DNA of 64,000 bases from Brasenia schreberi (Eukaryota; Streptophyta; Magnoliopsida; Nymphaeales; Cabombaceae): contig JAYKKT010000059.1 of the NCBI GenBank assembly GCA_036023115.1, positions 5,379,501-5,443,500 of the forward strand. The letters run 5' to 3'. Below, one piece after another: positions 1 through 64,000 of this stretch (its first letter is position 1; each line of letters begins with the position of its first letter). A program made the position numbers and the translations under genes. The notes under the pieces were generated by a model that saw only the letters and a program-made list of their open reading frames with translations, was not told the DNA's origin and did not search any database.

Positions 1-677
1 GAAGATAACCTACAGAATTTGTGTCCTAATTCTTTATCTGAACCTTTATTTTTTCTTTACATAGAAATCAACCATATCGGATTAGGTGGTATATATGCAC
101 CAAGCAGTAGCACAAGCGCACACACATGCATGAGTGCACACCACCACACCCTTTTCAAGGGGGGATTGGGTTGCCACCACGATGCAACCAACTAAGAGTG
201 AAGGGATCCCATTCCTCAACATGGAGAAAACTTTTAACTGGGATGTAAGGGGTTGGTTTCAGAATCTATATGAACTTGTTCATGACCACTTAAATCTGTA
301 AGCAAATTAAGACACCGTGAGTACATTAGGACTCAGATTTCAGGAGGATGTTGTGCATGAACCGAAATCCAAGTCTGAATGACATTTGTGGAACCGAGTT
401 TTGTATGGTTCCAGCAGAACGGAACGGGCATGGTAATATCCGGAACATCAGTCTTTCTAAGGTTATCCCCATGTTTCGCTGTTGGCTCCACCCAGCACAA
501 AGCTTTACATCCTAAGAGGCACTTGCCTCAAGCTTTTTGAGCATAACTCACCTTTATCAGCTCCCTTGCCTTTGACTAATATCAGCTGGGGATTTGATAG
601 TGCGAACAAAACATTTGATCTGTTGGAAACAAAGACACCTTTAATTTTGCTATTACAGTTTCAGATCAGCTGAAAGG
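1..677. other. No gene recognised
   Basis: AT-rich unique-looking sequence. A 63-codon open frame at 482-673 (+) has no recognisable domain, no credible promoter and runs into a microsatellite. It could be an untranslated region or intron of a gene that starts left of the window, but nothing shows this. Confidence 0.4.

Positions 678-708
<31 letters not shown>
678..708. repeat. (TC)n(TA)n compound microsatellite
   Basis: A run of TC dinucleotides passes directly into a run of TA dinucleotides. The same TC-then-TA order recurs at 2524-2550 and 2817-2904, and its reverse complement at 21310-21364. Confidence 0.95.
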
Positions 709-969
709 GCGTATGTATGTTTCGTGTGTCTCGAATATCTGATTAGCCATTGGATCCAGGTTTGGTAATGCATGGGTTAGAAATGAGCAATCACTATTAG
801 GTTATGACCATGGAGTTCATTTCATTGCCAGTGTATAGTTTTCCTGTTTTTTAACAACATTCAGAAGTTTAATATGCATCAATCTTCACCCTAAAAAGTC
901 TAGGAGATACCACATTTGCTGCATTAGAAACTATGCATGACTCCTGTATAAGCCATTTACTCCTGAAAG

Positions 970-1158
970 CCCAACTTAACCATTCACACTCAGGACAGGA
1001 AGGGCAGGCCGGGCTGCTTGTTGTTTGGTACTTAATAGTATGACAGTAGTTCTGTAGCCCCTTGAAATTAAGTGGAGACTGTCTCCCAACTTAACCATAC
1101 ATTCAGGCCGGGAAGGGCGGGCCTTCAGTAGTATGACAGTAGCTCTGTAGCGCCTTTT
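970..1158. repeat. Imperfect direct repeat
   Basis: The segment 970-1063 beginning cccaacttaaccat recurs at 1085-1158 with substitutions and about 20 bases fewer. Both copies hold a purine-rich ggaagggc core followed by tatgacagtag and ctgtag. It looks like an old tandem duplication. Confidence 0.75.
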
Positions 1159-1209
1159 TCTTATTACGACCATAAGTATCGCAATTTGCTGTAACGGCTG
1201 CTTGCCTTT

Positions 1210-1344
1210 CTTTTCTTTTGGTTACAAGAGGAGGCTGAAGCCTAGCACACACACCCACACACATGCACCCTCTGGGAGTCGAACTCCTCACCAGCAGCAA
1301 CAGTGCTAGAGCACCCTGCCGTTGAGCTAACGCTCTGGGTTCAT
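1210..1344 (-). mobile_element. tRNA-derived SINE, family S1
   Basis: Read on the minus strand the element starts near 1344 with a tRNA-like head: an A-box-like TTAGCTCAACGGCAGGG and a B-box-like GGAGTTCGACTCCC. A short tRNA-unrelated body and a pyrimidine-rich 3' end follow. It is flanked by a 14-bp direct repeat, ggctgcttgccttt, at 1196-1209 and 1345-1358, a target-site duplication. Related copies lie at 1668-1758, 21651-21759 and 34440-34500. The A and B boxes are the expected internal RNA polymerase III promoter. This is a SINE rather than a working tRNA gene because there is no complete cloverleaf. Confidence 0.75.
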
Positions 1345-1667
1345 GGCTGCTTGCCTTTTTAATGGCTTGGCTGTCAGTATCGGTCCTGTGTAGCTTTGGT
1401 TTGCCTTCCAAGTGTAGGATTACCATCCTTGTGACTGAAGATGTTAAGCTTCTGACAAGAAAAGCTTGTTTCTTTCTTCCTAGACAAAGCTTGAGATAAC
1501 AAGAAGATATAACTCAAACTAGAAGGTTGAGAAGTTGCAGTACAACCTCCCACACTTTAAATTGTGACTATTCGAATAAGTTAGTGATGAAAATAAAGAT
1601 GTTAAGGTGAATGTATAGCAATAAGAATGGCACAAATCCATAGCAACCCTTTAATTATTATTATTTT

Positions 1668-1758
1668 TTGCCCACACATGCACCCTCTGGGAGTCGAACT
1701 CCCCACCAAAAGCAACGGTGCTAGAGCGCCCTGCCGTTGAGCTAACACTCTGGGTGCA
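1668..1758 (-). mobile_element. SINE fragment, family S1
   Basis: Nearly identical to the tRNA-like half of the element at 1210-1344, with the same A-box-like and B-box-like segments on the minus strand. Target duplications are not clear. Confidence 0.65.
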
Positions 1759-1767
1759 TAATCCCCT

Positions 1768-1935
1768 AATTAGGTTATTAGAGAAAATTATGGTATGACA
1801 CTAACATAAGATGAAATGAGAGATGCACGGTTAAGGTGACTTGAACATATGCAGAGATGGTAGCACAAAGAAGGTTAGAATAATACTTAGGAAGAGGTTG
1901 AAAAGGCCTCAAAGATATTGGAAGAAATCCAGAGA
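1768..1935 (+). mobile_element. Diverged RTE LINE 3' fragment
   Basis: The sequence follows the RTE 3' coding order seen in better copies: aggttattag, then aaaatgagaga-like, then a decayed version of the segment coding for [11 protein letters not shown], then the gaggttgaaaagg and ggaagaaa equivalents of [12 protein letters not shown]. It is much more diverged than the other RTE copies, so it is an older insertion or another subfamily. Confidence 0.5.
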
Positions 1936-2523
1936 CATGGTATTGATATTTATTTATTTTGTATAATTGGGAGACAGAAGCCTAATGCACTCCCATGGTA
2001 TCGAACTTATGAGCTCCAACTTGTGAGGTCAAGCCTTAGCCATGTCAGCTTTTGTTCTTCGTGCCATGACCTTGATATTTTGTTAAATGAGGCTTGTGAA
2101 TCAAAATAAAGCACAACGATGACTAAGGGATTTGGGTTATCTCAAGACAAGGTCCCAAGACTAATCCAACTCGTGGTTTTGTTTTAGATATCATTTGTAC
2201 ACATTTCAACAACGTGAAACATATCTGCGGATAAGTGGTTGTGTGTGTGCAGGTGCGTGCATGTCTGTGTGTGGGAAATCCTTCTTGAACCAAATATGAT
2301 TCGGGCCATAGTTGATCAAACCCTTTTTTCAATTTATAGAGAGAGAGTACCTCAGACAGTGTGCACTCACTCTACCTCTCCTTTGCTTTTTGAGGTATGA
2401 GAGTAATTTAGAAAATTAGTGTCTTTTTATTATACTCATGCTTTGAAAAAGTAACCGAAAGGTAGGGTGAATAGAATCTAATCATTCATTAAAGGAAAAT
2501 ATAGACCTACAACTCCATTGCCA
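1936..2523. other. No gene; weak SINE relic
   Basis: Contains a weak match to SINE family S2 around 1985-2045 (tatcgaacttatgagctcc, then aacttgtgaggtcaagcc) and otherwise no recognisable coding or repeat content. Confidence 0.4.
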
Positions 2524-2550
2524 TCTCTCTCTCTCTATATATATATATAG
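2524..2550. repeat. (TC)n(TA)n compound microsatellite
   Basis: Short TC run followed directly by a TA run, in the same order as at 678-708. Confidence 0.95.
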
Positions 2551-2812
2551 TGTGAGAGAAGTGTATATACTAATTCATGCTCGAATATACTCAAATATCT
2601 TCAATGTACGTGATCAATGGTGGTGATTTAAAATGAAAAAGTAGATTATCCATTGTGCATTATATGTGGGTATAGAAAGTACTATGGTATACATTGTTTT
2701 TTAATATTCAAATTCACTATTGATCATGTCAATTGAAGGGTGAAAATATTTGAGAATAATTAAAAAGGTAAAGATGTTTGAGAAGAGTTAAGCATTGCAT
2801 AGGGATTGAACA

Positions 2813-2816
<4 letters not shown>

Positions 2817-2904
<88 letters not shown>
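2817..2904. repeat. Long (TC)n(TA)n compound microsatellite
   Basis: About 14 TC units run straight into about 30 TA units. An open frame across it encodes only a Leu-Ser and Tyr-Ile repeat and is not a gene. Confidence 0.97.
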
Positions 2905-2907
<3 letters not shown>

Positions 2908-3656
2908 TTTGTTGGCTCCATCTTGAGATGTGTTGATATTATCCTAGTTTATTTGAATACTGATGAATTAATGTTAAAATGGACCCAAGAGTGCATACAG
3001 CCGTTACCTTAAATTTGACGCCTTTGTAAAATTCATTCGACAATTGTTGTCAAGATCACGATTTACATCATATAATCTTACAATCTTAGAATCTCCTAAA
3101 GTCTGAAGTATCACGATCTTAACTATAGGATATTAGTTTGTGAGATCTTAGTGGGATCTCGATCTTCATCCTAAGATCTTTAAATCTTATGATTCTAACG
3201 ATCTTACCACCTAAATTAAAAAGCTTAATAAAACTCCTTGTTAACCCTGAAAAACAGAGGGATGTTCTTAGCTTCGTTGTAATATTCTCCTACCCATTGC
3301 ACCTAAGCAAGATACTCGCTTCGAACAAAGTGCATCGGTGGGGACGTCGCCTTCTTGATTAGAATCTACTTAACAAAATGTATCACGTTATATGATTGTT
3401 TGTGATATATTTTCTACTTGAACATGCAAAAATCACAATATATCATACCCTATGAATTTGTTCTTACCAAATTATCAAGAATTTCAATGACCGTTAAATT
3501 GTTTTTATTGAATAAACAAATGTTTTTATATTAAATATTACGAACTTGAGAACACTCCTTACAACTTGTACCCACATACATATATATTTGTTCTATATTG
3601 GATCAAACACAACAAAAAGGTCCGACCCGAACTGAGAAAGAGAGCAAAGAGAAAGG
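2905..3656. other. No gene recognised
   Basis: AT-rich sequence in which short words such as gatctta and cttaaatctta recur locally around 3050-3200. No coding frame, structural RNA or identifiable mobile element was seen. Confidence 0.4.
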
Positions 3657-3772
3657 GTGACGGACTTACTTGAGGGCGAGGTGAGACCCAAAATACAAAA
3701 AAATTCTTGTGTCCGCCATGTGGAAAAATAAAAGTGTGCTTCACCCCGAACAAATTCTTGGGTCCGTCACTG
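3657..3772. mobile_element. MITE-like element, GTGACGGA/TCCGTCAC termini
   Basis: The left end GTGACGGACTTA and right end TGGGTCCGTCAC form imperfect inverted termini. The same kind of GTGGCGGATCTA-type inverted ends bound elements of similar size at 7360-7538, 13439-13579 and 20679-20824. There is no coding capacity and no clear target duplication. Confidence 0.5.
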
Positions 3773-4045
3773 AACTTCAAGGAATATAGTGTTGGTGCGG
3801 TGCAGTTGCTCTTAGGCTTGTTACCGGGAAGGATACAACCTTGCTTGAGGGAACTCGAAGAGGTTGTATAGGCTGGTAAGCGAGCTAAATGAACTGAACC
3901 TGGGTTGTTATGTTTAACTTGTTTCCGATACAACGTAGTTCATGTCAGTATATTTACAAGCAATTTATGTTATAAACACTTTTATTGAACTGTTATGTCG
4001 AAACAAGCCGAGTTCAAAAGCAGTGTCATTTGTGCCTAAGGCAAC

Positions 4046-4190
4046 AATAACAACAACAACTAAGTCTTTTTCCATACTATACTAGATGGGGTCGGCTACA
4101 TGGATTCTTTGTTTTCATAGAACTCGATGACATGCTAATAACTCAATAAAAGTTAGATCATTCTTTATTGCTTCCTTCCAATACTTTTGT
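4046..4190 (-). mobile_element. RTE LINE 3' end, 5'-truncated
   Basis: On the minus strand this is the RTE 3' terminus. The last codons and the terminal block ending in gggaaaaag-ctta are followed by a GTT-rich tail, seen on + as aacaataacaacaacaac at the left end. It extends about 145 bp, into the part equivalent to the AATCAxxTAxTT codons seen in other copies (ttagatcattctttatt on +). Flanks share only an imperfect repeat, so the target duplication is uncertain. Confidence 0.75.
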
Positions 4191-4479
4191 GCTCAACTAA
4201 GACAATAAACCAAAATTGAACGGAACAAGCTGAACGGAGCAGATCTACGAGCAGGTTGGTTCGTTTACAAACCCTTCTCCAACTGTTTTGGTTGTGGGGT
4301 TCAATGGACAGTTCAAAAAAAAAGTTGCCCTCAATGAACACGTGATTCAACTGAAATTGATAAATAATTAGTTTATTAGTTTATGACTATATTTTAAAAA
4401 ATCATTTTAGTTTACGATAAACTTTTATTGGCGTTCAAACTCCATCTGGGATCGAACTCATTTCGGGTCCTGTGTATGT
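4191..4479. other. No gene recognised
   Basis: AT-rich spacer between an RTE fragment and a GC-rich island; nothing recognisable. Confidence 0.35.
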
Positions 4480-5235
4480 ACTAAGTGGGTTCGACCCGAG
4501 TCTATTGGTTTGGTTCTTAGGGGAACCCGGCTCGCGTACACGGGTTATCATAAGGTCATCATTACCCCATAATTTTGGTTTCAGCCACCGTCTCGGACGG
4601 GTCATCTGTTCCCACAGAGCCCGTCAAAGGCATCTGCCCCTCCACGTGGTACTGTCTCCGCGCGGGCCCCACTGTGCCTACCGACTGAGCCCGGTCAGGA
4701 GAAGGACGTGATCGGGCTCGCTCGACCGTACTGCACCCACCATGTATATATACTCGTTAAACGTGGCAGGGCTTGGTCCGTACGATGGTGCCAACCTGGC
4801 CGTCCATCTGCGGTTCCCTGACCGATGACAAACTTGACCCCCGGTGGTCATTTCTGTGTCGTCCGTCATAAATGCGGGTGTCAGCGTCCGGGTTCGAATC
4901 GTCAACGTCGGCCTCGAAATCCGCAAGTCTGACCAACCCCCACATCCACCCGACTCGGGTCGCCTGGGTGCCAATTTTGCAGCTGGTGACGTAGAGTCGT
5001 GTCGTTTCGGGTTCCATAGAAACTTGTTAAAACCAGGGGTGGCTCAACACAAGTGTTATATTGACGGGCGTTTCGAATCAGGTGTTATATTGGCAGCAAT
5101 TTCGCGTGTTCGTGTGTATGATTTAATGGGTTCGAGAACAAGGAGATACGTCTCTCTTCGCTGGAGGTCGACCCAGGAAAGAAGAGACCCTCAATTTCAA
5201 GGTCCCTAGATCGATACAGGGGGTGCGCATATCTG
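4480..5235. other. GC-rich island, possible promoter and leader exon
   Basis: This stretch is clearly richer in G+C and CpG than its surroundings. It contains a G-box core (ccacgtgg near 4642), a TATA-like tgtatatatactcg near 4743 and a splice-donor-like ctggtaagg at 5232-5240. Open frames of 121 codons (+, 4844-5209) and 98 and 86 codons (-) overlap it, but none resembles a known protein. It could be the promoter and first non-coding exon of a plus-strand gene, a remnant of one, or part of an unrecognised element. No downstream exon was identified. Confidence 0.3.
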
Positions 5236-5966
5236 GTAAGGATCTAACTAGATCCAGCTTGCCAATAAAAAGGTTTAATGGGTATTTACATGTCTTGAAT
5301 TTAATTTATTAAAAAGAAGCTATTTTTTATATTAAATGAGCAAGGGCTTGTTTCTTCAACTAATAAGCATCATCTAAAAGACTAAATTTTCCAGGTTTAA
5401 AGAGCCAGTTCTAGTTGAACTCATTTAGCCTGTTGCTTGTTGCATGCTCATCTTAAATGAGCAAGACAAGCTACAAAGCAGGTGAGAATCTAATGGGATG
5501 AGCTAGACATAACCCGTTCAGGATATCAAAGCAGGACGAGTGACTTGAAATTGCCGGTTCCGGTTCACCCCAAACTAGGAATCATAACTGAACCAGGTTC
5601 AACTCAAGTCTGGTTCCGAGTTCTCCAATTAGAAAAAGCAAAAATTAACCTTGAAAGATGGAAGAAAACTTATAAAATGGGATTGAAATAAGAGATTTGA
5701 ACTATTGATTCTGGTTTAGGCTCTACGGAGGAGGATCCACAACATTAAGTTGAGGGTTTCCTGTTGTGGGTCCGGTTAAACCACTTCCAAACTCGTCAGC
5801 CTTTGAAATTTTGGTTCAAACTTGGGTGCCGATTTTAAACCAGTCATGTCCATGCATACGTCCCTTCTTCACTAATGGGGACAACACTTGTATTGTTTTT
5901 ACCAATTGTTACATATTGCATCATATTATGTTACAATATTTATTTGTATTATATAATTACACCATA
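5236..5966. other. No gene; decayed MITE-like sequence
   Basis: Around 5545-5630 runs such as ccggttccggttc and gaaccaggttcaa resemble the interior of the hAT-like MITE at 24929-25247. Otherwise AT-rich with no recognised gene. Confidence 0.35.
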
Positions 5967-6170
5967 CAACAATAACAACTAAGCCTTTTCCCATACTAAT
6001 GGGATCGACTACATGGATTCTTTGTTTTCACATAACTTTATCATAATTTATAGAATTCATGGTAAATAAGTCTCATGAAGTTTTACGCTGACTATCAGAA
6101 ACCTAACACAACCCTCATTTATTCGAGCTTGGGATGGGTCATGCAAGGTGATCTCTTACATGAGGATAGT
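5967..6170 (-). mobile_element. Non-autonomous RTE derivative (head plus tail)
   Basis: A complete 204-bp insertion flanked by a perfect 20-bp target duplication, tattatataattacaccata, at 5947-5966 and 6171-6190. On the minus strand it begins with the RTE head (ctcatgtaagagatcacc) that also starts the long RTE copy at 16652. It runs through ttatttaccatgaattct and then passes at aattatga directly into the RTE 3' tail (gtgaaaacaaagaatccatg to the GTT-rich end). It has no coding capacity. The same head-tail junction is in the copy at 61037-61250, so both come from one internally deleted master. A SINE with an RTE-derived tail is an alternative description. Confidence 0.82.
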
Positions 6171-6316
6171 TATTATATAATTACACCATATAACACAATA
6201 TTGTTAATTTTATAATTTATATAACTTTTGTCTTTTTATACGAACTCTTTTCACTGAAGAATACAGTATATTGTACGTTGCTGTATCGAGTACATCGGTC
6301 CTTATACACCAGCTTT

Positions 6317-6318
<2 letters not shown>

Positions 6319-6372
<54 letters not shown>
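6319..6372. repeat. (TC)n microsatellite
   Basis: About 25 TC units, with a single interruption near the end. Confidence 0.97.
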
Positions 6373-6373
<1 letters not shown>

Positions 6374-6489
6374 TTTCCTTCGAGGATGGATCATGGCCAG
6401 TTAAGTTATACAAGGACATGGGAGAGATTCATGCAATTAATGCGGTGCTTGAAATAAATGGTGTGGTTTTCAAGTGATTCACAGTCTCC

Positions 6490-6560
6490 TCTCTCTCTCA
6501 CTCTCTCTCACACACACACATCCACAAGCACGCGCGCATATTTGTGTGTGTGTGTTTGTT
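6490..6560. repeat. (CT)n, (CA)n and (TG)n simple repeats
   Basis: A CT run, a CA run and a TG run follow one another; the CA and TG runs are complementary and could fold into a hairpin. Confidence 0.8.
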
Positions 6561-7359
6561 GGTAAATATTTATGCCCTTGTCCTTGGAATACGACGATCT
6601 CAACGTAAACCCAGAAACTTAGGCTTGATAGTCAAAAAGGCAGCAGTACATGCATATATGAGCAGCACAATGCGCCAGAACTTCAGCATTCTTGTTTCTA
6701 CAAAGCATACAGTGATCTGAGAATGTGTGGCTTTTTCTTGTTGAATTAATTATAATCCAAACCCTCGAAAGGTGGTTAATTTCTTCGAGTTATAAATTAA
6801 TTAATGGAAAGCATATGATCAAAGCAGCCATTCACTTTTTTTTGGTAGAATTGCATCAGCTTAATCACGCAGTGCAGGACTTAGAACACTACTTGTTTGA
6901 TAGCAGAACTGTTGACTGCAATCACTCTTGGACATCTTCTCTCTTGCTAAATCCTTGCTCACACACACACACACTGTCTATTAGAAATCGAGCCACACCA
7001 TACGAATTGGAAAGGTTAAAATAAATAATTATTAGTTTGCAATTACAATTTAAAAAAAGGGGAAGTTCTAAGCCTGAACTGGCGTGACGAAACATCACTT
7101 TCTCAACCATTTGATTTGGATCTGGCGATTCAGGCCCATTAAGACCGACTCTGACGATGTACCTATGTATATCGATAGACATGCAATTTGGGTTTTGAAT
7201 TTGCACATGAATGAAAGCATTGCACGGAAGTTTTTAATGGATCTTTTTCTAAAACCACTTCTTCCACTTGCAACAAATATCCCATATCATGTACCAAATC
7301 GGGCTCTGTGTAACAGTGTAAATAGATCCATTCATGCATGAGAAGAGATGAGATGACCA
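6561..7359. other. No gene recognised
   Basis: Open frames up to 99 codons on both strands overlap each other without a recognisable domain. A short CA run lies at 6961-6974. Confidence 0.35.
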
Positions 7360-7538
7360 CATTGGCGGATCTAGAAACTCTTTTGGGGCAGGGCATACAG
7401 CCCCTTGAATGTTTCGGGTCGGGAGAACTATGTATTATAGCTCATGGATCACACCATGGGCTATAGACTTTAAGTTGATTTTTGAAATTTCGGGTGAGGT
7501 GAATGTCCCATCTCGACTCAATGTAGATCCACCACTGA
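7360..7538. mobile_element. MITE-like element, GGCGGATCTA termini
   Basis: Left end TTGGCGGATCTA (from 7362) and right end TAGATCCACCACTG (to 7537) form inverted termini. The interior is pyrimidine- and purine-biased with gggtgaggtg-type words shared with the elements at 3657, 13439 and 20679. A further half-copy ending ctgtccgccactg lies at 7575-7641. Confidence 0.5.
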
Positions 7539-7641
7539 GTGACCTCCTTGCAAAAATCTGAAAAATTATAGAAAACCTCACCTGAATGTCACCCAACTGA
7601 ACTTCGCCTCACTTTAGAAAATTTTCTCTGTCCGCCACTGA

Positions 7642-8959
7642 AGTACATCTCTCATTTCCTTTTAAACCTCCCTTTTAATTCAATATGCTACCTAGAGTTC
7701 ATCGCTGCTCAATCACAAAGTCCCAGCAATATTTGCCACTCAATCATGTGTGTTTGAGTAATATATCGACAAACTTGAGTCATAGGTAAGTCCTGAATGA
7801 AGCCAGTGTTGCTGGATTCTTGCTTCAGCCAAGAGGTCAATGAATATCCAAGGGTGGACAGAGCTCTACATATAAATGTATGAGCAGAAACCGAAAACTA
7901 ATAAGTCTTTGTTGTAATAATAGAGGTACATCTTTTGTTTTCTCTACTAAAACCCGCTTGACAAGAACTACTCTTAGCTGATAATTGACGCTCTAAAGAT
8001 GCTTGATTGATGGCTTATTTCCTTATAAGATAAGAAATGACTTGTTTTATAAGGTGTCGCTAATGTCAGATCTAACAATTTGCATTAGATGAGGTGAATA
8101 GCTTATAAAACTGTTTAGGGTGGGGGCGGATAATATATGCATTATATCGAGGGTTTCAACTGTGTGCGGAAGTGTTTTCCCATTCATTGTATTTCAAATT
8201 TCAGGTGGGGCATCCACGCACCTTGCCTCTATGTAGATCTGCCGCCACTGGCAACTGTCGTTATGATAAATATTTGAACCTTGTTAATGATCCTTGTCGG
8301 AGTCCTCAGGTGAGATGCACAACAGAGAGTGAGAGGATTAAAGGAAGACCCATGCAACAAAGCAAAGAAGAAGAAGAAAGGGGAGAGAGATTACGATTAC
8401 CCTAAGAAGGATTTCTAGGGAAGATCTTCTTTCATTTTCTCCATTGTGTTTTTTTTCTGTATTCACTATTGTATTTATAATGAAAAAACTTCCATTAAAA
8501 TCCGGCTTTGTCTTCCTTGTTTTACCTTTCTATGCGTTCTTTTAGAAGTCTTTATTCTTATGCAGGGGAAAATGTAACGTATGCATTTAAACTTTTTAAA
8601 CTCTAAAAACAAATAATGCATCCATGAAATTCGAAAGAATTGCTTGTCTTCCCGTATTTCATTGATTTGTTGTCGAGAATGATCAAATCCTACGTTACAT
8701 TTCCCACTTGACCATTTGAGGCAAACTTTATTACACACTAGTTTTTACCTCACTTTTTCTGGGTTTTCCCAAGTTGTGCTTGCTATGATTGCAAGAGTAA
8801 TTTGGATCGATATAGGTTATGTGGTTTTTCGTATACAATTTCGACACAATAATTATCATCGTATAATTTAATACACTTTAAACAAATCTCAAACCCATGT
8901 TTGTAACAAACTTTGAGAAAAGATCCTCCGTTATGTCTTTGGTAAAGGGGTTAGCCAAT
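7642..8959. other. No gene recognised
   Basis: No credible gene. Around 8205-8250 there is another terminus of the GGCGGATCT-type repeat (atgtagatctgccgccactgg). Confidence 0.35.
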
Positions 8960-11174
8960 ATATCATTAGTTGGCATATATGATATATATCTCATTTCTAT
9001 TAACCATATCATTAGCATAGTGGTACATAACCATTATATGCTTGCTTCTTGAGCTATAAGCTTCACTCTTAATCAGAATAATTGTTGCATTGTTGTCAAA
9101 ATAAATGACAATTAACTCACTGGCTATATTCAGCTTCAAATGATACATGAAGCGGCTTATCCAAACGATACTTGTTGCAGTCATACAGCAAGCAACATAC
9201 TTTGTTTCTTGTGTATGCAACGCAACACAACCCTCTTTCTTGCAAGGTGAAGAAATAATATTTCCTCTAAATTAAAATATTTGATCTGAAGTTGACTTGT
9301 TATCATCTTTGCTCCCAACAAAATCAGTATATGAGTATCCTACCACTTTTAATTCATTTGCTTGAAAACACAGTTTCAAGTCTTTTGTTCTTTTAAGATA
9401 TCCTAGAATTATTTTCACAGCTATCAAATGTTGTCAACCATGATTATTTTGATATCTACTTAAAGATTAATAGCAAAACTGATACCAAGTCTTATACAGA
9501 ATATAACATACATCAAGCTACCAACAGCTTGTGCATAAGGAACATTAGGCTTGTTATCTTCCTCATTGGGATAATCAGTCTTGCTAAATTTAACCATTTT
9601 CGCAATGGGTTTAGTTGTAGGTTTGCATTCACTTATTTTAAATTTCTTAAAGATATAATCTATATCTCTCTTGACTTAGGCATAAAAATTTAGATTCTCT
9701 ATCTCGAGAAATCTTTATTTCCAAAATATATGATGCACCTCTCGTATCCTTTATTTCGAATATTGAATTTAACCATGACTTTGTTTTGACAATCATCTCA
9801 TTGTCATTCCAAGTCAATAATATGTCATCTACATATAACGATAAAATGACAAACTGACTCCCACTGTTCCAAACATACACACAGTAGTTAAGTTCATTAG
9901 CCATAAACCCAAGTTCAATAATAATATTTTGAAAAGTCAAATATCATTGGTGATGTGACTGTTTAAGGTCATATAAAGATTTTTCAACCTATATACTTTA
10001 TCTTTTTGGCCTTTAACAATATATCCTTATGGTTGTTGCATATATATGATTTCATCTAAATCTTCATTTAAAAAGATAATTTTTATATCTAACTAATGTA
10101 AATCCAAATCATAATATGTTAAAATTACCAAAATATCCTTATAAATGTAAATTTCACAATAGAGAAATTTGTCTCAATATAATCTATCCCCTCCTTTTGT
10201 AAGAACCTCTTTACAACCATCATCGTCTTAAACTTATCGATAGATTCATCGACTTTATATTGCTTTTTTAAAACTCATTTTACAGTCTATGACTTTCCTT
10301 TCTTTTATGAATCAATCAATTCATAGACTTTATTTTCTCAATGGATTTGATTTTCTCATCTATGACACTTTCCTAGTCTCACGATTAAGATGAGTTAATA
10401 GTATGTTGATATGTTACAGTCAGATTATCTAAATTCATCGAATTATATACTTTCTCTACAATGTAAGTATAATAATTCTTTAAGTGGATAATGTGACTCT
10501 AGGTCTTTTGTGTTTACTTAAAGTTTCGGTTTGTTGAGGAAGATCATCATTATCTATGGGTTCAGATGATGATGAGTTTAGATCTACTAGATCATCAATA
10601 CATTTATCATCATTTTGAAGAATGTCATTCTTAGTCTCTTCTAAGAATTCAACAACCCTGTTTTCTATTAATTCATAGTCCTTGTGATAAAAATGATATC
10701 TTTTAAAACCTTTAGGATATCTAATGAAAATACATTTGAAGGACCTGTTGTCCAACTTATTCCTATACTAATTAAGAATCTTCACATGTGTGATAGATCC
10801 CCACCTCTTGAGATGACTTAGATTTAGTTTTCTTTCAAGTCATACCTCATATAGTGTAGAGAATATAATATTATAAGGTACTCTATTTAGTATATACACG
10901 GTTGTACTTACCATTTCTTCTCAAAATACCCTTGATAGAGAAACATCTATTAACATAGATATTGTCATATTGAGTAAGGTCATGTTATATCTTTATCTCA
11001 TTTTGTTGAGGTGTCTTATGCATTGTATTTTGTTTTGAAATAACAAAATCTTTATATTATTCTAAAAAGTGTACTCTCCACCTCGAGGTGTACTCTTCAC
11101 CTTGATAAGACCTTAAGACTTTGCTTACATACTTGCATACTTTGAATACCTAAAGTGTTTCAGATTTATGTGTT

Positions 11175-11178
<4 letters not shown>

Positions 11179-11205
<27 letters not shown>
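11179..11205. repeat. (TA)n microsatellite
   Basis: Thirteen TA units inside the copia relic. Confidence 0.95.
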
Positions 11206-11353
11206 CAAATAATCATCGATAAAGGTTATGAAATAAACCTTAGCTCGATATAATCTCACTCCAAATGGTTCACATATATCAATGTGAATGATCTCTAAGA
11301 AGGTTGTTTCCCTAGTTATGTCTTTGAAAAATAATTTTTTATCATTTTCTCTT

Positions 11354-11686
11354 GTATAAAAGACCTATACATAATGAGGTTATTAGAAACAAATTAGTAG
11401 TAACACCAATAGAAGATAAAATGAGAGAATACCATTTAAGATGGTTTGGACATGTAGAAAGAAGATCAGAAGAAGAACCTGTAAGAATGTATGAAAAACT
11501 AAATTTGGAAAGTATTAAAAGAGGTAGAGGACGACCACAAAAATGTTGAAAAGAAACAATAAAGAATGATCTAGCTTATTGTGAGTTAACTGCTAACATG
11601 ACATATGATAAAGCTCTATGAAAACAAAGAATCCATGTAGCCGACCCCGTCTAGTATGGGAAAAGGCTTAGTTGTTGTTGTTGTTG
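11354..11686 (+). mobile_element. RTE LINE, 5'-truncated, inside copia relic
   Basis: A 333-bp insertion with a 14-bp target duplication, tatcattttctctt, at 11340-11353 and 11687-11700. It encodes the RTE C-terminus (HNEVIRNKLVVTPIEDKMRE, then [10 protein letters not shown] and RGRGRPQKC; a TGA replaces the following tryptophan) and ends with the shared terminal block gtagccgaccccgtctag, tatgggaaaaggcttag and a (GTT)n tail. The near-perfect duplication shows it is younger than its copia host. Confidence 0.93.
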
Positions 11687-11804
11687 TATCATTTTCTCTT
11701 CTATATAGGCTTCACACTTACTAAAAGTGTTTTTTTGAAAACTAGGCAGCAAGTCAAAGTTGAATAATTTCCTCAATTGTTTCAAACTTATATGCCCTAG
11801 GCAT

Positions 11805-11984
11805 TTATGCCATACATTCACATCAACATTAAAGGCATAATCTATATAAGCAAAATAACCATAATTTTTATTGATGTTTAATTTGAATAATCAATTATGC
11901 CATACGTTCACATCAACATTAAAGGCATAATCTATATAAGCAAAATAACCATAATTTTTATTGATGTTTAATTTGAATAATCAA
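11805..11984. repeat. 90-bp tandem duplication
   Basis: 11805-11894 and 11895-11984 are identical except for one visible substitution (catacattca versus catacgttca). It lies within the copia relic and looks recent. Confidence 0.93.
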
Positions 11985-12460
11985 TATTCAACATAAAATA
12001 GTTTAGAGAAAGTAATCTTCCTATGCTTCCCTACAATTACCTTACTATAAACAAACCTAACTTCAAAACATAAAATAGGACTATAACTAAATTGTATCTT
12101 ATAGAGGGCATAGTTAATATATCATTTAATACAACCAATGTGCCTTGTACATGAGGACATCTAAGAAAGTATTTTTTTTCAAGTATACATGATGTTCCCC
12201 TGGTTTATATTCTTTTAGGTTCATAGCTCCTTTCTTACTCTTAGAGATATATCTCGTTGCTCTTGAATCAATCCATCGTCTAGTTATTGGGCAATCCATA
12301 TAGAGACATTTTGAAACCATGCAGATTATGTCATGCTTCTTCGTTTGACCGTGTTGTTTAATACAACTGTTGCTCTTGTTAAATTTCTTGTTTGACTTAT
12401 TCTTTTTTTGGTTGGGTTTGAAGTTGTATCCTATCTCATCTTTAGTTACTAGCAATTTTT

Positions 12461-13438
12461 CTTTCTTGTTTTTATCATGTCATTGTTCAATTGTTAGTTT
12501 CGCGGCAACTCAGAAATGTTTGTTTCAACCCCTAATCTAAGAGCGGTGACAATGATATTCCGGAAAAACTATTTAAAATAGTAGATATTGCATAGCTTCA
12601 AAGATGACTAATTTCGCTAAAGCTAAATCTCTAAGCATTACTATGGTTAAAATTATCCACTACACGTTAGGCATCGAGTCTACCAAAATCATTAAAACTC
12701 CTACACAAACCTCATTATCTTTGGTCAATATGTTGTATCTTGTGTAATATTAACATTCAACTCCCAAAAAACAAGATCATGCTTCATCATTCAACAGTGC
12801 AAACTAATCTCAAGCTCACATAAATAAGAGGGCAGTGTTTGGTAGGTTGATTGGGTCAGCGTAAATCTCAGTCGGACACCTCATCATGGATTGTAAAACT
12901 ATGTATATTTGACAAATATATGATAAATGGACAATACTCTTGGGCAGATGGAATTGTTACTGAATAAAAGTGACTACAGAAGGTAACCATTTCTTTATTT
13001 AATCTTTGAAAAAATCGAATGTTGGACAATGCATGCAAGAATCGTTGCTGTGCATTGAATCTGTCGCAGATGGGTACGTTTCTTTAGTGACAGCAGAAGT
13101 AATAAATTAGCAGAAACGTTTAAATGTTAGAGAAAAACCGCACAATGACCACCCTGCGGCCTTTACTCCTCACTCTGGATCACCACCGTACGATGCATAA
13201 GGGGCTCATTCATTTCATCGCCTTGCTCGGTTGACGACATCATAATAACCCAATCATGGGGAATCGCATAATACTTGTTTTAGTGGTTAATATCTCAAAC
13301 ACAGGGGAAGCTTTGTAGCATGCATGGCACGAGGCTCATTAATAACAATGAAATTTCCTGATGCAGTCTCATCTTTTTTGTTTTTTTGTTTTTTTATAAG
13401 CAAGTTGGGGTTCTGCCCGACGAGATGCAAGATCCGAG
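12461..13438. other. No gene recognised
   Basis: The left part may still be degraded copia gag or leader sequence. No open frame or repeat is recognisable beyond that. Confidence 0.35.
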
Positions 13439-13579
13439 CAGTGACGGATCTACATTGAGGCAAGATAGGACGGTCACCCATATGAAATTTAGAAAACCAA
13501 TAAAAATTTTACAAGATTGAATCCATGAGCATTATACATAGTTCGCCTTACCTCATAAAAATTTCTAGATCTGCTACTG
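13439..13579. mobile_element. MITE-like element, CAGTGACGGATCTA termini
   Basis: Begins CAGTGACGGATCTA and ends CTAGATCTGCTACTG, imperfect inverted termini 141 bp apart. The ends and size match the element at 20679-20824. Confidence 0.55.
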
Positions 13580-15196
13580 GCTCTGGATGTTGAACTCATG
13601 ACCTGCAACTTCTCACGAGAGAGTAGGGGCTCTTCGTGCCTAATTTTTGCCTCATGTTCTTTCACTACTAGATATATTTTACATGTTGAGCTCATGACCC
13701 AATTCTGGGTAAACCGGGACGAACGGTTTAAATCCTAAGGGTTTTCTCTTACTTAAAAGAGTGAGTGTAATTGAACTGAGTGGAAACTGGTCGATTCTTG
13801 TTACGATTCATAACTATCAGTTGGAGCCGGAACTGTTGGTTTAAAGCACCGGACAGTTCAGGTTTAGTTGATTTTTGGCCCCGATTCGGTTTCGGTTCAA
13901 AATTACATCATGGGGCTCCGGACCATAAACAAGCTCCCCATTTTCATACTCTTCGAATAATGACGCTACTCTTTATTAATGTTAAGTTCAGATCTACGCC
14001 TTTCAACCCGGGGTAAAACTAAAGATTTATATATTGAAAGCCAGAAGAAAATCAATTCTCTTCACACACTCGGCGCAATTTCCATCGATTCTTAGTTTCT
14101 CACGTTGATATATCTTCCATCGTTATATGGATTAAACTCAACAACAAGTTAAGAGTCACTATTCAAAGAACCCTTGTGCGTTAATTAGAAGACAAATGTG
14201 TTCATTGCTTAACAAAATATAGACTTTATTGTAGAAGCTGTTTCTTTCTCTTTCTTTTTCTCGAGTACAATGGAAAAGAAGTCAGATGTGCACCGTGGGT
14301 ATCGAGTTCATGACCTTCAACTTGTGGGTCGACCCATAGCCGATTGATCTGTTGCTCGAAGTCCTGATTTCAGAATAGCCAGAAAGTTTAGGATTGGATC
14401 AGGAAAATCTAAAATTTGAATATCAGACAAATCTACTGCATTAGGAAGTTACCCTTATTGCAAAGGTAGATCATGTACACGTAGAGAAAGAAACAGTGGG
14501 GCAGCTGGTGGGTGGCAATGCAGAAACCTGGGAAATGAATGAGAGGGAGTGCGCGCGCGCGCAAGCACACATGTCTCCATGTTTTCCTCAATCAGTTTAA
14601 ATGATATCATGCATTTTTGAATCTTAATTAGTTCTCCTTTAGGGTTCCGTCCGGACCTTTCCAAGTCCCCAATTAATACCTTCTGCTTCTCTACAAAATC
14701 CCATTGATAGTCTCATCTCTCTCACAAGAAATGAGATGAAGAAGAGAAAGAAATAGTCTGCGTTTTGAGGGGGATGTTGGCTGGCTCGAGGCCACACTGT
14801 GCATATATGGCTACCAATATGTATTGCTAAGGGTAGATGCTTCGGACCAGGCTTCATTCCCTTCAAACATTTCAGGCCAGCCTTGTCTATATGAAGCTCT
14901 TGAGAATGATGGAGGTTTCATTGTTCATTTCTTTCTTCTTTCGGGTGTACTTCTCGCCGAATGGCCAGGCGAAAGGCTTAATCAGTTGCGGGGAATGTTG
15001 TCTGGTTCAAGGCAATATGGATTTTGGGTGATCTTATCGATTCCTAAGTGACCTCGGACCAGGCTTCATTCCCCTCAACGACATCTCCCTTTCGACTCCT
15101 TCATGCTCACTCTGGAACGCTTGCTATGGTAATATCCCTTACATTTGCTGATTCTTGAGTGCTCTTTCATGGCTCTCGGCATCTTCAAGAGATATA
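13580..15196. other. No gene; SINE and MITE relics
   Basis: Holds SINE S2 fragments at about 13588-13630 and 14285-14345 (gggtatcgagttcatgacc, cttcaacttgtgggtcgac on +) and decayed GGTTCCGGTT-type MITE sequence at 13765-13900. Open frames around 14820-15050 have no recognisable domain. A phrase ggaccaggcttcattcccct-like occurs twice (near 14845 and 15057). Confidence 0.4.
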
Positions 15197-15239
15197 CAAC
15201 AACAAACAACTAAGCCTTTTTCCCATATTAAACGGGGTA
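15197..15239 (-). mobile_element. Tail-only RTE insertion, 43 bp
   Basis: Only the last 43 bases of the RTE element are present (on +, aacaacaaacaactaagcc followed by the reverse complement of the terminal block to gggg). They are flanked by a 16-bp target duplication with one mismatch: atcttcaagagatata at 15181-15196 and atcttcaagaaatata at 15240-15255. Confidence 0.85.
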
Positions 15240-15255
15240 ATCTTCAAGAAATATA

Positions 15256-16604
15256 AACAAAAAAAAAGACATTTCTTTTAATTTCTTATATGAAGTCTAG
15301 TAGAAGCGCTTTCTTTATATGATCTTTTCATTTTCTTAGTACTTTTTGCCTCCGAATACCATGAACTATAAACATCTCCCTTGTGTAGCTTATTCATGAA
15401 ACAGACTGAATGAATTCTTATTCTTCTTGTGTCTCCAGGAACCATAACATATATGGAAGTCTCTGTATTCTGCACTTTAGGCACCAAAGTGATTTGGTTG
15501 TTCTATTACGCAATTCTTGCATGAGAAATGTCGACGCTCAGATCGACCACTCACATTCTTCGGAAAATAAATCTTAAAGAAAAGGATCAATACTGCATGT
15601 GTCATAAAGTTTGAGTCTGTATAGAGATCTATGATGAGCTACTTTGCAGAGAAAGGACAATGCAACTCTTTGTTATTTGGATTTTCTTCTCTCAATTTTC
15701 TTAGTAGTTGCAAAAAAGTTTGGCACCGATGAGTCCACGAGGTACAAGTTACCGTGACAGACTTATTTCATGATCGATAAGACAAGATACTGTTTTGATA
15801 TTTGTGATTTTGCTTGCATGTTTGAGTTCTCCGGCAATCTCTTGACCCAGGCGGCGGGATTTCCGGCATCAACCGAAGTTGCTTTCTCAAATGGAAGGCG
15901 CAAGTAGATGGAGAGGAAGAAGACAGCAGTTGACGGAGAAAGGTGTTGAAAAGGCCTCGAAGAGGAAAGCATCAATGAGTGAACGATAGTTTCTGATAAT
16001 AGAAGCTCGATAAGTACACCAGTGGCAGATCTTGCAACTGCACCACAGATATGCCAATATCACAGCATTCCACCTCTGGAGTTCTTCCAAAAGTGTGAAA
16101 GACTACGACTATTAACAAAATATATGCATACATGTTTGCGGCATCTTCGGCGTTTGTGGTGCAGGATGATGAATTACATGTCCTGTTATGTGTGTTGCTT
16201 TCTCAGATCCTGTGTGGATGTGGCCGTTGAACCTAATAAATATCCTTACCTTAATCTTTTCTTTTATGTTCTAAACCACCGGTATCCGAAAGGCTATAAT
16301 CGGTTGAGCCAGGTTCGGCCCAATAATTTGATGGTAAATCTCTTCTGGTGCTGGTCACTTATGTGGTGCATCAGCAGCCACCTCTATAAGCCGAAAACTT
16401 CCTGTTGAACAAATTCTTACTGTTTAAAACAGCTGAAGTACGTAATTCCGACAGTTGAAAACTCTCTCCATTTGCAAGCCTAAAGAAGTTTCCTTATGAA
16501 GGGACTCCCATCCTCCAGCCGAAGCACTATGTCCTTATTTATCTAGGTTTGAGACCATATGTGGATTGATAAACCCTTACTATACGTGGAGTTCATCCTA
16601 AGAA
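15256..16604. other. No gene recognised
   Basis: Several overlapping open frames of 60-128 codons on both strands, none with recognisable domains, splice context or promoter. Confidence 0.35.
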
Positions 16605-16651
16605 ATAACAACAATAATGTTTAGAATTTAGAATTCATGATAAATAAATCC
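16605..16651 (-). mobile_element. Antisense RTE-derivative scrap
   Basis: aacaacaataatg is followed by aattcatgataaataaatcc, the reverse complement of the RTE head segment ttatttaccatgaatt. It abuts the sense-strand head of the long RTE copy, giving a local foldback between 16628-16655 and about 16748-16775. Confidence 0.45.
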
Positions 16652-18204
16652 GACAAACTTTGTTCATGTAAGGGATCATCCTTGAATTGTTGGTCTCAGG
16701 CCTCGATAAAGGAGGAGGATTGCGTTAGGCGTCCGACAACAAGTGTAAAACTTTGTGAGACTTATCTACCATCGATTTTAAAATTATGAGTACACCCTCT
16801 TAGCGACAGAGTCAAAATGCAGTGAAAAGTAAGAGTCATTATATCTTCGTCCGAATATAGTAAATCAATTGGAGAGAGAGTTCTTATATCGTAGATAGGT
16901 GTGAGTAAAAAAGTTAGTTCCACTACATTGTCGCCTAAATGTAGTAAATAAGTTACAACAAGAGTCTTCACATTTTAAGAATGAATGGATGCAGAGGTAA
17001 GGAAGCTAATCCTAGATAATAAGATTCGTATTGGTACGGTAGATAATATGATTCACACAAATATTCAAATTTTATGTTTACAAAAAAGACAAAGTGGGTT
17101 AGAAAAAAAACAAAGAAAATTGAGAATACAAGTTTTAAATTATGGTACTCGGAAAAGAAAAAAGCATGGAATAGAGTTGGTATTATTATAAATAAAGATT
17201 TAAAGGATAATGTAGTAGACATACGATGATACGGTGACCAAATTATGATGGTGAAGTTAGTGTTAGGGCTAGAGGCTTTGAATATAGTTTGTGCTTATGC
17301 ACCTAAGTAAGATTGGAAGACAATATAAAAAAGGCTTTTTGAGAGGAGTTAGATAATATAACTCAAAGAATTCTACAAAGGAAGATTATTTGTTTAGGAG
17401 GAGACTTAAATGGATATATTGGTAAAGATGCATTAGGATATCAAAGTATTTAGGAAACTATAGTTTTTGGGATATAAATGAGAAGAGTATGGAGATTTTA
17501 AATTTTTTTATGACTTTTGATCTCTTTATACTCAATACAATTTTTAAAAAAATGAGATGAATATTTTAATTACTTATAAGAGTGTCTTATCACAAACACA
17601 AATTGATTATTTCTTTTGTAGAAAAAAAGATAGATCATGTTATAAAGATTGTAAGGTAATTCTAAGAGAAACCTTAACTACTCAACATCACTTTTAATAA
17701 TGGATTTGCAAGTAAAAAAATAGACAAAGAAGAATAGAGTTAATAGAATTATTTAGACTAGATGGTGGAACCTCAAATGTAAGAAAACAAATATATTTAA
17801 ATAAAAAGTTTTTCAAGGAGATGCTTAGAGTTATATAGGTATACCTTTTGATATGTGAAACAATATGGCTATACATAGTAGGAAAGTGACAAAAGATGTG
17901 TTAGGTGTATCTAAGCAAGGCCTACCAGCACAAAAAGAAGCTTGGTAGTGGAGTGAAATGGTGTAAGATAAAATCAAAACAAAGAAGACATGTTACAAAT
18001 TGCATTATATTGTAAAACTCATGAAGTTAATAAGAAAGCAAAGAAAGAAGCGAAAAAGGTTGTTAGTGAAGTAAAAGCCAAAATTTGGGAGGATTTATAT
18101 AAAATGCTTAACTCAAAAGAAGGTGAAAGAGATATTTTTAGGATAATTAAGACTAGAGATAAGAAAACTAAGGATCTTACTTTCATAAATACAAATTTGT
18201 TAAT

Positions 18205-18555
18205 CCTTTAAAAGTAAATGGAAGATCTTATTGGCTTTTGAAATATCAAAAAGCTATGGTTCTTTCTCATGAGCTTCTTTCTCCTTCCTCTTGGGGGCGA
18301 AGGAGCATTATAGATATCATGAGGTCCATGTGTGAACTCGACAGTCATGACTTTGCCTACCTAGTATCCTGCATCATATTTTCTACGTAGGAAATCAAAG
18401 CTTGTCGTTGATTACGCCTTAGATTTTTTTTTTGTTACACGATGTGTCTGGGATGCAAAAAAATGTATTTGACATAATCCACTTGATTAGGTAGTTGAAC
18501 CAGAGTAGGACAAAAAGATCTCTACAGTTTGAGCCTTGGTGAGTTGCATCTAGCA
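18205..18555. other. Unidentified insert inside RTE LINE
   Basis: RTE similarity stops after the DKKTKDLTFI segment and resumes near 18560 with a decayed YFxxLFNEN-like segment. The 350 bp between them is not RTE coding sequence; it includes a T-run at 18427-18435 and no recognisable domain. No flanking duplication was found. Confidence 0.5.
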
Positions 18556-19733
18556 ACGTGTAATGATATCAAAAATATATGAAAAAATAATTTTATAAGC
18601 TTTTTAATGAAAATAAAAATATTAGTATTACCTTAGGAGAGTTAGCTAAATCAGAAAAGTATATAAACCATAATTTCTATCGGTGTATTGAAAAGAATGA
18701 AGTCAAAGAAGCTCTTAAATATACGAAGGTTGGTAAAACTGTAGGACTAGACAATATTCCTATAGAAGTATGGAAAATCCAAGGAGAGATGAGCTCACTT
18801 GGCTCACAAGATTATTTAATGAAATATGGAGAACCCAAAAATGTTCGAGAAATGGAGAGCGAGTACAATTATACCTATATATAAGAAAAGAGACATTCAT
18901 AATTGCTCAAATTATTGAGGTATCAAGTTAATGAGTCACACTATAAAATTATGGGGAAAAATTATCAAACATAGGTTAAGACAAATATCTAGTATAATAG
19001 ATAACCAACTCAAATTCATGCCTGACATATCTACTATTAAAGCAATTCACCTATTGAGACTTTTTATAGAATATTTTATAGCAAAAAAAAAGAATCTTCA
19101 CATGATATTTATTGATTAGAAAAGGCTTACGATAGGGTGTCAAAAGATGTTTTTTGGAGAACTTTAGAAAAGAGAGTTATCTCATTGACATATATAAACC
19201 TTATAAGAGGCATGAATGATGGTAAAAAAAATTGTGTGAGAACCCATAAAGGAATGACAAACTCCTTTGAAGTTAATATTGGGCTACATTAGGGATCAAC
19301 TTTAAGTCCATATTTATTTATATTGGTCATTGATGAGTTAACAAAATATATTTAAGATGAAGTACCTTGATATATGTTATTTGGAGATTATATTGTGTTA
19401 GTGGATGAGCCTAAGGAAAAAGTTAATAGGAAATTGGAATTATGGAGAGAAATGTTAGAAAGTAATGGCTTTTGACTTAGTAGAACAAAGACAAACTATT
19501 ATGGAATGTAAGTTTGATCATTTGAGTACTTTAGATGACATAGAAATTAAGATTAACACACAATGCATCCCTTATAAGAAAGTTTTAAATACCCAGAGTC
19601 AATTTTTCAAAGTGATGGAAAAATTGATGGAGATGTTATATATAGAAATAGTGGTGATTGGTTAAAATGGAGAGGGGCATAAGGTATTTTGTGTGATAAG
19701 AAGATATCATTAAAATTAAAAGGTAAATATTAT

Positions 19734-19973
19734 AGAGCAGCAATTAGACCTGCTATGTTTTATAGTTCTTAGTGCTAGACATTTAATCATCAACACGTGC
19801 AAAACATTTCTGTAGAGCAACAATTAGACCTGCTATGTTTTATGGTTCTTAGTGTTGGACATTTAATCATCAACATGTGCAAAACATTTCTGTAGAGCAA
19901 CAATTAGACTTGTTATGTTTTATGGTTCTTAGTGTTGGACATTTAATCATCAACATGTGCAAAACATTTCTGT
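19734..19973. repeat. 80-bp tandem triplication inside RTE
   Basis: Three consecutive 80-bp units starting at 19734, 19814 and 19894, each covering the YRAxIRPAMFYGSxCW to QxMSV part of the RTE C-terminus. Since 80 is not a multiple of three, each extra unit shifts the frame. Confidence 0.95.
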
Positions 19974-20238
19974 AGTAGAAATGAATACGTTGAGATAGAT
20001 GAGTGGTCACACAAAGAAAGACCATATACGTAATAAGGTTATTAGAAGTGAATTGTGAGTAGCACTAGTAGAGGATAAAATGAGGAAAAATCATTTAGGA
20101 TGGTTTGAACATATAGAAAGATGACCGAAGGATGCTCCTATAAGAAGATATGAAAAATTAGATTGTAAAAATGTTAAAAGAGGAAGACGACGGCCACAGA
20201 AGTGTTGAAAAGAAACAATAAAGAATGATCTAGTCTAA

Positions 20239-20678
20239 CAAGTTCTTCTATGCATGCATTTGTATCCACATTTTTTTTTCTTTGTGTTTCTTAGAGAAAT
20301 TCAACTCATATAAGAGATCGTTCTTATAAAGGATTATAATAAAGAGGCATCATCTGAGCTTACCTAATTCCGTTGATTAACTTGTCATGTACTTCGATCA
20401 TGTGGATCATTTTTGTTAACTATTAACTTGTGCCAATGCTTTCATCATTTTGCTGGAGAAAACTCTACAGACTTTCTGGGTATGAGAGCTAACTTTTGTC
20501 TATTAAGGGGATTGCTTTACCTAACTTTGGATCTATCTCTACTAAATCCAGTTGCAGTTATTATGTTAAGCTCTTTACGAACTGCTGATAGCACAAAGAT
20601 TGCAGACTATGGAAAATGAAATAGTTGCTCAACTATGTTCAAACTATCTAATGCAATCTTTTCTATCGTCCACTCGGG
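20239..20678. other. No gene recognised
   Basis: No recognisable coding or repeat content. Confidence 0.35.
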
Positions 20679-20824
20679 CAGTGGCAGATCCATAAACTTG
20701 TTTGGGGTGAGGCAGGCTTCAAAAGTTTTCCTTTTTTCTGAAAATTTCAATACATTGATAGAAATTTTCAAAACTTTCAGTCGGGCTGGTCACTCCATCC
20801 CACCACAATCTGGATCTGCCAATG
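20679..20824. mobile_element. MITE-like element, CAGTGGCAGATCC termini
   Basis: Begins CAGTGGCAGATCC and ends GGATCTGCCAATG, inverted termini 146 bp apart. The interior has a self-complementary core (ctgaaaatttc / gaaattttca), so the element could fold into a long hairpin. Same family as 13439-13579. Confidence 0.55.
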
Positions 20825-21308
20825 AACCCGGGGTTAGGCACCATCATGTCTGTATCTGTGGAAATATTTGCATAAGACCACACACATATATAATCACTTG
20901 TAAACTTATTATATAATGGGGTACATGTCCTTAGCCATGTGATATTTTGTAGTCATTCTTAAAGCAATTAAAGAGATGCATGGAAGCAGGAATTTTGAGC
21001 AGCAACAAGATCTTTTCAACACATTGAATGCGTTGTGAGGATAGAGGAGTAGTAAGTGTCAGGTCTTTTCTATATAGTCTATAGATATCCAAAAGGGTTA
21101 CGGGAAACGAGAGATTCCGTGCACATATACACACAATTTTTCAGAGTTTGTCGTTATGGGAGCCATGACTTTGTGTGGTTCAGACTCGGGCCTGCACGTC
21201 TGCATTTATTAAGAAGGCAATGGAGGTAGCCATCCTGACGTTTCTTGGAAAATGAAAAACTCATCAACCTACACTTTATCTCTCCACTCTCGTTGTCTCC
21301 ATATCTCT

Positions 21309-21309
<1 letters not shown>
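20825..21309. other. No gene recognised
   Basis: Unique-looking sequence without a recognisable gene. Confidence 0.35.
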
Positions 21310-21351
<42 letters not shown>

Positions 21352-21364
21352 AGAGAGAGAGAGA
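21310..21364. repeat. (TA)n(GA)n compound microsatellite
   Basis: About 19 TA units followed by seven GA units, the reverse complement of the TC-then-TA arrangement elsewhere in the window. Confidence 0.95.
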
Positions 21365-21650
21365 GGAATTTTTATAAGTATATAAAGGGAAAGGAAAGAA
21401 ACAACGTAGTCAAAAGACATGTTATGTATGAGAGAGAGGCTATTCTTAGCCAAAAGAAATAAGCAAATTCCTGAAAGAAGCTGCCTTGTCAAAAGGCATC
21501 TCTTGTGAGCAACTCTCTCTCAAGCACAGATTTAAGTTCGGCCCAAATGGAAGAAATGGAAAACCTGACAAATTAACACTGCACCTTCAAGGACTTTAAT
21601 ACTCAACAAACATAACGCACAGTTGAATTTGCGAGCTATAATACTGGGTT

Positions 21651-21759
21651 GTTTTTTTTTGTTACAAGGCTATGCCGAAGCACGCACCCTCTGAGGACCA
21701 AACTCCCCACCACCAGCAACGACGGTAGAACGCCCTACAGTTGAGCTAACAGTCTGGAT
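21651..21759 (-). mobile_element. tRNA-derived SINE, family S1
   Basis: Same A-box-like and B-box-like head as 1210-1344 but more diverged, with a T-run on the + strand at its left end. Flanked by gctataatac at 21635-21644 and 21760-21769, a likely target duplication. Confidence 0.65.
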
Positions 21760-21769
21760 GCTATAATAC

Positions 21770-22507
21770 GGGTATTTAACTTCATAGCTATTACGTAAAG
21801 CTTAACTACAGTGAGGTATTCACCCCAACCAAAGGAAGTTCCAAGATCAATGGCCTTTTCTCAAGGTGAGTTGTCGAGAATGGTGGTGGCAGCATGGATA
21901 TCCTCGGCCACCTTCTTGCTCCAAAGTGGTTGGTGAATCCTCGAGAAAAAACACAGAAGCTTGTATAAGTCACTGGTTTAATGCAGATTATTACAATTAC
22001 AGACTGTAAGTGAAGTAACTTAGCTGCTTCTTAGGATAAAAGTTCTCAAAAGTACAGATGATCTCTATCTATAAAGCATGGCCATTGGGTTAGTGGAAGC
22101 CTGTGCTACATTCCTCGATACTTAGTGTGTGTTTGATTTGAGGTATATTTCTGTTATTAGTTTGTGAGTGACATTGATGCTTGGATTTCACCAGAGACGA
22201 GGTACTTGGGTTTTCCTGCAAAACTCATGGGTTGAGTTCCTTTGGCCCACTTCCTTCCTCGTGTTAGACATTTTTTACTCAAAATGGGTCTATAGAACTA
22301 TAGTTTCACGCTAAGAATGGTTTTCGCATTTGATGCATAACGGAACTTGAATACCGAAAACAGAGATCTAGTTTCCCTAGAATTTTGTATTAAACGCACG
22401 GTGAGTTGGCGGTACCAGTAGACCCATTACTGATGATAGCATTTTTTATTTGGTTGGATCTACATCCAGCTTCAACCGGCCACCATCACCATTAGCTTTA
22501 TTGGTTT
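21770..22507. other. No gene recognised
   Basis: Unique-looking sequence; no domain or splice-consistent coding segment was recognised. Confidence 0.35.

Positions 22508-22591
<84 letters not shown>
22508..22591. repeat. Long (GA)n microsatellite
   Basis: About 40 GA units with one AAG interruption, roughly 210 bp downstream of the stop of the cysteine-rich peptide gene (minus strand). Confidence 0.97.
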
Positions 22592-22597
<6 letters not shown>

Positions 22598-22801
22598 AAC
22601 CGAAAGCAACAACTTCAAATAAAACATTCTTAGCAATGTGGTCGTCAGTACAGCAATTACCAATTACACAAGAGACTTCTCTTCTAAAATACATGCCACG
22701 CCCAGTAACAATGTATCTTAATTTTAAGCTCTTATTCAAGATTGACATACAGACTTACGATAACATGCATAGATAGTAAAATGGACACATGCAAGACGGG
22801 T

Positions 22802-23017
22802 CTAGGTGCAATATGCCGGCCTAGACCCACAATACCCATGGCGGCTGCAGCGAGGAAGGCCAAAACGGCTGCAGACCACTTTATAGCCACCAGGTGCACC
22901 GCAGCAGGGACCGTTCTGACACGTACCCACTTGATCCTGGGCCACAATCGGCATTGCCATAAGCACCACCAGAGCCACCAAGACAAGCACCATTGCCGTT
23001 GTCTTCTTTCCCTCCAT
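22802..23017 (-). CDS. Small secreted cysteine-rich peptide, hevein-like C-terminal half
   Basis: A 71-residue single-exon protein ending in TAG. Residues 1-27 form a clear secretory signal (MEGKKTTAM, then a Val/Leu/Ala core, ending in IVAQ), so the product should enter the secretory pathway. The mature part of about 44 residues has seven cysteines, including a CC pair. It ends in CSRHGYCGSRPAYC, close to the second half of the hevein chitin-binding fold (usually CCSxxGYCGxxxxYC). The conserved serine, GYCG and final tyrosine are kept, but one aromatic position is histidine. The first half is longer than in short hevein-like antimicrobial peptides, and the cysteine number is odd. The start was chosen because it gives a full signal peptide and lies about 75 bp downstream of a TATA box. 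Role in defence is inferred from the family; a distinct secreted peptide family is the alternative. Confidence 0.65.
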   Translation of the reverse strand: MEGKKTTAMVLVLVALVVLMAMPIVAQDQVGTCQNGPCCGAPGGYKVVCSRFGLPRCSRHGYCGSRPAYCT

Positions 23018-23090
23018 GGCTCTCCTGCCTATAAAACAAAAACTTAACACCAATCAGCTTACTTGATGGGGAGTCTAGACGCATTGCACG

Positions 23091-23098
23091 TATTTATA
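23091..23098 (-). promoter_or_regulatory. TATA box of the cysteine-rich peptide gene
   Basis: TATAAATA on the minus strand, about 75 bp upstream of the ATG at 23017, which predicts a leader of roughly 45 nt. It supports the open frame as a real gene. Confidence 0.6.
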
Positions 23099-23729
23099 CA
23101 CAGTCTGTTCATGTGTTTCGAATAAACAATTACAATTGACTTATTTGATCGATGGATGGCTTATCCTTAAGCACTTTCTTTACTTAACAGCTCTCTGAAG
23201 AACTCTATTGACTGCAGTGTGAAACCTTATTCAAAATTGTGGTTGTTTGCCATATTTAATTGTGCACTAAGGTGGCATTAGGGCTGATCAACGAACCGAA
23301 CGGACCAAGCTAGCTCTGCTCATTGCTCAGTTTGTTTTCTACGCGAACGAGCCGAGCAAACTGCTAGCTGAACATCCACTGTTCGAACATGTTCACCAAC
23401 GGTTCATTATCATTTTACGAGGCCAAACCTAACTGAGTTGAGAGAGATTTTCTTAAGTACCGTAATAGGCTGCCCTTCATTTACCTATAAAACTTTCAGG
23501 TAAGACAATGTTGAAACAAAAATGACGCTCTAGGTATCAAACTCATGACCTTTAACTTGTGAATCACCCCCCTAGCCAGGTGAGCTACGGCTCGTGTGCT
23601 AGGCTACATGATTTTTGGTCACCACTATTTCCTGTAAAAAATATATCTAGCACACTCACCATGCAATGTTAATGTCGTGAACTTGATGGAACACAGCAAT
23701 TGACCTTGACAAAAGCTTGTAGCTTGAAT

Positions 23730-23735
<6 letters not shown>
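23099..23735. other. Upstream region with MITE and SINE relics
   Basis: A hAT-MITE-like stretch lies at about 23277-23430 (tagggctgatcaacgaaccg and later gaacgagccgagc words). A SINE S2 copy lies at about 23525-23600, reading on minus with an A-box-like TAGCTCACCTGGCTA and a B-box-like AGTTTGATACC. No gene was recognised. Confidence 0.45.

Positions 23736-23797
<62 letters not shown>
23736..23797. repeat. (TA)n microsatellite
   Basis: About 31 uninterrupted AT/TA units. Confidence 0.97.
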
Positions 23798-23798
<1 letters not shown>

Positions 23799-24928
23799 CC
23801 TAAGGTCGGCTACACAAGACAGTCACTATTGTGCTCTATCATGTATCGTATAGCAGTTTACTCCGACCTCGGTGTGGGTTTGACCTTTCCATAGTGGGTC
23901 TCCAGTATGGATGAAGGAGAAGAACAGCCAGCTTAAAACTCGGTCGAATATGTTAATATGGACTCTAGAAATGAAATATAATCAATTCTCTTGATAAAAA
24001 TTTTCGAAAAGACATATATGTATGTATATTTATAAGTATATATATATATAATATTACATATATACATAAATATATTACAGATATATACATATATGTATAA
24101 ATATACATATATGTATATTATATGTATATAGAGAGAGAATCTGCATTTAAGGAACCAATATCTACGTCGTCTGATTGGTATGATCAACAGTGGAAATTTA
24201 AATAAAAATATTATTTTAACCAGTATAAAACTTATTTGAATCCATTAATATGATTTAGAAATCAAAATGAATCAATTCTCCTAATAAAAAAGTTATATAA
24301 AAGGACAAGAGAAACAACTCAAGTTTTTACACTATGAATCAAAAGACCATGTCAATTCCAGATTTACTCTGAACTTTGATAACAGAATTCACACTTAACA
24401 AATCGTATTTACACAACTTAAACTGGAGAAGATTTAATGAAGAAACTGCAGGAGGAGTGACAACACTCCTCGCTACGGGTCGACTCAAAAGAACCTTCAA
24501 GTTGAACCTCAGAGTTTGATAGCCGGGGCACACACATCTGCTAGAGTTCTGCCCTAATCCCAGCATGCCTTCAATAGCATTTATCAAAGAAATTGTGAAG
24601 AAAACAGGAATCAAATAGTGTTCCTATACTAGGCAAGTCCTCACTGAACAGTGGATGAGTCCCTGTCTCCAAAACCCAGAAGAAACCAAGGTTCAAGCAC
24701 TTTTAGTCGACATTTCGTTGCGGTTGGCTTATAATGTTTAAACATGATTTAAAAAATCTTAAAGTCAATTATTGGCTAATCCGTTACTTGTTTAGAGGAA
24801 AATTATAAGCTTTCTTGCAGATTTTGGCGTACGACCAACAGAAACCTTTCTTTCCCCTTATTATTTACTCAATTTAGCAACTGGGGCTTTCATGGGAGAT
24901 GCCCTTTTCTAGTATGATGTCATTGGGC
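23798..24928. other. No gene; AT-rich palindromic tract
   Basis: 24015-24140 is an irregular TATA/TATG/TACATA tract with many short palindromes, ending in a GA run. The rest has no recognised gene. The phrase aatcaattctc(t/c)t(a/g)ataaaaa occurs twice (near 23981 and 24270). Confidence 0.45.
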
Positions 24929-25247
24929 TAGACATGGCCAGTTCCAATCAAAACCTAACTGGGCCAAGAATTGGCTGAAAATGGAACTAGAATCGGAGAC
25001 CACCTGGTTTGGTACCAGTTCCATGAAAGAGTGGAACTGGAACTGGAACTGGCCCATAACCAAAACCGGTGGTTTCAAACCTCCAGTTTCAGTAATTTTT
25101 TAAATTTGTTCTTTAAATTTTAAATTTTTAATATTTTTACCAGTTTTGAATGGTGTAGGACTCAAACCAGTACCAGCCCCAAGCCAGTTCGTTACGGTTC
25201 CAAGTTATGGGATAACCAGAACTGACGGTTTGGAACCGCCGTGTCTA
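24929..25247. mobile_element. hAT-like MITE with 8-bp target duplication
   Basis: A 319-bp element with ends TAGACATGGCC and (reverse) TAGACACGGCGG, imperfect terminal inverted repeats of the hAT type. It is flanked by the 8-bp duplication cattgggc at 24921-24928 and 25248-25255. The interior consists of repeated ggttcc/ggaactgg words in both orientations around an AT-rich centre (25095-25140). There is no coding capacity, so it would need a hAT transposase in trans. Confidence 0.75.
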
Positions 25248-25255
25248 CATTGGGC

Positions 25256-26627
25256 TAATGTGAGTATGTTATGGTAAATGTCAACAGTTCAGACCTGTCA
25301 AGGTTCCAGGTAGGTTCAGGTTTGGGTCTAACTCTCTAATGGTAGTACCAAATCCAGATATGGGTCTATCATAAGAAGAATCGTACCCCATGTCCTGAAG
25401 GGACTTATAAACAAAATCTCGAAACATACTAATTTTTTTAATGTTCTTTTATTCAATTTTTTCGAATCTTGGTCACGATATCAGTAGGATATATGCTTGC
25501 ATTTTGATGCAAAAGCATCTATATATTCAACTCCATGCACATTTTTGAGGATCTTCTAACCAAGTGCATACACCGTTGCATTGGCAGACCTACTCATGGG
25601 TGAGGCATGTTCTTTTTTAACGTTTCGTTACATGCCTTACCCGGTTTTCGATCGGAAAACAGAAAAGCCAAAAATAATATTTGCAGTTGGATTTTCTCGG
25701 AAAATTGTCTGCACTTCTTTTCTCATGAATTTCACCAACCAGAAGTTTACCTTCACTTGGAAAAAGAATTCTAGGTCCACAACTGCACCCTTGTGTGTTA
25801 TCACCAACGACACCCATATCAGCCATACAACATATATAGGCCTCTAAAACCAGTATGCATGAAACGGAATTCAAGGGCTTGAATCAATTAAGTATGAACC
25901 TAGTAAAATGTAACCTCATTATTTAAACAGATCTTATTTGTATTTATACGCATCCATCTCAATATCTTCATTTCTATCACCAAAAAAGTGATATTGAACC
26001 ACATGTGTCAATACTCTTGAATCGAAGCACAATTTTATATCAGCAATATCATAAACTCCTGTCATCCATTTTAACCTGTTCTGCTTCCCAAAACCACTTT
26101 CTTGTTGATTTGACAATAATTTCTCAACTCATAACTCCATAATACCCATGGTAGTAGGCTACTACCAGCAATAAAAAAGTGACTCAAGCAAGATTTAATT
26201 GCCAAGATAACTCACCATCTTAGTTTAGGGATGCTACAAATGGAGTTCTGGAGTTGAATAGTGCAATAACTAAATGCTGAGATCCAAATCCTCAAAGCTA
26301 AGTGATATTGAACGTCATATCCCCATCAAATATCCCTATTAAGTCGTCAAATCGTCAATTTCAGAAGCTAAATGCTGGTATCCTACTGGTAATCTTATAC
26401 TTACACAGAACTGGCATTCGGTTTGTTTATCAACTGGAATACTGACATTAAACCTTGTAAAATTAATTAAAAGCCATGCCAGTGACACCAACTGATGAGA
26501 TTCAACAGTGTAAAATATTTGCACTGAGCAAATTGTCACATGCTGCTACATATAGTTTATTTAGGCAATTGAATGAGGTGCATATCAGATCAAACTTACA
26601 TCCGGGGATTGATATTAAGCAGCGGGC
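25256..26627. other. No gene recognised
   Basis: Open frames of 60-88 codons on both strands carry no recognised domain. Confidence 0.35.
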
Positions 26628-26654
26628 AGTTAGTTGGGGGCATCTTTTTTTTTG

Positions 26655-27560
26655 GCACAATGGGAAGTCCGAAGGCCTCCGACTTAGTTAGTTGGGGGCA
26701 TCTTTTTTTTTGACATTGTATTAGTGGAGGAGTCTAAGGAAAAAGTTAATAGAAAATTGGAACTATGGAGAGAAACATTAGAAAACAAAGGCCTCCGACT
26801 TAGTAGAACAAAGACAGAATATATGGAATGTAAGTTTGATCATTTGGCTACTTCAGAGGACATAGAAATTAAAATTGGCACACATTGCATTCCCCAAAAG
26901 GAAAGTTTTAAATACCTAGGGTCAATTTTTCAAAGTGATGGAAGAATTGATGGAGATGTTACACATAGAATTAATGCTGGTTGGTTAAAATGGAGAGGAG
27001 CATCAGGTATTCTTTGTGATAAGAAGATACCATTAAAATTAAAAGGTAAATATTATAGAGCAGCAGTTAGGCCTGCCATGTTTGTGACAGAAATGAAGAT
27101 GTTGAGATGGATGAGTGGTTATACAAGAAAAGACCTAATACATAATGAGGTTATTAGAAACAAATTAGGAGTGGCACTAATAGAGGATAAAATGAGAGAA
27201 CATCGTTTAAGATGGTTTGGACATATAGAAAGAAGATCAAAAGAAGAACCTGTAAGAAGGTTAGAAAACCTAAATTTGGAAAGTATTAAAAGAGGTAGAG
27301 GACGACCACAAAAGTGTTTGAAAGAAACAATAAAGAATGATCTAGCTTATTGGGAGTTAACTGCTAACATGGCACACGATAGAGATCTGTGGAAACAAAG
27401 AATCCATGTAGCCGACCCCGTCTAGTATGGGAAAAGGCTTAGTTGTTGTTGTTGTTGTTGTTGGGAAGTCCGAAGTCATGCACAACCTCGGCACTGAACT
27501 CATACCTTCAACTTATGAATCGACCCCTTAGCCAGGTGAGCTACTGCTCGTGCGAGACGT
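26655..27560 (-). mobile_element. SINE family S2, split by an RTE insertion
   Basis: The flanks of the RTE at 26675-27461 read together as one S2 SINE. On minus, the head near 27556 has an A-box-like TAGCTCACCTGGCTAAGG and a B-box-like segment near 27500 (gttcagtgccgagg region). Its distal end is the ggcacaatgggaagtcc at 26655-26671. Other S2 copies (14285, 23525, 43480) show the same order. Confidence 0.5.
26675..27461 (+). mobile_element. RTE LINE, 5'-truncated, with rearranged 5' junction
   Basis: Flanked by the 14-bp target duplication tgggaagtccgaag at 26661-26674 and 27462-27475. From 26713 it is RTE in one long open frame (233 codons from 26724) covering [12 protein letters not shown], the IGTHCIPQ region, the [20 protein letters not shown] region, LRWFGHIERR and RGRGRPQKC, and ending at VADPV and the (GTT)n tail. 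About 60 bp are missing after RPAMF, where other copies read YGSECW. The catalytic FADD is upstream of the truncation, so it cannot act alone. The first 38 bp are a patchwork: a scrap of the LINE itself, then a copy of flanking host DNA. Confidence 0.9.
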
Positions 27561-27989
27561 TTTAAAAGTTGACCTGCTATGTACACACATAGGGGCATAC
27601 TTGGAGATAATTTCAGAGTTTCCATAACATATACACGTCTTCAATTGGTGTACATCAATTAGATTGTATTTTTTTAACTCAAATAGGCAAGTTCATATTT
27701 TAGATAAAATGTATGAAATTTAGTCCACAATGCCACGATGTATGAAGATTAGCAATCGCACTACATTTAACAAACCTGAACTATGGAAAGAAATTCATAA
27801 ATACCATGGCTTCACTTACAGCAGAGGTACCCATCAAATCTTGTATATAAGCCAAGGCCATGCATCAATTTCCAAAATAAATGGATATATCCGAGAATAC
27901 AGTAGTATGAATCAGATTTGGAAACATTTCATTGGGGCATGGCACCATATAAGCGGCTGTACTTTCCAGTGCGACAAAGAACTAATCTC
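27561..27989. other. 3' flank of the ARGLU1-like gene
   Basis: No separate gene was recognised; a 108-codon frame at 27730-28056 (+) overlaps the antisense of the ARGLU1 last exon and is a shadow. The transcript end of ARGLU1 should fall here. Confidence 0.4.
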
Positions 27990-30900
27990 TCACTTCAAGC
28001 CGATGGCGAATGATAGCTTCGGACGAGATTTATTTTTACCCAACACCTTCATCTGATTTGCACGCTGTTCTTCTTCTTCCAGTTTCTTCCTCCTCATAGC
28101 TTCATCCCTTTCTCGTTGAAGCCTCTCCAATTCTCTGAATCGCTCCTCTTTCTGCTGTCGTTCCATAGCTTCTCTTATCTGTGCCTCTTCTACTTTTCTC
28201 TGATTCTCTTCCAACATCTTACCAAGCACCTCTTTCTCCTTTCTTTCTTTTTCCTGTCACTGAAACATCAATTACACTGGAAACTTATACGCAGCTCCCA
28301 TTATCATAGGGAGAACGGTTGTACTCACAATAGATGTGATATAGATATAGCAGGCATGAATTAAAGCATGTGCGTGCATCCACATGCATGCAGGTATTAA
28401 TATTTCTGCTAATCACGGAAAATAGATTGTCTAGTAGAGTGCCATATGTATTGGACTGGATACAAATCAATGAAGACAAAGGCCCAGCACAATATGGCCT
28501 GTTGAATTCAAAGTCCTGAGAAACAATTTCAATATGGAGATTACCTGATAGAATGATGCTAAAACTGGTTATTTTTTATCTTTATTGTTTAGACATGTTA
28601 ATAAAAGATACAAATTGGAAGCAGTCTCTCTTACACATATGAATGTTTGTATTCGTGTAGCATTATCTAACTTGCAGGTTTTCTGCATGAATTTTCACTG
28701 TTCAGGTGCATAAAGCACCAATCTACTCCTATAGTGTTTAAAATTCCCAACATGGTGATCAGAAAGTGTAGAGTATGACATGATTCAAGAGGTCCAGAGG
28801 CAAAAAATCCAGAGTGTACCACCACTTATGCCTCAAAGGTGGAGATGATACGGAAAACAGAAAGGTACTCATCACAAGAAACAAATTATCTACTCAACCG
28901 ATTACGAAGATCTATGCCTTGTAGCACCCATACTGCCTGTGTGTGCAGCACAGAGACAGACTTGAATCTTGTGAACATCTCTAAATAGATGACAAAAAAA
29001 GCAATTCAGCCAGTAAGAGGAAACCAATCTAGAGCTGGTGCACAATTTATCAACTCTCTTGTGATTCTATGAAGAAGAAAACATTTCAAAGATATAAAAA
29101 CAAAAACAAGATGCACATATATCAAAATACTCTACCCCCTTTTCTTTGGTTTCAATTAAAGCAACTGCCTTTTCCATCTTAAGCTGAATAGCAACATCTT
29201 CAATCATTTTCTTTCGGCCTTCTTCTATTCTCTTCTGAATTTCTAGCTTGATCTTTTCAGAGTTCAAGACCTCCTCAACTCTTTTCTGAATAGCCTCTTC
29301 CACCCTTCGAGTGGTTTCCTCCTCTAATAGCTTTAACTCTGCTTCTTGTTGACGCCTGGGAGTACAAAAGAAAACTTAAACAGAAGCATGGCATCACTTC
29401 AGAAACTATTGCATGCCCCGATTCTTCCTTGAAGTGTCACAACCGAAAATTAATCAAGAACTTCCAATCTGGCCATCATGAAACTAACTAACCTCGCAGC
29501 ATCATTCCTCTAAGTACAAGCTAATGCTTTCAAGGCATACCTCTAACAGACTCCTCATCCAAACATAATGAATTTTCAAATTGGTGAACAGTAGATAAAC
29601 GAGGCACCAATTGGATCATCAAATATAACAAGTTGAATAATAGCAGTAGCTTCCTTCAGAAAAGACTGCACAGAAGAATGTCAAGCAACTACTTGCATGT
29701 ATGTAAAACCGATCATGGAAAAACTGAAGTCCTCATAAAAAAGAGTGGTGACATAAACGCCATTTTAGATAAATTTGTGAAAAAAGGTGAACTGCTAGTT
29801 GCACCATGATACACTAGCAAAACCCCTTCTGTATAGGGGCACTCAAATATCCTAAGGTAATATTATCAGAGTGAAAACACCCAACCAACTTTACAAAACT
29901 CCCAAATCTTCATTGACCCCAATATCTACCAAGCTCCACCCAAAAAGACCAAAACCTGTCCACTATCTGACTTGTACCCCACCCAATAGAGCTAACCTTT
30001 TGCCAAAAGTTTATCTACACCAGGAAGTATAAGAGTATAACTGAACATGTTCTCCAAATGCACATGAGGAACCATTAAAGACATAATAGGAAATTCTAAA
30101 AAAAAGCTTGGCTGCAATACAAGATGCCTTGTTGGAGCTGGCATAACATCACAGTAACTTCATAGATTTCCAGCAACCAAATACAAAACATGTCCCATCA
30201 CATGAACCATATCTTTGTCCATGTCCTCCTCGTATCAAACAATAGCAAGTGGGACGAGCACATTCCCGAAGCAATTAACTCCCAAATTTTCAGAGACAGG
30301 ATGTTGTCAGAAACATTTATTGTGAAAACAATAATGAAGACCTGCCAATGTGAATCTAGGCATCCATTTCATTCAATTTCATTCATAACAAAGAACAGAC
30401 TCCTTGGGAAAGGTTTCTTACACAAGGGCAATAGGAAGCTACTCCAGAAAATGAAGAAAGTGACAATAGATTGTTATTGTAGACACTAAACGTGCAAGGA
30501 TATAAATAATGAGCTAAACTGTTTTGAAGACTTTCCTACAAGCAGATAACATCTGTCCACAAAATTAAAGATTTAGTTTGTGAGCCAAGTACAGAAAATT
30601 GCAGAAGTCAGTCAAGACAAATGAATGAAATGTTGAGCTTAATACATGAAAAATAAAACTGCATCATAAAGGAACTATTAAAAATTCATTTGAGATAAAA
30701 GCATGAACAAATACTTTGAGTATAAGACCTATGTCATAGCCCCAAGCTAACCAAAATCATTTACAGAAGATGAAAGAAGTATACCTATCAAAACATAAAC
30801 CGCAATTAGCACCAACAGGCCTGACAGATCAAATTCCATGGAATCCGAAAAAGCATTTGTCAGCACAAGTATTTCTACGTGATAGAAGTCTACCTTTTCT

Positions 30901-32863
30901 TTTCTTCTTCTTCCTTCCACAGTTTCTCATTTGTGTTCCTCCGCTCTACTGACCCAAGGCTCGGGCTTCGAGAGTATGGAACAGGAGACCTTGTGGAACT
31001 CCTACTTCTGTATCTCTTGTGCCGCCTTGGAGTCGGTGAACGACTTTTACGTCGCCTGATAGAGGGCGATCGACTTATGTGCCGCCTCGGAGAAAGAGAG
31101 CGGCTTTTATGCCTGTTTACAAGAAAAAATGGTTTAGCTAGTAGCTGTTATGTCATAAAAAATGATAAAAGAAATATATAGCCAAATCCAACATGGCATT
31201 AACTTATGCTATTACAGGTCCAACCCCAATCATTTTGAGTTACCTCTATATCACGTTAGGATAACCCACAGTGTAGATCAACTTTTATAACATTAGGTTG
31301 CACAGTCCAGACCAAGTATGAAGCAGAATCTGTAAAATTCATCTAAAAGCAATTATATTCTTATTTCCAACAAAAATAGGAAGCACTTCCCTTGTCAGTC
31401 GCAGTAATCATCATCTGTTGTATTTTATTATAATTCCTGCCGGCGCATGCAGCTGCTTCACTCTGTTGTCTTCTTTTTGGTCACATTCCCATTCTTGTTA
31501 TAATCAAACAAACATATTATAGTTCTCTATTATCCTACAATAATTCCGTGTCACACCTTGTAACCATTGTCACCTCACACAGAGAAGTGACTATCATGGA
31601 GCATGAAGATTCAAATGATAATACAAAGGCATAAAACTTGCAAGTAGAAAAAGATATTTGAAGTGAACCTACTAAAAGCAGCTCCTTAGGAATAGAATAA
31701 CGAACTTGGCTGAGATAAGACAGATAAACCTATTTGATGATACTTGCCAGCATCCCAGATCTAACTCACACTGTCCTCTCCTTCATAATAGTATCCTGCT
31801 AGTGATACTGCGCTAATACTTGGATGTAATTTTGCTGGGGGTGACTACACAGAAGTTAACCATTAGAATGTAGCAACAAATGAATCATGAAATCAGGCAT
31901 GCCCAATTGCCCATGCATAGAGAGAAAAACATTAAATTATCTTATCCTCCCGATACACGCATTGTCATAGGAAAGACCACTTCCCACTAAAACCCTTGAT
32001 TTACATATTTTAGTTTCCATCTTCTTTTACAAGAACTACACAAAGAAAGAGAGACAAGATCGACAGAAAGAAGACTAAGTTGCAAATTCATCTATATTCT
32101 CCAAAACTAGTATTCAAGTGGCTCTAAATTCAGAAATTGCAAATAACTATGCAAGTCCTATTCACCAGAGAACCAGCAGCAAATCCCCTTAATGCAGACA
32201 AAACTTTTTGGTGATCACACTCAAGTAGATGACGAAACATATTGATTTCTGTCTCATCTCATACAATCTTATACCCATTTAAATTCCATGCATTCAAACG
32301 CTTCCTAAGATGACATAATTTCGAAACAGGGAAGAGTATATTGACAGATACGTGGTTGATTCACACACCAACCGCACTAGCATTGCTCGAATTCTATGTT
32401 GATTAATACAAAAACCCATCAAAATTCATTGGAAATATGCCAAAATATCAAAACTAGAAAGAGTAGAGAAACTGAAAAATAGTTTATTCATGCACCAAAC
32501 ACATTCTCGTTACCCGAATTCCGCATGATCCCTTCGAACATCTTCCCCAATGAAAAAAACTGATCCGGAGGCAGATCAAAACAAGTTCCAACTCATCATA
32601 ATCGATTATCATCACCAAAAACATGAAAATACATTTGCAGACAACACTCACAATAAAGAAAAAGGACGTGCCTGAAGAAAAAGTCTAAAACTGAGCGATG
32701 AGTAAAAGAAAACTAATCATTGGATTAAGATTTACCACCAGCTGTGAGAATAAGAATACGGGGAACGGCTCCGATCTCTCCGGCTTCTCCGGCTACCATG
32801 CCTCACAGGAGACGGTGAGCGCCTCCTCCTATAAGAAGGCGATCGGGAGAGAGTCCTTGGCAT
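27990..32863 (-). CDS. ARGLU1: ARGLU1-like arginine/glutamate-rich splicing co-factor
   Basis: Four coding exons join in frame with GT-AG introns: 32863-32736, 31112-30894, 29355-29136 and 28253-27990 (TGA), giving 276 residues. Residues 1-115 form an RS-type region (MPRTLSRSPSYRRRRSPSP, later RSLSPRRH, RSPTPRRHK, SRSPSLGSVERR). Residues 116-276 are a charged, predicted coiled-coil ARGLU domain (ELKLLEEETTRRVEEAI, LNSEKIKLEIQKRIEEGRKK, MLEENQRKVEEAQ) ending in the signature KNKSRPKLSF. ARGLU1 proteins are nuclear; in animals they act in alternative splicing and as Mediator-linked co-activators, and the plant role is inferred from the family. The start is the only ATG before the RS region. An acceptor-like ttgcag at 32943-32948 suggests a 5' leader intron. 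The lineage-typical length and intact frame argue for a functional gene. Confidence 0.92.
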
Positions 32864-33300
32864 CTTGTCCTCGCAAAGAAACAGTCAATAACAACTCTTC
32901 CGATTGCCGATGCCGCATGAAACGAAAACGTTCAAATGTCCCCTGCAATTGCACCAACAATAAGTCGCTCCGGCAATCAAAACGCGGAAATCAGAAATTG
33001 CCTAATCTGCTTGAGAGAGAAAAGGGGAGGTGCCTGTGAAACAGACGACTAAGACAGACAGGGAGGAAATCCAAGAAGAGACGCGTTGTTGATGATTTTG
33101 CAGTAATCCTGTTCGAATCAGAAACATTAGCGAGGGAAGGAGAGACTGACAGACGACACAGACGAGAAGACAAGAAAAAGAAGCAAAATTCCAAAAGGGA
33201 CCTCAGACGCCGCGGATTTGCAAATACGGAACTAAAGTAAGGAAAAATTAGAATTAGCTCCTCCCCTTCATGAGATAAAGAAAACACTTTCCACAAAATT
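32864..33300 (-). promoter_or_regulatory. Probable 5' leader and promoter of ARGLU1-like gene
   Basis: Upstream of the ARGLU1 ATG the sequence is pyrimidine-rich on the sense (minus) strand, with repeated cttctc/tctctc words as in plant leaders. An acceptor-like tgcaattgcag just above 32942 may end a leader intron. No TATA box was identified. Confidence 0.4.
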
Positions 33301-33962
33301 GATCGAGTTATACTCTTAACAACATGATAGCATCACGAGCATCTCCCTGATTTCCAAGGAAGAAATCGACCTTCTCGATCGTCACAAGAAGAAAAAGAAG
33401 ACAAAGATGGGATTCCGGAGGGTGACCCCTTCTCTATCTTATACTGAACTTCTAAAGATGACTGCAGAGACTGATCAAGAGGAAACCTCTTCAAGAAAGA
33501 TCATGTCTTCTGAAGAGGCTACGGAGTCTGTCACAGAATCCGCAAAAGGAAGCGAGATTCGTTTCGATTGTCTTTCAAACCTGTATCCCAACTTGTTACT
33601 ATGGAAACTTGAAGAGTTTTTCTCTCTTACTGGTTGAAAGTTGAATATAGGGAAATCTTCAATTTTTTTTCTAAATATTAACCTCTAACGTTATTGCGGT
33701 TGGTGGGGAGTTCGACTCCAACAGGGTGCTTGTAAAAAAAGAAAAAGTGACAGAGGCTGACGACCCTAGGCATTATCTAGGATTTTCCATCTTATTTTTA
33801 GCTTCAAGAAAACAAAAATATGAACATATTTTGGAGAAGGCTCCAAAGCCAATGAAAGATATCTCTAAGGATGGCAATAGTGACCCGACCCCCTGCAGAG
33901 TCGGACCAATCAGGTTCACATTCAGGTAAACACACATATATAACACATACATACACACGCTT

Positions 33963-33993
<31 letters not shown>

Positions 33994-34010
33994 GTGTGTG
34001 TGTGTGTGTG
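33963..34010. repeat. (TA)n(TG)n compound microsatellite
   Basis: TA units to about 33987, a short transition, then TG units to 34010. Confidence 0.95.
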
Positions 34011-34439
34011 TATGCATGACCTGTTTTTGCCATTTACCACCTGGTACCGGTTAGGTTACAGGAGAGAAAACCGGAAACCGCAAGGTTTCATGAGCTGGTA
34101 CGTGAGGTGTCATGTACCACCTCATATAGTTGTATACCTGCCTTCATCCCGCGCTGTTGATTGCCGAACCACACTAGTTGTGAAGTTGGATTAGCCTTTT
34201 AAAACCCAATTTCCTTTTGCGGACATGGAGAACATACTAGGAAGCCTAATACACGCATATGCATACATCATTGCAAGGCAATGGGTGGTTTTATTCTGCA
34301 TAATGCAAAAATAACCCAGAATAAATTTATCATTGTCTTGCTATTTTGGGTGGACACGGGACATTTGGTCCTCTTCGTGTCTGCTTTTCATGTGTAGTGT
34401 TGCTAATTTTTTCCCGTTTGGTACATCAGAAGGATGAAG

Positions 34440-34500
34440 CCTAATACACGCATACATCTTGCGGGAGTTGAACTCCCCGTCAGCAGTAACAACATTACAG
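34440..34500 (-). mobile_element. SINE fragment, family S1
   Basis: Contains gaagcctaatacacgcat and the B-box region (gggagttgaactcccc on +) of family S1; the A-box half is degraded. Confidence 0.5.
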
Positions 34501-34602
34501 TAAGTGACAGACTGATTTTAGGAGGAGGTGAGGCTTGAAATCTTAAAATGTCTTTTGATGTATATAAGAAAATGTAAGTGCTTTGTGGACATGAAATATT
34601 AT

Positions 34603-34855
34603 ACGTCTGCAACTGGAGAGATGAGAGCATTCTAAAATAGAGCTATCAAAAACAGGTAAAACTCAACGAACCCATTTTTTCCTCGTGTTACTTTGTGTCA
34701 TCATGAATGAAGACTTTTTGTCCAATTTACGTCTGCAACTCCAGAGATGAGAGCATTCTAAAGTAGAGCTATCAAAAACAGGTAAAACTCAACAAACCCA
34801 TTTTTTTTCCTCGTGTTACTTTGTGTCATGATGATGAAGACTTTTTGTCCAATTT
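34603..34855. repeat. 126-bp tandem duplication
   Basis: 34603-34728 and 34729-34855 are near-identical: acgtctgcaact, gagatgagagcattctaaa, cctcgtgttactttgtgtca and gaagactttttgtccaattt occur in the same order. Differences are a few substitutions and 1-3 base indels. Confidence 0.93.
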
Positions 34856-35227
34856 CGTGCTGGCCGTTTTGGTATCAAGCACAGTAACTTATGCTGACGT
34901 CGGGAAACTTTCCTGACATTTTGTTATGATGTCCTTGGGCACGGGGGCGTTTCAAACGCATAAAATGTGAATCGGGTCACAGTGCATTGGGTCTGGTGAT
35001 CCAAACTCATTAATGGCGCCATTGGTTCTCCTGGGTAGTTGGCCGCTCAGCGTCCAGAAAGTTTGTTTGAGAGCATGCGTTTGTGCTTCAACTGTTCCGA
35101 CCTTTCAGAGGTGTACGGCTTCCATCTTCTCCGTCCACCCTCATATTCCAGTCTCCGGTATCTGTGGTCTCCTCCTTCCCGCCGCAGGATTCTCTGCGCC
35201 GGTTCCTCGTTTCGTCTTCCGCGAGTG

Positions 35228-35277
35228 ATGGCTCTCCAGGAGCCCGCGGAACGCCGTCCCGACGACGCTCTTACAGG
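35228..35277 (+). CDS. Possible first coding exon of the biotin-ligase-like gene
   Basis: In a GC-richer stretch (35010-35280), ATGGCTCTCCAGG opens a frame of 16 codons up to a donor-like ACAG/gtctat. Its position about 1 kb upstream of the first recognised HCS1-like exon, and the upstream Ser/Arg/Pro-rich frames resembling an organelle transit peptide, make a first exon plausible. The peptide itself is not recognisably biotin ligase. It could equally be the start of another gene. Confidence 0.25.
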
Positions 35278-36249
35278 TCTATCTTGTTTCCGATATCATG
35301 AATCTGTTTTATTTTTTTACCGATCTTTTGGTGCCGGAAACCCGATTTATCGCGCACCGTTGTCTATTTTTTCATCTCTTTCCTTTCGAGAATGGCCGAG
35401 GACACATTTTTTTGTCCCAATAAAGGCATTCATTAATTTGTTTCAGCATGCCTAGCTCGAGAAATCGAAGTCATATTCGTGGAATGGTAATTTCTAATCG
35501 AGGTGTAAAGGGAAGATATCGTGTAAACTTTTTGTAGACAAGAATATTTTCGTTATGACAGACTAGAAGAATCTAATAACTCTACCAAATCAATGACAGT
35601 CTAGATGCCAAACAAGGGTTCCTTAGCCTAATCTTATTTTAATGGTGGAAGCTTTCCTCGTCATGGTCCCTGAACTTTCTGGAGGATGGTGCTTAAACAT
35701 TTAGTTCCATAAACCTAGTGAATTTTCAGACTGATTTGGCTTTACGGAGATTACGCTGATTTGCCATATGATATATATAACTGGCACATACTGATATGAA
35801 TTCAAATCCCCTTTTGTCCTCTATGTTATACATGATACCAGGGTTTTCTCCTGTTAGTTGACCAAGATAGTATACTTATGACTGTGTTTATTCGATGCTG
35901 AACAGGTAAGCACATCAGATATCGAAAAAAGTATACTAATAGGTCTCTTGCACACCAATGCCAATAGTGTTAGATCTGTATACAACTCAAATCAAAATAC
36001 TGATTGTGTTTTGGGCAACCTCTTATGCAGGGACAATGTGGATCTAGAATCACATGTCATAGTATTGTTACAACCTCATTGTTTACTCTTCAACACTGTA
36101 ATGTTATCAGCACTGAGTTCCATAAAATTTTGCATCAAGTCTATGATGCACATGCAAGTTCTTCTATGTATTTTTCTTTGATCTAACTGGCATCCCATAT
36201 GCAACTGCTATTTCCTTTTGTTCTACATTGATCTATGATGCAATTGCAG
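35278..36249. other. Region expected to hold catalytic exons, not found
   Basis: In an intact HCS1 gene the exons for the biotin-binding half (with a GRGRxKxxWxSPxG motif) would lie before 36250. No such motif is visible in any plus-strand frame here. Open frames at 35948-36181 and 36004-36186 do not resemble biotin ligase. Confidence 0.5.
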
Positions 36250-36737
36250 GGGCTGCCTTGTCTTGACGTGAAAATAAAATGGCCCAATGACCTCTATCTG
36301 AATGGACTAAAGGTTGGAGGAGTTCTGTGCACATCTTTGTATAGATCAAAGAATTTGATGTTAGTGCTGGTAAAGAAGTGTCTGTTTATATTCCTCGCTA
36401 AACAAAAAAGTCAATGTACTGAATGTCAGAAACTATTCTAAACTTAAGTTGATTAATTTTTGGTTCAAGAGTTATCCTTTTGTGTAGGTTGCAATTTTTT
36501 TTCTTGTACATCACCTTGGGTTTTAAAATTTTTCTTTCTTCTAATCCATTGTTACGTTATTTCAATCATGATGATCTGTAGGTGTTGGTATGAACATGGA
36601 TAATGAGATGCCAACAAGAGTCTAAATGCAGAATTGCAGAAGTTAACATCTGGGATCCAGTGTCTAACAAGGGAAGAAATTCTTTCATCTTTCTTTTCAA
36701 GATTTGAATCCCTTTTTGAAGTTTTCTCAAGTCAAGG

Positions 36738-36960
36738 TGAAGTTTTCTTCTTGATATTGTTCTAATGCTCTTTTCATGCTTCTATTCCCTTCTTCCCTTC
36801 TCCTTCATGAAGCTCATTCATCTATAATACGTGGAACAAGCCTCCTATTGATGAAGTTTTCTTCTTGATATTGTTCTAATGCTCTTTTCTAGTCCCTTCT
36901 TCCCTTCTCCTTCATGAAGCTCATTCATCTATAATACGTGGAACAAGCCTCCTATTGATT
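36738..36960. repeat. 114-bp tandem duplication at an exon donor
   Basis: tgaagttttcttcttgatat starts at 36738 and again at 36852; the second copy lacks a few bases (ctagtccc against catgcttctattccc). The first copy begins 1 base after the intron's first G, so the duplication starts at the splice donor of the HCS1-like exon ending at 36736. Confidence 0.93.
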
Positions 36961-37269
36961 AGAAATTGTATAGAAGCACTGATAAGTGTGAAACATTACT
37001 GGGGGATTTTGTTACATGTTGTGCATCATATCATCCTCAAAGAAAGAGCAAAAGGAGGCATCTCTTTTAACAAATAATGGCTACAATCTACAATATACAA
37101 AAAGGTTTAAGTGCAAAAGTTTTGAAAAAATGACTCATTCCAATTCTATAATTTTCAATTCTCAATTCCTATAGCTCTCTTACGGTTCTGAAAGATGCTT
37201 TTGTTAGCTATTAGGTGGAGTTGTTTTTCAGGGTATACCAAAAATTAGTTGAGAAGTGAGTGCTTGCTG

Positions 37270-37857
37270 ATGAATCTGGTTGAACTTTTTCAAAATGATG
37301 GAAAAATGGATGGAGATGTTACGCATATAATTAATGCCGGTTGGTTAAAATGGAGAGGGGCACCAGGTATTCTGTGTGATAAGAAGATACCATTAAAGTT
37401 AAAAGGTAAATATTATAGAGCAGTAATTAGACTTGCAATGTTTTATGGTCCTGAGTATTAGGCAGTTAATCATCAACATGTACAAAAGATGTCCATAGCA
37501 GAAATGAAGATGTTGAGATGAATGAGTGGTCACACAAGGAAAAACCGTATACATAATGAGGTTATTAGAAATCAATTGGGAGTAGTACCAATAGAGGACA
37601 AAATGAAGGAAAATCGTTTAAGATGGTTTGGATATGTAGAAAAATGACCAAGGGACACTCCTGTAAGAAGATGTGAAAAATTAGATTGTGAAAATATTAA
37701 AAGAGGAAAAGAACAACCACAAAAGTGTTGAAAAGAAACTATAAAGAATGATCTAGTTTATATTGAGTTAACTGCTAGCATGACACATTATAGGGCTATG
37801 TGGAAACAAAGAATTCATGTAGCCGACCTCTTCTAGTATGGGAAAAGGCTTAGTTGT
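37270..37857 (+). mobile_element. RTE LINE, 5'-truncated, in HCS1-like intron
   Basis: RTE C-terminal coding sequence (FQNDGKMDGDVTH, GWLKWRGAPGILCDKK, then decayed RxWFGYVEK and RGKEQPQKC) with several stops. It ends in the terminal block gtagccgacctcttctag and a short GTT tail. Flanks share only gttgttttt, so the target duplication is unclear. Confidence 0.85.
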
Positions 37858-40800
37858 TGTTTTTGTTACAAGTTCTGGGACATGATAGTCATGAAATTTG
37901 AGTCCTTTAAAGTATATGGCTGGTAAAGATGGGGGTCATAATTTATGCAACTAGTTGTCTTTGTCATATTTGTGCAGTATACAAAGCTCTTGAAGATCTC
38001 TACTACCATAACTGGATGCACGGGTATTATTCATAATGTGGTTTATCATTGTGCGTGTGATCATTTTCTTTTCTCAGATTTTAGTTCTTTCACTGCTACA
38101 TATGCAAGGATGAGGGTGGTAAATGAGCTGGACAAAGCAAACATTACCTATTCACTTATTGTATCATCAAGGTGTATGCGTTGAGATTGGCTTGTGTTCC
38201 TGATGAATTAAGGATCCTTGTGCATTTTTGTGTCATGATCGATTCATGTTCCTGTAGCAGACTGAGCCCCCAAACTCGTGAAAAAGTGGTCCTTATTAGC
38301 TTGGGTCACTCAAACTTGTGAAATTGGTGGTGATCATCATTTTGGGATTCTGTTTATGAAGTACTCATCTTATAAAAAACATTAATGCATAATGATCTAG
38401 CTGGCAAGCATGATCTGCTTGTTGTCTCTATCTTCTATGAAGAATCCATTGATTCCATTTCATCACCAGAAGGAATAAAGAACTACATGAGCAGTAGAGC
38501 ATGAAATGTGAGAATTACTATTTCATCAGCAACAATGATCCGGTAGAACGCTCTGACTTAGTTGTAGAAGCAAGAGAACCTAGCATTCAGAGGAATTCAG
38601 TTGCAAATGGAGACCCTGTGTGGCAAATCGGTCATGTATTTGAAGGTTTAGCCTTTTACTGCATATCCCACTTGGATTCATAGACACATCCACCCTAGTT
38701 TTGAATGTTGATGCTATTTTCAGTTAATCAGCGATTCTCACAACTGAATCCAGCCATGCATGCTGCTCGAGACGAGAGCTGTGTAATCATCAATTATTAC
38801 ACTCTACTGGTGGTTCCTACCACATTACCATTGTCTTGGTGAGAATGCATTATTTTTGGAAATGCATAATTTCAGTGTGGACAGTCCCCATTATCAGTGT
38901 TGTCTGTTGCAGTTTGTAAATGCTCTCAGCCTGAGGTCAAGGTGTCTTAGAGAGAATCGAAATGATCCTATTTCAACTGACAACTGTGAGTTCATACAAA
39001 TTGAGTGAAGCATATTTTGTAGGGCATAAAGGACAAACAGCTTTATAGAGGACTGCTTGGATCCGAGAAGTCTTCCATGATGTTGGACCATGTCGCATGG
39101 GTGAAGGTGCATGTGCGGACATCAGTACAGGTGCTGGAAATGGCAACACGTGGGGACACTGCTATTATAAGTATAATCTGTAATATTTTATTATCATATA
39201 ATTGATTCACTAATAAAGTACTTATAAGTCAATATCCTTGAAAGGTTTTAGTGACACAACACTAAACATAATTAAAATCGATAAGTTGGACATGGGATAG
39301 GGAAGTACAGGTTAATTGTCAGGGTGTCCAATACTAGTGACAGTGCAGTTTCCTGGTAGAAGTGTCTATGTGACGTAGTTCTTTGAGGCTACCACCCTCG
39401 GAATGATCATCACCAACTCAAACTTCATCTGTTTCTTTCTCTCATTTCCCCAGTTACTGACACATGCATGAATCAACCAGCATATCAGTGGCAACAGCAT
39501 TAGGTACAGATTCTTCTAACTCCAGATTGCCATTTGGGGAAAAATGAAGAGAAAAGGAATTAAAGTGGGCTAAAGGAAAAGGCTTGGTAATGTACCTTCA
39601 TGGTTTAGGATGCAGACTAAACCTCTTGAAGAACACAACTTAACGTTTTCAAAAGGTGTTCAACTTTTAAGATGATATTCTGAATCATGCTATTATGTTA
39701 GTGTGGCCCTGGTATTAACATCTTATTTCTTTTGTGCTTTTGTTTATTGCAAGGAATGCTGTCTACAGCATTTTGAATCCATGTGATAGAGATGTAATAT
39801 AGCTGGTTTTGGAAGACATCTTATTCCCTGATTGGAATTTTGATCTGAGTCAGAGATTGAGACACTGTTGTAACATTTGGAACTTCTGTGAAGCTTTCCG
39901 ATACTGAATTGAGCCGTTTAAACTTCTCCGTATGAGTTTTCTGATATAAGACGTCCATGGTCTTTTTGGCATACTTACAATGAAGAATTTTTTTTTGACC
40001 CATTGAGATATTTAGCCCAGTTCCTTATTTTCCCTTATCTTTATTACAGTGGGCAGAAAGTTGTCATTGAAGAAAAGTATAATGGCACTTGTCCAGAAAA
40101 AAGTGTAGTCACCATTCAGGTGAGAAGGCAGGTGTTTGAGAAACCAGGATATTCATTTATTTCACCCTTTTTTGCTATAATTGTCTTTTTTATCTTTTCA
40201 GGGATTATCTTCTTCTGGGTATCTCTTGGCCCTTGATGATGATAATAAGAAATATGAGCTTCATCCTGATGGAAACGGGTATTAGTCTGAACCTAGCTCT
40301 GTTAATTATTAAACTGCTGAAGAAATTTAATTATGATGATAAGAATCCTTGACAAAAGGAAATAGTGAGAACATGTGAACATCATGCTAACATATGTTAA
40401 TTGAAGAACCACAGGGAGGCATGTGTAAAACAAAATGGCAGGAAATCATGTACTCAATGTTGCTGCATAATGTGTTATTTATCAATTAACGTGGTTTCTC
40501 TTTGAGATAGTTAAGGCATTTATTTCCGGTTGCCAAATCTAGCTAAGGAAGTGGACTCTAGATTTAGAAAGCTTTCTCTCACGAAAAAAGAACATTTCGT
40601 TACATTATTTTGACATGCTTCTTTATGATCAGAGGGTCTTCAATCATATGGATTCTTATTTTTCCAAACTGAGGTGCAAAAAGTCTTGGAATCACAGAAA
40701 AAAATATTTTGGATTGGCTGATAGGTGTTAACTATGTTTTACTAAAGAAGTCTTGGGCCTTTATAATGCAAATATTCCTCCTTAGGCGCATCACGCATGT

Positions 40801-41911
40801 GGATAGATCATATGGCACGTCTATGTAGCCAGTTAGAATGTATATGATGCTTGACAAACTCAATCTTTTCCGCCCGCAAAGCAAACACCATTCTGAAGAA
40901 ACTGCATGAGACAAAAGAAACTCAAGATTGGAGAACAAAACTCAAATGCTTCTATTAACTTCCATCAAATATGGACCCATGGACCTTATTCGGGTGTTAC
41001 ACATAAGAAAATAGAATGACTAAAGCACCGGTTCAAAAGCCTATGTAGTGAGTAATATGAATAAGTCAAAGTAATTGGCATCTATGTACTAGCACAATCA
41101 ACATTCTCTTTGACCAAGTACTTTCACATTCAGTAACTTGAAAGCTTGGTTGTTCCTTCTGTATTTCGTGAAAGATAGCTGTGTTGTCATCTGTATGAAT
41201 GGTGGTTGCCTTTATGCTGTTAATCATGTGATTATATTGAAAGTTCACAAGTTATTCTGAAAAGCATATGCCATAATATGCTTTACATGTGCATGTAAAA
41301 GCTAATGCGATCATAAACAAGTCTAAGAGAACTTCGAAGGCTTCAAGGACCACAATGCTCAAAAACCTTACAAACAAAGAATCAGACCTTTATGTCCAAA
41401 CAGTTCCAGCCACATGGCATGTCTTAGCAAGGAGGTGCACTGCGTGAATGTGGTCTTAACATGTTAACGTACTTTCTCATTCTTATTGGCAGTTAGACAC
41501 ATGAAATTCACTCTGGCTGAAAATTGTAGTATAGAATATTAGTTTTTGGAAAAACTAATAGCTATGCTGGTCAGGTTTCTATTCCTGTGATACACTTACG
41601 CTACTGCTTTCTTGATAGCACATCCTCTTTTGGTAACTAGTAAGTCACTAGGCCTTTGTGTCTTTCTGTAGCTTTGATTTCTTCAAAGGGCTAATCAAGA
41701 GGAAGATGTAGTCATGATGCTATCACTGCAAAACCTGATCATCAAGAGGGAAATATAGCAATCTGACAATCTTAAGGTTAACTCTTTCATCTTGTCCATG
41801 GAAACATTATCTGCGAGAATTGGTGGTACGAGGAAGAGAAGAGAACGAAGGACAGTGTCATCCAATTCGGGTTTGTTCCATGGTAGAATATTATTTTAGA
41901 AGCTTATTGGT

Positions 41912-42316
41912 TGTTCTCCTATGGTAGAATATTATTTTCTGTAAATGAGGTTTGTTTTGTTCCATTAATTAATCAATTTTATACAATCGCTACTGCTAAT
42001 GTCCTTTTTCTTTCTTATGTGCGCCCGCACAGAGGGTACATTGAGAGAGAGAGAAGTGAAAATAATGTTCTAAAATCTAGATGAATGTGGTAAATGCTTT
42101 TTTGGCTTATAGAAACAGGGTAGTATTCTCCTATGGTAGAATATTATTTTGTGTGAATTAAAATCATTTTATACAATCATTAGTACTGATGTCTTTTACT
42201 TTCATATGTGCACACGCAGACGGTACATGAGAGAGAGAGAGAGAGAGAGAGAGAATAATGTTCTAAAATCTAGATAGATATGTGGTAAATGCTTTTTTGG
42301 ATTATGGAAACAGGCT
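41912..42316. repeat. About 211-bp tandem duplication, 3' of HCS1-like
   Basis: ttctcctatggtagaatatt starts a unit near 41913 and again near 42127. Each unit continues through tttatacaatc, a GA run of different length, and aataatgttctaaaatctag to gcttttttgg. The copies differ by many small changes, so it is older than the other duplications. Confidence 0.85.
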
Positions 42317-43859
42317 GTTGTTTACTAACTCGGAATGAGATCAAAATAATTGTTGCCCTCAATGAATGCTTCCATTGATGTTTGGTCAACCTTGTTGTTT
42401 GCTGAGTATGTCTGCAGGTAAAGAAATCCCTTCATCCTGTATAGTTTCTCGTACCTTTTAGGTGGAGTTGTAACATGAGCGCCATAAGAACACAACCGTG
42501 CTTTAGCTTGACCTAACATACCATCCTTGCACGCACTGATTCTGGTTGGCTCACCTCTCTGCTTCGCAGCAAGCTCTATGGAGAAGCACCTAAATACTTT
42601 TCCTCTCAAAATATCAAAATAATGCCTTTTTCCATGGGAGAATCAAAATTAGGGAAGGCAAGCACCCTTGTTAGATGGGGTCCAGTCAGGACTTGATGTT
42701 AGGGCAAGGATTTCCACTGCTTTGATGTTCATTCAAACTGAAAAAAAATTATCAATGTTTTGGCAACAAAAGGCTCCAACTGATCAAGTTTACTCGAGGA
42801 GGTGAGGTTGTCAAGTGAATCACAAGACTTACCATTGACCAAAGCTTCCAATATGGAAAAGAGATTATGTATCGTCACAACTTGAGCCGTTGCCCAGGAC
42901 TAGCAATCGTGTGGTTGTCACTTACCGTTAGTAGTCCTCCAATTACTGTTAATAAAACCAGTATTGTGCAATTCGTGCATGCGTGCATGCGTGCATGCAT
43001 GTGTGTGTGAGAGAGGGAGGTGCAGCCACCTCTAATGGTTGGCTCTAGAATGACCTCAGAAGTTGACCATACATGGAGTCCAATCAACCACTGTCGACTA
43101 TTCAGTTGTCGACTATTCAGTTGCTAGATCCAAAAGTTCGACGATATGGTTGAGATCTAATGACTGCTATTCACAGCCCTTTTACAACGAGGAATACTAA
43201 AACCAAGAGTTATTTTACATTAAGTGACTTCAACTAACATTGATTCTTAGTAAACATCATACTCCATCTTGTATCGTATCAACATTTGACTCCAAATGTA
43301 AGATCATGTTGTATTATTTCCTTCCAATACTTTGGACTAGTGTCTACAAAGTTTTTGGCCTACAGCATTTATATTATTAACAAGTTTAGAAGTCAGGGGC
43401 CCAATGCGGTTGCCTTAGCGGCCTTACTCACGAGCCACCCATGCCCCGTAGGAGCATGCTGCTCAGCCGTATGGCAAGGAGTGCCCGCCTGAGGTATTGA
43501 ACTCATGACATTTAGCTTATGAGCCAATCCCTTGAGTGAGAGCAACCTCGGAGGCAGGAAAAAAGATTATTTGCAAAGTGGCCACAACCCTATATCCTAC
43601 TTCGGTTATCTCCCTCTGCTGTCGCATATTATGGTCCAGGCATTTGGTTTAATCTTTGCATCATAGTCACTGTCATCTGCAGACTACGGCGACAGCCATT
43701 TAACTTGATAAAAAGAAACAGTTTCCGATTGGATGATTCCCATTCAAAATGCAGCATTACATAAAACTACGTCATATACTGTCAGTTAAAAACTAGTATG
43801 GTATAATTGAATACTCAAAGAACAATAATGTAAATATATACGTTACTTGCATAGAATAA
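42317..43859. other. Intergenic, SINE relic
   Basis: Convergent spacer between the HCS1-like and ETFQO 3' ends. It holds a GCATGC/TG repeat at about 42977-43010 and a SINE S2 copy at about 43480-43545 (on + gaggtattgaactcatgac then agcttatgagcc). No gene was recognised. Confidence 0.4.
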
Positions 43860-43943
43860 TTACATTATTGTGTATCCCGGGCCTCCACCTCCTTCTGGTA
43901 CAGTCCACTCTATGTTCTGTTTCGGGTCCTTGATATCACACGC

Positions 43944-43992
<49 letters not shown>

Positions 43993-46900
43993 AGCAACTC
44001 GTACAAAGAAAACCTAGGCATACAAGAGAATCTGAATAAGAAGCAATTAGCTGAAGAAATAGAGTTTACCCTCTTCAGTCTTCACCAAGCTACCACAGTT
44101 GCAAAAAAGAAAGATCATGAACGCAATACACACTTGAATTTTGGAGACGTGAACAAGTTGAAGCAAATCCATTTTGTGTGTGTGCTAGTGTGTATTGGGA
44201 TTGGGAGGGGTGACATATAACATAACTAAATTTGTCACAGATATGGATAAGCTTGTCGAAGCTGATACAATTATGCGTCCATATGTGCATGCATGCCTGC
44301 GCGTGTATGCTGTGTTGCAAGGTACAGAATCATGAAAAGCAACCGGGCATCCAACCAGACTCAACCGCTTTATAAAAAAGATACAGCTACTATTCCCATC
44401 AAGTTTCGGTATAACATGATTCAAAGGATTGGGGACAAGGGTTTTAACCAAATGATGCCTGATAGTAATGATCTTCAGTCACACAAGAAAGGGATTCACG
44501 GGAACTATTTTTCTTTCCGACAAATGGCAGTCGATTTGTAGGAAGAGTGGATGGAGTAACGTATAGCCTTTGCAGTGTATGCAGGCAAACATTTGTAACC
44601 AAGTAAACAGCGACTGTCTTAATTAAAGGGGAGATGTCACATCATATTATGTAAAGACACCCATCTAAAGTGAGTCTGAGGATCGGCCTATACCAGAGAA
44701 ATATATTGCACAGTTGGCTAGGAACTTTGAACCATCTGGACCAAGCTGAAAGCAGCCATAAGATGATTTCTATACTACAATAAGCGTACCAAGCAGACAG
44801 CTATTAAATTAGTTCATGTATCTTGAGTCATGCTGCGGGGACATGGTCCAAGATGGTTATTCAGGATGTTGGATGCATTACTTTCATTTAGTGGTCACCA
44901 TTTACGTACCTTGCAATGGAGACAATTCTGAGCATTTATATGCAATTTTGGTTGTCCTGCGTCATCTGCCACATACCTATTCATTATAAAATACAAACAT
45001 AAAAAAAGATTCATCATAAGAATAACCATAAAATAGGAGCTACTTTGTCAGGCCTCAAATGCCTCTTAAGTTGACCTACAAATTTGATGAGATATATCAA
45101 GTTCTCATGAATGGAGACTGAAAGCTAACAAAAGCTAGATCTAGATCATACAGAGCGAGTAAGTTTGCATTACTCATAAACACGTGCAGGACAATATCTT
45201 GACTCGGGTCCAGCATACTGCGGCAGGTTTACTAGTTCAGGTACTTTGGGGTCCTTCAGGTGAAGATGAATAGGCTGGTCGTGCTCATGATTAGTATTGC
45301 TCCTACATCAAGAAAAAACACATCGAGTCAGAAAACTGTGATTTTGTGCTCATGAAAGAGAACACCAGATAGACTAACACGGTGTCTGACTAACCATTTG
45401 ATTCATTTATTTACCTGGTAGGGAATACTTTTGATTCATTTATTTACCTGGTAGGGAATAACATGAACAGAAACCAACTACAGTGCCCGTAATTGCCTCG
45501 GGTTTTTTAGTATTAAGAACAAAAGGAAAAACTAGAGTGCCTAAAAGAACAGCACACAGCATTCTTGAAATTGATGATATTTCTAAATTGTTGGCTAGTG
45601 AAGGTACAAATGAAGAAAGGATAGTTCAACTTCGCACTTATGGACAAAATGGACTTAAACCTCACCCTTTCCAATCAGAGCCTGTGGCGGGCTGGCACCC
45701 CATTGCATTCACAGGAAAAGAAACAAGCGTAGAACTAGAGCAAATATAAATATTAAGCAAAGTCCCAACAAAGCAAGACAGCATAAGCATGAAGAAAGAA
45801 CGGTCTAATTCATAAATAAACTCATCTAAATATGAAATGACATTGGCAGGAAAGTAATCAAACATCCAAAGTTCCTTATTTTAGGCACTCCGGTCCCCTC
45901 TTTCTGATTATGCCTCTTTTGGAGTGAAACGAGAAAACTGTATCCACCAGAGTTTCTGTCAGAACCTTTTAAGGCTGTCATGGTACTATTGCAATGGATT
46001 TTGCATAAAACTGAAATGCATGAGAAAGGGCATGCTTAAAATCATAGGTCATCCAATCAAACAAAAAATAGGAGGAGAATTCTGTGACCTGTACAGAGAT
46101 GTCAGTATATCAAAGGACACCAACCCATCCGGCTTTGCATATTGTATTGGAGAGTGAGAAACTGCAGGCTGCAACAAAGGTGCATTAATGCATCTGTTGA
46201 ACATTCCAACGAAACCTGGAGTGAAGAATTGGAAATGCTACAGAATCAAGCTAACAACATGACATCAACAATATCCTTACATCAGTGGCTTTATGATCTG
46301 GCTTTCCATGCTTCAGTGTCAGAGGCAACCGTCCCCGAAAAACATAGCTATCCACAAAATAAATGCATAATATAATAAATGAATCAACAGAAACAATGAT
46401 ACGTGAATGTAATGGAAGGAACTTTGTATAGCAGAAAACGGCAACCATATAGCTAAAAATAAAAGCCAGTCCAAGTGATCCGGCCATACTGTTCCAAGGC
46501 AGAAAAAGCCATTCCAGGGATCAGCCCATGCTTGAATGCCTATTAAATCACATAAAGGTTATCTTTATTTAAGCAGTGAACTAGCCATCTGTAGTATTTA
46601 CTACATAATAATCTTACATATCAGGAAAGAAAACCATGAGGATGAAGGATTAAACTAAGGTACTTACAGGCCGATAATTCCTTGCAGTATACAATTCTTT
46701 CCAGATCCATGACTTCTTCAGCAGGTCACCATATAATTCCATGTCAGTTCCTTCAGTCAGAGAGCTAAATGCTGCTTCTGCTGCCAGCATTCCTGTTAGA
46801 AATGAAGCAGAAAACCTTAACATTTCAGAAGAAAGGAGAAACCTAAAAAAGATTGCCCTCTGACTTTTTCATGTTATAGTTAATAAAACATCAAAAAGTT

Positions 46901-49900
46901 AGATGGAATTGTATATTACCAAAAGAGGCAAAACTATGGAAACAAATGAGAATCAATTACAAACTATTTAATAACCACAATGCAATCGTAGGATATAGTT
47001 AAAATCAGTCCTCATGGTGCACTTGTTTAATAATTGAAGAATGCTATGTTACAAGTCTACTAGATATTTAGCTATTTCCCCTTTACAACATGATTCCACG
47101 TGTTTTATCAACTGATAAGTATAAACTACAGAGTTTTGGGTAATCTATACAACAACTGAGCCTTTTCCCATACTAGATGGGGTCAGCTACATGGATTCTT
47201 TGTTTCCATAGAGCCTAATCATGTGCTATGCTAATGGATAATGTGTCATACTAGTAGTTAACTCAACATCAGCTAAATCATTCTTTATTCTTTCTTTCCA
47301 ATACTTTTGTGGCCTTTCTCTACCTTTTTAACAATTTTACAATCTAGTTTCTCATATCTTCTTACCAGAGCTTCCTTCAATCATCTTTCTACATGTCCAA
47401 ACCACCTTAAATGATTTTTTCTCATTTTATCATCTATTGGTGTCACTCCCAATTTGTTTCTAATAACCTTATTACATATATGGCCTTTTCTTGTGTGACC
47501 ACTCATCCATCTCAACATCTTAATTTCTGTCACAGATATCTTTTGTAGATGTTGATCATTAATTGCCCAACACTTCGAACCATAAAATATAGTAGGTCTA
47601 ATTATTGCACTATAATATTTATCTTTCAACTTTAATAGTATCTTCTTGTCACATAGAATACATGATGCACCTCTCCATTTTAACTAACCTACATTAATTC
47701 TATGCATAACATCTCTATCAATTTTTCACTGCTCTAAACAATTTGTCATTGAATGAAGAATTAATCAGCAAAATAACTCAGACATTGAAAGGAAGAAGAA
47801 CTAGGTTGGTCGGCTGCTTCATTCCTGCCGCCACCTTCTTTTCATTTCTTATTATCGTTCCAACCCTATTGACAGCTAACTAATATATAAACCTAATCTA
47901 ACTTAAGGTACTAATATGCCCTTAATTAGTACTAACCTTTACATCATTAATCACGGGTCCTAATGGATCAGAATCTGATCCATTAGGATCCGAATTACAA
48001 GAGACAGATCCTAATTACAAGCGAGACATAATACGACACATTTAACTATACTAATTTATGATATAGACTCATACTAACAACTAATTATCTCCAACACTCC
48101 CCCTCAAGTTGGGTGAAAGATGGATGTTACACCCAACTTATTGCATAATCTCTGAAGTTGATCTCTAGTAACTGCCTTAGTCAACATATCTGCACATTGA
48201 TATCTTGATTGCACATGTTATAACTGAAATTCCTTTGCATATACACTGTCCTGTATAAAGTGATAATCAATCTTGATGTGTTTTGTTCTTTCATGATATA
48301 CTGGATTTGAGGCTATTTGTATCGCTGCTTTGCTGTCACAGAATATAGGTATAGGTTTTCCAGCAAATAAGTCCATTTCCATAAGTAATTATTGCAGTCA
48401 TTTTCCTTCACACATACCTGATTCTATTGCTCTGTATTCTGCTTCAGCTGTTGATCTTACTACCACTGACTGTTTCTTATTTTTTCATGATACTTTATTA
48501 CCTCCAATTAATGTTATATATCCTGTTGTAGACTTTCTATCCTCTGTTGAACATGCCCAATCAGTATATGTATAAATGTCAATGTCAGTGTGGCCATTAG
48601 ATGTGTAAGTGATCCCATGTCCTGGAGTTGTCTTCAGATATCGTAATATGTGAAACACAACATCTATGTGATGTTTTGATGGTGATTGCATAAATTTGCT
48701 TACTATACTCACGGCATAAGCTATATCTTGACGTGTGATTGTCAGGTATATCAATTTTCCCACCAATTGTTGATATTTAATTATATCAACTCTTTTAGCT
48801 CCATCTTCCATCTGTAACTTGTGATTTACATCCATTGGAATATATGTAGGTCTACAATTCTCCATCTTAATATCTTGCAACAGGTCTAAAGTATATTTTC
48901 TCTTATTCAGAAAGATATCTTTACCTGAATAGGCTACCTCAATGCCTAAAAAATAATGTAGTCTTCTAAGATCCTTAGTATCAAATAACCGATGAAGATC
49001 CTTCTTTAACTTTTGAATTTCTTTAATGTCATCACATGCTACAATAATATCATCTACATATACTAATAGTAGTGTTAATTTTTCCCCCTTTTTGAAGAAT
49101 AGTGTATGATCACTTACACTTTTTTGATATCTCAAATTTATAATACTCCTGTTGAATTTCTCAAACCACACTCTTAGTGATTTTTTAATCCATAGATAGC
49201 CTTTTTTAATATGCATACCTTTCTTTCAGGATTTGGATATCAAGGTGGTAACTCCATATAAATTTCTTCTTTAAGCTCTCTTTGTAGAAAAATATTTTTC
49301 ACATCCAGTTGCCACATTACCCAATTTCTTTGAACTGTAATACTGATAATAACTCGTATAGATGTAAGTTTTGCTACTGGTGCGAAACCTTGCTTTGTAC
49401 CTTTCTAATGAACCTTCTGCTTTGTATTTGATTGTATACACCCACTTGCATGAGACTGTTTTTCTGTCTTCAGGTAAGTCACTGAACTGCTTGAATTTCA
49501 GACTTCAGAGCTTCAACCCACTGCTTGTCTTTAGATGCTTCAAAGTAGCTTTTAGGAATTTGATGCATCTCAGCCTTTAGCACAAAATTATAGTAACTTT
49601 CTGATAATTTATTATAGGAAATAAATTGAGAAATTGGATGCTTACGACATGATCTTTTCCCTTTTCTGAGTGCTATGGGAACATCTGAATCATCTAAGTC
49701 CTTATCTCTTGTTTCTTCTACACTTTCCCTCGAATCAGAAGATCATGTTTCTCCTCCTTGATTTATTACTTCTTTTTGTCTATCCGTAAATATATTTCTC
49801 TCTCCCTTTCTGTATATTTGAATTATGTTTTCTTTTGGGATTCGATCTGTATTTTCTTCCTCTGATTCTTGACTCACACTGATTCGTGGTAGAACAACTG

Positions 49901-52900
49901 TTTCTTCAAAGATAGAGTCAGATACCTCATTCAACCTTTTATAGTATGGAGTAGTCTCAAAGAAGGTTACATCCATAGAAATATATCTTCTATGAGAGTT
50001 AGGATCGTAGCAAATGTATCCTTTCTTTTCACAAGAATATCCAATGAAAATGCATTTTATTGCCCTTGGATCAAACTTATCTCTGAATTGTTGATGAACA
50101 TGCACATAACAAACACAACCAAATATTCTGCGAATAAGATGAAATGAATTATCTCCAGGTTTAATTACCTTGAAAGGAGACTTTCCTGCAAGGGTCACAG
50201 TCGGAATTCTATTCATGATATATACTGCTATAAGAATCGCTTCAGGCCAGAAATATTTTGGGACATTGTGTTTAATAAGTAAAGTTCTAGCGATTTCCAA
50301 GATATGTCGATTACCATTTTGTTGTGGTGTGTGAGGACAAGCTGGGTGATGTATGATGCCATGAGAACTCAGAAAGGATTTAAAAGATGAGAAAAATATT
50401 CTTTTGCATTATCACTCGCAAAACATGAATTGTTTTTCCAAACTGATTCTTTATTTGGAACAAAAGGTTTGAAAAGCATTAAATAACTTCGAAACGATCT
50501 TTCATTAAAAATAACCAAGTACATCTTGAAAAATCATCAATAAAAGTAACAAGTACTAGCTGCCAATGCTCTTTTCTGTCTTAGAATCTGATTTCCAGGT
50601 AAGACATATAATCCATTGCATAGTTCACCACGTCCAAAGATTCTTCCCGTCTTCAAATCCTAAAAAACACAGTCATATGGAGAGAAAGTAACTGTCCAGT
50701 TCATGTCTCTAACCAATGAACTTACTGAAAGTAGATTTACTGAAAATTCTGGAATATATATCACTCAGTTAAGCCTGAGATTATCTCTCTAAATTGTTCC
50801 TTTCCCTTCCATCGGAATCAAAGAACCATTTGCTACTTTTACATATTAAGGAGTTGAAGCCACTTCATATTAGACTTATTTCCTACCATATGAACGATAG
50901 CTCCTGAATCTATTATCCAATTAGAGAAAACCGTAGAATCTTTAAGAGAGTAGTTACCGCTAATACTATAGAAAGTAGGAGGACTTAATTCTGTCTTTGA
51001 TGAGGAGGTTGAAGGTTGATCCCGTAGACGTGTTTCAATCTCTGCAAGCTGTTTCTTCAAGTTCGCCATTTCATCTATAGGATTCTTTTATGCTTTCTTC
51101 TCAGATACTGTTGCCACATGACTGCCATAATCTTTGTATTCTGTGGATTTTCTGCCATAAACTTTATATTTTGGAGGTTTCTCGATAATTTTCCAATAAT
51201 ACTCCCGTGTGTGTCCTCTTTTTTCATAATGTGTGCACTGTAATTTGTTCTTATCATCATAATTTTGATTCATTCCTCTTCCTCTACCAATAAATGCAGA
51301 TTTCTCAGCCTGTATATGTTCACCTTTCTCTAAATTCTTTCGATCTTCTTTCTTTAGTAGCAGTGAATATTTTGTTGCAAGATATGGAAGTTCTTCCTTG
51401 CTTAAAATATTCAACTTGATTGATTCGTATTCTGATGAAATTCCCTAGAGTAAATCAAACACTTTTCTAATTTCACCTTCAGTTGTTCTCTCCTTTACAC
51501 AGTGGTTGCACTTATTTTCCACAATAAGTCTCTGTTCATTCCAGAGTTTTTGTAATTCTCCAGAGTATTCACTGACTGATCTGGTTCCTTGGCGGCATTT
51601 TCTTATTTTTTCAATAATCTCATATTCTTTTGCTATATTTCTTTGTCTGGAATAAGCTTCTTCCATTGCAGACCAAATTTCAGTTGCTGATTCCATATAC
51701 ATAAAAGTCTTAATAGAAGGGTTTATAGATTGAATTAGCCATGAGCTGACGAGAGCATCATCTTTAGACCATCTTTCATAATCTGCACTGCTTCCTTCTA
51801 AAGTAGGTGGACTCTGTCTGATAATAGATGCCTTTCCTCTCGATCGTAGCACAAGTTCAATAGACCTAGCCCATTCTCTGTAAATTCTTCCATCTAGGCG
51901 GATATTTGTAATTTGGAATGGTTCTACCTTTTGATCATTTCCATATATAGACGATAATGATTCTTCTTTCAATCTTCCTTTCATGTTGATTCACACATGC
52001 TTGAAACTAGAATTTCTTTCTTCAAATAGATTGATAAAACAGAGTCTGTGTGATATTGTATCAGTTTATTTGCATTTGCACTTTGCTGCAAATATTTCTG
52101 TATATACTAACTCAATCTATACTGTGTCTACTTGTAGGTCACTCTTGATTATGTAATACAAGAATCAAGATTCTCAATGACTGATTTGATTTCAGTCCAC
52201 CACAACTTCAAGGTATGTCGATGATTGCTGACTTATATGATGGCGCAGAAAAAACTAAATTTGTAAGTTGTGCACAATACCTCCAAGGTATGTCGATGCC
52301 CTTACTTATAATGTTTATTTCTCCTCTGAAGAAATCAGTGAACTGGTTCAGATAAATATCCATGTCTGATTCAACAAGTACCACAACTGATTCAACAATA
52401 TAAATCTGATAAACTTCAACCTGATTGATTATTCCATGACTACAACCCTTAATAACGTGATTTGAATCTGTGATTCGATTCACAATCGGCTGATTCAAGA
52501 TACTCTCAACCTTCTTGCAGTGTGTTATAGACTTGCACGTTGTTTGATGGAGTATTTCAAATTTTTCTCATTAAACTTTTAAAGGACTAACACTTTACTT
52601 ACTTGGAATCTTTTTCCAGGAATGAATCAATGCGACAGGCTGCTGTATTTGCGTTCAAGGCTCTGATACCATGTTATTGAATGAAAAATTAATCAGCAAA
52701 ATAACTCCGACATTGAAAGGAAGAAGAACTAGGTTGGTCGGCTGCTTCATTCTTGCCGCCACCTTCTTTTCATTTCTTATTATTGTTCCAACCCTAATGA
52801 CAACCAACTAATATATAAACCTAATCTAACTTGAGACAAATCCTAATTACAAGAGAGACATAATACGACACATTTAACTATACTAATTTATGATATAGAC

Positions 52901-55900
52901 TCATACTAACAACTAATTATCTCCAACACAATTGACCATAGGTATCTAAAACTTTCCTTATGAGAGATGCAATGTATAATTTTTATGTCCTCTAAACTAA
53001 CCAAATGATCAAACTTGCATTCCATATATTATATTTTTATTCTACCAAATCGAAAGCCTTTACTTTCTAATGTTTCTCTTTACGGTTCTAATTTCCTATT
53101 AACTCTTTCTTTAGACTCATCCACTAACATAATGTCAGCTACAAATAACATGCACCAAGGTATTTCATCTTGAATATGTTTTGTTAATTCGTCAATGACT
53201 AATATAAATAAATATGGACTTAAAGTTGATCCCTGATATAAATGTAATATAATATTAACTTCAAAGAAGTTTGTCGGTCCTTCACGAGGACTCACACATG
53301 TTTGTGCACCATCACACATCTCTTATAAGATTAATGTATGTTAATCGGATACCTCTTTTTTCCAAGATTCTTCAAATAATATCTCTTGGCACCCTATCGT
53401 AAGCTTTTTTTATATCAATAAATACCATATGAAGGTTCTTTTTTACTCTAAAATATTTCATAAGACGTCTCAATAGGTGAATCACCTCGATAGTAGATCT
53501 TGATGATTTCATCCATAAAATTGAATTTAAAAGATTGAAATACAATAAATCAAGCCATGATTGAATCAAGAAAGCAGCGGCCCATCATCTTGGTTGTCGT
53601 CTGCGCTTTTCTTTATTCTGTTCTAACTACTCTAAAATCTAATTACAATTCCCAGTATTTATACTAATACTAATCTAACTTAAAAGACATAAATGCCCTT
53701 AATTAAGGACCCGATTCCCAATGAATCAGAATTTGATTCATTGGGACCCAAACACTTACATATTTGAGATACAAAATAGACTCAAAACATAAAAGAAAAA
53801 CAAGACTTTAAGTCTAGACTTATCTCCAACACGCCCCTCAAGTTGAGTCTTGAAGGCTTGTAATTCCTATCTTAGCAAGAGTTTTCTTAAATCCATTGAC
53901 TGATACTGGTTTACTGAGGATATCTGCCAGCTGATCTTCTGAGCATACGTGAACCAGGTTGAAAATACCTTGAGAAATCTTCTCTCTGATAAAGTGGCAA
54001 TCAATTTCTATGTGTTTGGTCCTTTCATGGAATACAAGATTCAAGGCTATTTGGAGGGCCGCTTTACTATCTGTAAAGAAGTTAATCAGAATATTTCATT
54101 TGAGACCAATCTCCTCTAGAAGTGATACAATCCATAGGCCCTCACACATTCCGAGAGCAATGGCACGATACTCTGCTTCTGCACTTGATCTGGCCACCAC
54201 AGATTGCTTCTTACTTTTTCATGAGACTATATTTCCTCCTAAACATTCCATATAGCCACAAATAGACTTCTATCAGTTTTGGAACCTCTCCAATCAACAT
54301 CTGAATAAATTTCTAGATTAATTGACGAGTGTGGAGCATATAGTAACCCATAGGTTACTGAGGATTTTAAGTATCTGATAATATGAAATAGAGTGCTCAC
54401 ATGATGTTTGGATTGACAGTGCATCCACCTACTAACATATCCAACTGCGAAACTGATGTCAGGTCAAGTTATAGTTATGTATATCAATTTACCCACTAAT
54501 CTCTCGTACTTACCTATATCTTTATATGGTTCTGTAGACATATTATTTTCTTCTCTTGAAGTTTCCATGGGAGTAGAACATATTCTGCAATCTTCCATTT
54601 TAGTTTCTTTTAGTAAGTCAAGAATGTATTTTCTTTTACTTAGAAATAAACAATCATTCTTATGAATCACTTTTATTCCCAAGAAATAATGTAATTTGCC
54701 CAAGTCCTTCAAGTCAAACAATGTATTTAATCTTCTCTTTAGATCAACTATGCCATCTGTATCGTCACCTTTAATAATTATATCATCCACGTAGACCAAA
54801 AGCATGATAATTTTATGACCGTGCTTGATAAAGAGTGTATGATCACTGGCACACTTTCTGAAACCCAGTCTCATAATGCCATCACTAAATTTTTCGAACC
54901 ATACTCGTGGGGATTGTTTTAAGCCATAGATTGATTTCTTCAATTTACATACTTTATCCTGCTTTTGTTTCTGAAGATATCTAGGAGGTAAATCCATATA
55001 AATGAGAAGGCATTTTTAACATCCAATTACCATAACAACCATCCTTTATTGACCGCCACACTTAAAATAATTTTGATTGTATTCATTTTTACCACTAGAG
55101 CAAATGTTTCAGTGTAGTCGATGCCATATGACTGACTGTAACCTTTAGCTACTAATCTAGTCTTCATGCTTTATGTATGGGGAGCCCAAAGGTGTCTCAT
55201 CTTATCTTTGCCGACGACTTTTCGTCTAGTGTTCGGGGAGGCGGACCAAATGGCAGTTACCTTGGATATCTTACATAAGTTCTGTGAGTACTCTGGCCAT
55301 CAAGTGAATAATACGAAGTCTACTATAGGGTGTGTTTTCCAGGAATACGCATGCTTCTGTTCGCAAACGTCCGGTATCAATCTCCGAGATAAACTTCTAC
55401 TTTCGGGAGGTATCTGGGTGTACCAATGCAAGAAGGTCGCCGGACGAAGATTGATCATTTATATATCATTGAGACTCAAGCAAGACTGGTTGGAAAGCAA
55501 ACTGCCTGAGTTTTGCGGGACGAGTTGTATTGGCTTCGGTATTGGCATCGATACCGACCGATGTATCTTTCTATATTGCCATAAGCTTTGTACTTTATTA
55601 AAAACACCCATTTGCAACCTACTGTTTTCCTCCCTGATGGTAAGTCAACCAGTTCCAAGTTTTATTTCGGATTAGTGCAGCAATTTCTTCTTCCATAACT
55701 TTCTTCCATTCTGGTTGTTGTTCTGCTTCTTCGAATGTTTTTGGAATAGGGGTAGAGTCTATATTCATCATGAACAACTGATATTCTCTGGGATAGTTAG
55801 AATATGACACCAATTTCTGTAATGAGTATTTTGCCACTTCTCGTTTTCCTTTTCGAACTACAATAGGTAGATCAATATATGATGTATGGGAAGTTACTTG

Positions 55901-58900
55901 AGTAGGAAGTGAATCTGATCTTGAGTGAGGATCTTGATTGGGTAGAAAAGTCTTTCTTTCACCTTTTGTATACACCTGCCATTCCTTATCTTGAGAAGGT
56001 ATCATCTCTTCCTCTTCCCTTTCCTATAGTGACTGATTTTCAATCGGAGGAATATGTATTACATTTAGAGAGATTACTTCTGATGAAGGATCTTCCTACA
56101 AATTATAGAATGGTATATCTTCATGAAAGGTAACATCCAAAGTAACGTATAATTTTTTTCTGAGAGGATCATAACACTTATAACCTTTCCGAGTAGAGGA
56201 GTATCCCAAGAAAATGCATTTAATCGATCTTGCATCTAGTTTATCTCTCAAGCCATGATGAAGATGAATAAAACAAGTGCATCCAAAGACTCTGGGAAGT
56301 AAATGAAATTGCTTCTGGTGAGGATATAGTGAGTGAAACGGAGTATTGCCATTAAGGACTCTGCTTGGCATGCGGTTCATGAGAAATACTGTCGTTAAAA
56401 CTGCTTCACTCCAATAGTATTTAGGAGCATTACACCCAATCAAAAGGGTCCTAGCAACTTCTAAAATATGTCTATTCTTCCTTTCAGAAACTCCATTTTG
56501 TTGAGGAGAATAAGCATATGAAGTCTGATGCGATATTTCATGATCTACGAAGTATGAATGAAGTGATTGAGACATGAACTCTCCACCATTATCACTGTGA
56601 AATACTCTAATAGTACACTGAAATTGAGTTCGCACAAACTGACAGTAAACAGGGAGAATATTCGTCACTTCATATTTAGTTTTCATGAGGTATATCATTG
56701 TAAATCTAGTGCAGTCATCTATTAAATATATAAAGTACTTATATCCATGCAGAGAAGTAGTAGAACAAGGACCCCAAACATCAGAATGCATAATTTCAAA
56801 AGGAATAGATGATTTTTCTTCACTCAAAGGAAATGAAGTACGATGATGTTTTGCCTTCTAGCAGGTTTCATAGTTTAAATTCAAATTATTACAATGACTG
56901 AATTCAGGCAATAGTATCCTAAGTTTAGATAAAGGTAAATGTCCTAATCTCTGATGCCAGCGGGGTATATCCTTCTATTTTTTTGTAATAACAGTAGACT
57001 GCATAGCCGCTTCCTTATTTTATTCGCAGAAATAGAGGCCTCTACTCACACTACCCTTATCAAAGATCCTCCCCGTCCTCAGTTCTTGAAATACACATCC
57101 AGTAGAGTCAAAAACCTATACAACATTTCAGATCCTGAGTTAAGGCAAAAACTGATAATAAATTGACTAATATATTGGGAACATGTAAAACATCTTTCAA
57201 TACACCAAAAGAAGTAGTAATGTTTTCTTTTCCCATTAAAAGGGTGTGTGAGCCATCTGCCAATCGAATATTAACTTGTTCACGAGTCAACTCATAACTA
57301 TCAAAGAATTCCCTTCTACTGACCATATGATCGGTTGCATCAGAATCAATAACCCATATTTGAGAATGAGAAGTGTTTAAATCTCTTAGCAAAGAATGAG
57401 AAAGGATACACCATGGTTGCCTGAGAATCATTATTGGAGGATGTAGATGGGGTATGCGAATCAACCAACCGAGCCTTGAGCAACTCTATCTCCTTCTTCA
57501 TATCTCATATGAACTTGTACTCTTTTCAATATTCTGTTTTTTATTCTGATCACTGGTAAAATAAGCACTATTCGATCTATTCTGAAGGTGAGGGGGTCTG
57601 CCAACTAATTCCCAACATATCTCCTTCGTATGTCATGATTTTTCACAGTGAGAGCAGGTTAATTTTGCTTTTTCTTCAGGAGTAAGTGCAAATCTGCCTC
57701 TACCACGTCCATAACTTTCTCTACCACGGGAAAAAGAAGAATTTGATTTATTTCTTCCCACAAATGCAGTAGTTTCTGTATTGATTTTTGTCTCTTTCTC
57801 TAAATGTTTTCTATCTTCCTCCTGGAGTAATAGGGAATATATTGTGCTTAAGGACGATAGTTCTTCTCTGCTAAGAATGTTGTTTTTTACTGCTTCATAT
57901 TCTGAAGAAATACCCCACAGAAGATCAAACACTTTCCTCTCTTCATACTCTTCATTTCGCTCTTGAGTGCAATTTTGATATTTTGTCTTGGAATAAAGTT
58001 GTAGCTCTTCCCAAAAGCCTCTAAGTTCTGCATAATATTCACTAACAGTTCTGCCTCCCTGTATGCATCTTCTAATTTTCTCAATAAGATCATATTTCTT
58101 GACGATATTTTTTCCATTGGCATAAGCATCATGAACTGCTAACCAAATATCCTTAGCTGTCTCTAAGAACATAAATGTACTAGCAATCGGTGGAGACATG
58201 GATTAAAGAAGCCAGATACTAACTAGTGCATTTTCCCTACGCCATCTTCCGTAAAAAGGGTCATTCATCAGAGGTTGTAATATGTCACCGGTCAAATAAT
58301 CGTAACGCCTCCTTGCCATTACTGCTAACTCTATAGATCTGGCCCACTGAAGAAAATTTTTCCCATCTAATTTCAGATTGGTTATTTGAAATCCTTCACC
58401 TTTGTCAGCAGAACTCTGTTCGTTTGTATCTCTCATCTTAATTCCTTCCATTCATATAAAAGTTCTCACAGAAGTAATTGTCTGCCGTCTAGCACTCTTC
58501 GAATAAACAACTAAAAAAAAACTTAATCAAAGCACAGAAGCTGAATCGGTTGGCTTTTATTCTTGAATTTTATAACTATGTGCAGTCAATTTCATGCATG
58601 GACTGAATGACTGTATGTTGCTGATTACAACTAAGAACTCCTTTGATATTGGTACTTTTAATCACACCACAAAATGTAATTGCTGACTTCCACAATACCA
58701 ACTCTTATACGTTTTGCTATGAACATAACCACATGAACGTGTGCTTCACTTAGAATCCCTTTTCTATGGATTCTCTTGTCACCATAAAATTAGCCGATAA
58801 AAAAAAATGATTAAAATAGGCTTACGTCTTAACTGAGATCCATGTAACCTGCAAGTTGATGCTCCACGTGGGCTGCAACTTCAAGTTTCGGCTCTGATAC

Positions 58901-61900
58901 CATGATGATTTCATCCATAAAACTGAATTTAAAAGATTGAAATACAATAAATCAAGCCATGATTGAATCAAGAAAGCAGTGGCCCATCATCTTGGTTGTC
59001 GTTTGCATTTTTCTTTATTCTGTTCTAACTACTCTAAAACCTAATTACAATTCCCAGTGTTTATACTAATACTAATCTAATTTAAAAGACACAAATGCCC
59101 TTAATTAAGGACCAGATTCTCAATGGATCAGACCCGATTCTCAATGAATCTGATCCATTGGGACCCAAACACTTGAACATATTTGAGATACAAAATAGAC
59201 TCAAAACATAAAAGAAAAACAAGACTTTAAGTCGATACTTGATCTCCAACAGATCTCTCTTACGTGAATCCAAATTGGTTCTTTGTTATACTCGATACTT
59301 GTCTCAACTTACATTCAATAATTCTTTCTCATAACTTCGGAGTATGGTCGATCAACTTGATGCCCTCATAATTTACACAATTCTAAATATCTCCCTTGTT
59401 CTTGTATATAGGTATAAGTATACTCTCCCACCATTCCTCAAGCATCTTTTGGTTTCTCCATATTTCATTAAATAGTCTCGTAAGCCATTTTTTTATAATC
59501 TATACTACTTAAATAACTACTGCAGAGAGCAAAGCAAACAAAGGTCGGACCTCAAATCAGTACTAACATAGAGAACGATTTTCATTTTTTGGGTTATGCT
59601 CTCAGCCTTCACTCTTTATATATATTCAGGTTCCCCAAGGTCTTCTAGACACTACTGCTTACTCCATGCAGATGTGAAACATAAACTCAAAACAACCAAA
59701 TAGGACCACCATCTTTTAAGGAAAAAGAAAATGATGACATCAACATGTGGCGAGCATAGAATACATAAAAGCTATAAGTAGATAGCAGAAAGAGCAACCC
59801 TACTAAGTAGTTACAAGCTAATACAAATGATACGTAATCACTTTCACTAAAATAAACTTAGTACAGGTTTCATACCTGACTTCATTGCAGTATGTGTTCC
59901 TTTTATTTTAGGAACATTTAAGAAGCCAGCTGAGCATCCTATAAGTGCTCCTCCAGGAAAAACAGGATACGGAACTGACTGAAAATTAAAGACTAGCATC
60001 AAACTTGTCTACAAGAGAACCATAAAAGGAACGAATAAAAGACAACACACACTTTCATGTACCTGGAAACCACCTTCATTTAAGGTCCTGGCACCGTACT
60101 GAAGAACAGTTCCACCTTCTAATAAAGGCCTGATGATTGGATGTTGCTTGAGTTTCTAAGGGATAAAAGGATTCTTAGACAAAGAAAAGGGAATGCAAGT
60201 GGAAAATAGACGAATGACAATTGTGAGGGTCATTTAACCTGGTAATAATGACCTCAGATTCAGATTGCCTTGGAATGAAAACAAAATACAAAAGAAAGTA
60301 GAAAAAGTATATAGCCCATGCCTTATAAATGAAATGTTGGAGACTCGGCTAGAAATCAGTAACTTATAGGTCAGCTATCAACACAAGGATGGAATAATTG
60401 CAATAAATTAAGTAACTACTAATGAAACATCCAAATGTATGAAATAATTAACGCAAATGTTGGTGGATAATTTGACAATTGGCATGCAATCATGTAGATC
60501 AAAAACTAATGAGTGCAACACTTGGTTGTTATAACTTAAAAGCGTTGAGCACAGTTAGCCCCTTCGGAGCCCTTTAGCAGTAAATCCACTTATGTATAGC
60601 ATCATTGTTTAGCAAATTACTTTATTTTATTTTCCATTTACTTAACAAGACACATAATATAAGGCTATAAGCAAATATACCTCTATCAGAGTTCATTAAA
60701 AAAAGTTTAAAATAGGAAAAACTACACAAAGTACCTTGTGCTTTGACCATTTTTCATGTTAGTTCCTATGAATGGAAAAGTTATCTTGGCTACCTTGTGG
60801 TTTTCACCAATAACCAAATTAGTCACAAATGCCTAACGCCATATACTTAACCCCAGTTGGTGCATCAGACTTCAGTTGCCACATCAGGTGGCCATGTCAA
60901 CTTATATATAATATTATACTTAAATATTAGTTAATATTAGTATATTACATTTAAATATTAATAAATGTTAAATATTCTTTAGTATTAGTAATTAGTGCAT
61001 GTTAATTTTAACAGTACTAACTTTATATTATTAATAACTTTGTCCATGTAAGGGATCACCCTTGCATGGCCGGTCCCAAGCCCGGATAAAGGAAGAGGGT
61101 TGTGTCAGGCTTCCGACTGCCAACGTAAAACTTTATTGAACTTATTTACCATGAATTCTAAAAATTATGATAGGGCTTTGTGGGAACAAAGAATCCATGT
61201 AGCCGACCCCATCTACGATGGGAAAAGGCTTAGTTGTTGTTGTTATTAAATTTATATTATTAATATTTAATAATGATGTGGCTATTGAGTCAGCAGCCAT
61301 GTCATGTGAAACGGACTTCCACGTCATATTCAGGTAATGCAAGGACTAACCTAATAGATGACAAAAACCTCAAGATATCACAGTGCAAACTTTAAAATAC
61401 ATGGAACAAATTGATAAATGCACAAACCTCATGATAGTTACTTGAAGTTTTCTCTAAAAGATAAAACTCTAAAGATTTAAAAGATCAACTTTTATGTTTA
61501 AATAAAAAGTTTGAATTTTGTGATCCACTACTTTTTTATGTGTCCATATATCTAATGCATTTGTTTCCATATGTCTAATGCATTTGTTTGACTTAATATC
61601 TTTAAGATTCATATAAAGAGACAGGGAATTACATTATCTTCAATTTTTCTAAAAAAATCAATACCTTGTGAAAATAATTTCCCTTAATGGGCATCCTTGA
61701 CCATACTTGGACACTTAATGACATTCTTTTTTGAAATTATAATGAACTTGAGCATTTAAATTAATACACATGAGATAAATTATTAGTTTTCATGGTACTT
61801 GTGTTCTTTAACAACAACAACAACAAAGCCTTTTCCCATACTAGATGGGGTCGGCTACGTGGATTCTTTGTTTGCATAGAGCCCTATCATGTGCTCTTGT

Positions 61901-63203
61901 GTTCTTTAAAATTTTAAATATAATTTTTTCAACAAATTTACAAAATTTATGATACTTATGATTAGACTATTATTTGAAGAATCAGTCTCCATTTAAGTTT
62001 TGCGAATTATCGAGGTATCAAGTTAATGAGTCATACTATGAAATTATGGGAAAGAAATATTGAATGTAGGTTAAGACAAGTATTGATAGGGTGCCAAGAG
62101 ATGTTCTTTGAAAAACGTTAGAAAAGAGAGGTATCCCATTGACATACATAAATATTATAAGAGACATGTACGATAGTGCAAAAACATGCGTGAGGACTCA
62201 TAAAGGAATGACAGAGACAAACTTCTTTGAAATTAAGATTGGGTTACATGAGGGATCAACTTTAAGTTTATATTTATTTATATTGGTCATTGATGAGTTA
62301 TCAAAACATATTCAAGATGAAATACCTTAGTATATGTTATTTGCATATGATATTATGTTAGTGGATGAGTTTAAGGAAAAAGTTAATAGGAAATTGGAAC
62401 TATGGAGAAAAACGTTAGAAAGTAAAGGCTTCCGACTTAGTAGAACAAAGACAGAATATATGAAATGTAAGTTTGATCATTTGGGTACTTCAGAGGATAT
62501 AGAAATTACAACAACTAAGCCTTTTCCCATATTAGACGGGGTCGGCTACATGGATTCTTTGTTTCCACAGAGCTCTATCATGTGCCTCAGAGGATATAGA
62601 AATTAAGATGAAAAAATTGATTGAGATGTTACACAGAATTAATGCCGATTGGTTAAAATAGAGAAGGGCATCAGGTATTCTATGTGATAAGAAGATACCA
62701 TTAAAGTTGAAAGGTAAATATTATAAAGCAACAATTAGACCTACTGTGTTTTATGGTTAACGTAAACGAAGATGTTGAGATGGATGAGTGGTCACATAAG
62801 GATAGACCGTATACATAATGAGGTTATTAGAAATCATTTAAGATGGTTTGGATATATAGGAAGAAGACAAAGGGACGCTCCCGTAAGAAGATATGAAAAA
62901 TTAGATTATGAAAATGTTAAAAGAGGAAGAGGACGACCACAAAAGTGTTGGAAAGAAACTATAAAGAATAATCTAGTTTATATTGAGTTAAATGCTAGCA
63001 TAGCACATGATAGGGCTTTGTAGAAACAAAGAATCCATATAGCTCACCCCATCTAGTATGGGAAAAGGCTTAGTTGTTGTTGTAGAAGTAGTAGTCATGA
63101 TTTAAGTTTCATAATGCTATGGGAATTCTATACATTTGCTATTTACTATTTAAATTAATTCATATTCATGTAGCCGACCCCGTCTAGTATGGGAAAAGGC
63201 TTA

Positions 63204-63234
<31 letters not shown>

Positions 63235-63633
63235 TCTAGAATTCTATGTCAATTGCATTTATTTAATGTACTGCTAAATCCACTTAAGATGCAACAAAAG
63301 GTGTTGACAACATAAATATAACACCAAGTAATACATTATAAAACTTAGAGCACACACAGAACAAAATTAGCTAGCTAAACTTTAGACTAACCCTAGCTAG
63401 CTAAGAACTTGTGGAATCGATGGTAGAGGAGAAAAGATAGGAAATCAATATCATGATAGCCTGGAGAAAAGTCATCTTAAGCACCGCATAAAGATCACAA
63501 TGATAATATGATCAAACTGCACACATGAAATGGGAAGTAGGGGTCCAATTCAACAGGGCGGTACCTGAAATTCTTCAAACGGACTCAAGAAAGGATTCTT
63601 ATAATCCAAGGCAACAACCACTCCGATCGATAC
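43860..63633 (-). CDS. ETFQO: Electron-transfer-flavoprotein:ubiquinone oxidoreductase, C-terminal half
   Basis: Ten exons join in frame with GT-AG introns: 63633-63565, 60155-60063, 59978-59876, 46792-46668, 46539-46490, 46347-46281, 46168-46089, 45302-45174, 44976-44910 and 43943-43860 (TAA), giving 288 residues; the N-terminal half lies beyond the window. ETFQO is a mitochondrial inner-membrane FAD and 4Fe-4S enzyme that passes electrons from ETF to ubiquinone in amino-acid and fatty-acid breakdown. Diagnostic segments in order are [75 protein letters not shown] and the iron-sulphur ligand region [23 protein letters not shown], ending [10 protein letters not shown]. All cluster cysteines are present and no frame break was seen. 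The intron 46793-59875 is 13.1 kb, swollen by nested retroelements. The next one (60156-63564) carries RTE insertions. Confidence 0.93.
43946..43990. repeat. (GA)n microsatellite forming a splice-acceptor tract
   Basis: On the ETFQO sense (minus) strand this is about 22 CT units ending in ctcag, directly at the acceptor of the last exon (43943). It serves as the polypyrimidine tract. Confidence 0.95.
45397..45462. repeat. 33-bp tandem duplication in ETFQO intron
   Basis: tttgattcatttatttacct followed by ggtagggaata occurs at 45397 and again at 45430. Confidence 0.93.
47744..48096 (-). repeat. 3' LTR of copia element 1
   Basis: 353 bp, TGTCATTGAATG...ATCTCCAACA on +. It contains a 29-bp near-perfect palindrome at 47959-47987 (cctaatggatcag and its complement) that the 5' LTR has lost. 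Confidence 0.93.
48097..48112 (-). other. Polypurine tract of copia element 1
   Basis: On minus, aacttgagggggag lies directly before the 3' LTR, the usual plus-strand priming site. Confidence 0.8.
52659..52671 (-). other. tRNA-iMet primer binding site, copia element 1
   Basis: TGGTATCAGAGCC on minus, immediately inside the 5' LTR; complementary to the 3' end of the plant initiator methionine tRNA. Confidence 0.9.
52672..52928 (-). repeat. 5' LTR of copia element 1
   Basis: 257 bp. It matches the 353-bp partner except for scattered substitutions and a 96-bp deletion after aatctaactt that removes the palindrome. Confidence 0.93.
53501..53831 (-). repeat. 3' LTR of copia element 2
   Basis: 331 bp, TGATGATTTCATCC...ATCTCCAACA on +. 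It holds an inverted repeat around 53710-53745 (cccaatgaatcaga / ttgattcattggga). A polypurine tract (gaggggcg on minus, 53832-53840) adjoins it. Confidence 0.93.
55166..55562 (+). mobile_element. L1-type LINE fragment captured inside copia element 2
   Basis: About 397 bp between two halves of a copia reverse-transcriptase codon run (ERY on one side, KTRLVA-like on the other). On + it encodes a piece of plant L1 reverse transcriptase: [10 protein letters not shown] at 55193-55222, [20 protein letters not shown] shifted by a frame, and a [19 protein letters not shown] segment near 55410. It is an internal LINE piece without a 3' tail, and no flanking duplication is visible. This suggests capture during break repair rather than retrotransposition. 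The last 60 bp (ggtattggcatcgatacc) are unidentified. Confidence 0.75.
58891..58902 (-). other. tRNA-iMet primer binding site, copia element 2
   Basis: TGGTATCAGAGC on minus, directly inside the 5' LTR. Confidence 0.9.
58903..59251 (-). repeat. 5' LTR of copia element 2
   Basis: 349 bp, near-identical to 53501-53831. It has a local duplication of the gattctcaatg(g/a)atc unit at about 59113-59160, which accounts for most of the length difference. Confidence 0.93.
60156..61036. other. ETFQO intron, no separate gene
   Basis: Intron sequence. 60895-61035 is a very AT-rich stretch with repeated attaatatt/taaatatta words. No open frame or recognised repeat. Confidence 0.5.
61037..61250 (+). mobile_element. 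Non-autonomous RTE derivative (head plus tail)
   Basis: A 214-bp insertion with the 15-bp target duplication tttatattattaata at 61022-61036 and 61251-61265. It starts with the RTE head (actttgtccatgtaaggg), continues to ttatttaccatgaattct and joins at aattatga/taggg to the RTE tail (caaagaatccatgtagccg to a GTT tail). The junction is the same as in the 5967-6170 copy. Confidence 0.87.
61266..61811. other. ETFQO intron, no separate gene
   Basis: AT-rich intron. A short local repeat, tctaatgcatttgttt, occurs twice near 61550-61590. Confidence 0.5.
61812..61895 (-). mobile_element. Tail-only RTE insertion, 84 bp
   Basis: Only the last 84 bp of RTE, from cacatgataggg (minus) to the GTT tail, with the 14-bp target duplication cttgtgttctttaa at 61798-61811 and 61896-61909. 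Confidence 0.9.
61995..63084 (+). mobile_element. RTE LINE, truncated and internally deleted
   Basis: RTE sequence from the SHTMKLW and RLRQV region, with a deletion to the [12 protein letters not shown] region, then [50 protein letters not shown] in place of [57 protein letters not shown] and the terminal block with a GTT tail at about 63073-63084. Stops, and a deletion in the FGHVERR area, make it non-functional. A tail-only RTE insertion interrupts it at 62509-62586. Confidence 0.88.
62509..62586 (-). mobile_element. Tail-only RTE insertion, 78 bp, inside an RTE copy
   Basis: Antisense RTE 3' end of 78 bp inside the sense RTE copy, flanked by the perfect 19-bp duplication tcagaggatatagaaatta at 62490-62508 and 62587-62605. 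Its 5' truncation (ggcacatgatag on minus) is within a few bases of that of the 84-bp copy. Confidence 0.93.
63166..63232 (+). mobile_element. Tail-only RTE fragment with long GTT tail
   Basis: catgtagccgaccccgtcta and tatgggaaaaggcttag followed by about eight GTT units. Flanks show no clear target duplication. Confidence 0.8.
63233..63564. other. ETFQO intron, no separate gene
   Basis: Intron sequence up to the donor of the exon 63633-63565; nothing else recognised. Confidence 0.5.
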
Positions 63634-64000
63634 CTGCACACTCATGTCCTAGTGCTCTTTATTTAAATGCTGATAAACATCACAAACTTCAATATACACA
63701 TGAAAGTGGAAAGTAGATAAGAGACGAGATAAACTTGGAAAATTTGAATAGACTGCTTAATACTTCAAGGTGATGCAGGCAACTAGAAATTGTATTTTTA
63801 AGCAGATATCTAAACATAGGCAAGTAAACGAGAAAGCCACTGACAGAAGTACAGAAATAATGGGCTTAACTAAGGAATGAATAGTTTCCATACCGTGAAA
63901 GCGCCATATGGAGATTTTTCATTACAAAACATAATGCAGAGATAAAGCAAGGTTGGCCTTATATGAATCTATCCAGGATGCAAGGAGCAAGATTTGGGCC
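63634..64000. other. ETFQO intron upstream of the first visible exon
   Basis: No in-frame exon matching the preceding ETFQO segment (a YGGSFLYHM-like stretch) was found here, so the next exon probably lies beyond the right edge. Confidence 0.45.

What the first reader, a model, noticed from the sequence alone, without database searches (positions are those of the whole stretch)
5967..6170. Non-autonomous RTE derivative made by internal deletion at a 4-bp microhomology
Seen: the elements at 5967-6170 and 61037-61250 start with the same head as the long RTE copy (near 16655) and end with the RTE 3' tail. In the long copy the head continues aattatga-gtacacc; in full tails the sequence is cacatga-taggg; in both short elements it is aattatga-taggg (or taaag). 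The join therefore lies at a shared ATGA. Both copies have long, nearly perfect target duplications (20 and 15 bp). Inference: one RTE lost its whole coding region through ATGA microhomology, and the 0.2 kb product was then copied repeatedly in trans, like a SINE born from its LINE partner.
Basis: partly seen in the sequence, partly recalled or inferred. Interest (0 to 1): 0.75.

Follow-up and report, generated by a model that had tools for sequence, protein, structure and literature searches.

The report
Ribozyme-headed mini-retrotransposons born from RTE
A plant genome carries a large family of 0.2-kb jumping elements that are the two ends of a larger jumping element (RTE) stuck together, and their front end looks like a self-cutting RNA (a twister ribozyme) that would trim the RNA exactly where the inserted copies begin.

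Summary
Both window elements are real, with target duplications of 20/20 and 15/15 bp and the ATGA join. The 1.06-Gb genome holds 1,479 exact copies of the 16-base join against 0 for the reversed control. In 39 fetched copies plus the two window copies a 12-base join is exact in 36 of 41; the other five have one substitution each. RTEs carry the same head at their own 5' end, many flanked by target duplications.
The head is not tRNA, 7SL or 5S. It is a type-P1 twister ribozyme (Rfam RF03160: 47.7 bits for B, below the 67.2 cut-off; 67.3 bits for the best of 55 genomic matches). The predicted U|A cut lies where inserted copies begin (AAC...).
Best reading: a SIDE-like element (ribozyme head plus RTE 3' tail), released by self-cleavage and copied by RTE protein in trans. 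Corrections: the last ~16 codons of the RTE frame are kept, and short forms with other joins exist. Twister at RTE 5' ends was announced in one sentence in 2020 (PMC7761336). I found no report of the short derivative. Cleavage is untested.

The parts
61036..61250 (+). Short element B (twister head + RTE tail)
   Evidence: 82.5% to A; target duplication; 40 other matches in the genome, one of them partial
5967..6171 (-). Short element A, decayed copy
   Evidence: 6171 is the shared A of AAC
61036..61103 (+). Twister ribozyme of B (model match 61031-61103, whose first bases are target flank); predicted cut between 61035 (U) and 61036 (A)
   Evidence: RF03160 47.7 bits, E 6.8e-10, E 1.7e-7 over the whole window, alignment; 29 of 31 conserved core letters
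61022..61036 (.). Left target duplication of B
   Evidence: 15 of 15
61251..61265 (.). Right target duplication of B
   Evidence: 15 of 15
6171..6190 (.). Target duplication of A on its 5' side
   Evidence: 20 of 20
5947..5966 (.). Target duplication of A on its 3' side
   Evidence: 20 of 20
61167..61170 (+). ATGA join in B
6041..6044 (-). ATGA join in A
61171..61241 (+). RTE tail of B: last ~16 codons of the RTE frame, CCCAT..ATGGG hairpin, TTG repeats
   Evidence: in 12 window tails the hairpin pairs in 96.7% of 60 cells against at most 55% when slid, no two-sided changes
16656..20240 (+). Long RTE copy L: head, 5' leader, RT remnants and endonuclease-like fragments (the latter recognised by eye only); 3' tail missing
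   Evidence: RVT_1 weak match E 0.0089, no Pfam match for the endonuclease part
16656..16789 (+). Head of L, decayed twister (17.3 bits; 22 of 31 core letters)
16606..16661 (-). Piece of an older short element or head, inverted, into which L may have inserted
   Evidence: 35 bp, E 7e-5; E 0.008; the rest is a by-eye reading
61812..61895 (-). Tail-only RTE insertion starting AGCACATGA, 14-bp target duplication (ends approximate)
62508..62586 (-). Tail-only RTE insertion starting GGCACATGA, 19-bp target duplication (ends approximate)

Best explanation
The 0.2-kb element is a Short Internally Deleted Element (SIDE) of a plant RTE retrotransposon. It keeps about 135 bases of the RTE 5' end and about 75 bases of its 3' end, joined at a shared ATGA. 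[Shown by sequence.] The first ~68 bases are a type-P1 twister ribozyme. [Shown by covariance-model match and conserved core; activity inferred.] Transcripts reading into a copy from outside would cut themselves at the U|A step just upstream of AAC, giving an RNA that starts AAC. RTE protein would bind the 3' tail (small hairpin plus UUG repeats) and copy the RNA by target-primed reverse transcription, so new copies begin at AAC and are flanked by duplications, 13-25 bp in the sampled short copies. [Copy ends and duplications shown; protein recognition inferred from the shared tail and from known RTE/SINE pairs.] The head is therefore a processing module, not a tRNA-type promoter. The ATGA join most likely happened once, in an older RTE lineage, and gave a family of probably a few thousand copies; other short forms with other joins arose separately or by later deletion.
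For: Join: 1,479 exact copies against 0; 36 of 41 exact. Copy starts: AAC in 36 of 41 short elements and in 17 of 17 RTEs from the 20 best twister hits, two of the 17 after re-anchoring. Target duplications scoring 10 or more: 21 of 34 AAC-starting short copies, control 0 of 34, 20 of the 21 ending within 2 bases of AAC; RTEs 12 of 15, 10 of the 12 within 2 bases, no swap control run for RTEs; L069 is a clear RTE case, 16 of 16 on both sides. Twister; genome 55 matches of 62 scored (85,391 first-look candidates), best 67.3 bits over the 67.2 cut-off, 0 of 14 control genomes. Structure pairs form in 92.4% of 1,232 cells against 31-52% when slid. Between short-element and young-RTE majorities the twister part differs at 2 of 67 sites, the rest of the head at 11 of 66, p = 0.009. 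RTE heads of older lineages share the short element's head type and read on TTATGAG.. where the short element has TTATGATAGGG. The cut site (U-A) and dispensability of stem P1 are stated in PMC6154101 (passages).
Against: No cleavage was measured. B scores below Rfam's gathering cut-off, as do 54 of the 55 genomic matches; A (14.1 bits) and L (17.3 bits) are near chance. Covariation in the twister does not exceed shuffles (5 two-sided cells, reached by 130 of 500). P3's second pair is unpaired in 13 distinct rows, which I read as the young RTEs (U-U or C-U). 13 of 34 AAC-starting short copies and 3 of 15 RTEs gave no target duplication at the score used. Only 11 of 34 short copies have U before AAC, the background rate, so most sampled copies lack the conserved residue 5' of the cut. 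The sampled short copies were picked by likeness to B, the RTEs by twister score or likeness to L. That RTE protein copies the short elements is inferred.
Confidence: 0.86

Rival explanations
1. The 5' end at AAC is set by a transcription start (own promoter in the head), and the twister is a relic or has another role such as helping translation.
For: Only about a third of sampled short copies have the conserved U upstream, yet the family spread widely; activity is untested.
Against: The predicted scissile bond falls exactly at the copy boundary in short elements and RTEs alike, and the twister part is the conserved part of the head.
Confidence: 0.12
2. The join was made by reverse transcriptase jumping from the tail of one RTE RNA to the head region of another during copying, not by deletion in DNA. 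(This is a rival for the origin of the join only; it fits the best explanation otherwise.)
For: Two of the five 5'-truncated RTE insertions with a target duplication found in the window start at the same base, 5 bases before the join (RGCACATGA), suggesting a stop or jump point; the R2 SIDE paper names template jumps as one possible route (PMC3414825, passages).
Against: Four shared bases fit either route; the R2 SIDE authors call DNA recombination the more likely route for theirs; the sample is very small.
Confidence: 0.4
3. A tRNA- or 5S-type SINE (such as the TS or Au families) that borrowed an RTE tail.
For: Size, TTG tail and shared RTE 3' end are as in tobacco TS (PMC3747384, passages).
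Against: No tRNA in the window by ARAGORN and no tRNA, 5S or 7SL match in the Rfam scans; the head is the RTE's own 5' end.
Confidence: 0.02
4. RTE acquired its head from a pre-existing short element, not the reverse.
For: A and B share the head with RTE; the head tree does not make the short elements one clade (3 label changes).
Against: Diverged RTE copies carry head plus leader (40 of 40 scored), and PMC7761336 states that twister is conserved at RTE 5' ends generally.
Confidence: 0.04

Closest known systems
R2 SIDEs of Drosophila (PMC3414825; passages read)
   Same: 5' self-cleaving ribozyme of the parent joined to its 3' tail by loss of the middle; propagated in trans by target-primed reverse transcription
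   Different: HDV-like ribozyme, site-specific rDNA insertion and rDNA co-transcription there; here a twister, dispersed insertion, a plant RTE parent and at least 1,479 copies
NARTc / RIME of trypanosomes (PMC4035085; abstract and passages)
   Same: short internally deleted versions of L1Tc/ingi LINEs keeping the 5' ribozyme region
   Different: HDV-like ribozyme in the Pr77 region; different LINE clade
Twister at RTE 5' ends (PMC7761336; passages)
   Same: one sentence: truncated but catalytically competent twisters conserved at the 5' end of RTE retrotransposons, cited as in preparation
   Different: that sentence says nothing of short derivatives, joins or copy ends
Mammalian SINEs with an RTE 5' end: Bov-A2, MAR4, RTESINE1, RTE1-N1_LA (table in PMC3747384, passages)
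   Same: both ends from one RTE
   Different: animals; no ribozyme mentioned in the passages I saw
Tobacco TS SINE (PMC3747384, passages)
   Same: about 100 bases of RTE tail and TTG repeats
   Different: tRNA-related head with A and B boxes
Plant retrozymes (PMC4918200; passages)
   Same: non-autonomous plant retroelements with a small self-cleaving ribozyme
   Different: hammerhead in LTRs, circular RNA, LTR mobilisation

Membership tests
Twister ribozyme, type P1 (RF03160) | covariance-model match at the curated score | tested here: met
   met by 1 of 55 genomic matches, an RTE head, 67.3 against cut-off 67.2; the other 54 lie below it, and so does B itself, 47.7
Twister ribozyme, type P1 (RF03160) | conserved core and double pseudoknot | tested here: met
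   B keeps 29 of 31 core letters; P2, P3, P4 and both pseudoknots pair in 84.5-97.6% of cells
Twister ribozyme, type P1 (RF03160) | pair-supporting covariation within this family | tested here: not met
   no excess over shuffles in close copies
Twister ribozyme, type P1 (RF03160) | self-cleavage at U-A | not testable with these tools
   copy starts coincide with the predicted product end
SIDE (short internally deleted element) | 5' ribozyme plus 3' end of one autonomous element | tested here: met
SIDE (short internally deleted element) | insertion by target-primed reverse transcription (target duplications, 3' repeat) | tested here: met
   21 of 34, control 0 of 34
SIDE (short internally deleted element) | transcribed as part of a host transcript, not by pol III | not testable with these tools
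   no RNA data
Plant SINE (tRNA-derived, pol III) | tRNA-related head with A and B boxes | tested here: not met
   a loose B-box-like GGTCCCAAGCC (by eye) is part of the twister core
RTE clade retrotransposon (parent) | RT frame, conserved C-terminus, TTG tail | tested here: met
   all 120 listed homologues (of 1,215 found with a window RTE frame) match window copies by tblastn, L among them, mostly named plants or unnamed metagenome contigs; ADP within the last 40 residues in 35 of 120. Clade assignment rests on the tail, the C-terminus and recalled knowledge of plant RTEs; no RT tree was built

The most novel reading that the evidence does not exclude
Twister-headed short elements are a recurrent, ribozyme-driven class of plant retroelement. 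Because the cut lies inside the motif, each new copy leaves the upstream U and the first P1 strand behind and must have its ribozyme completed by the target site. About one landing site in three supplies the U (11 of 34 copies), so the insertion site would decide whether a copy can become a source. Plant RTEs give birth to such elements repeatedly, and this would also explain what many plant twisters are for.
Probability: 0.4. Interest if true: 0.78.

Novelty: new variant of a known kind. Interest (0 to 1): 0.7.

Why it matters
[quoted passage not shown] This case contradicts the second statement for one family, if SINE-like elements of this kind are counted, and gives the first a concrete role that a simple cleavage assay can test: cutting the retrotransposon RNA at the exact base where copies begin. 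It also suggests that a ribozyme plus a tail is enough for a thousand-copy element without a tRNA promoter.

Tried and rejected
1) tRNA, 5S or 7SL head: no match. 2) Au SINE: rejected as a relative; Au-like SINEs end in short T tracts (PMC3747384), this one in TTG with an RTE tail; no Au sequence was compared. 3) My own idea from A and B that insertion favours sites rebuilding P1 and U(-1): dropped, since in the 34 AAC-starting copies of the B-like sample U(-1) was 11, all-four P1 pairs 4 and inner three 7, against background 0.318, 0.058 and 0.117; a mild excess of P1 pairing remains and I do not rely on it. 4) U before AAC in 16 of 18 best twister loci is expected from selection by the model, which scores that base; not used. 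5) Splicing as the origin of the join: no AG before the tail side (by eye). 6) Prokaryote and viral collections: no viral match (in one search two pattern matches, neither confirmed) and two short chance matches in bacterial contigs. 7) A Pfam poxvirus match at E 0.12 on an RTE fragment is taken as chance. 8) Head tree: bootstrap not settled; used only for the young-RTE group (98/95) and, weakly, for the place of L061 and L064. 9) L057 has a head without RTE leader or tail at the expected place. Of the 55 twister places, all fetched, class 33 as RTE, 9 as short, 6 as other (L120 among them reads as RTE by eye) and 7 with no head match by blast; the 7 were not followed and the 6 only glanced at.

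Not obtained: the pattern count for other joins (TTGTCGGACTT..AAAGAATCCATGTAG) and the count of RTE-type joins; the search machine did not answer.

Full report
What is in the window. Two short elements, A (5967-6171, minus) and B (61036-61250, plus), match each other over nearly their whole length at 82.5% and have exact target duplications of 20 and 15 bp (the last A of each is shared with the element's AAC). Their first ~135 bases match the start of the long RTE copy L (16656-20240), their last ~75 bases match ten other RTE 3' ends in the window. The join lies at ATGA, which L's head and an RTE tail share exactly; 4 or more shared bases occur at 2.1% of random joins. L has RTE-type remnants (weak RVT_1) but no 3' tail, so L alone could not prove the parent relation.

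What the tail is. In the RTE copies the tail is the end of the reading frame (..HDRALWKQRIHVADP[I/V], stop) followed by a very short untranslated end and TTG repeats. So the short element keeps about 16 codons. The stop codon sits in the loop of a small hairpin, CCCAT-loop-ATGGG, that pairs in 96.7% of 60 cells in 12 window tails, against at most 55% when slid; there are no two-sided changes and no excess over shuffles. Known RTE/SINE pairs share their 3' tail, which is taken to recruit the LINE enzyme (PMC3747384, passages).

What the head is. An Rfam scan of B at low threshold gave type-P1 twister ribozyme, RF03160, 47.7 bits, E 6.8e-10 (1.7e-7 over the window), below the gathering score of 67.2. 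A and L score 14.1 and 17.3 bits, near chance, as decayed copies. B keeps 29 of 31 conserved core letters, L 22, A 23. In the genome the same model finds 55 matches among 62 scored, the best 67.3 bits, just above Rfam's own cut-off, and none in 14 control genomes. On 61 heads (55 distinct) the twister pairs, including both pseudoknots, form in 92.4% of 1,232 cells against 31-52% when slid, but covariation does not exceed shuffles. Between the majorities of short elements and of young RTEs, the twister part differs at 2 of 67 sites and the rest of the head at 11 of 66 (Fisher p 0.009).

The genome test. B finds 41 matches from 40 scored of 4,854 first-look candidates; I fetched 39 (left out were B itself and a 119-bp partial match next to L041). 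With A and B, 36 of 41 carry AAATTATGATAG exactly and the other five have one substitution each. The exact 16-mer CAAATTATGATAGGGC occurs 1,479 times, reversed control 0; at roughly 7% divergence per site that would mean a few thousand copies (my estimate). Target duplications scoring 10 or more, 13-25 bp long and exact in 10, were found in 21 of 34 AAC-starting copies, and in 0 of 34 when 3' flanks were swapped; 20 of the 21 end within two bases of AAC. Divergence from the majority is 0.025-0.106, median 0.056, in this sample chosen by likeness to B.

The parent. Of the 20 best twister hits, 17 are RTEs with head, leader, RT and a tail starting 3.04-3.31 kb downstream, starting AAC in 17 of 17, two after re-anchoring, with target duplications of 13-19 bp in 12 of 15 tested (no swap control for these). 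L069 is a textbook case, 16 of 16 bases abutting AAC and the TTG repeats. The L head plus leader finds 40 of 40 scored matches in the genome, L included. In 12 fetched ones the start is AAC in 10; several have the short element's own head type (about GACTTAT.TACCATGGATTCTACAAATTATGA), and 11 of 12 read TTATGAG, mostly TTATGAGCATTG, where the short element has TTATGATAGGGC. I infer that the short element came from an older RTE lineage, of which L is a decayed member.

Other short forms. Among the 55 twister places, 9 are short. One has the ATGA join (L088; no target duplication found). Seven join further into the tail, six of them through an A-rich stretch (L061, L064, L095, L097, L113, L119) and one not (L102); all seven have target duplications, 14 to 22 bp and exact in five of them; several have lost most of stem P3, and four (L064, L095, L097, L102) share a core change (UAAA to AAAA). 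One, L105, joins a young-RTE-type head to a longer stretch of RTE frame, with a 13 of 14 duplication. I read L105 as an independent birth; the group of seven may be a separate birth or a later deletion within the ATGA family (the two placed on the head tree, L061 and L064, lie among short elements with modest support). So births probably recur, while one join dominates the count I could make. The twister list favours intact cores and is no fair sample of joins.

How it works. Twister ribozymes cut at a U-A step, and stem P1 is dispensable for cleavage (PMC6154101, passages). In this head the step is U|AAC, and copies begin AAC. I infer that a transcript entering the element from outside cuts itself there, and that the resulting RNA, carrying the RTE tail, is copied by RTE protein. 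The 5' junction often shares AA with the target (8 of 21 duplications extend two bases), as expected if the second strand is started by annealing. The base before AAC is supplied by the target and is U in 11 of 34 copies, the background rate, so only some copies would be able to cut well; this predicts that the landing site decides which copies become sources. That step is untested.

What is known. Twister at RTE 5' ends was announced in one sentence, as work in preparation (PMC7761336, passages). R2 SIDEs and trypanosome NARTc/RIME are the same kind of derivative with HDV-like ribozymes (PMC3414825, PMC4035085; passages). Mammals have SINEs with both ends from RTE (PMC3747384). My paper searches listed no report that I recognised as a twister-headed short derivative of plant RTE; I read passages of nine papers, not the rest of the listings, and the library lacks most subscription journals and all preprints. 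I therefore call it a new variant of a known kind.

Noticed in passing
window 14764-14867 and 14985-15079 (+): Two MIR166 microRNA precursors in tandem, 75.3 and 79.4 bits against a cut-off of 60.
   Followed up: no
window 19733-19975: An 80-bp piece inside the long RTE copy is present three times in tandem, about 92-96% alike.
   Followed up: no
window 12804-12903 (+) and 23883-23972 (+): Two strongly decayed head pieces (E 3.3e-7 and 4.8e-4) with no RTE tail seen next to them; possibly remains of older short elements or RTEs.
   Followed up: partly
window 61812-61895 (-) and 62508-62586 (-): Two independent tail-only RTE insertions with target duplications start at the same base, five bases before the join of the short element; a preferred stop of the reverse transcriptase?
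   Followed up: partly
L064, L095, L097, L102: Short elements with TAG-containing 3' repeats (TTGTAGTTGTAG; a single TTGTAG in L097) and a shared change in the twister core (UAAA to AAAA); three of the four have exact target duplications.
   Followed up: partly
L095, L102, L119, L105; L062, L068, L070, L071: Twisters in which stem P3 is shortened by different deletions, in short elements and in RTEs, with the core largely intact.
   Followed up: no
window 48485-58199 (-): Copia-type retrotransposon frames (two frames tested: RVT_2 in one, integrase in the other).
   Followed up: no
window 33930-34019, 21284-21371, 23730-23807: Stretches (probably simple AT-rich repeats, not inspected) that score as animal microRNA families at low threshold; probably not microRNAs.
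   Followed up: no
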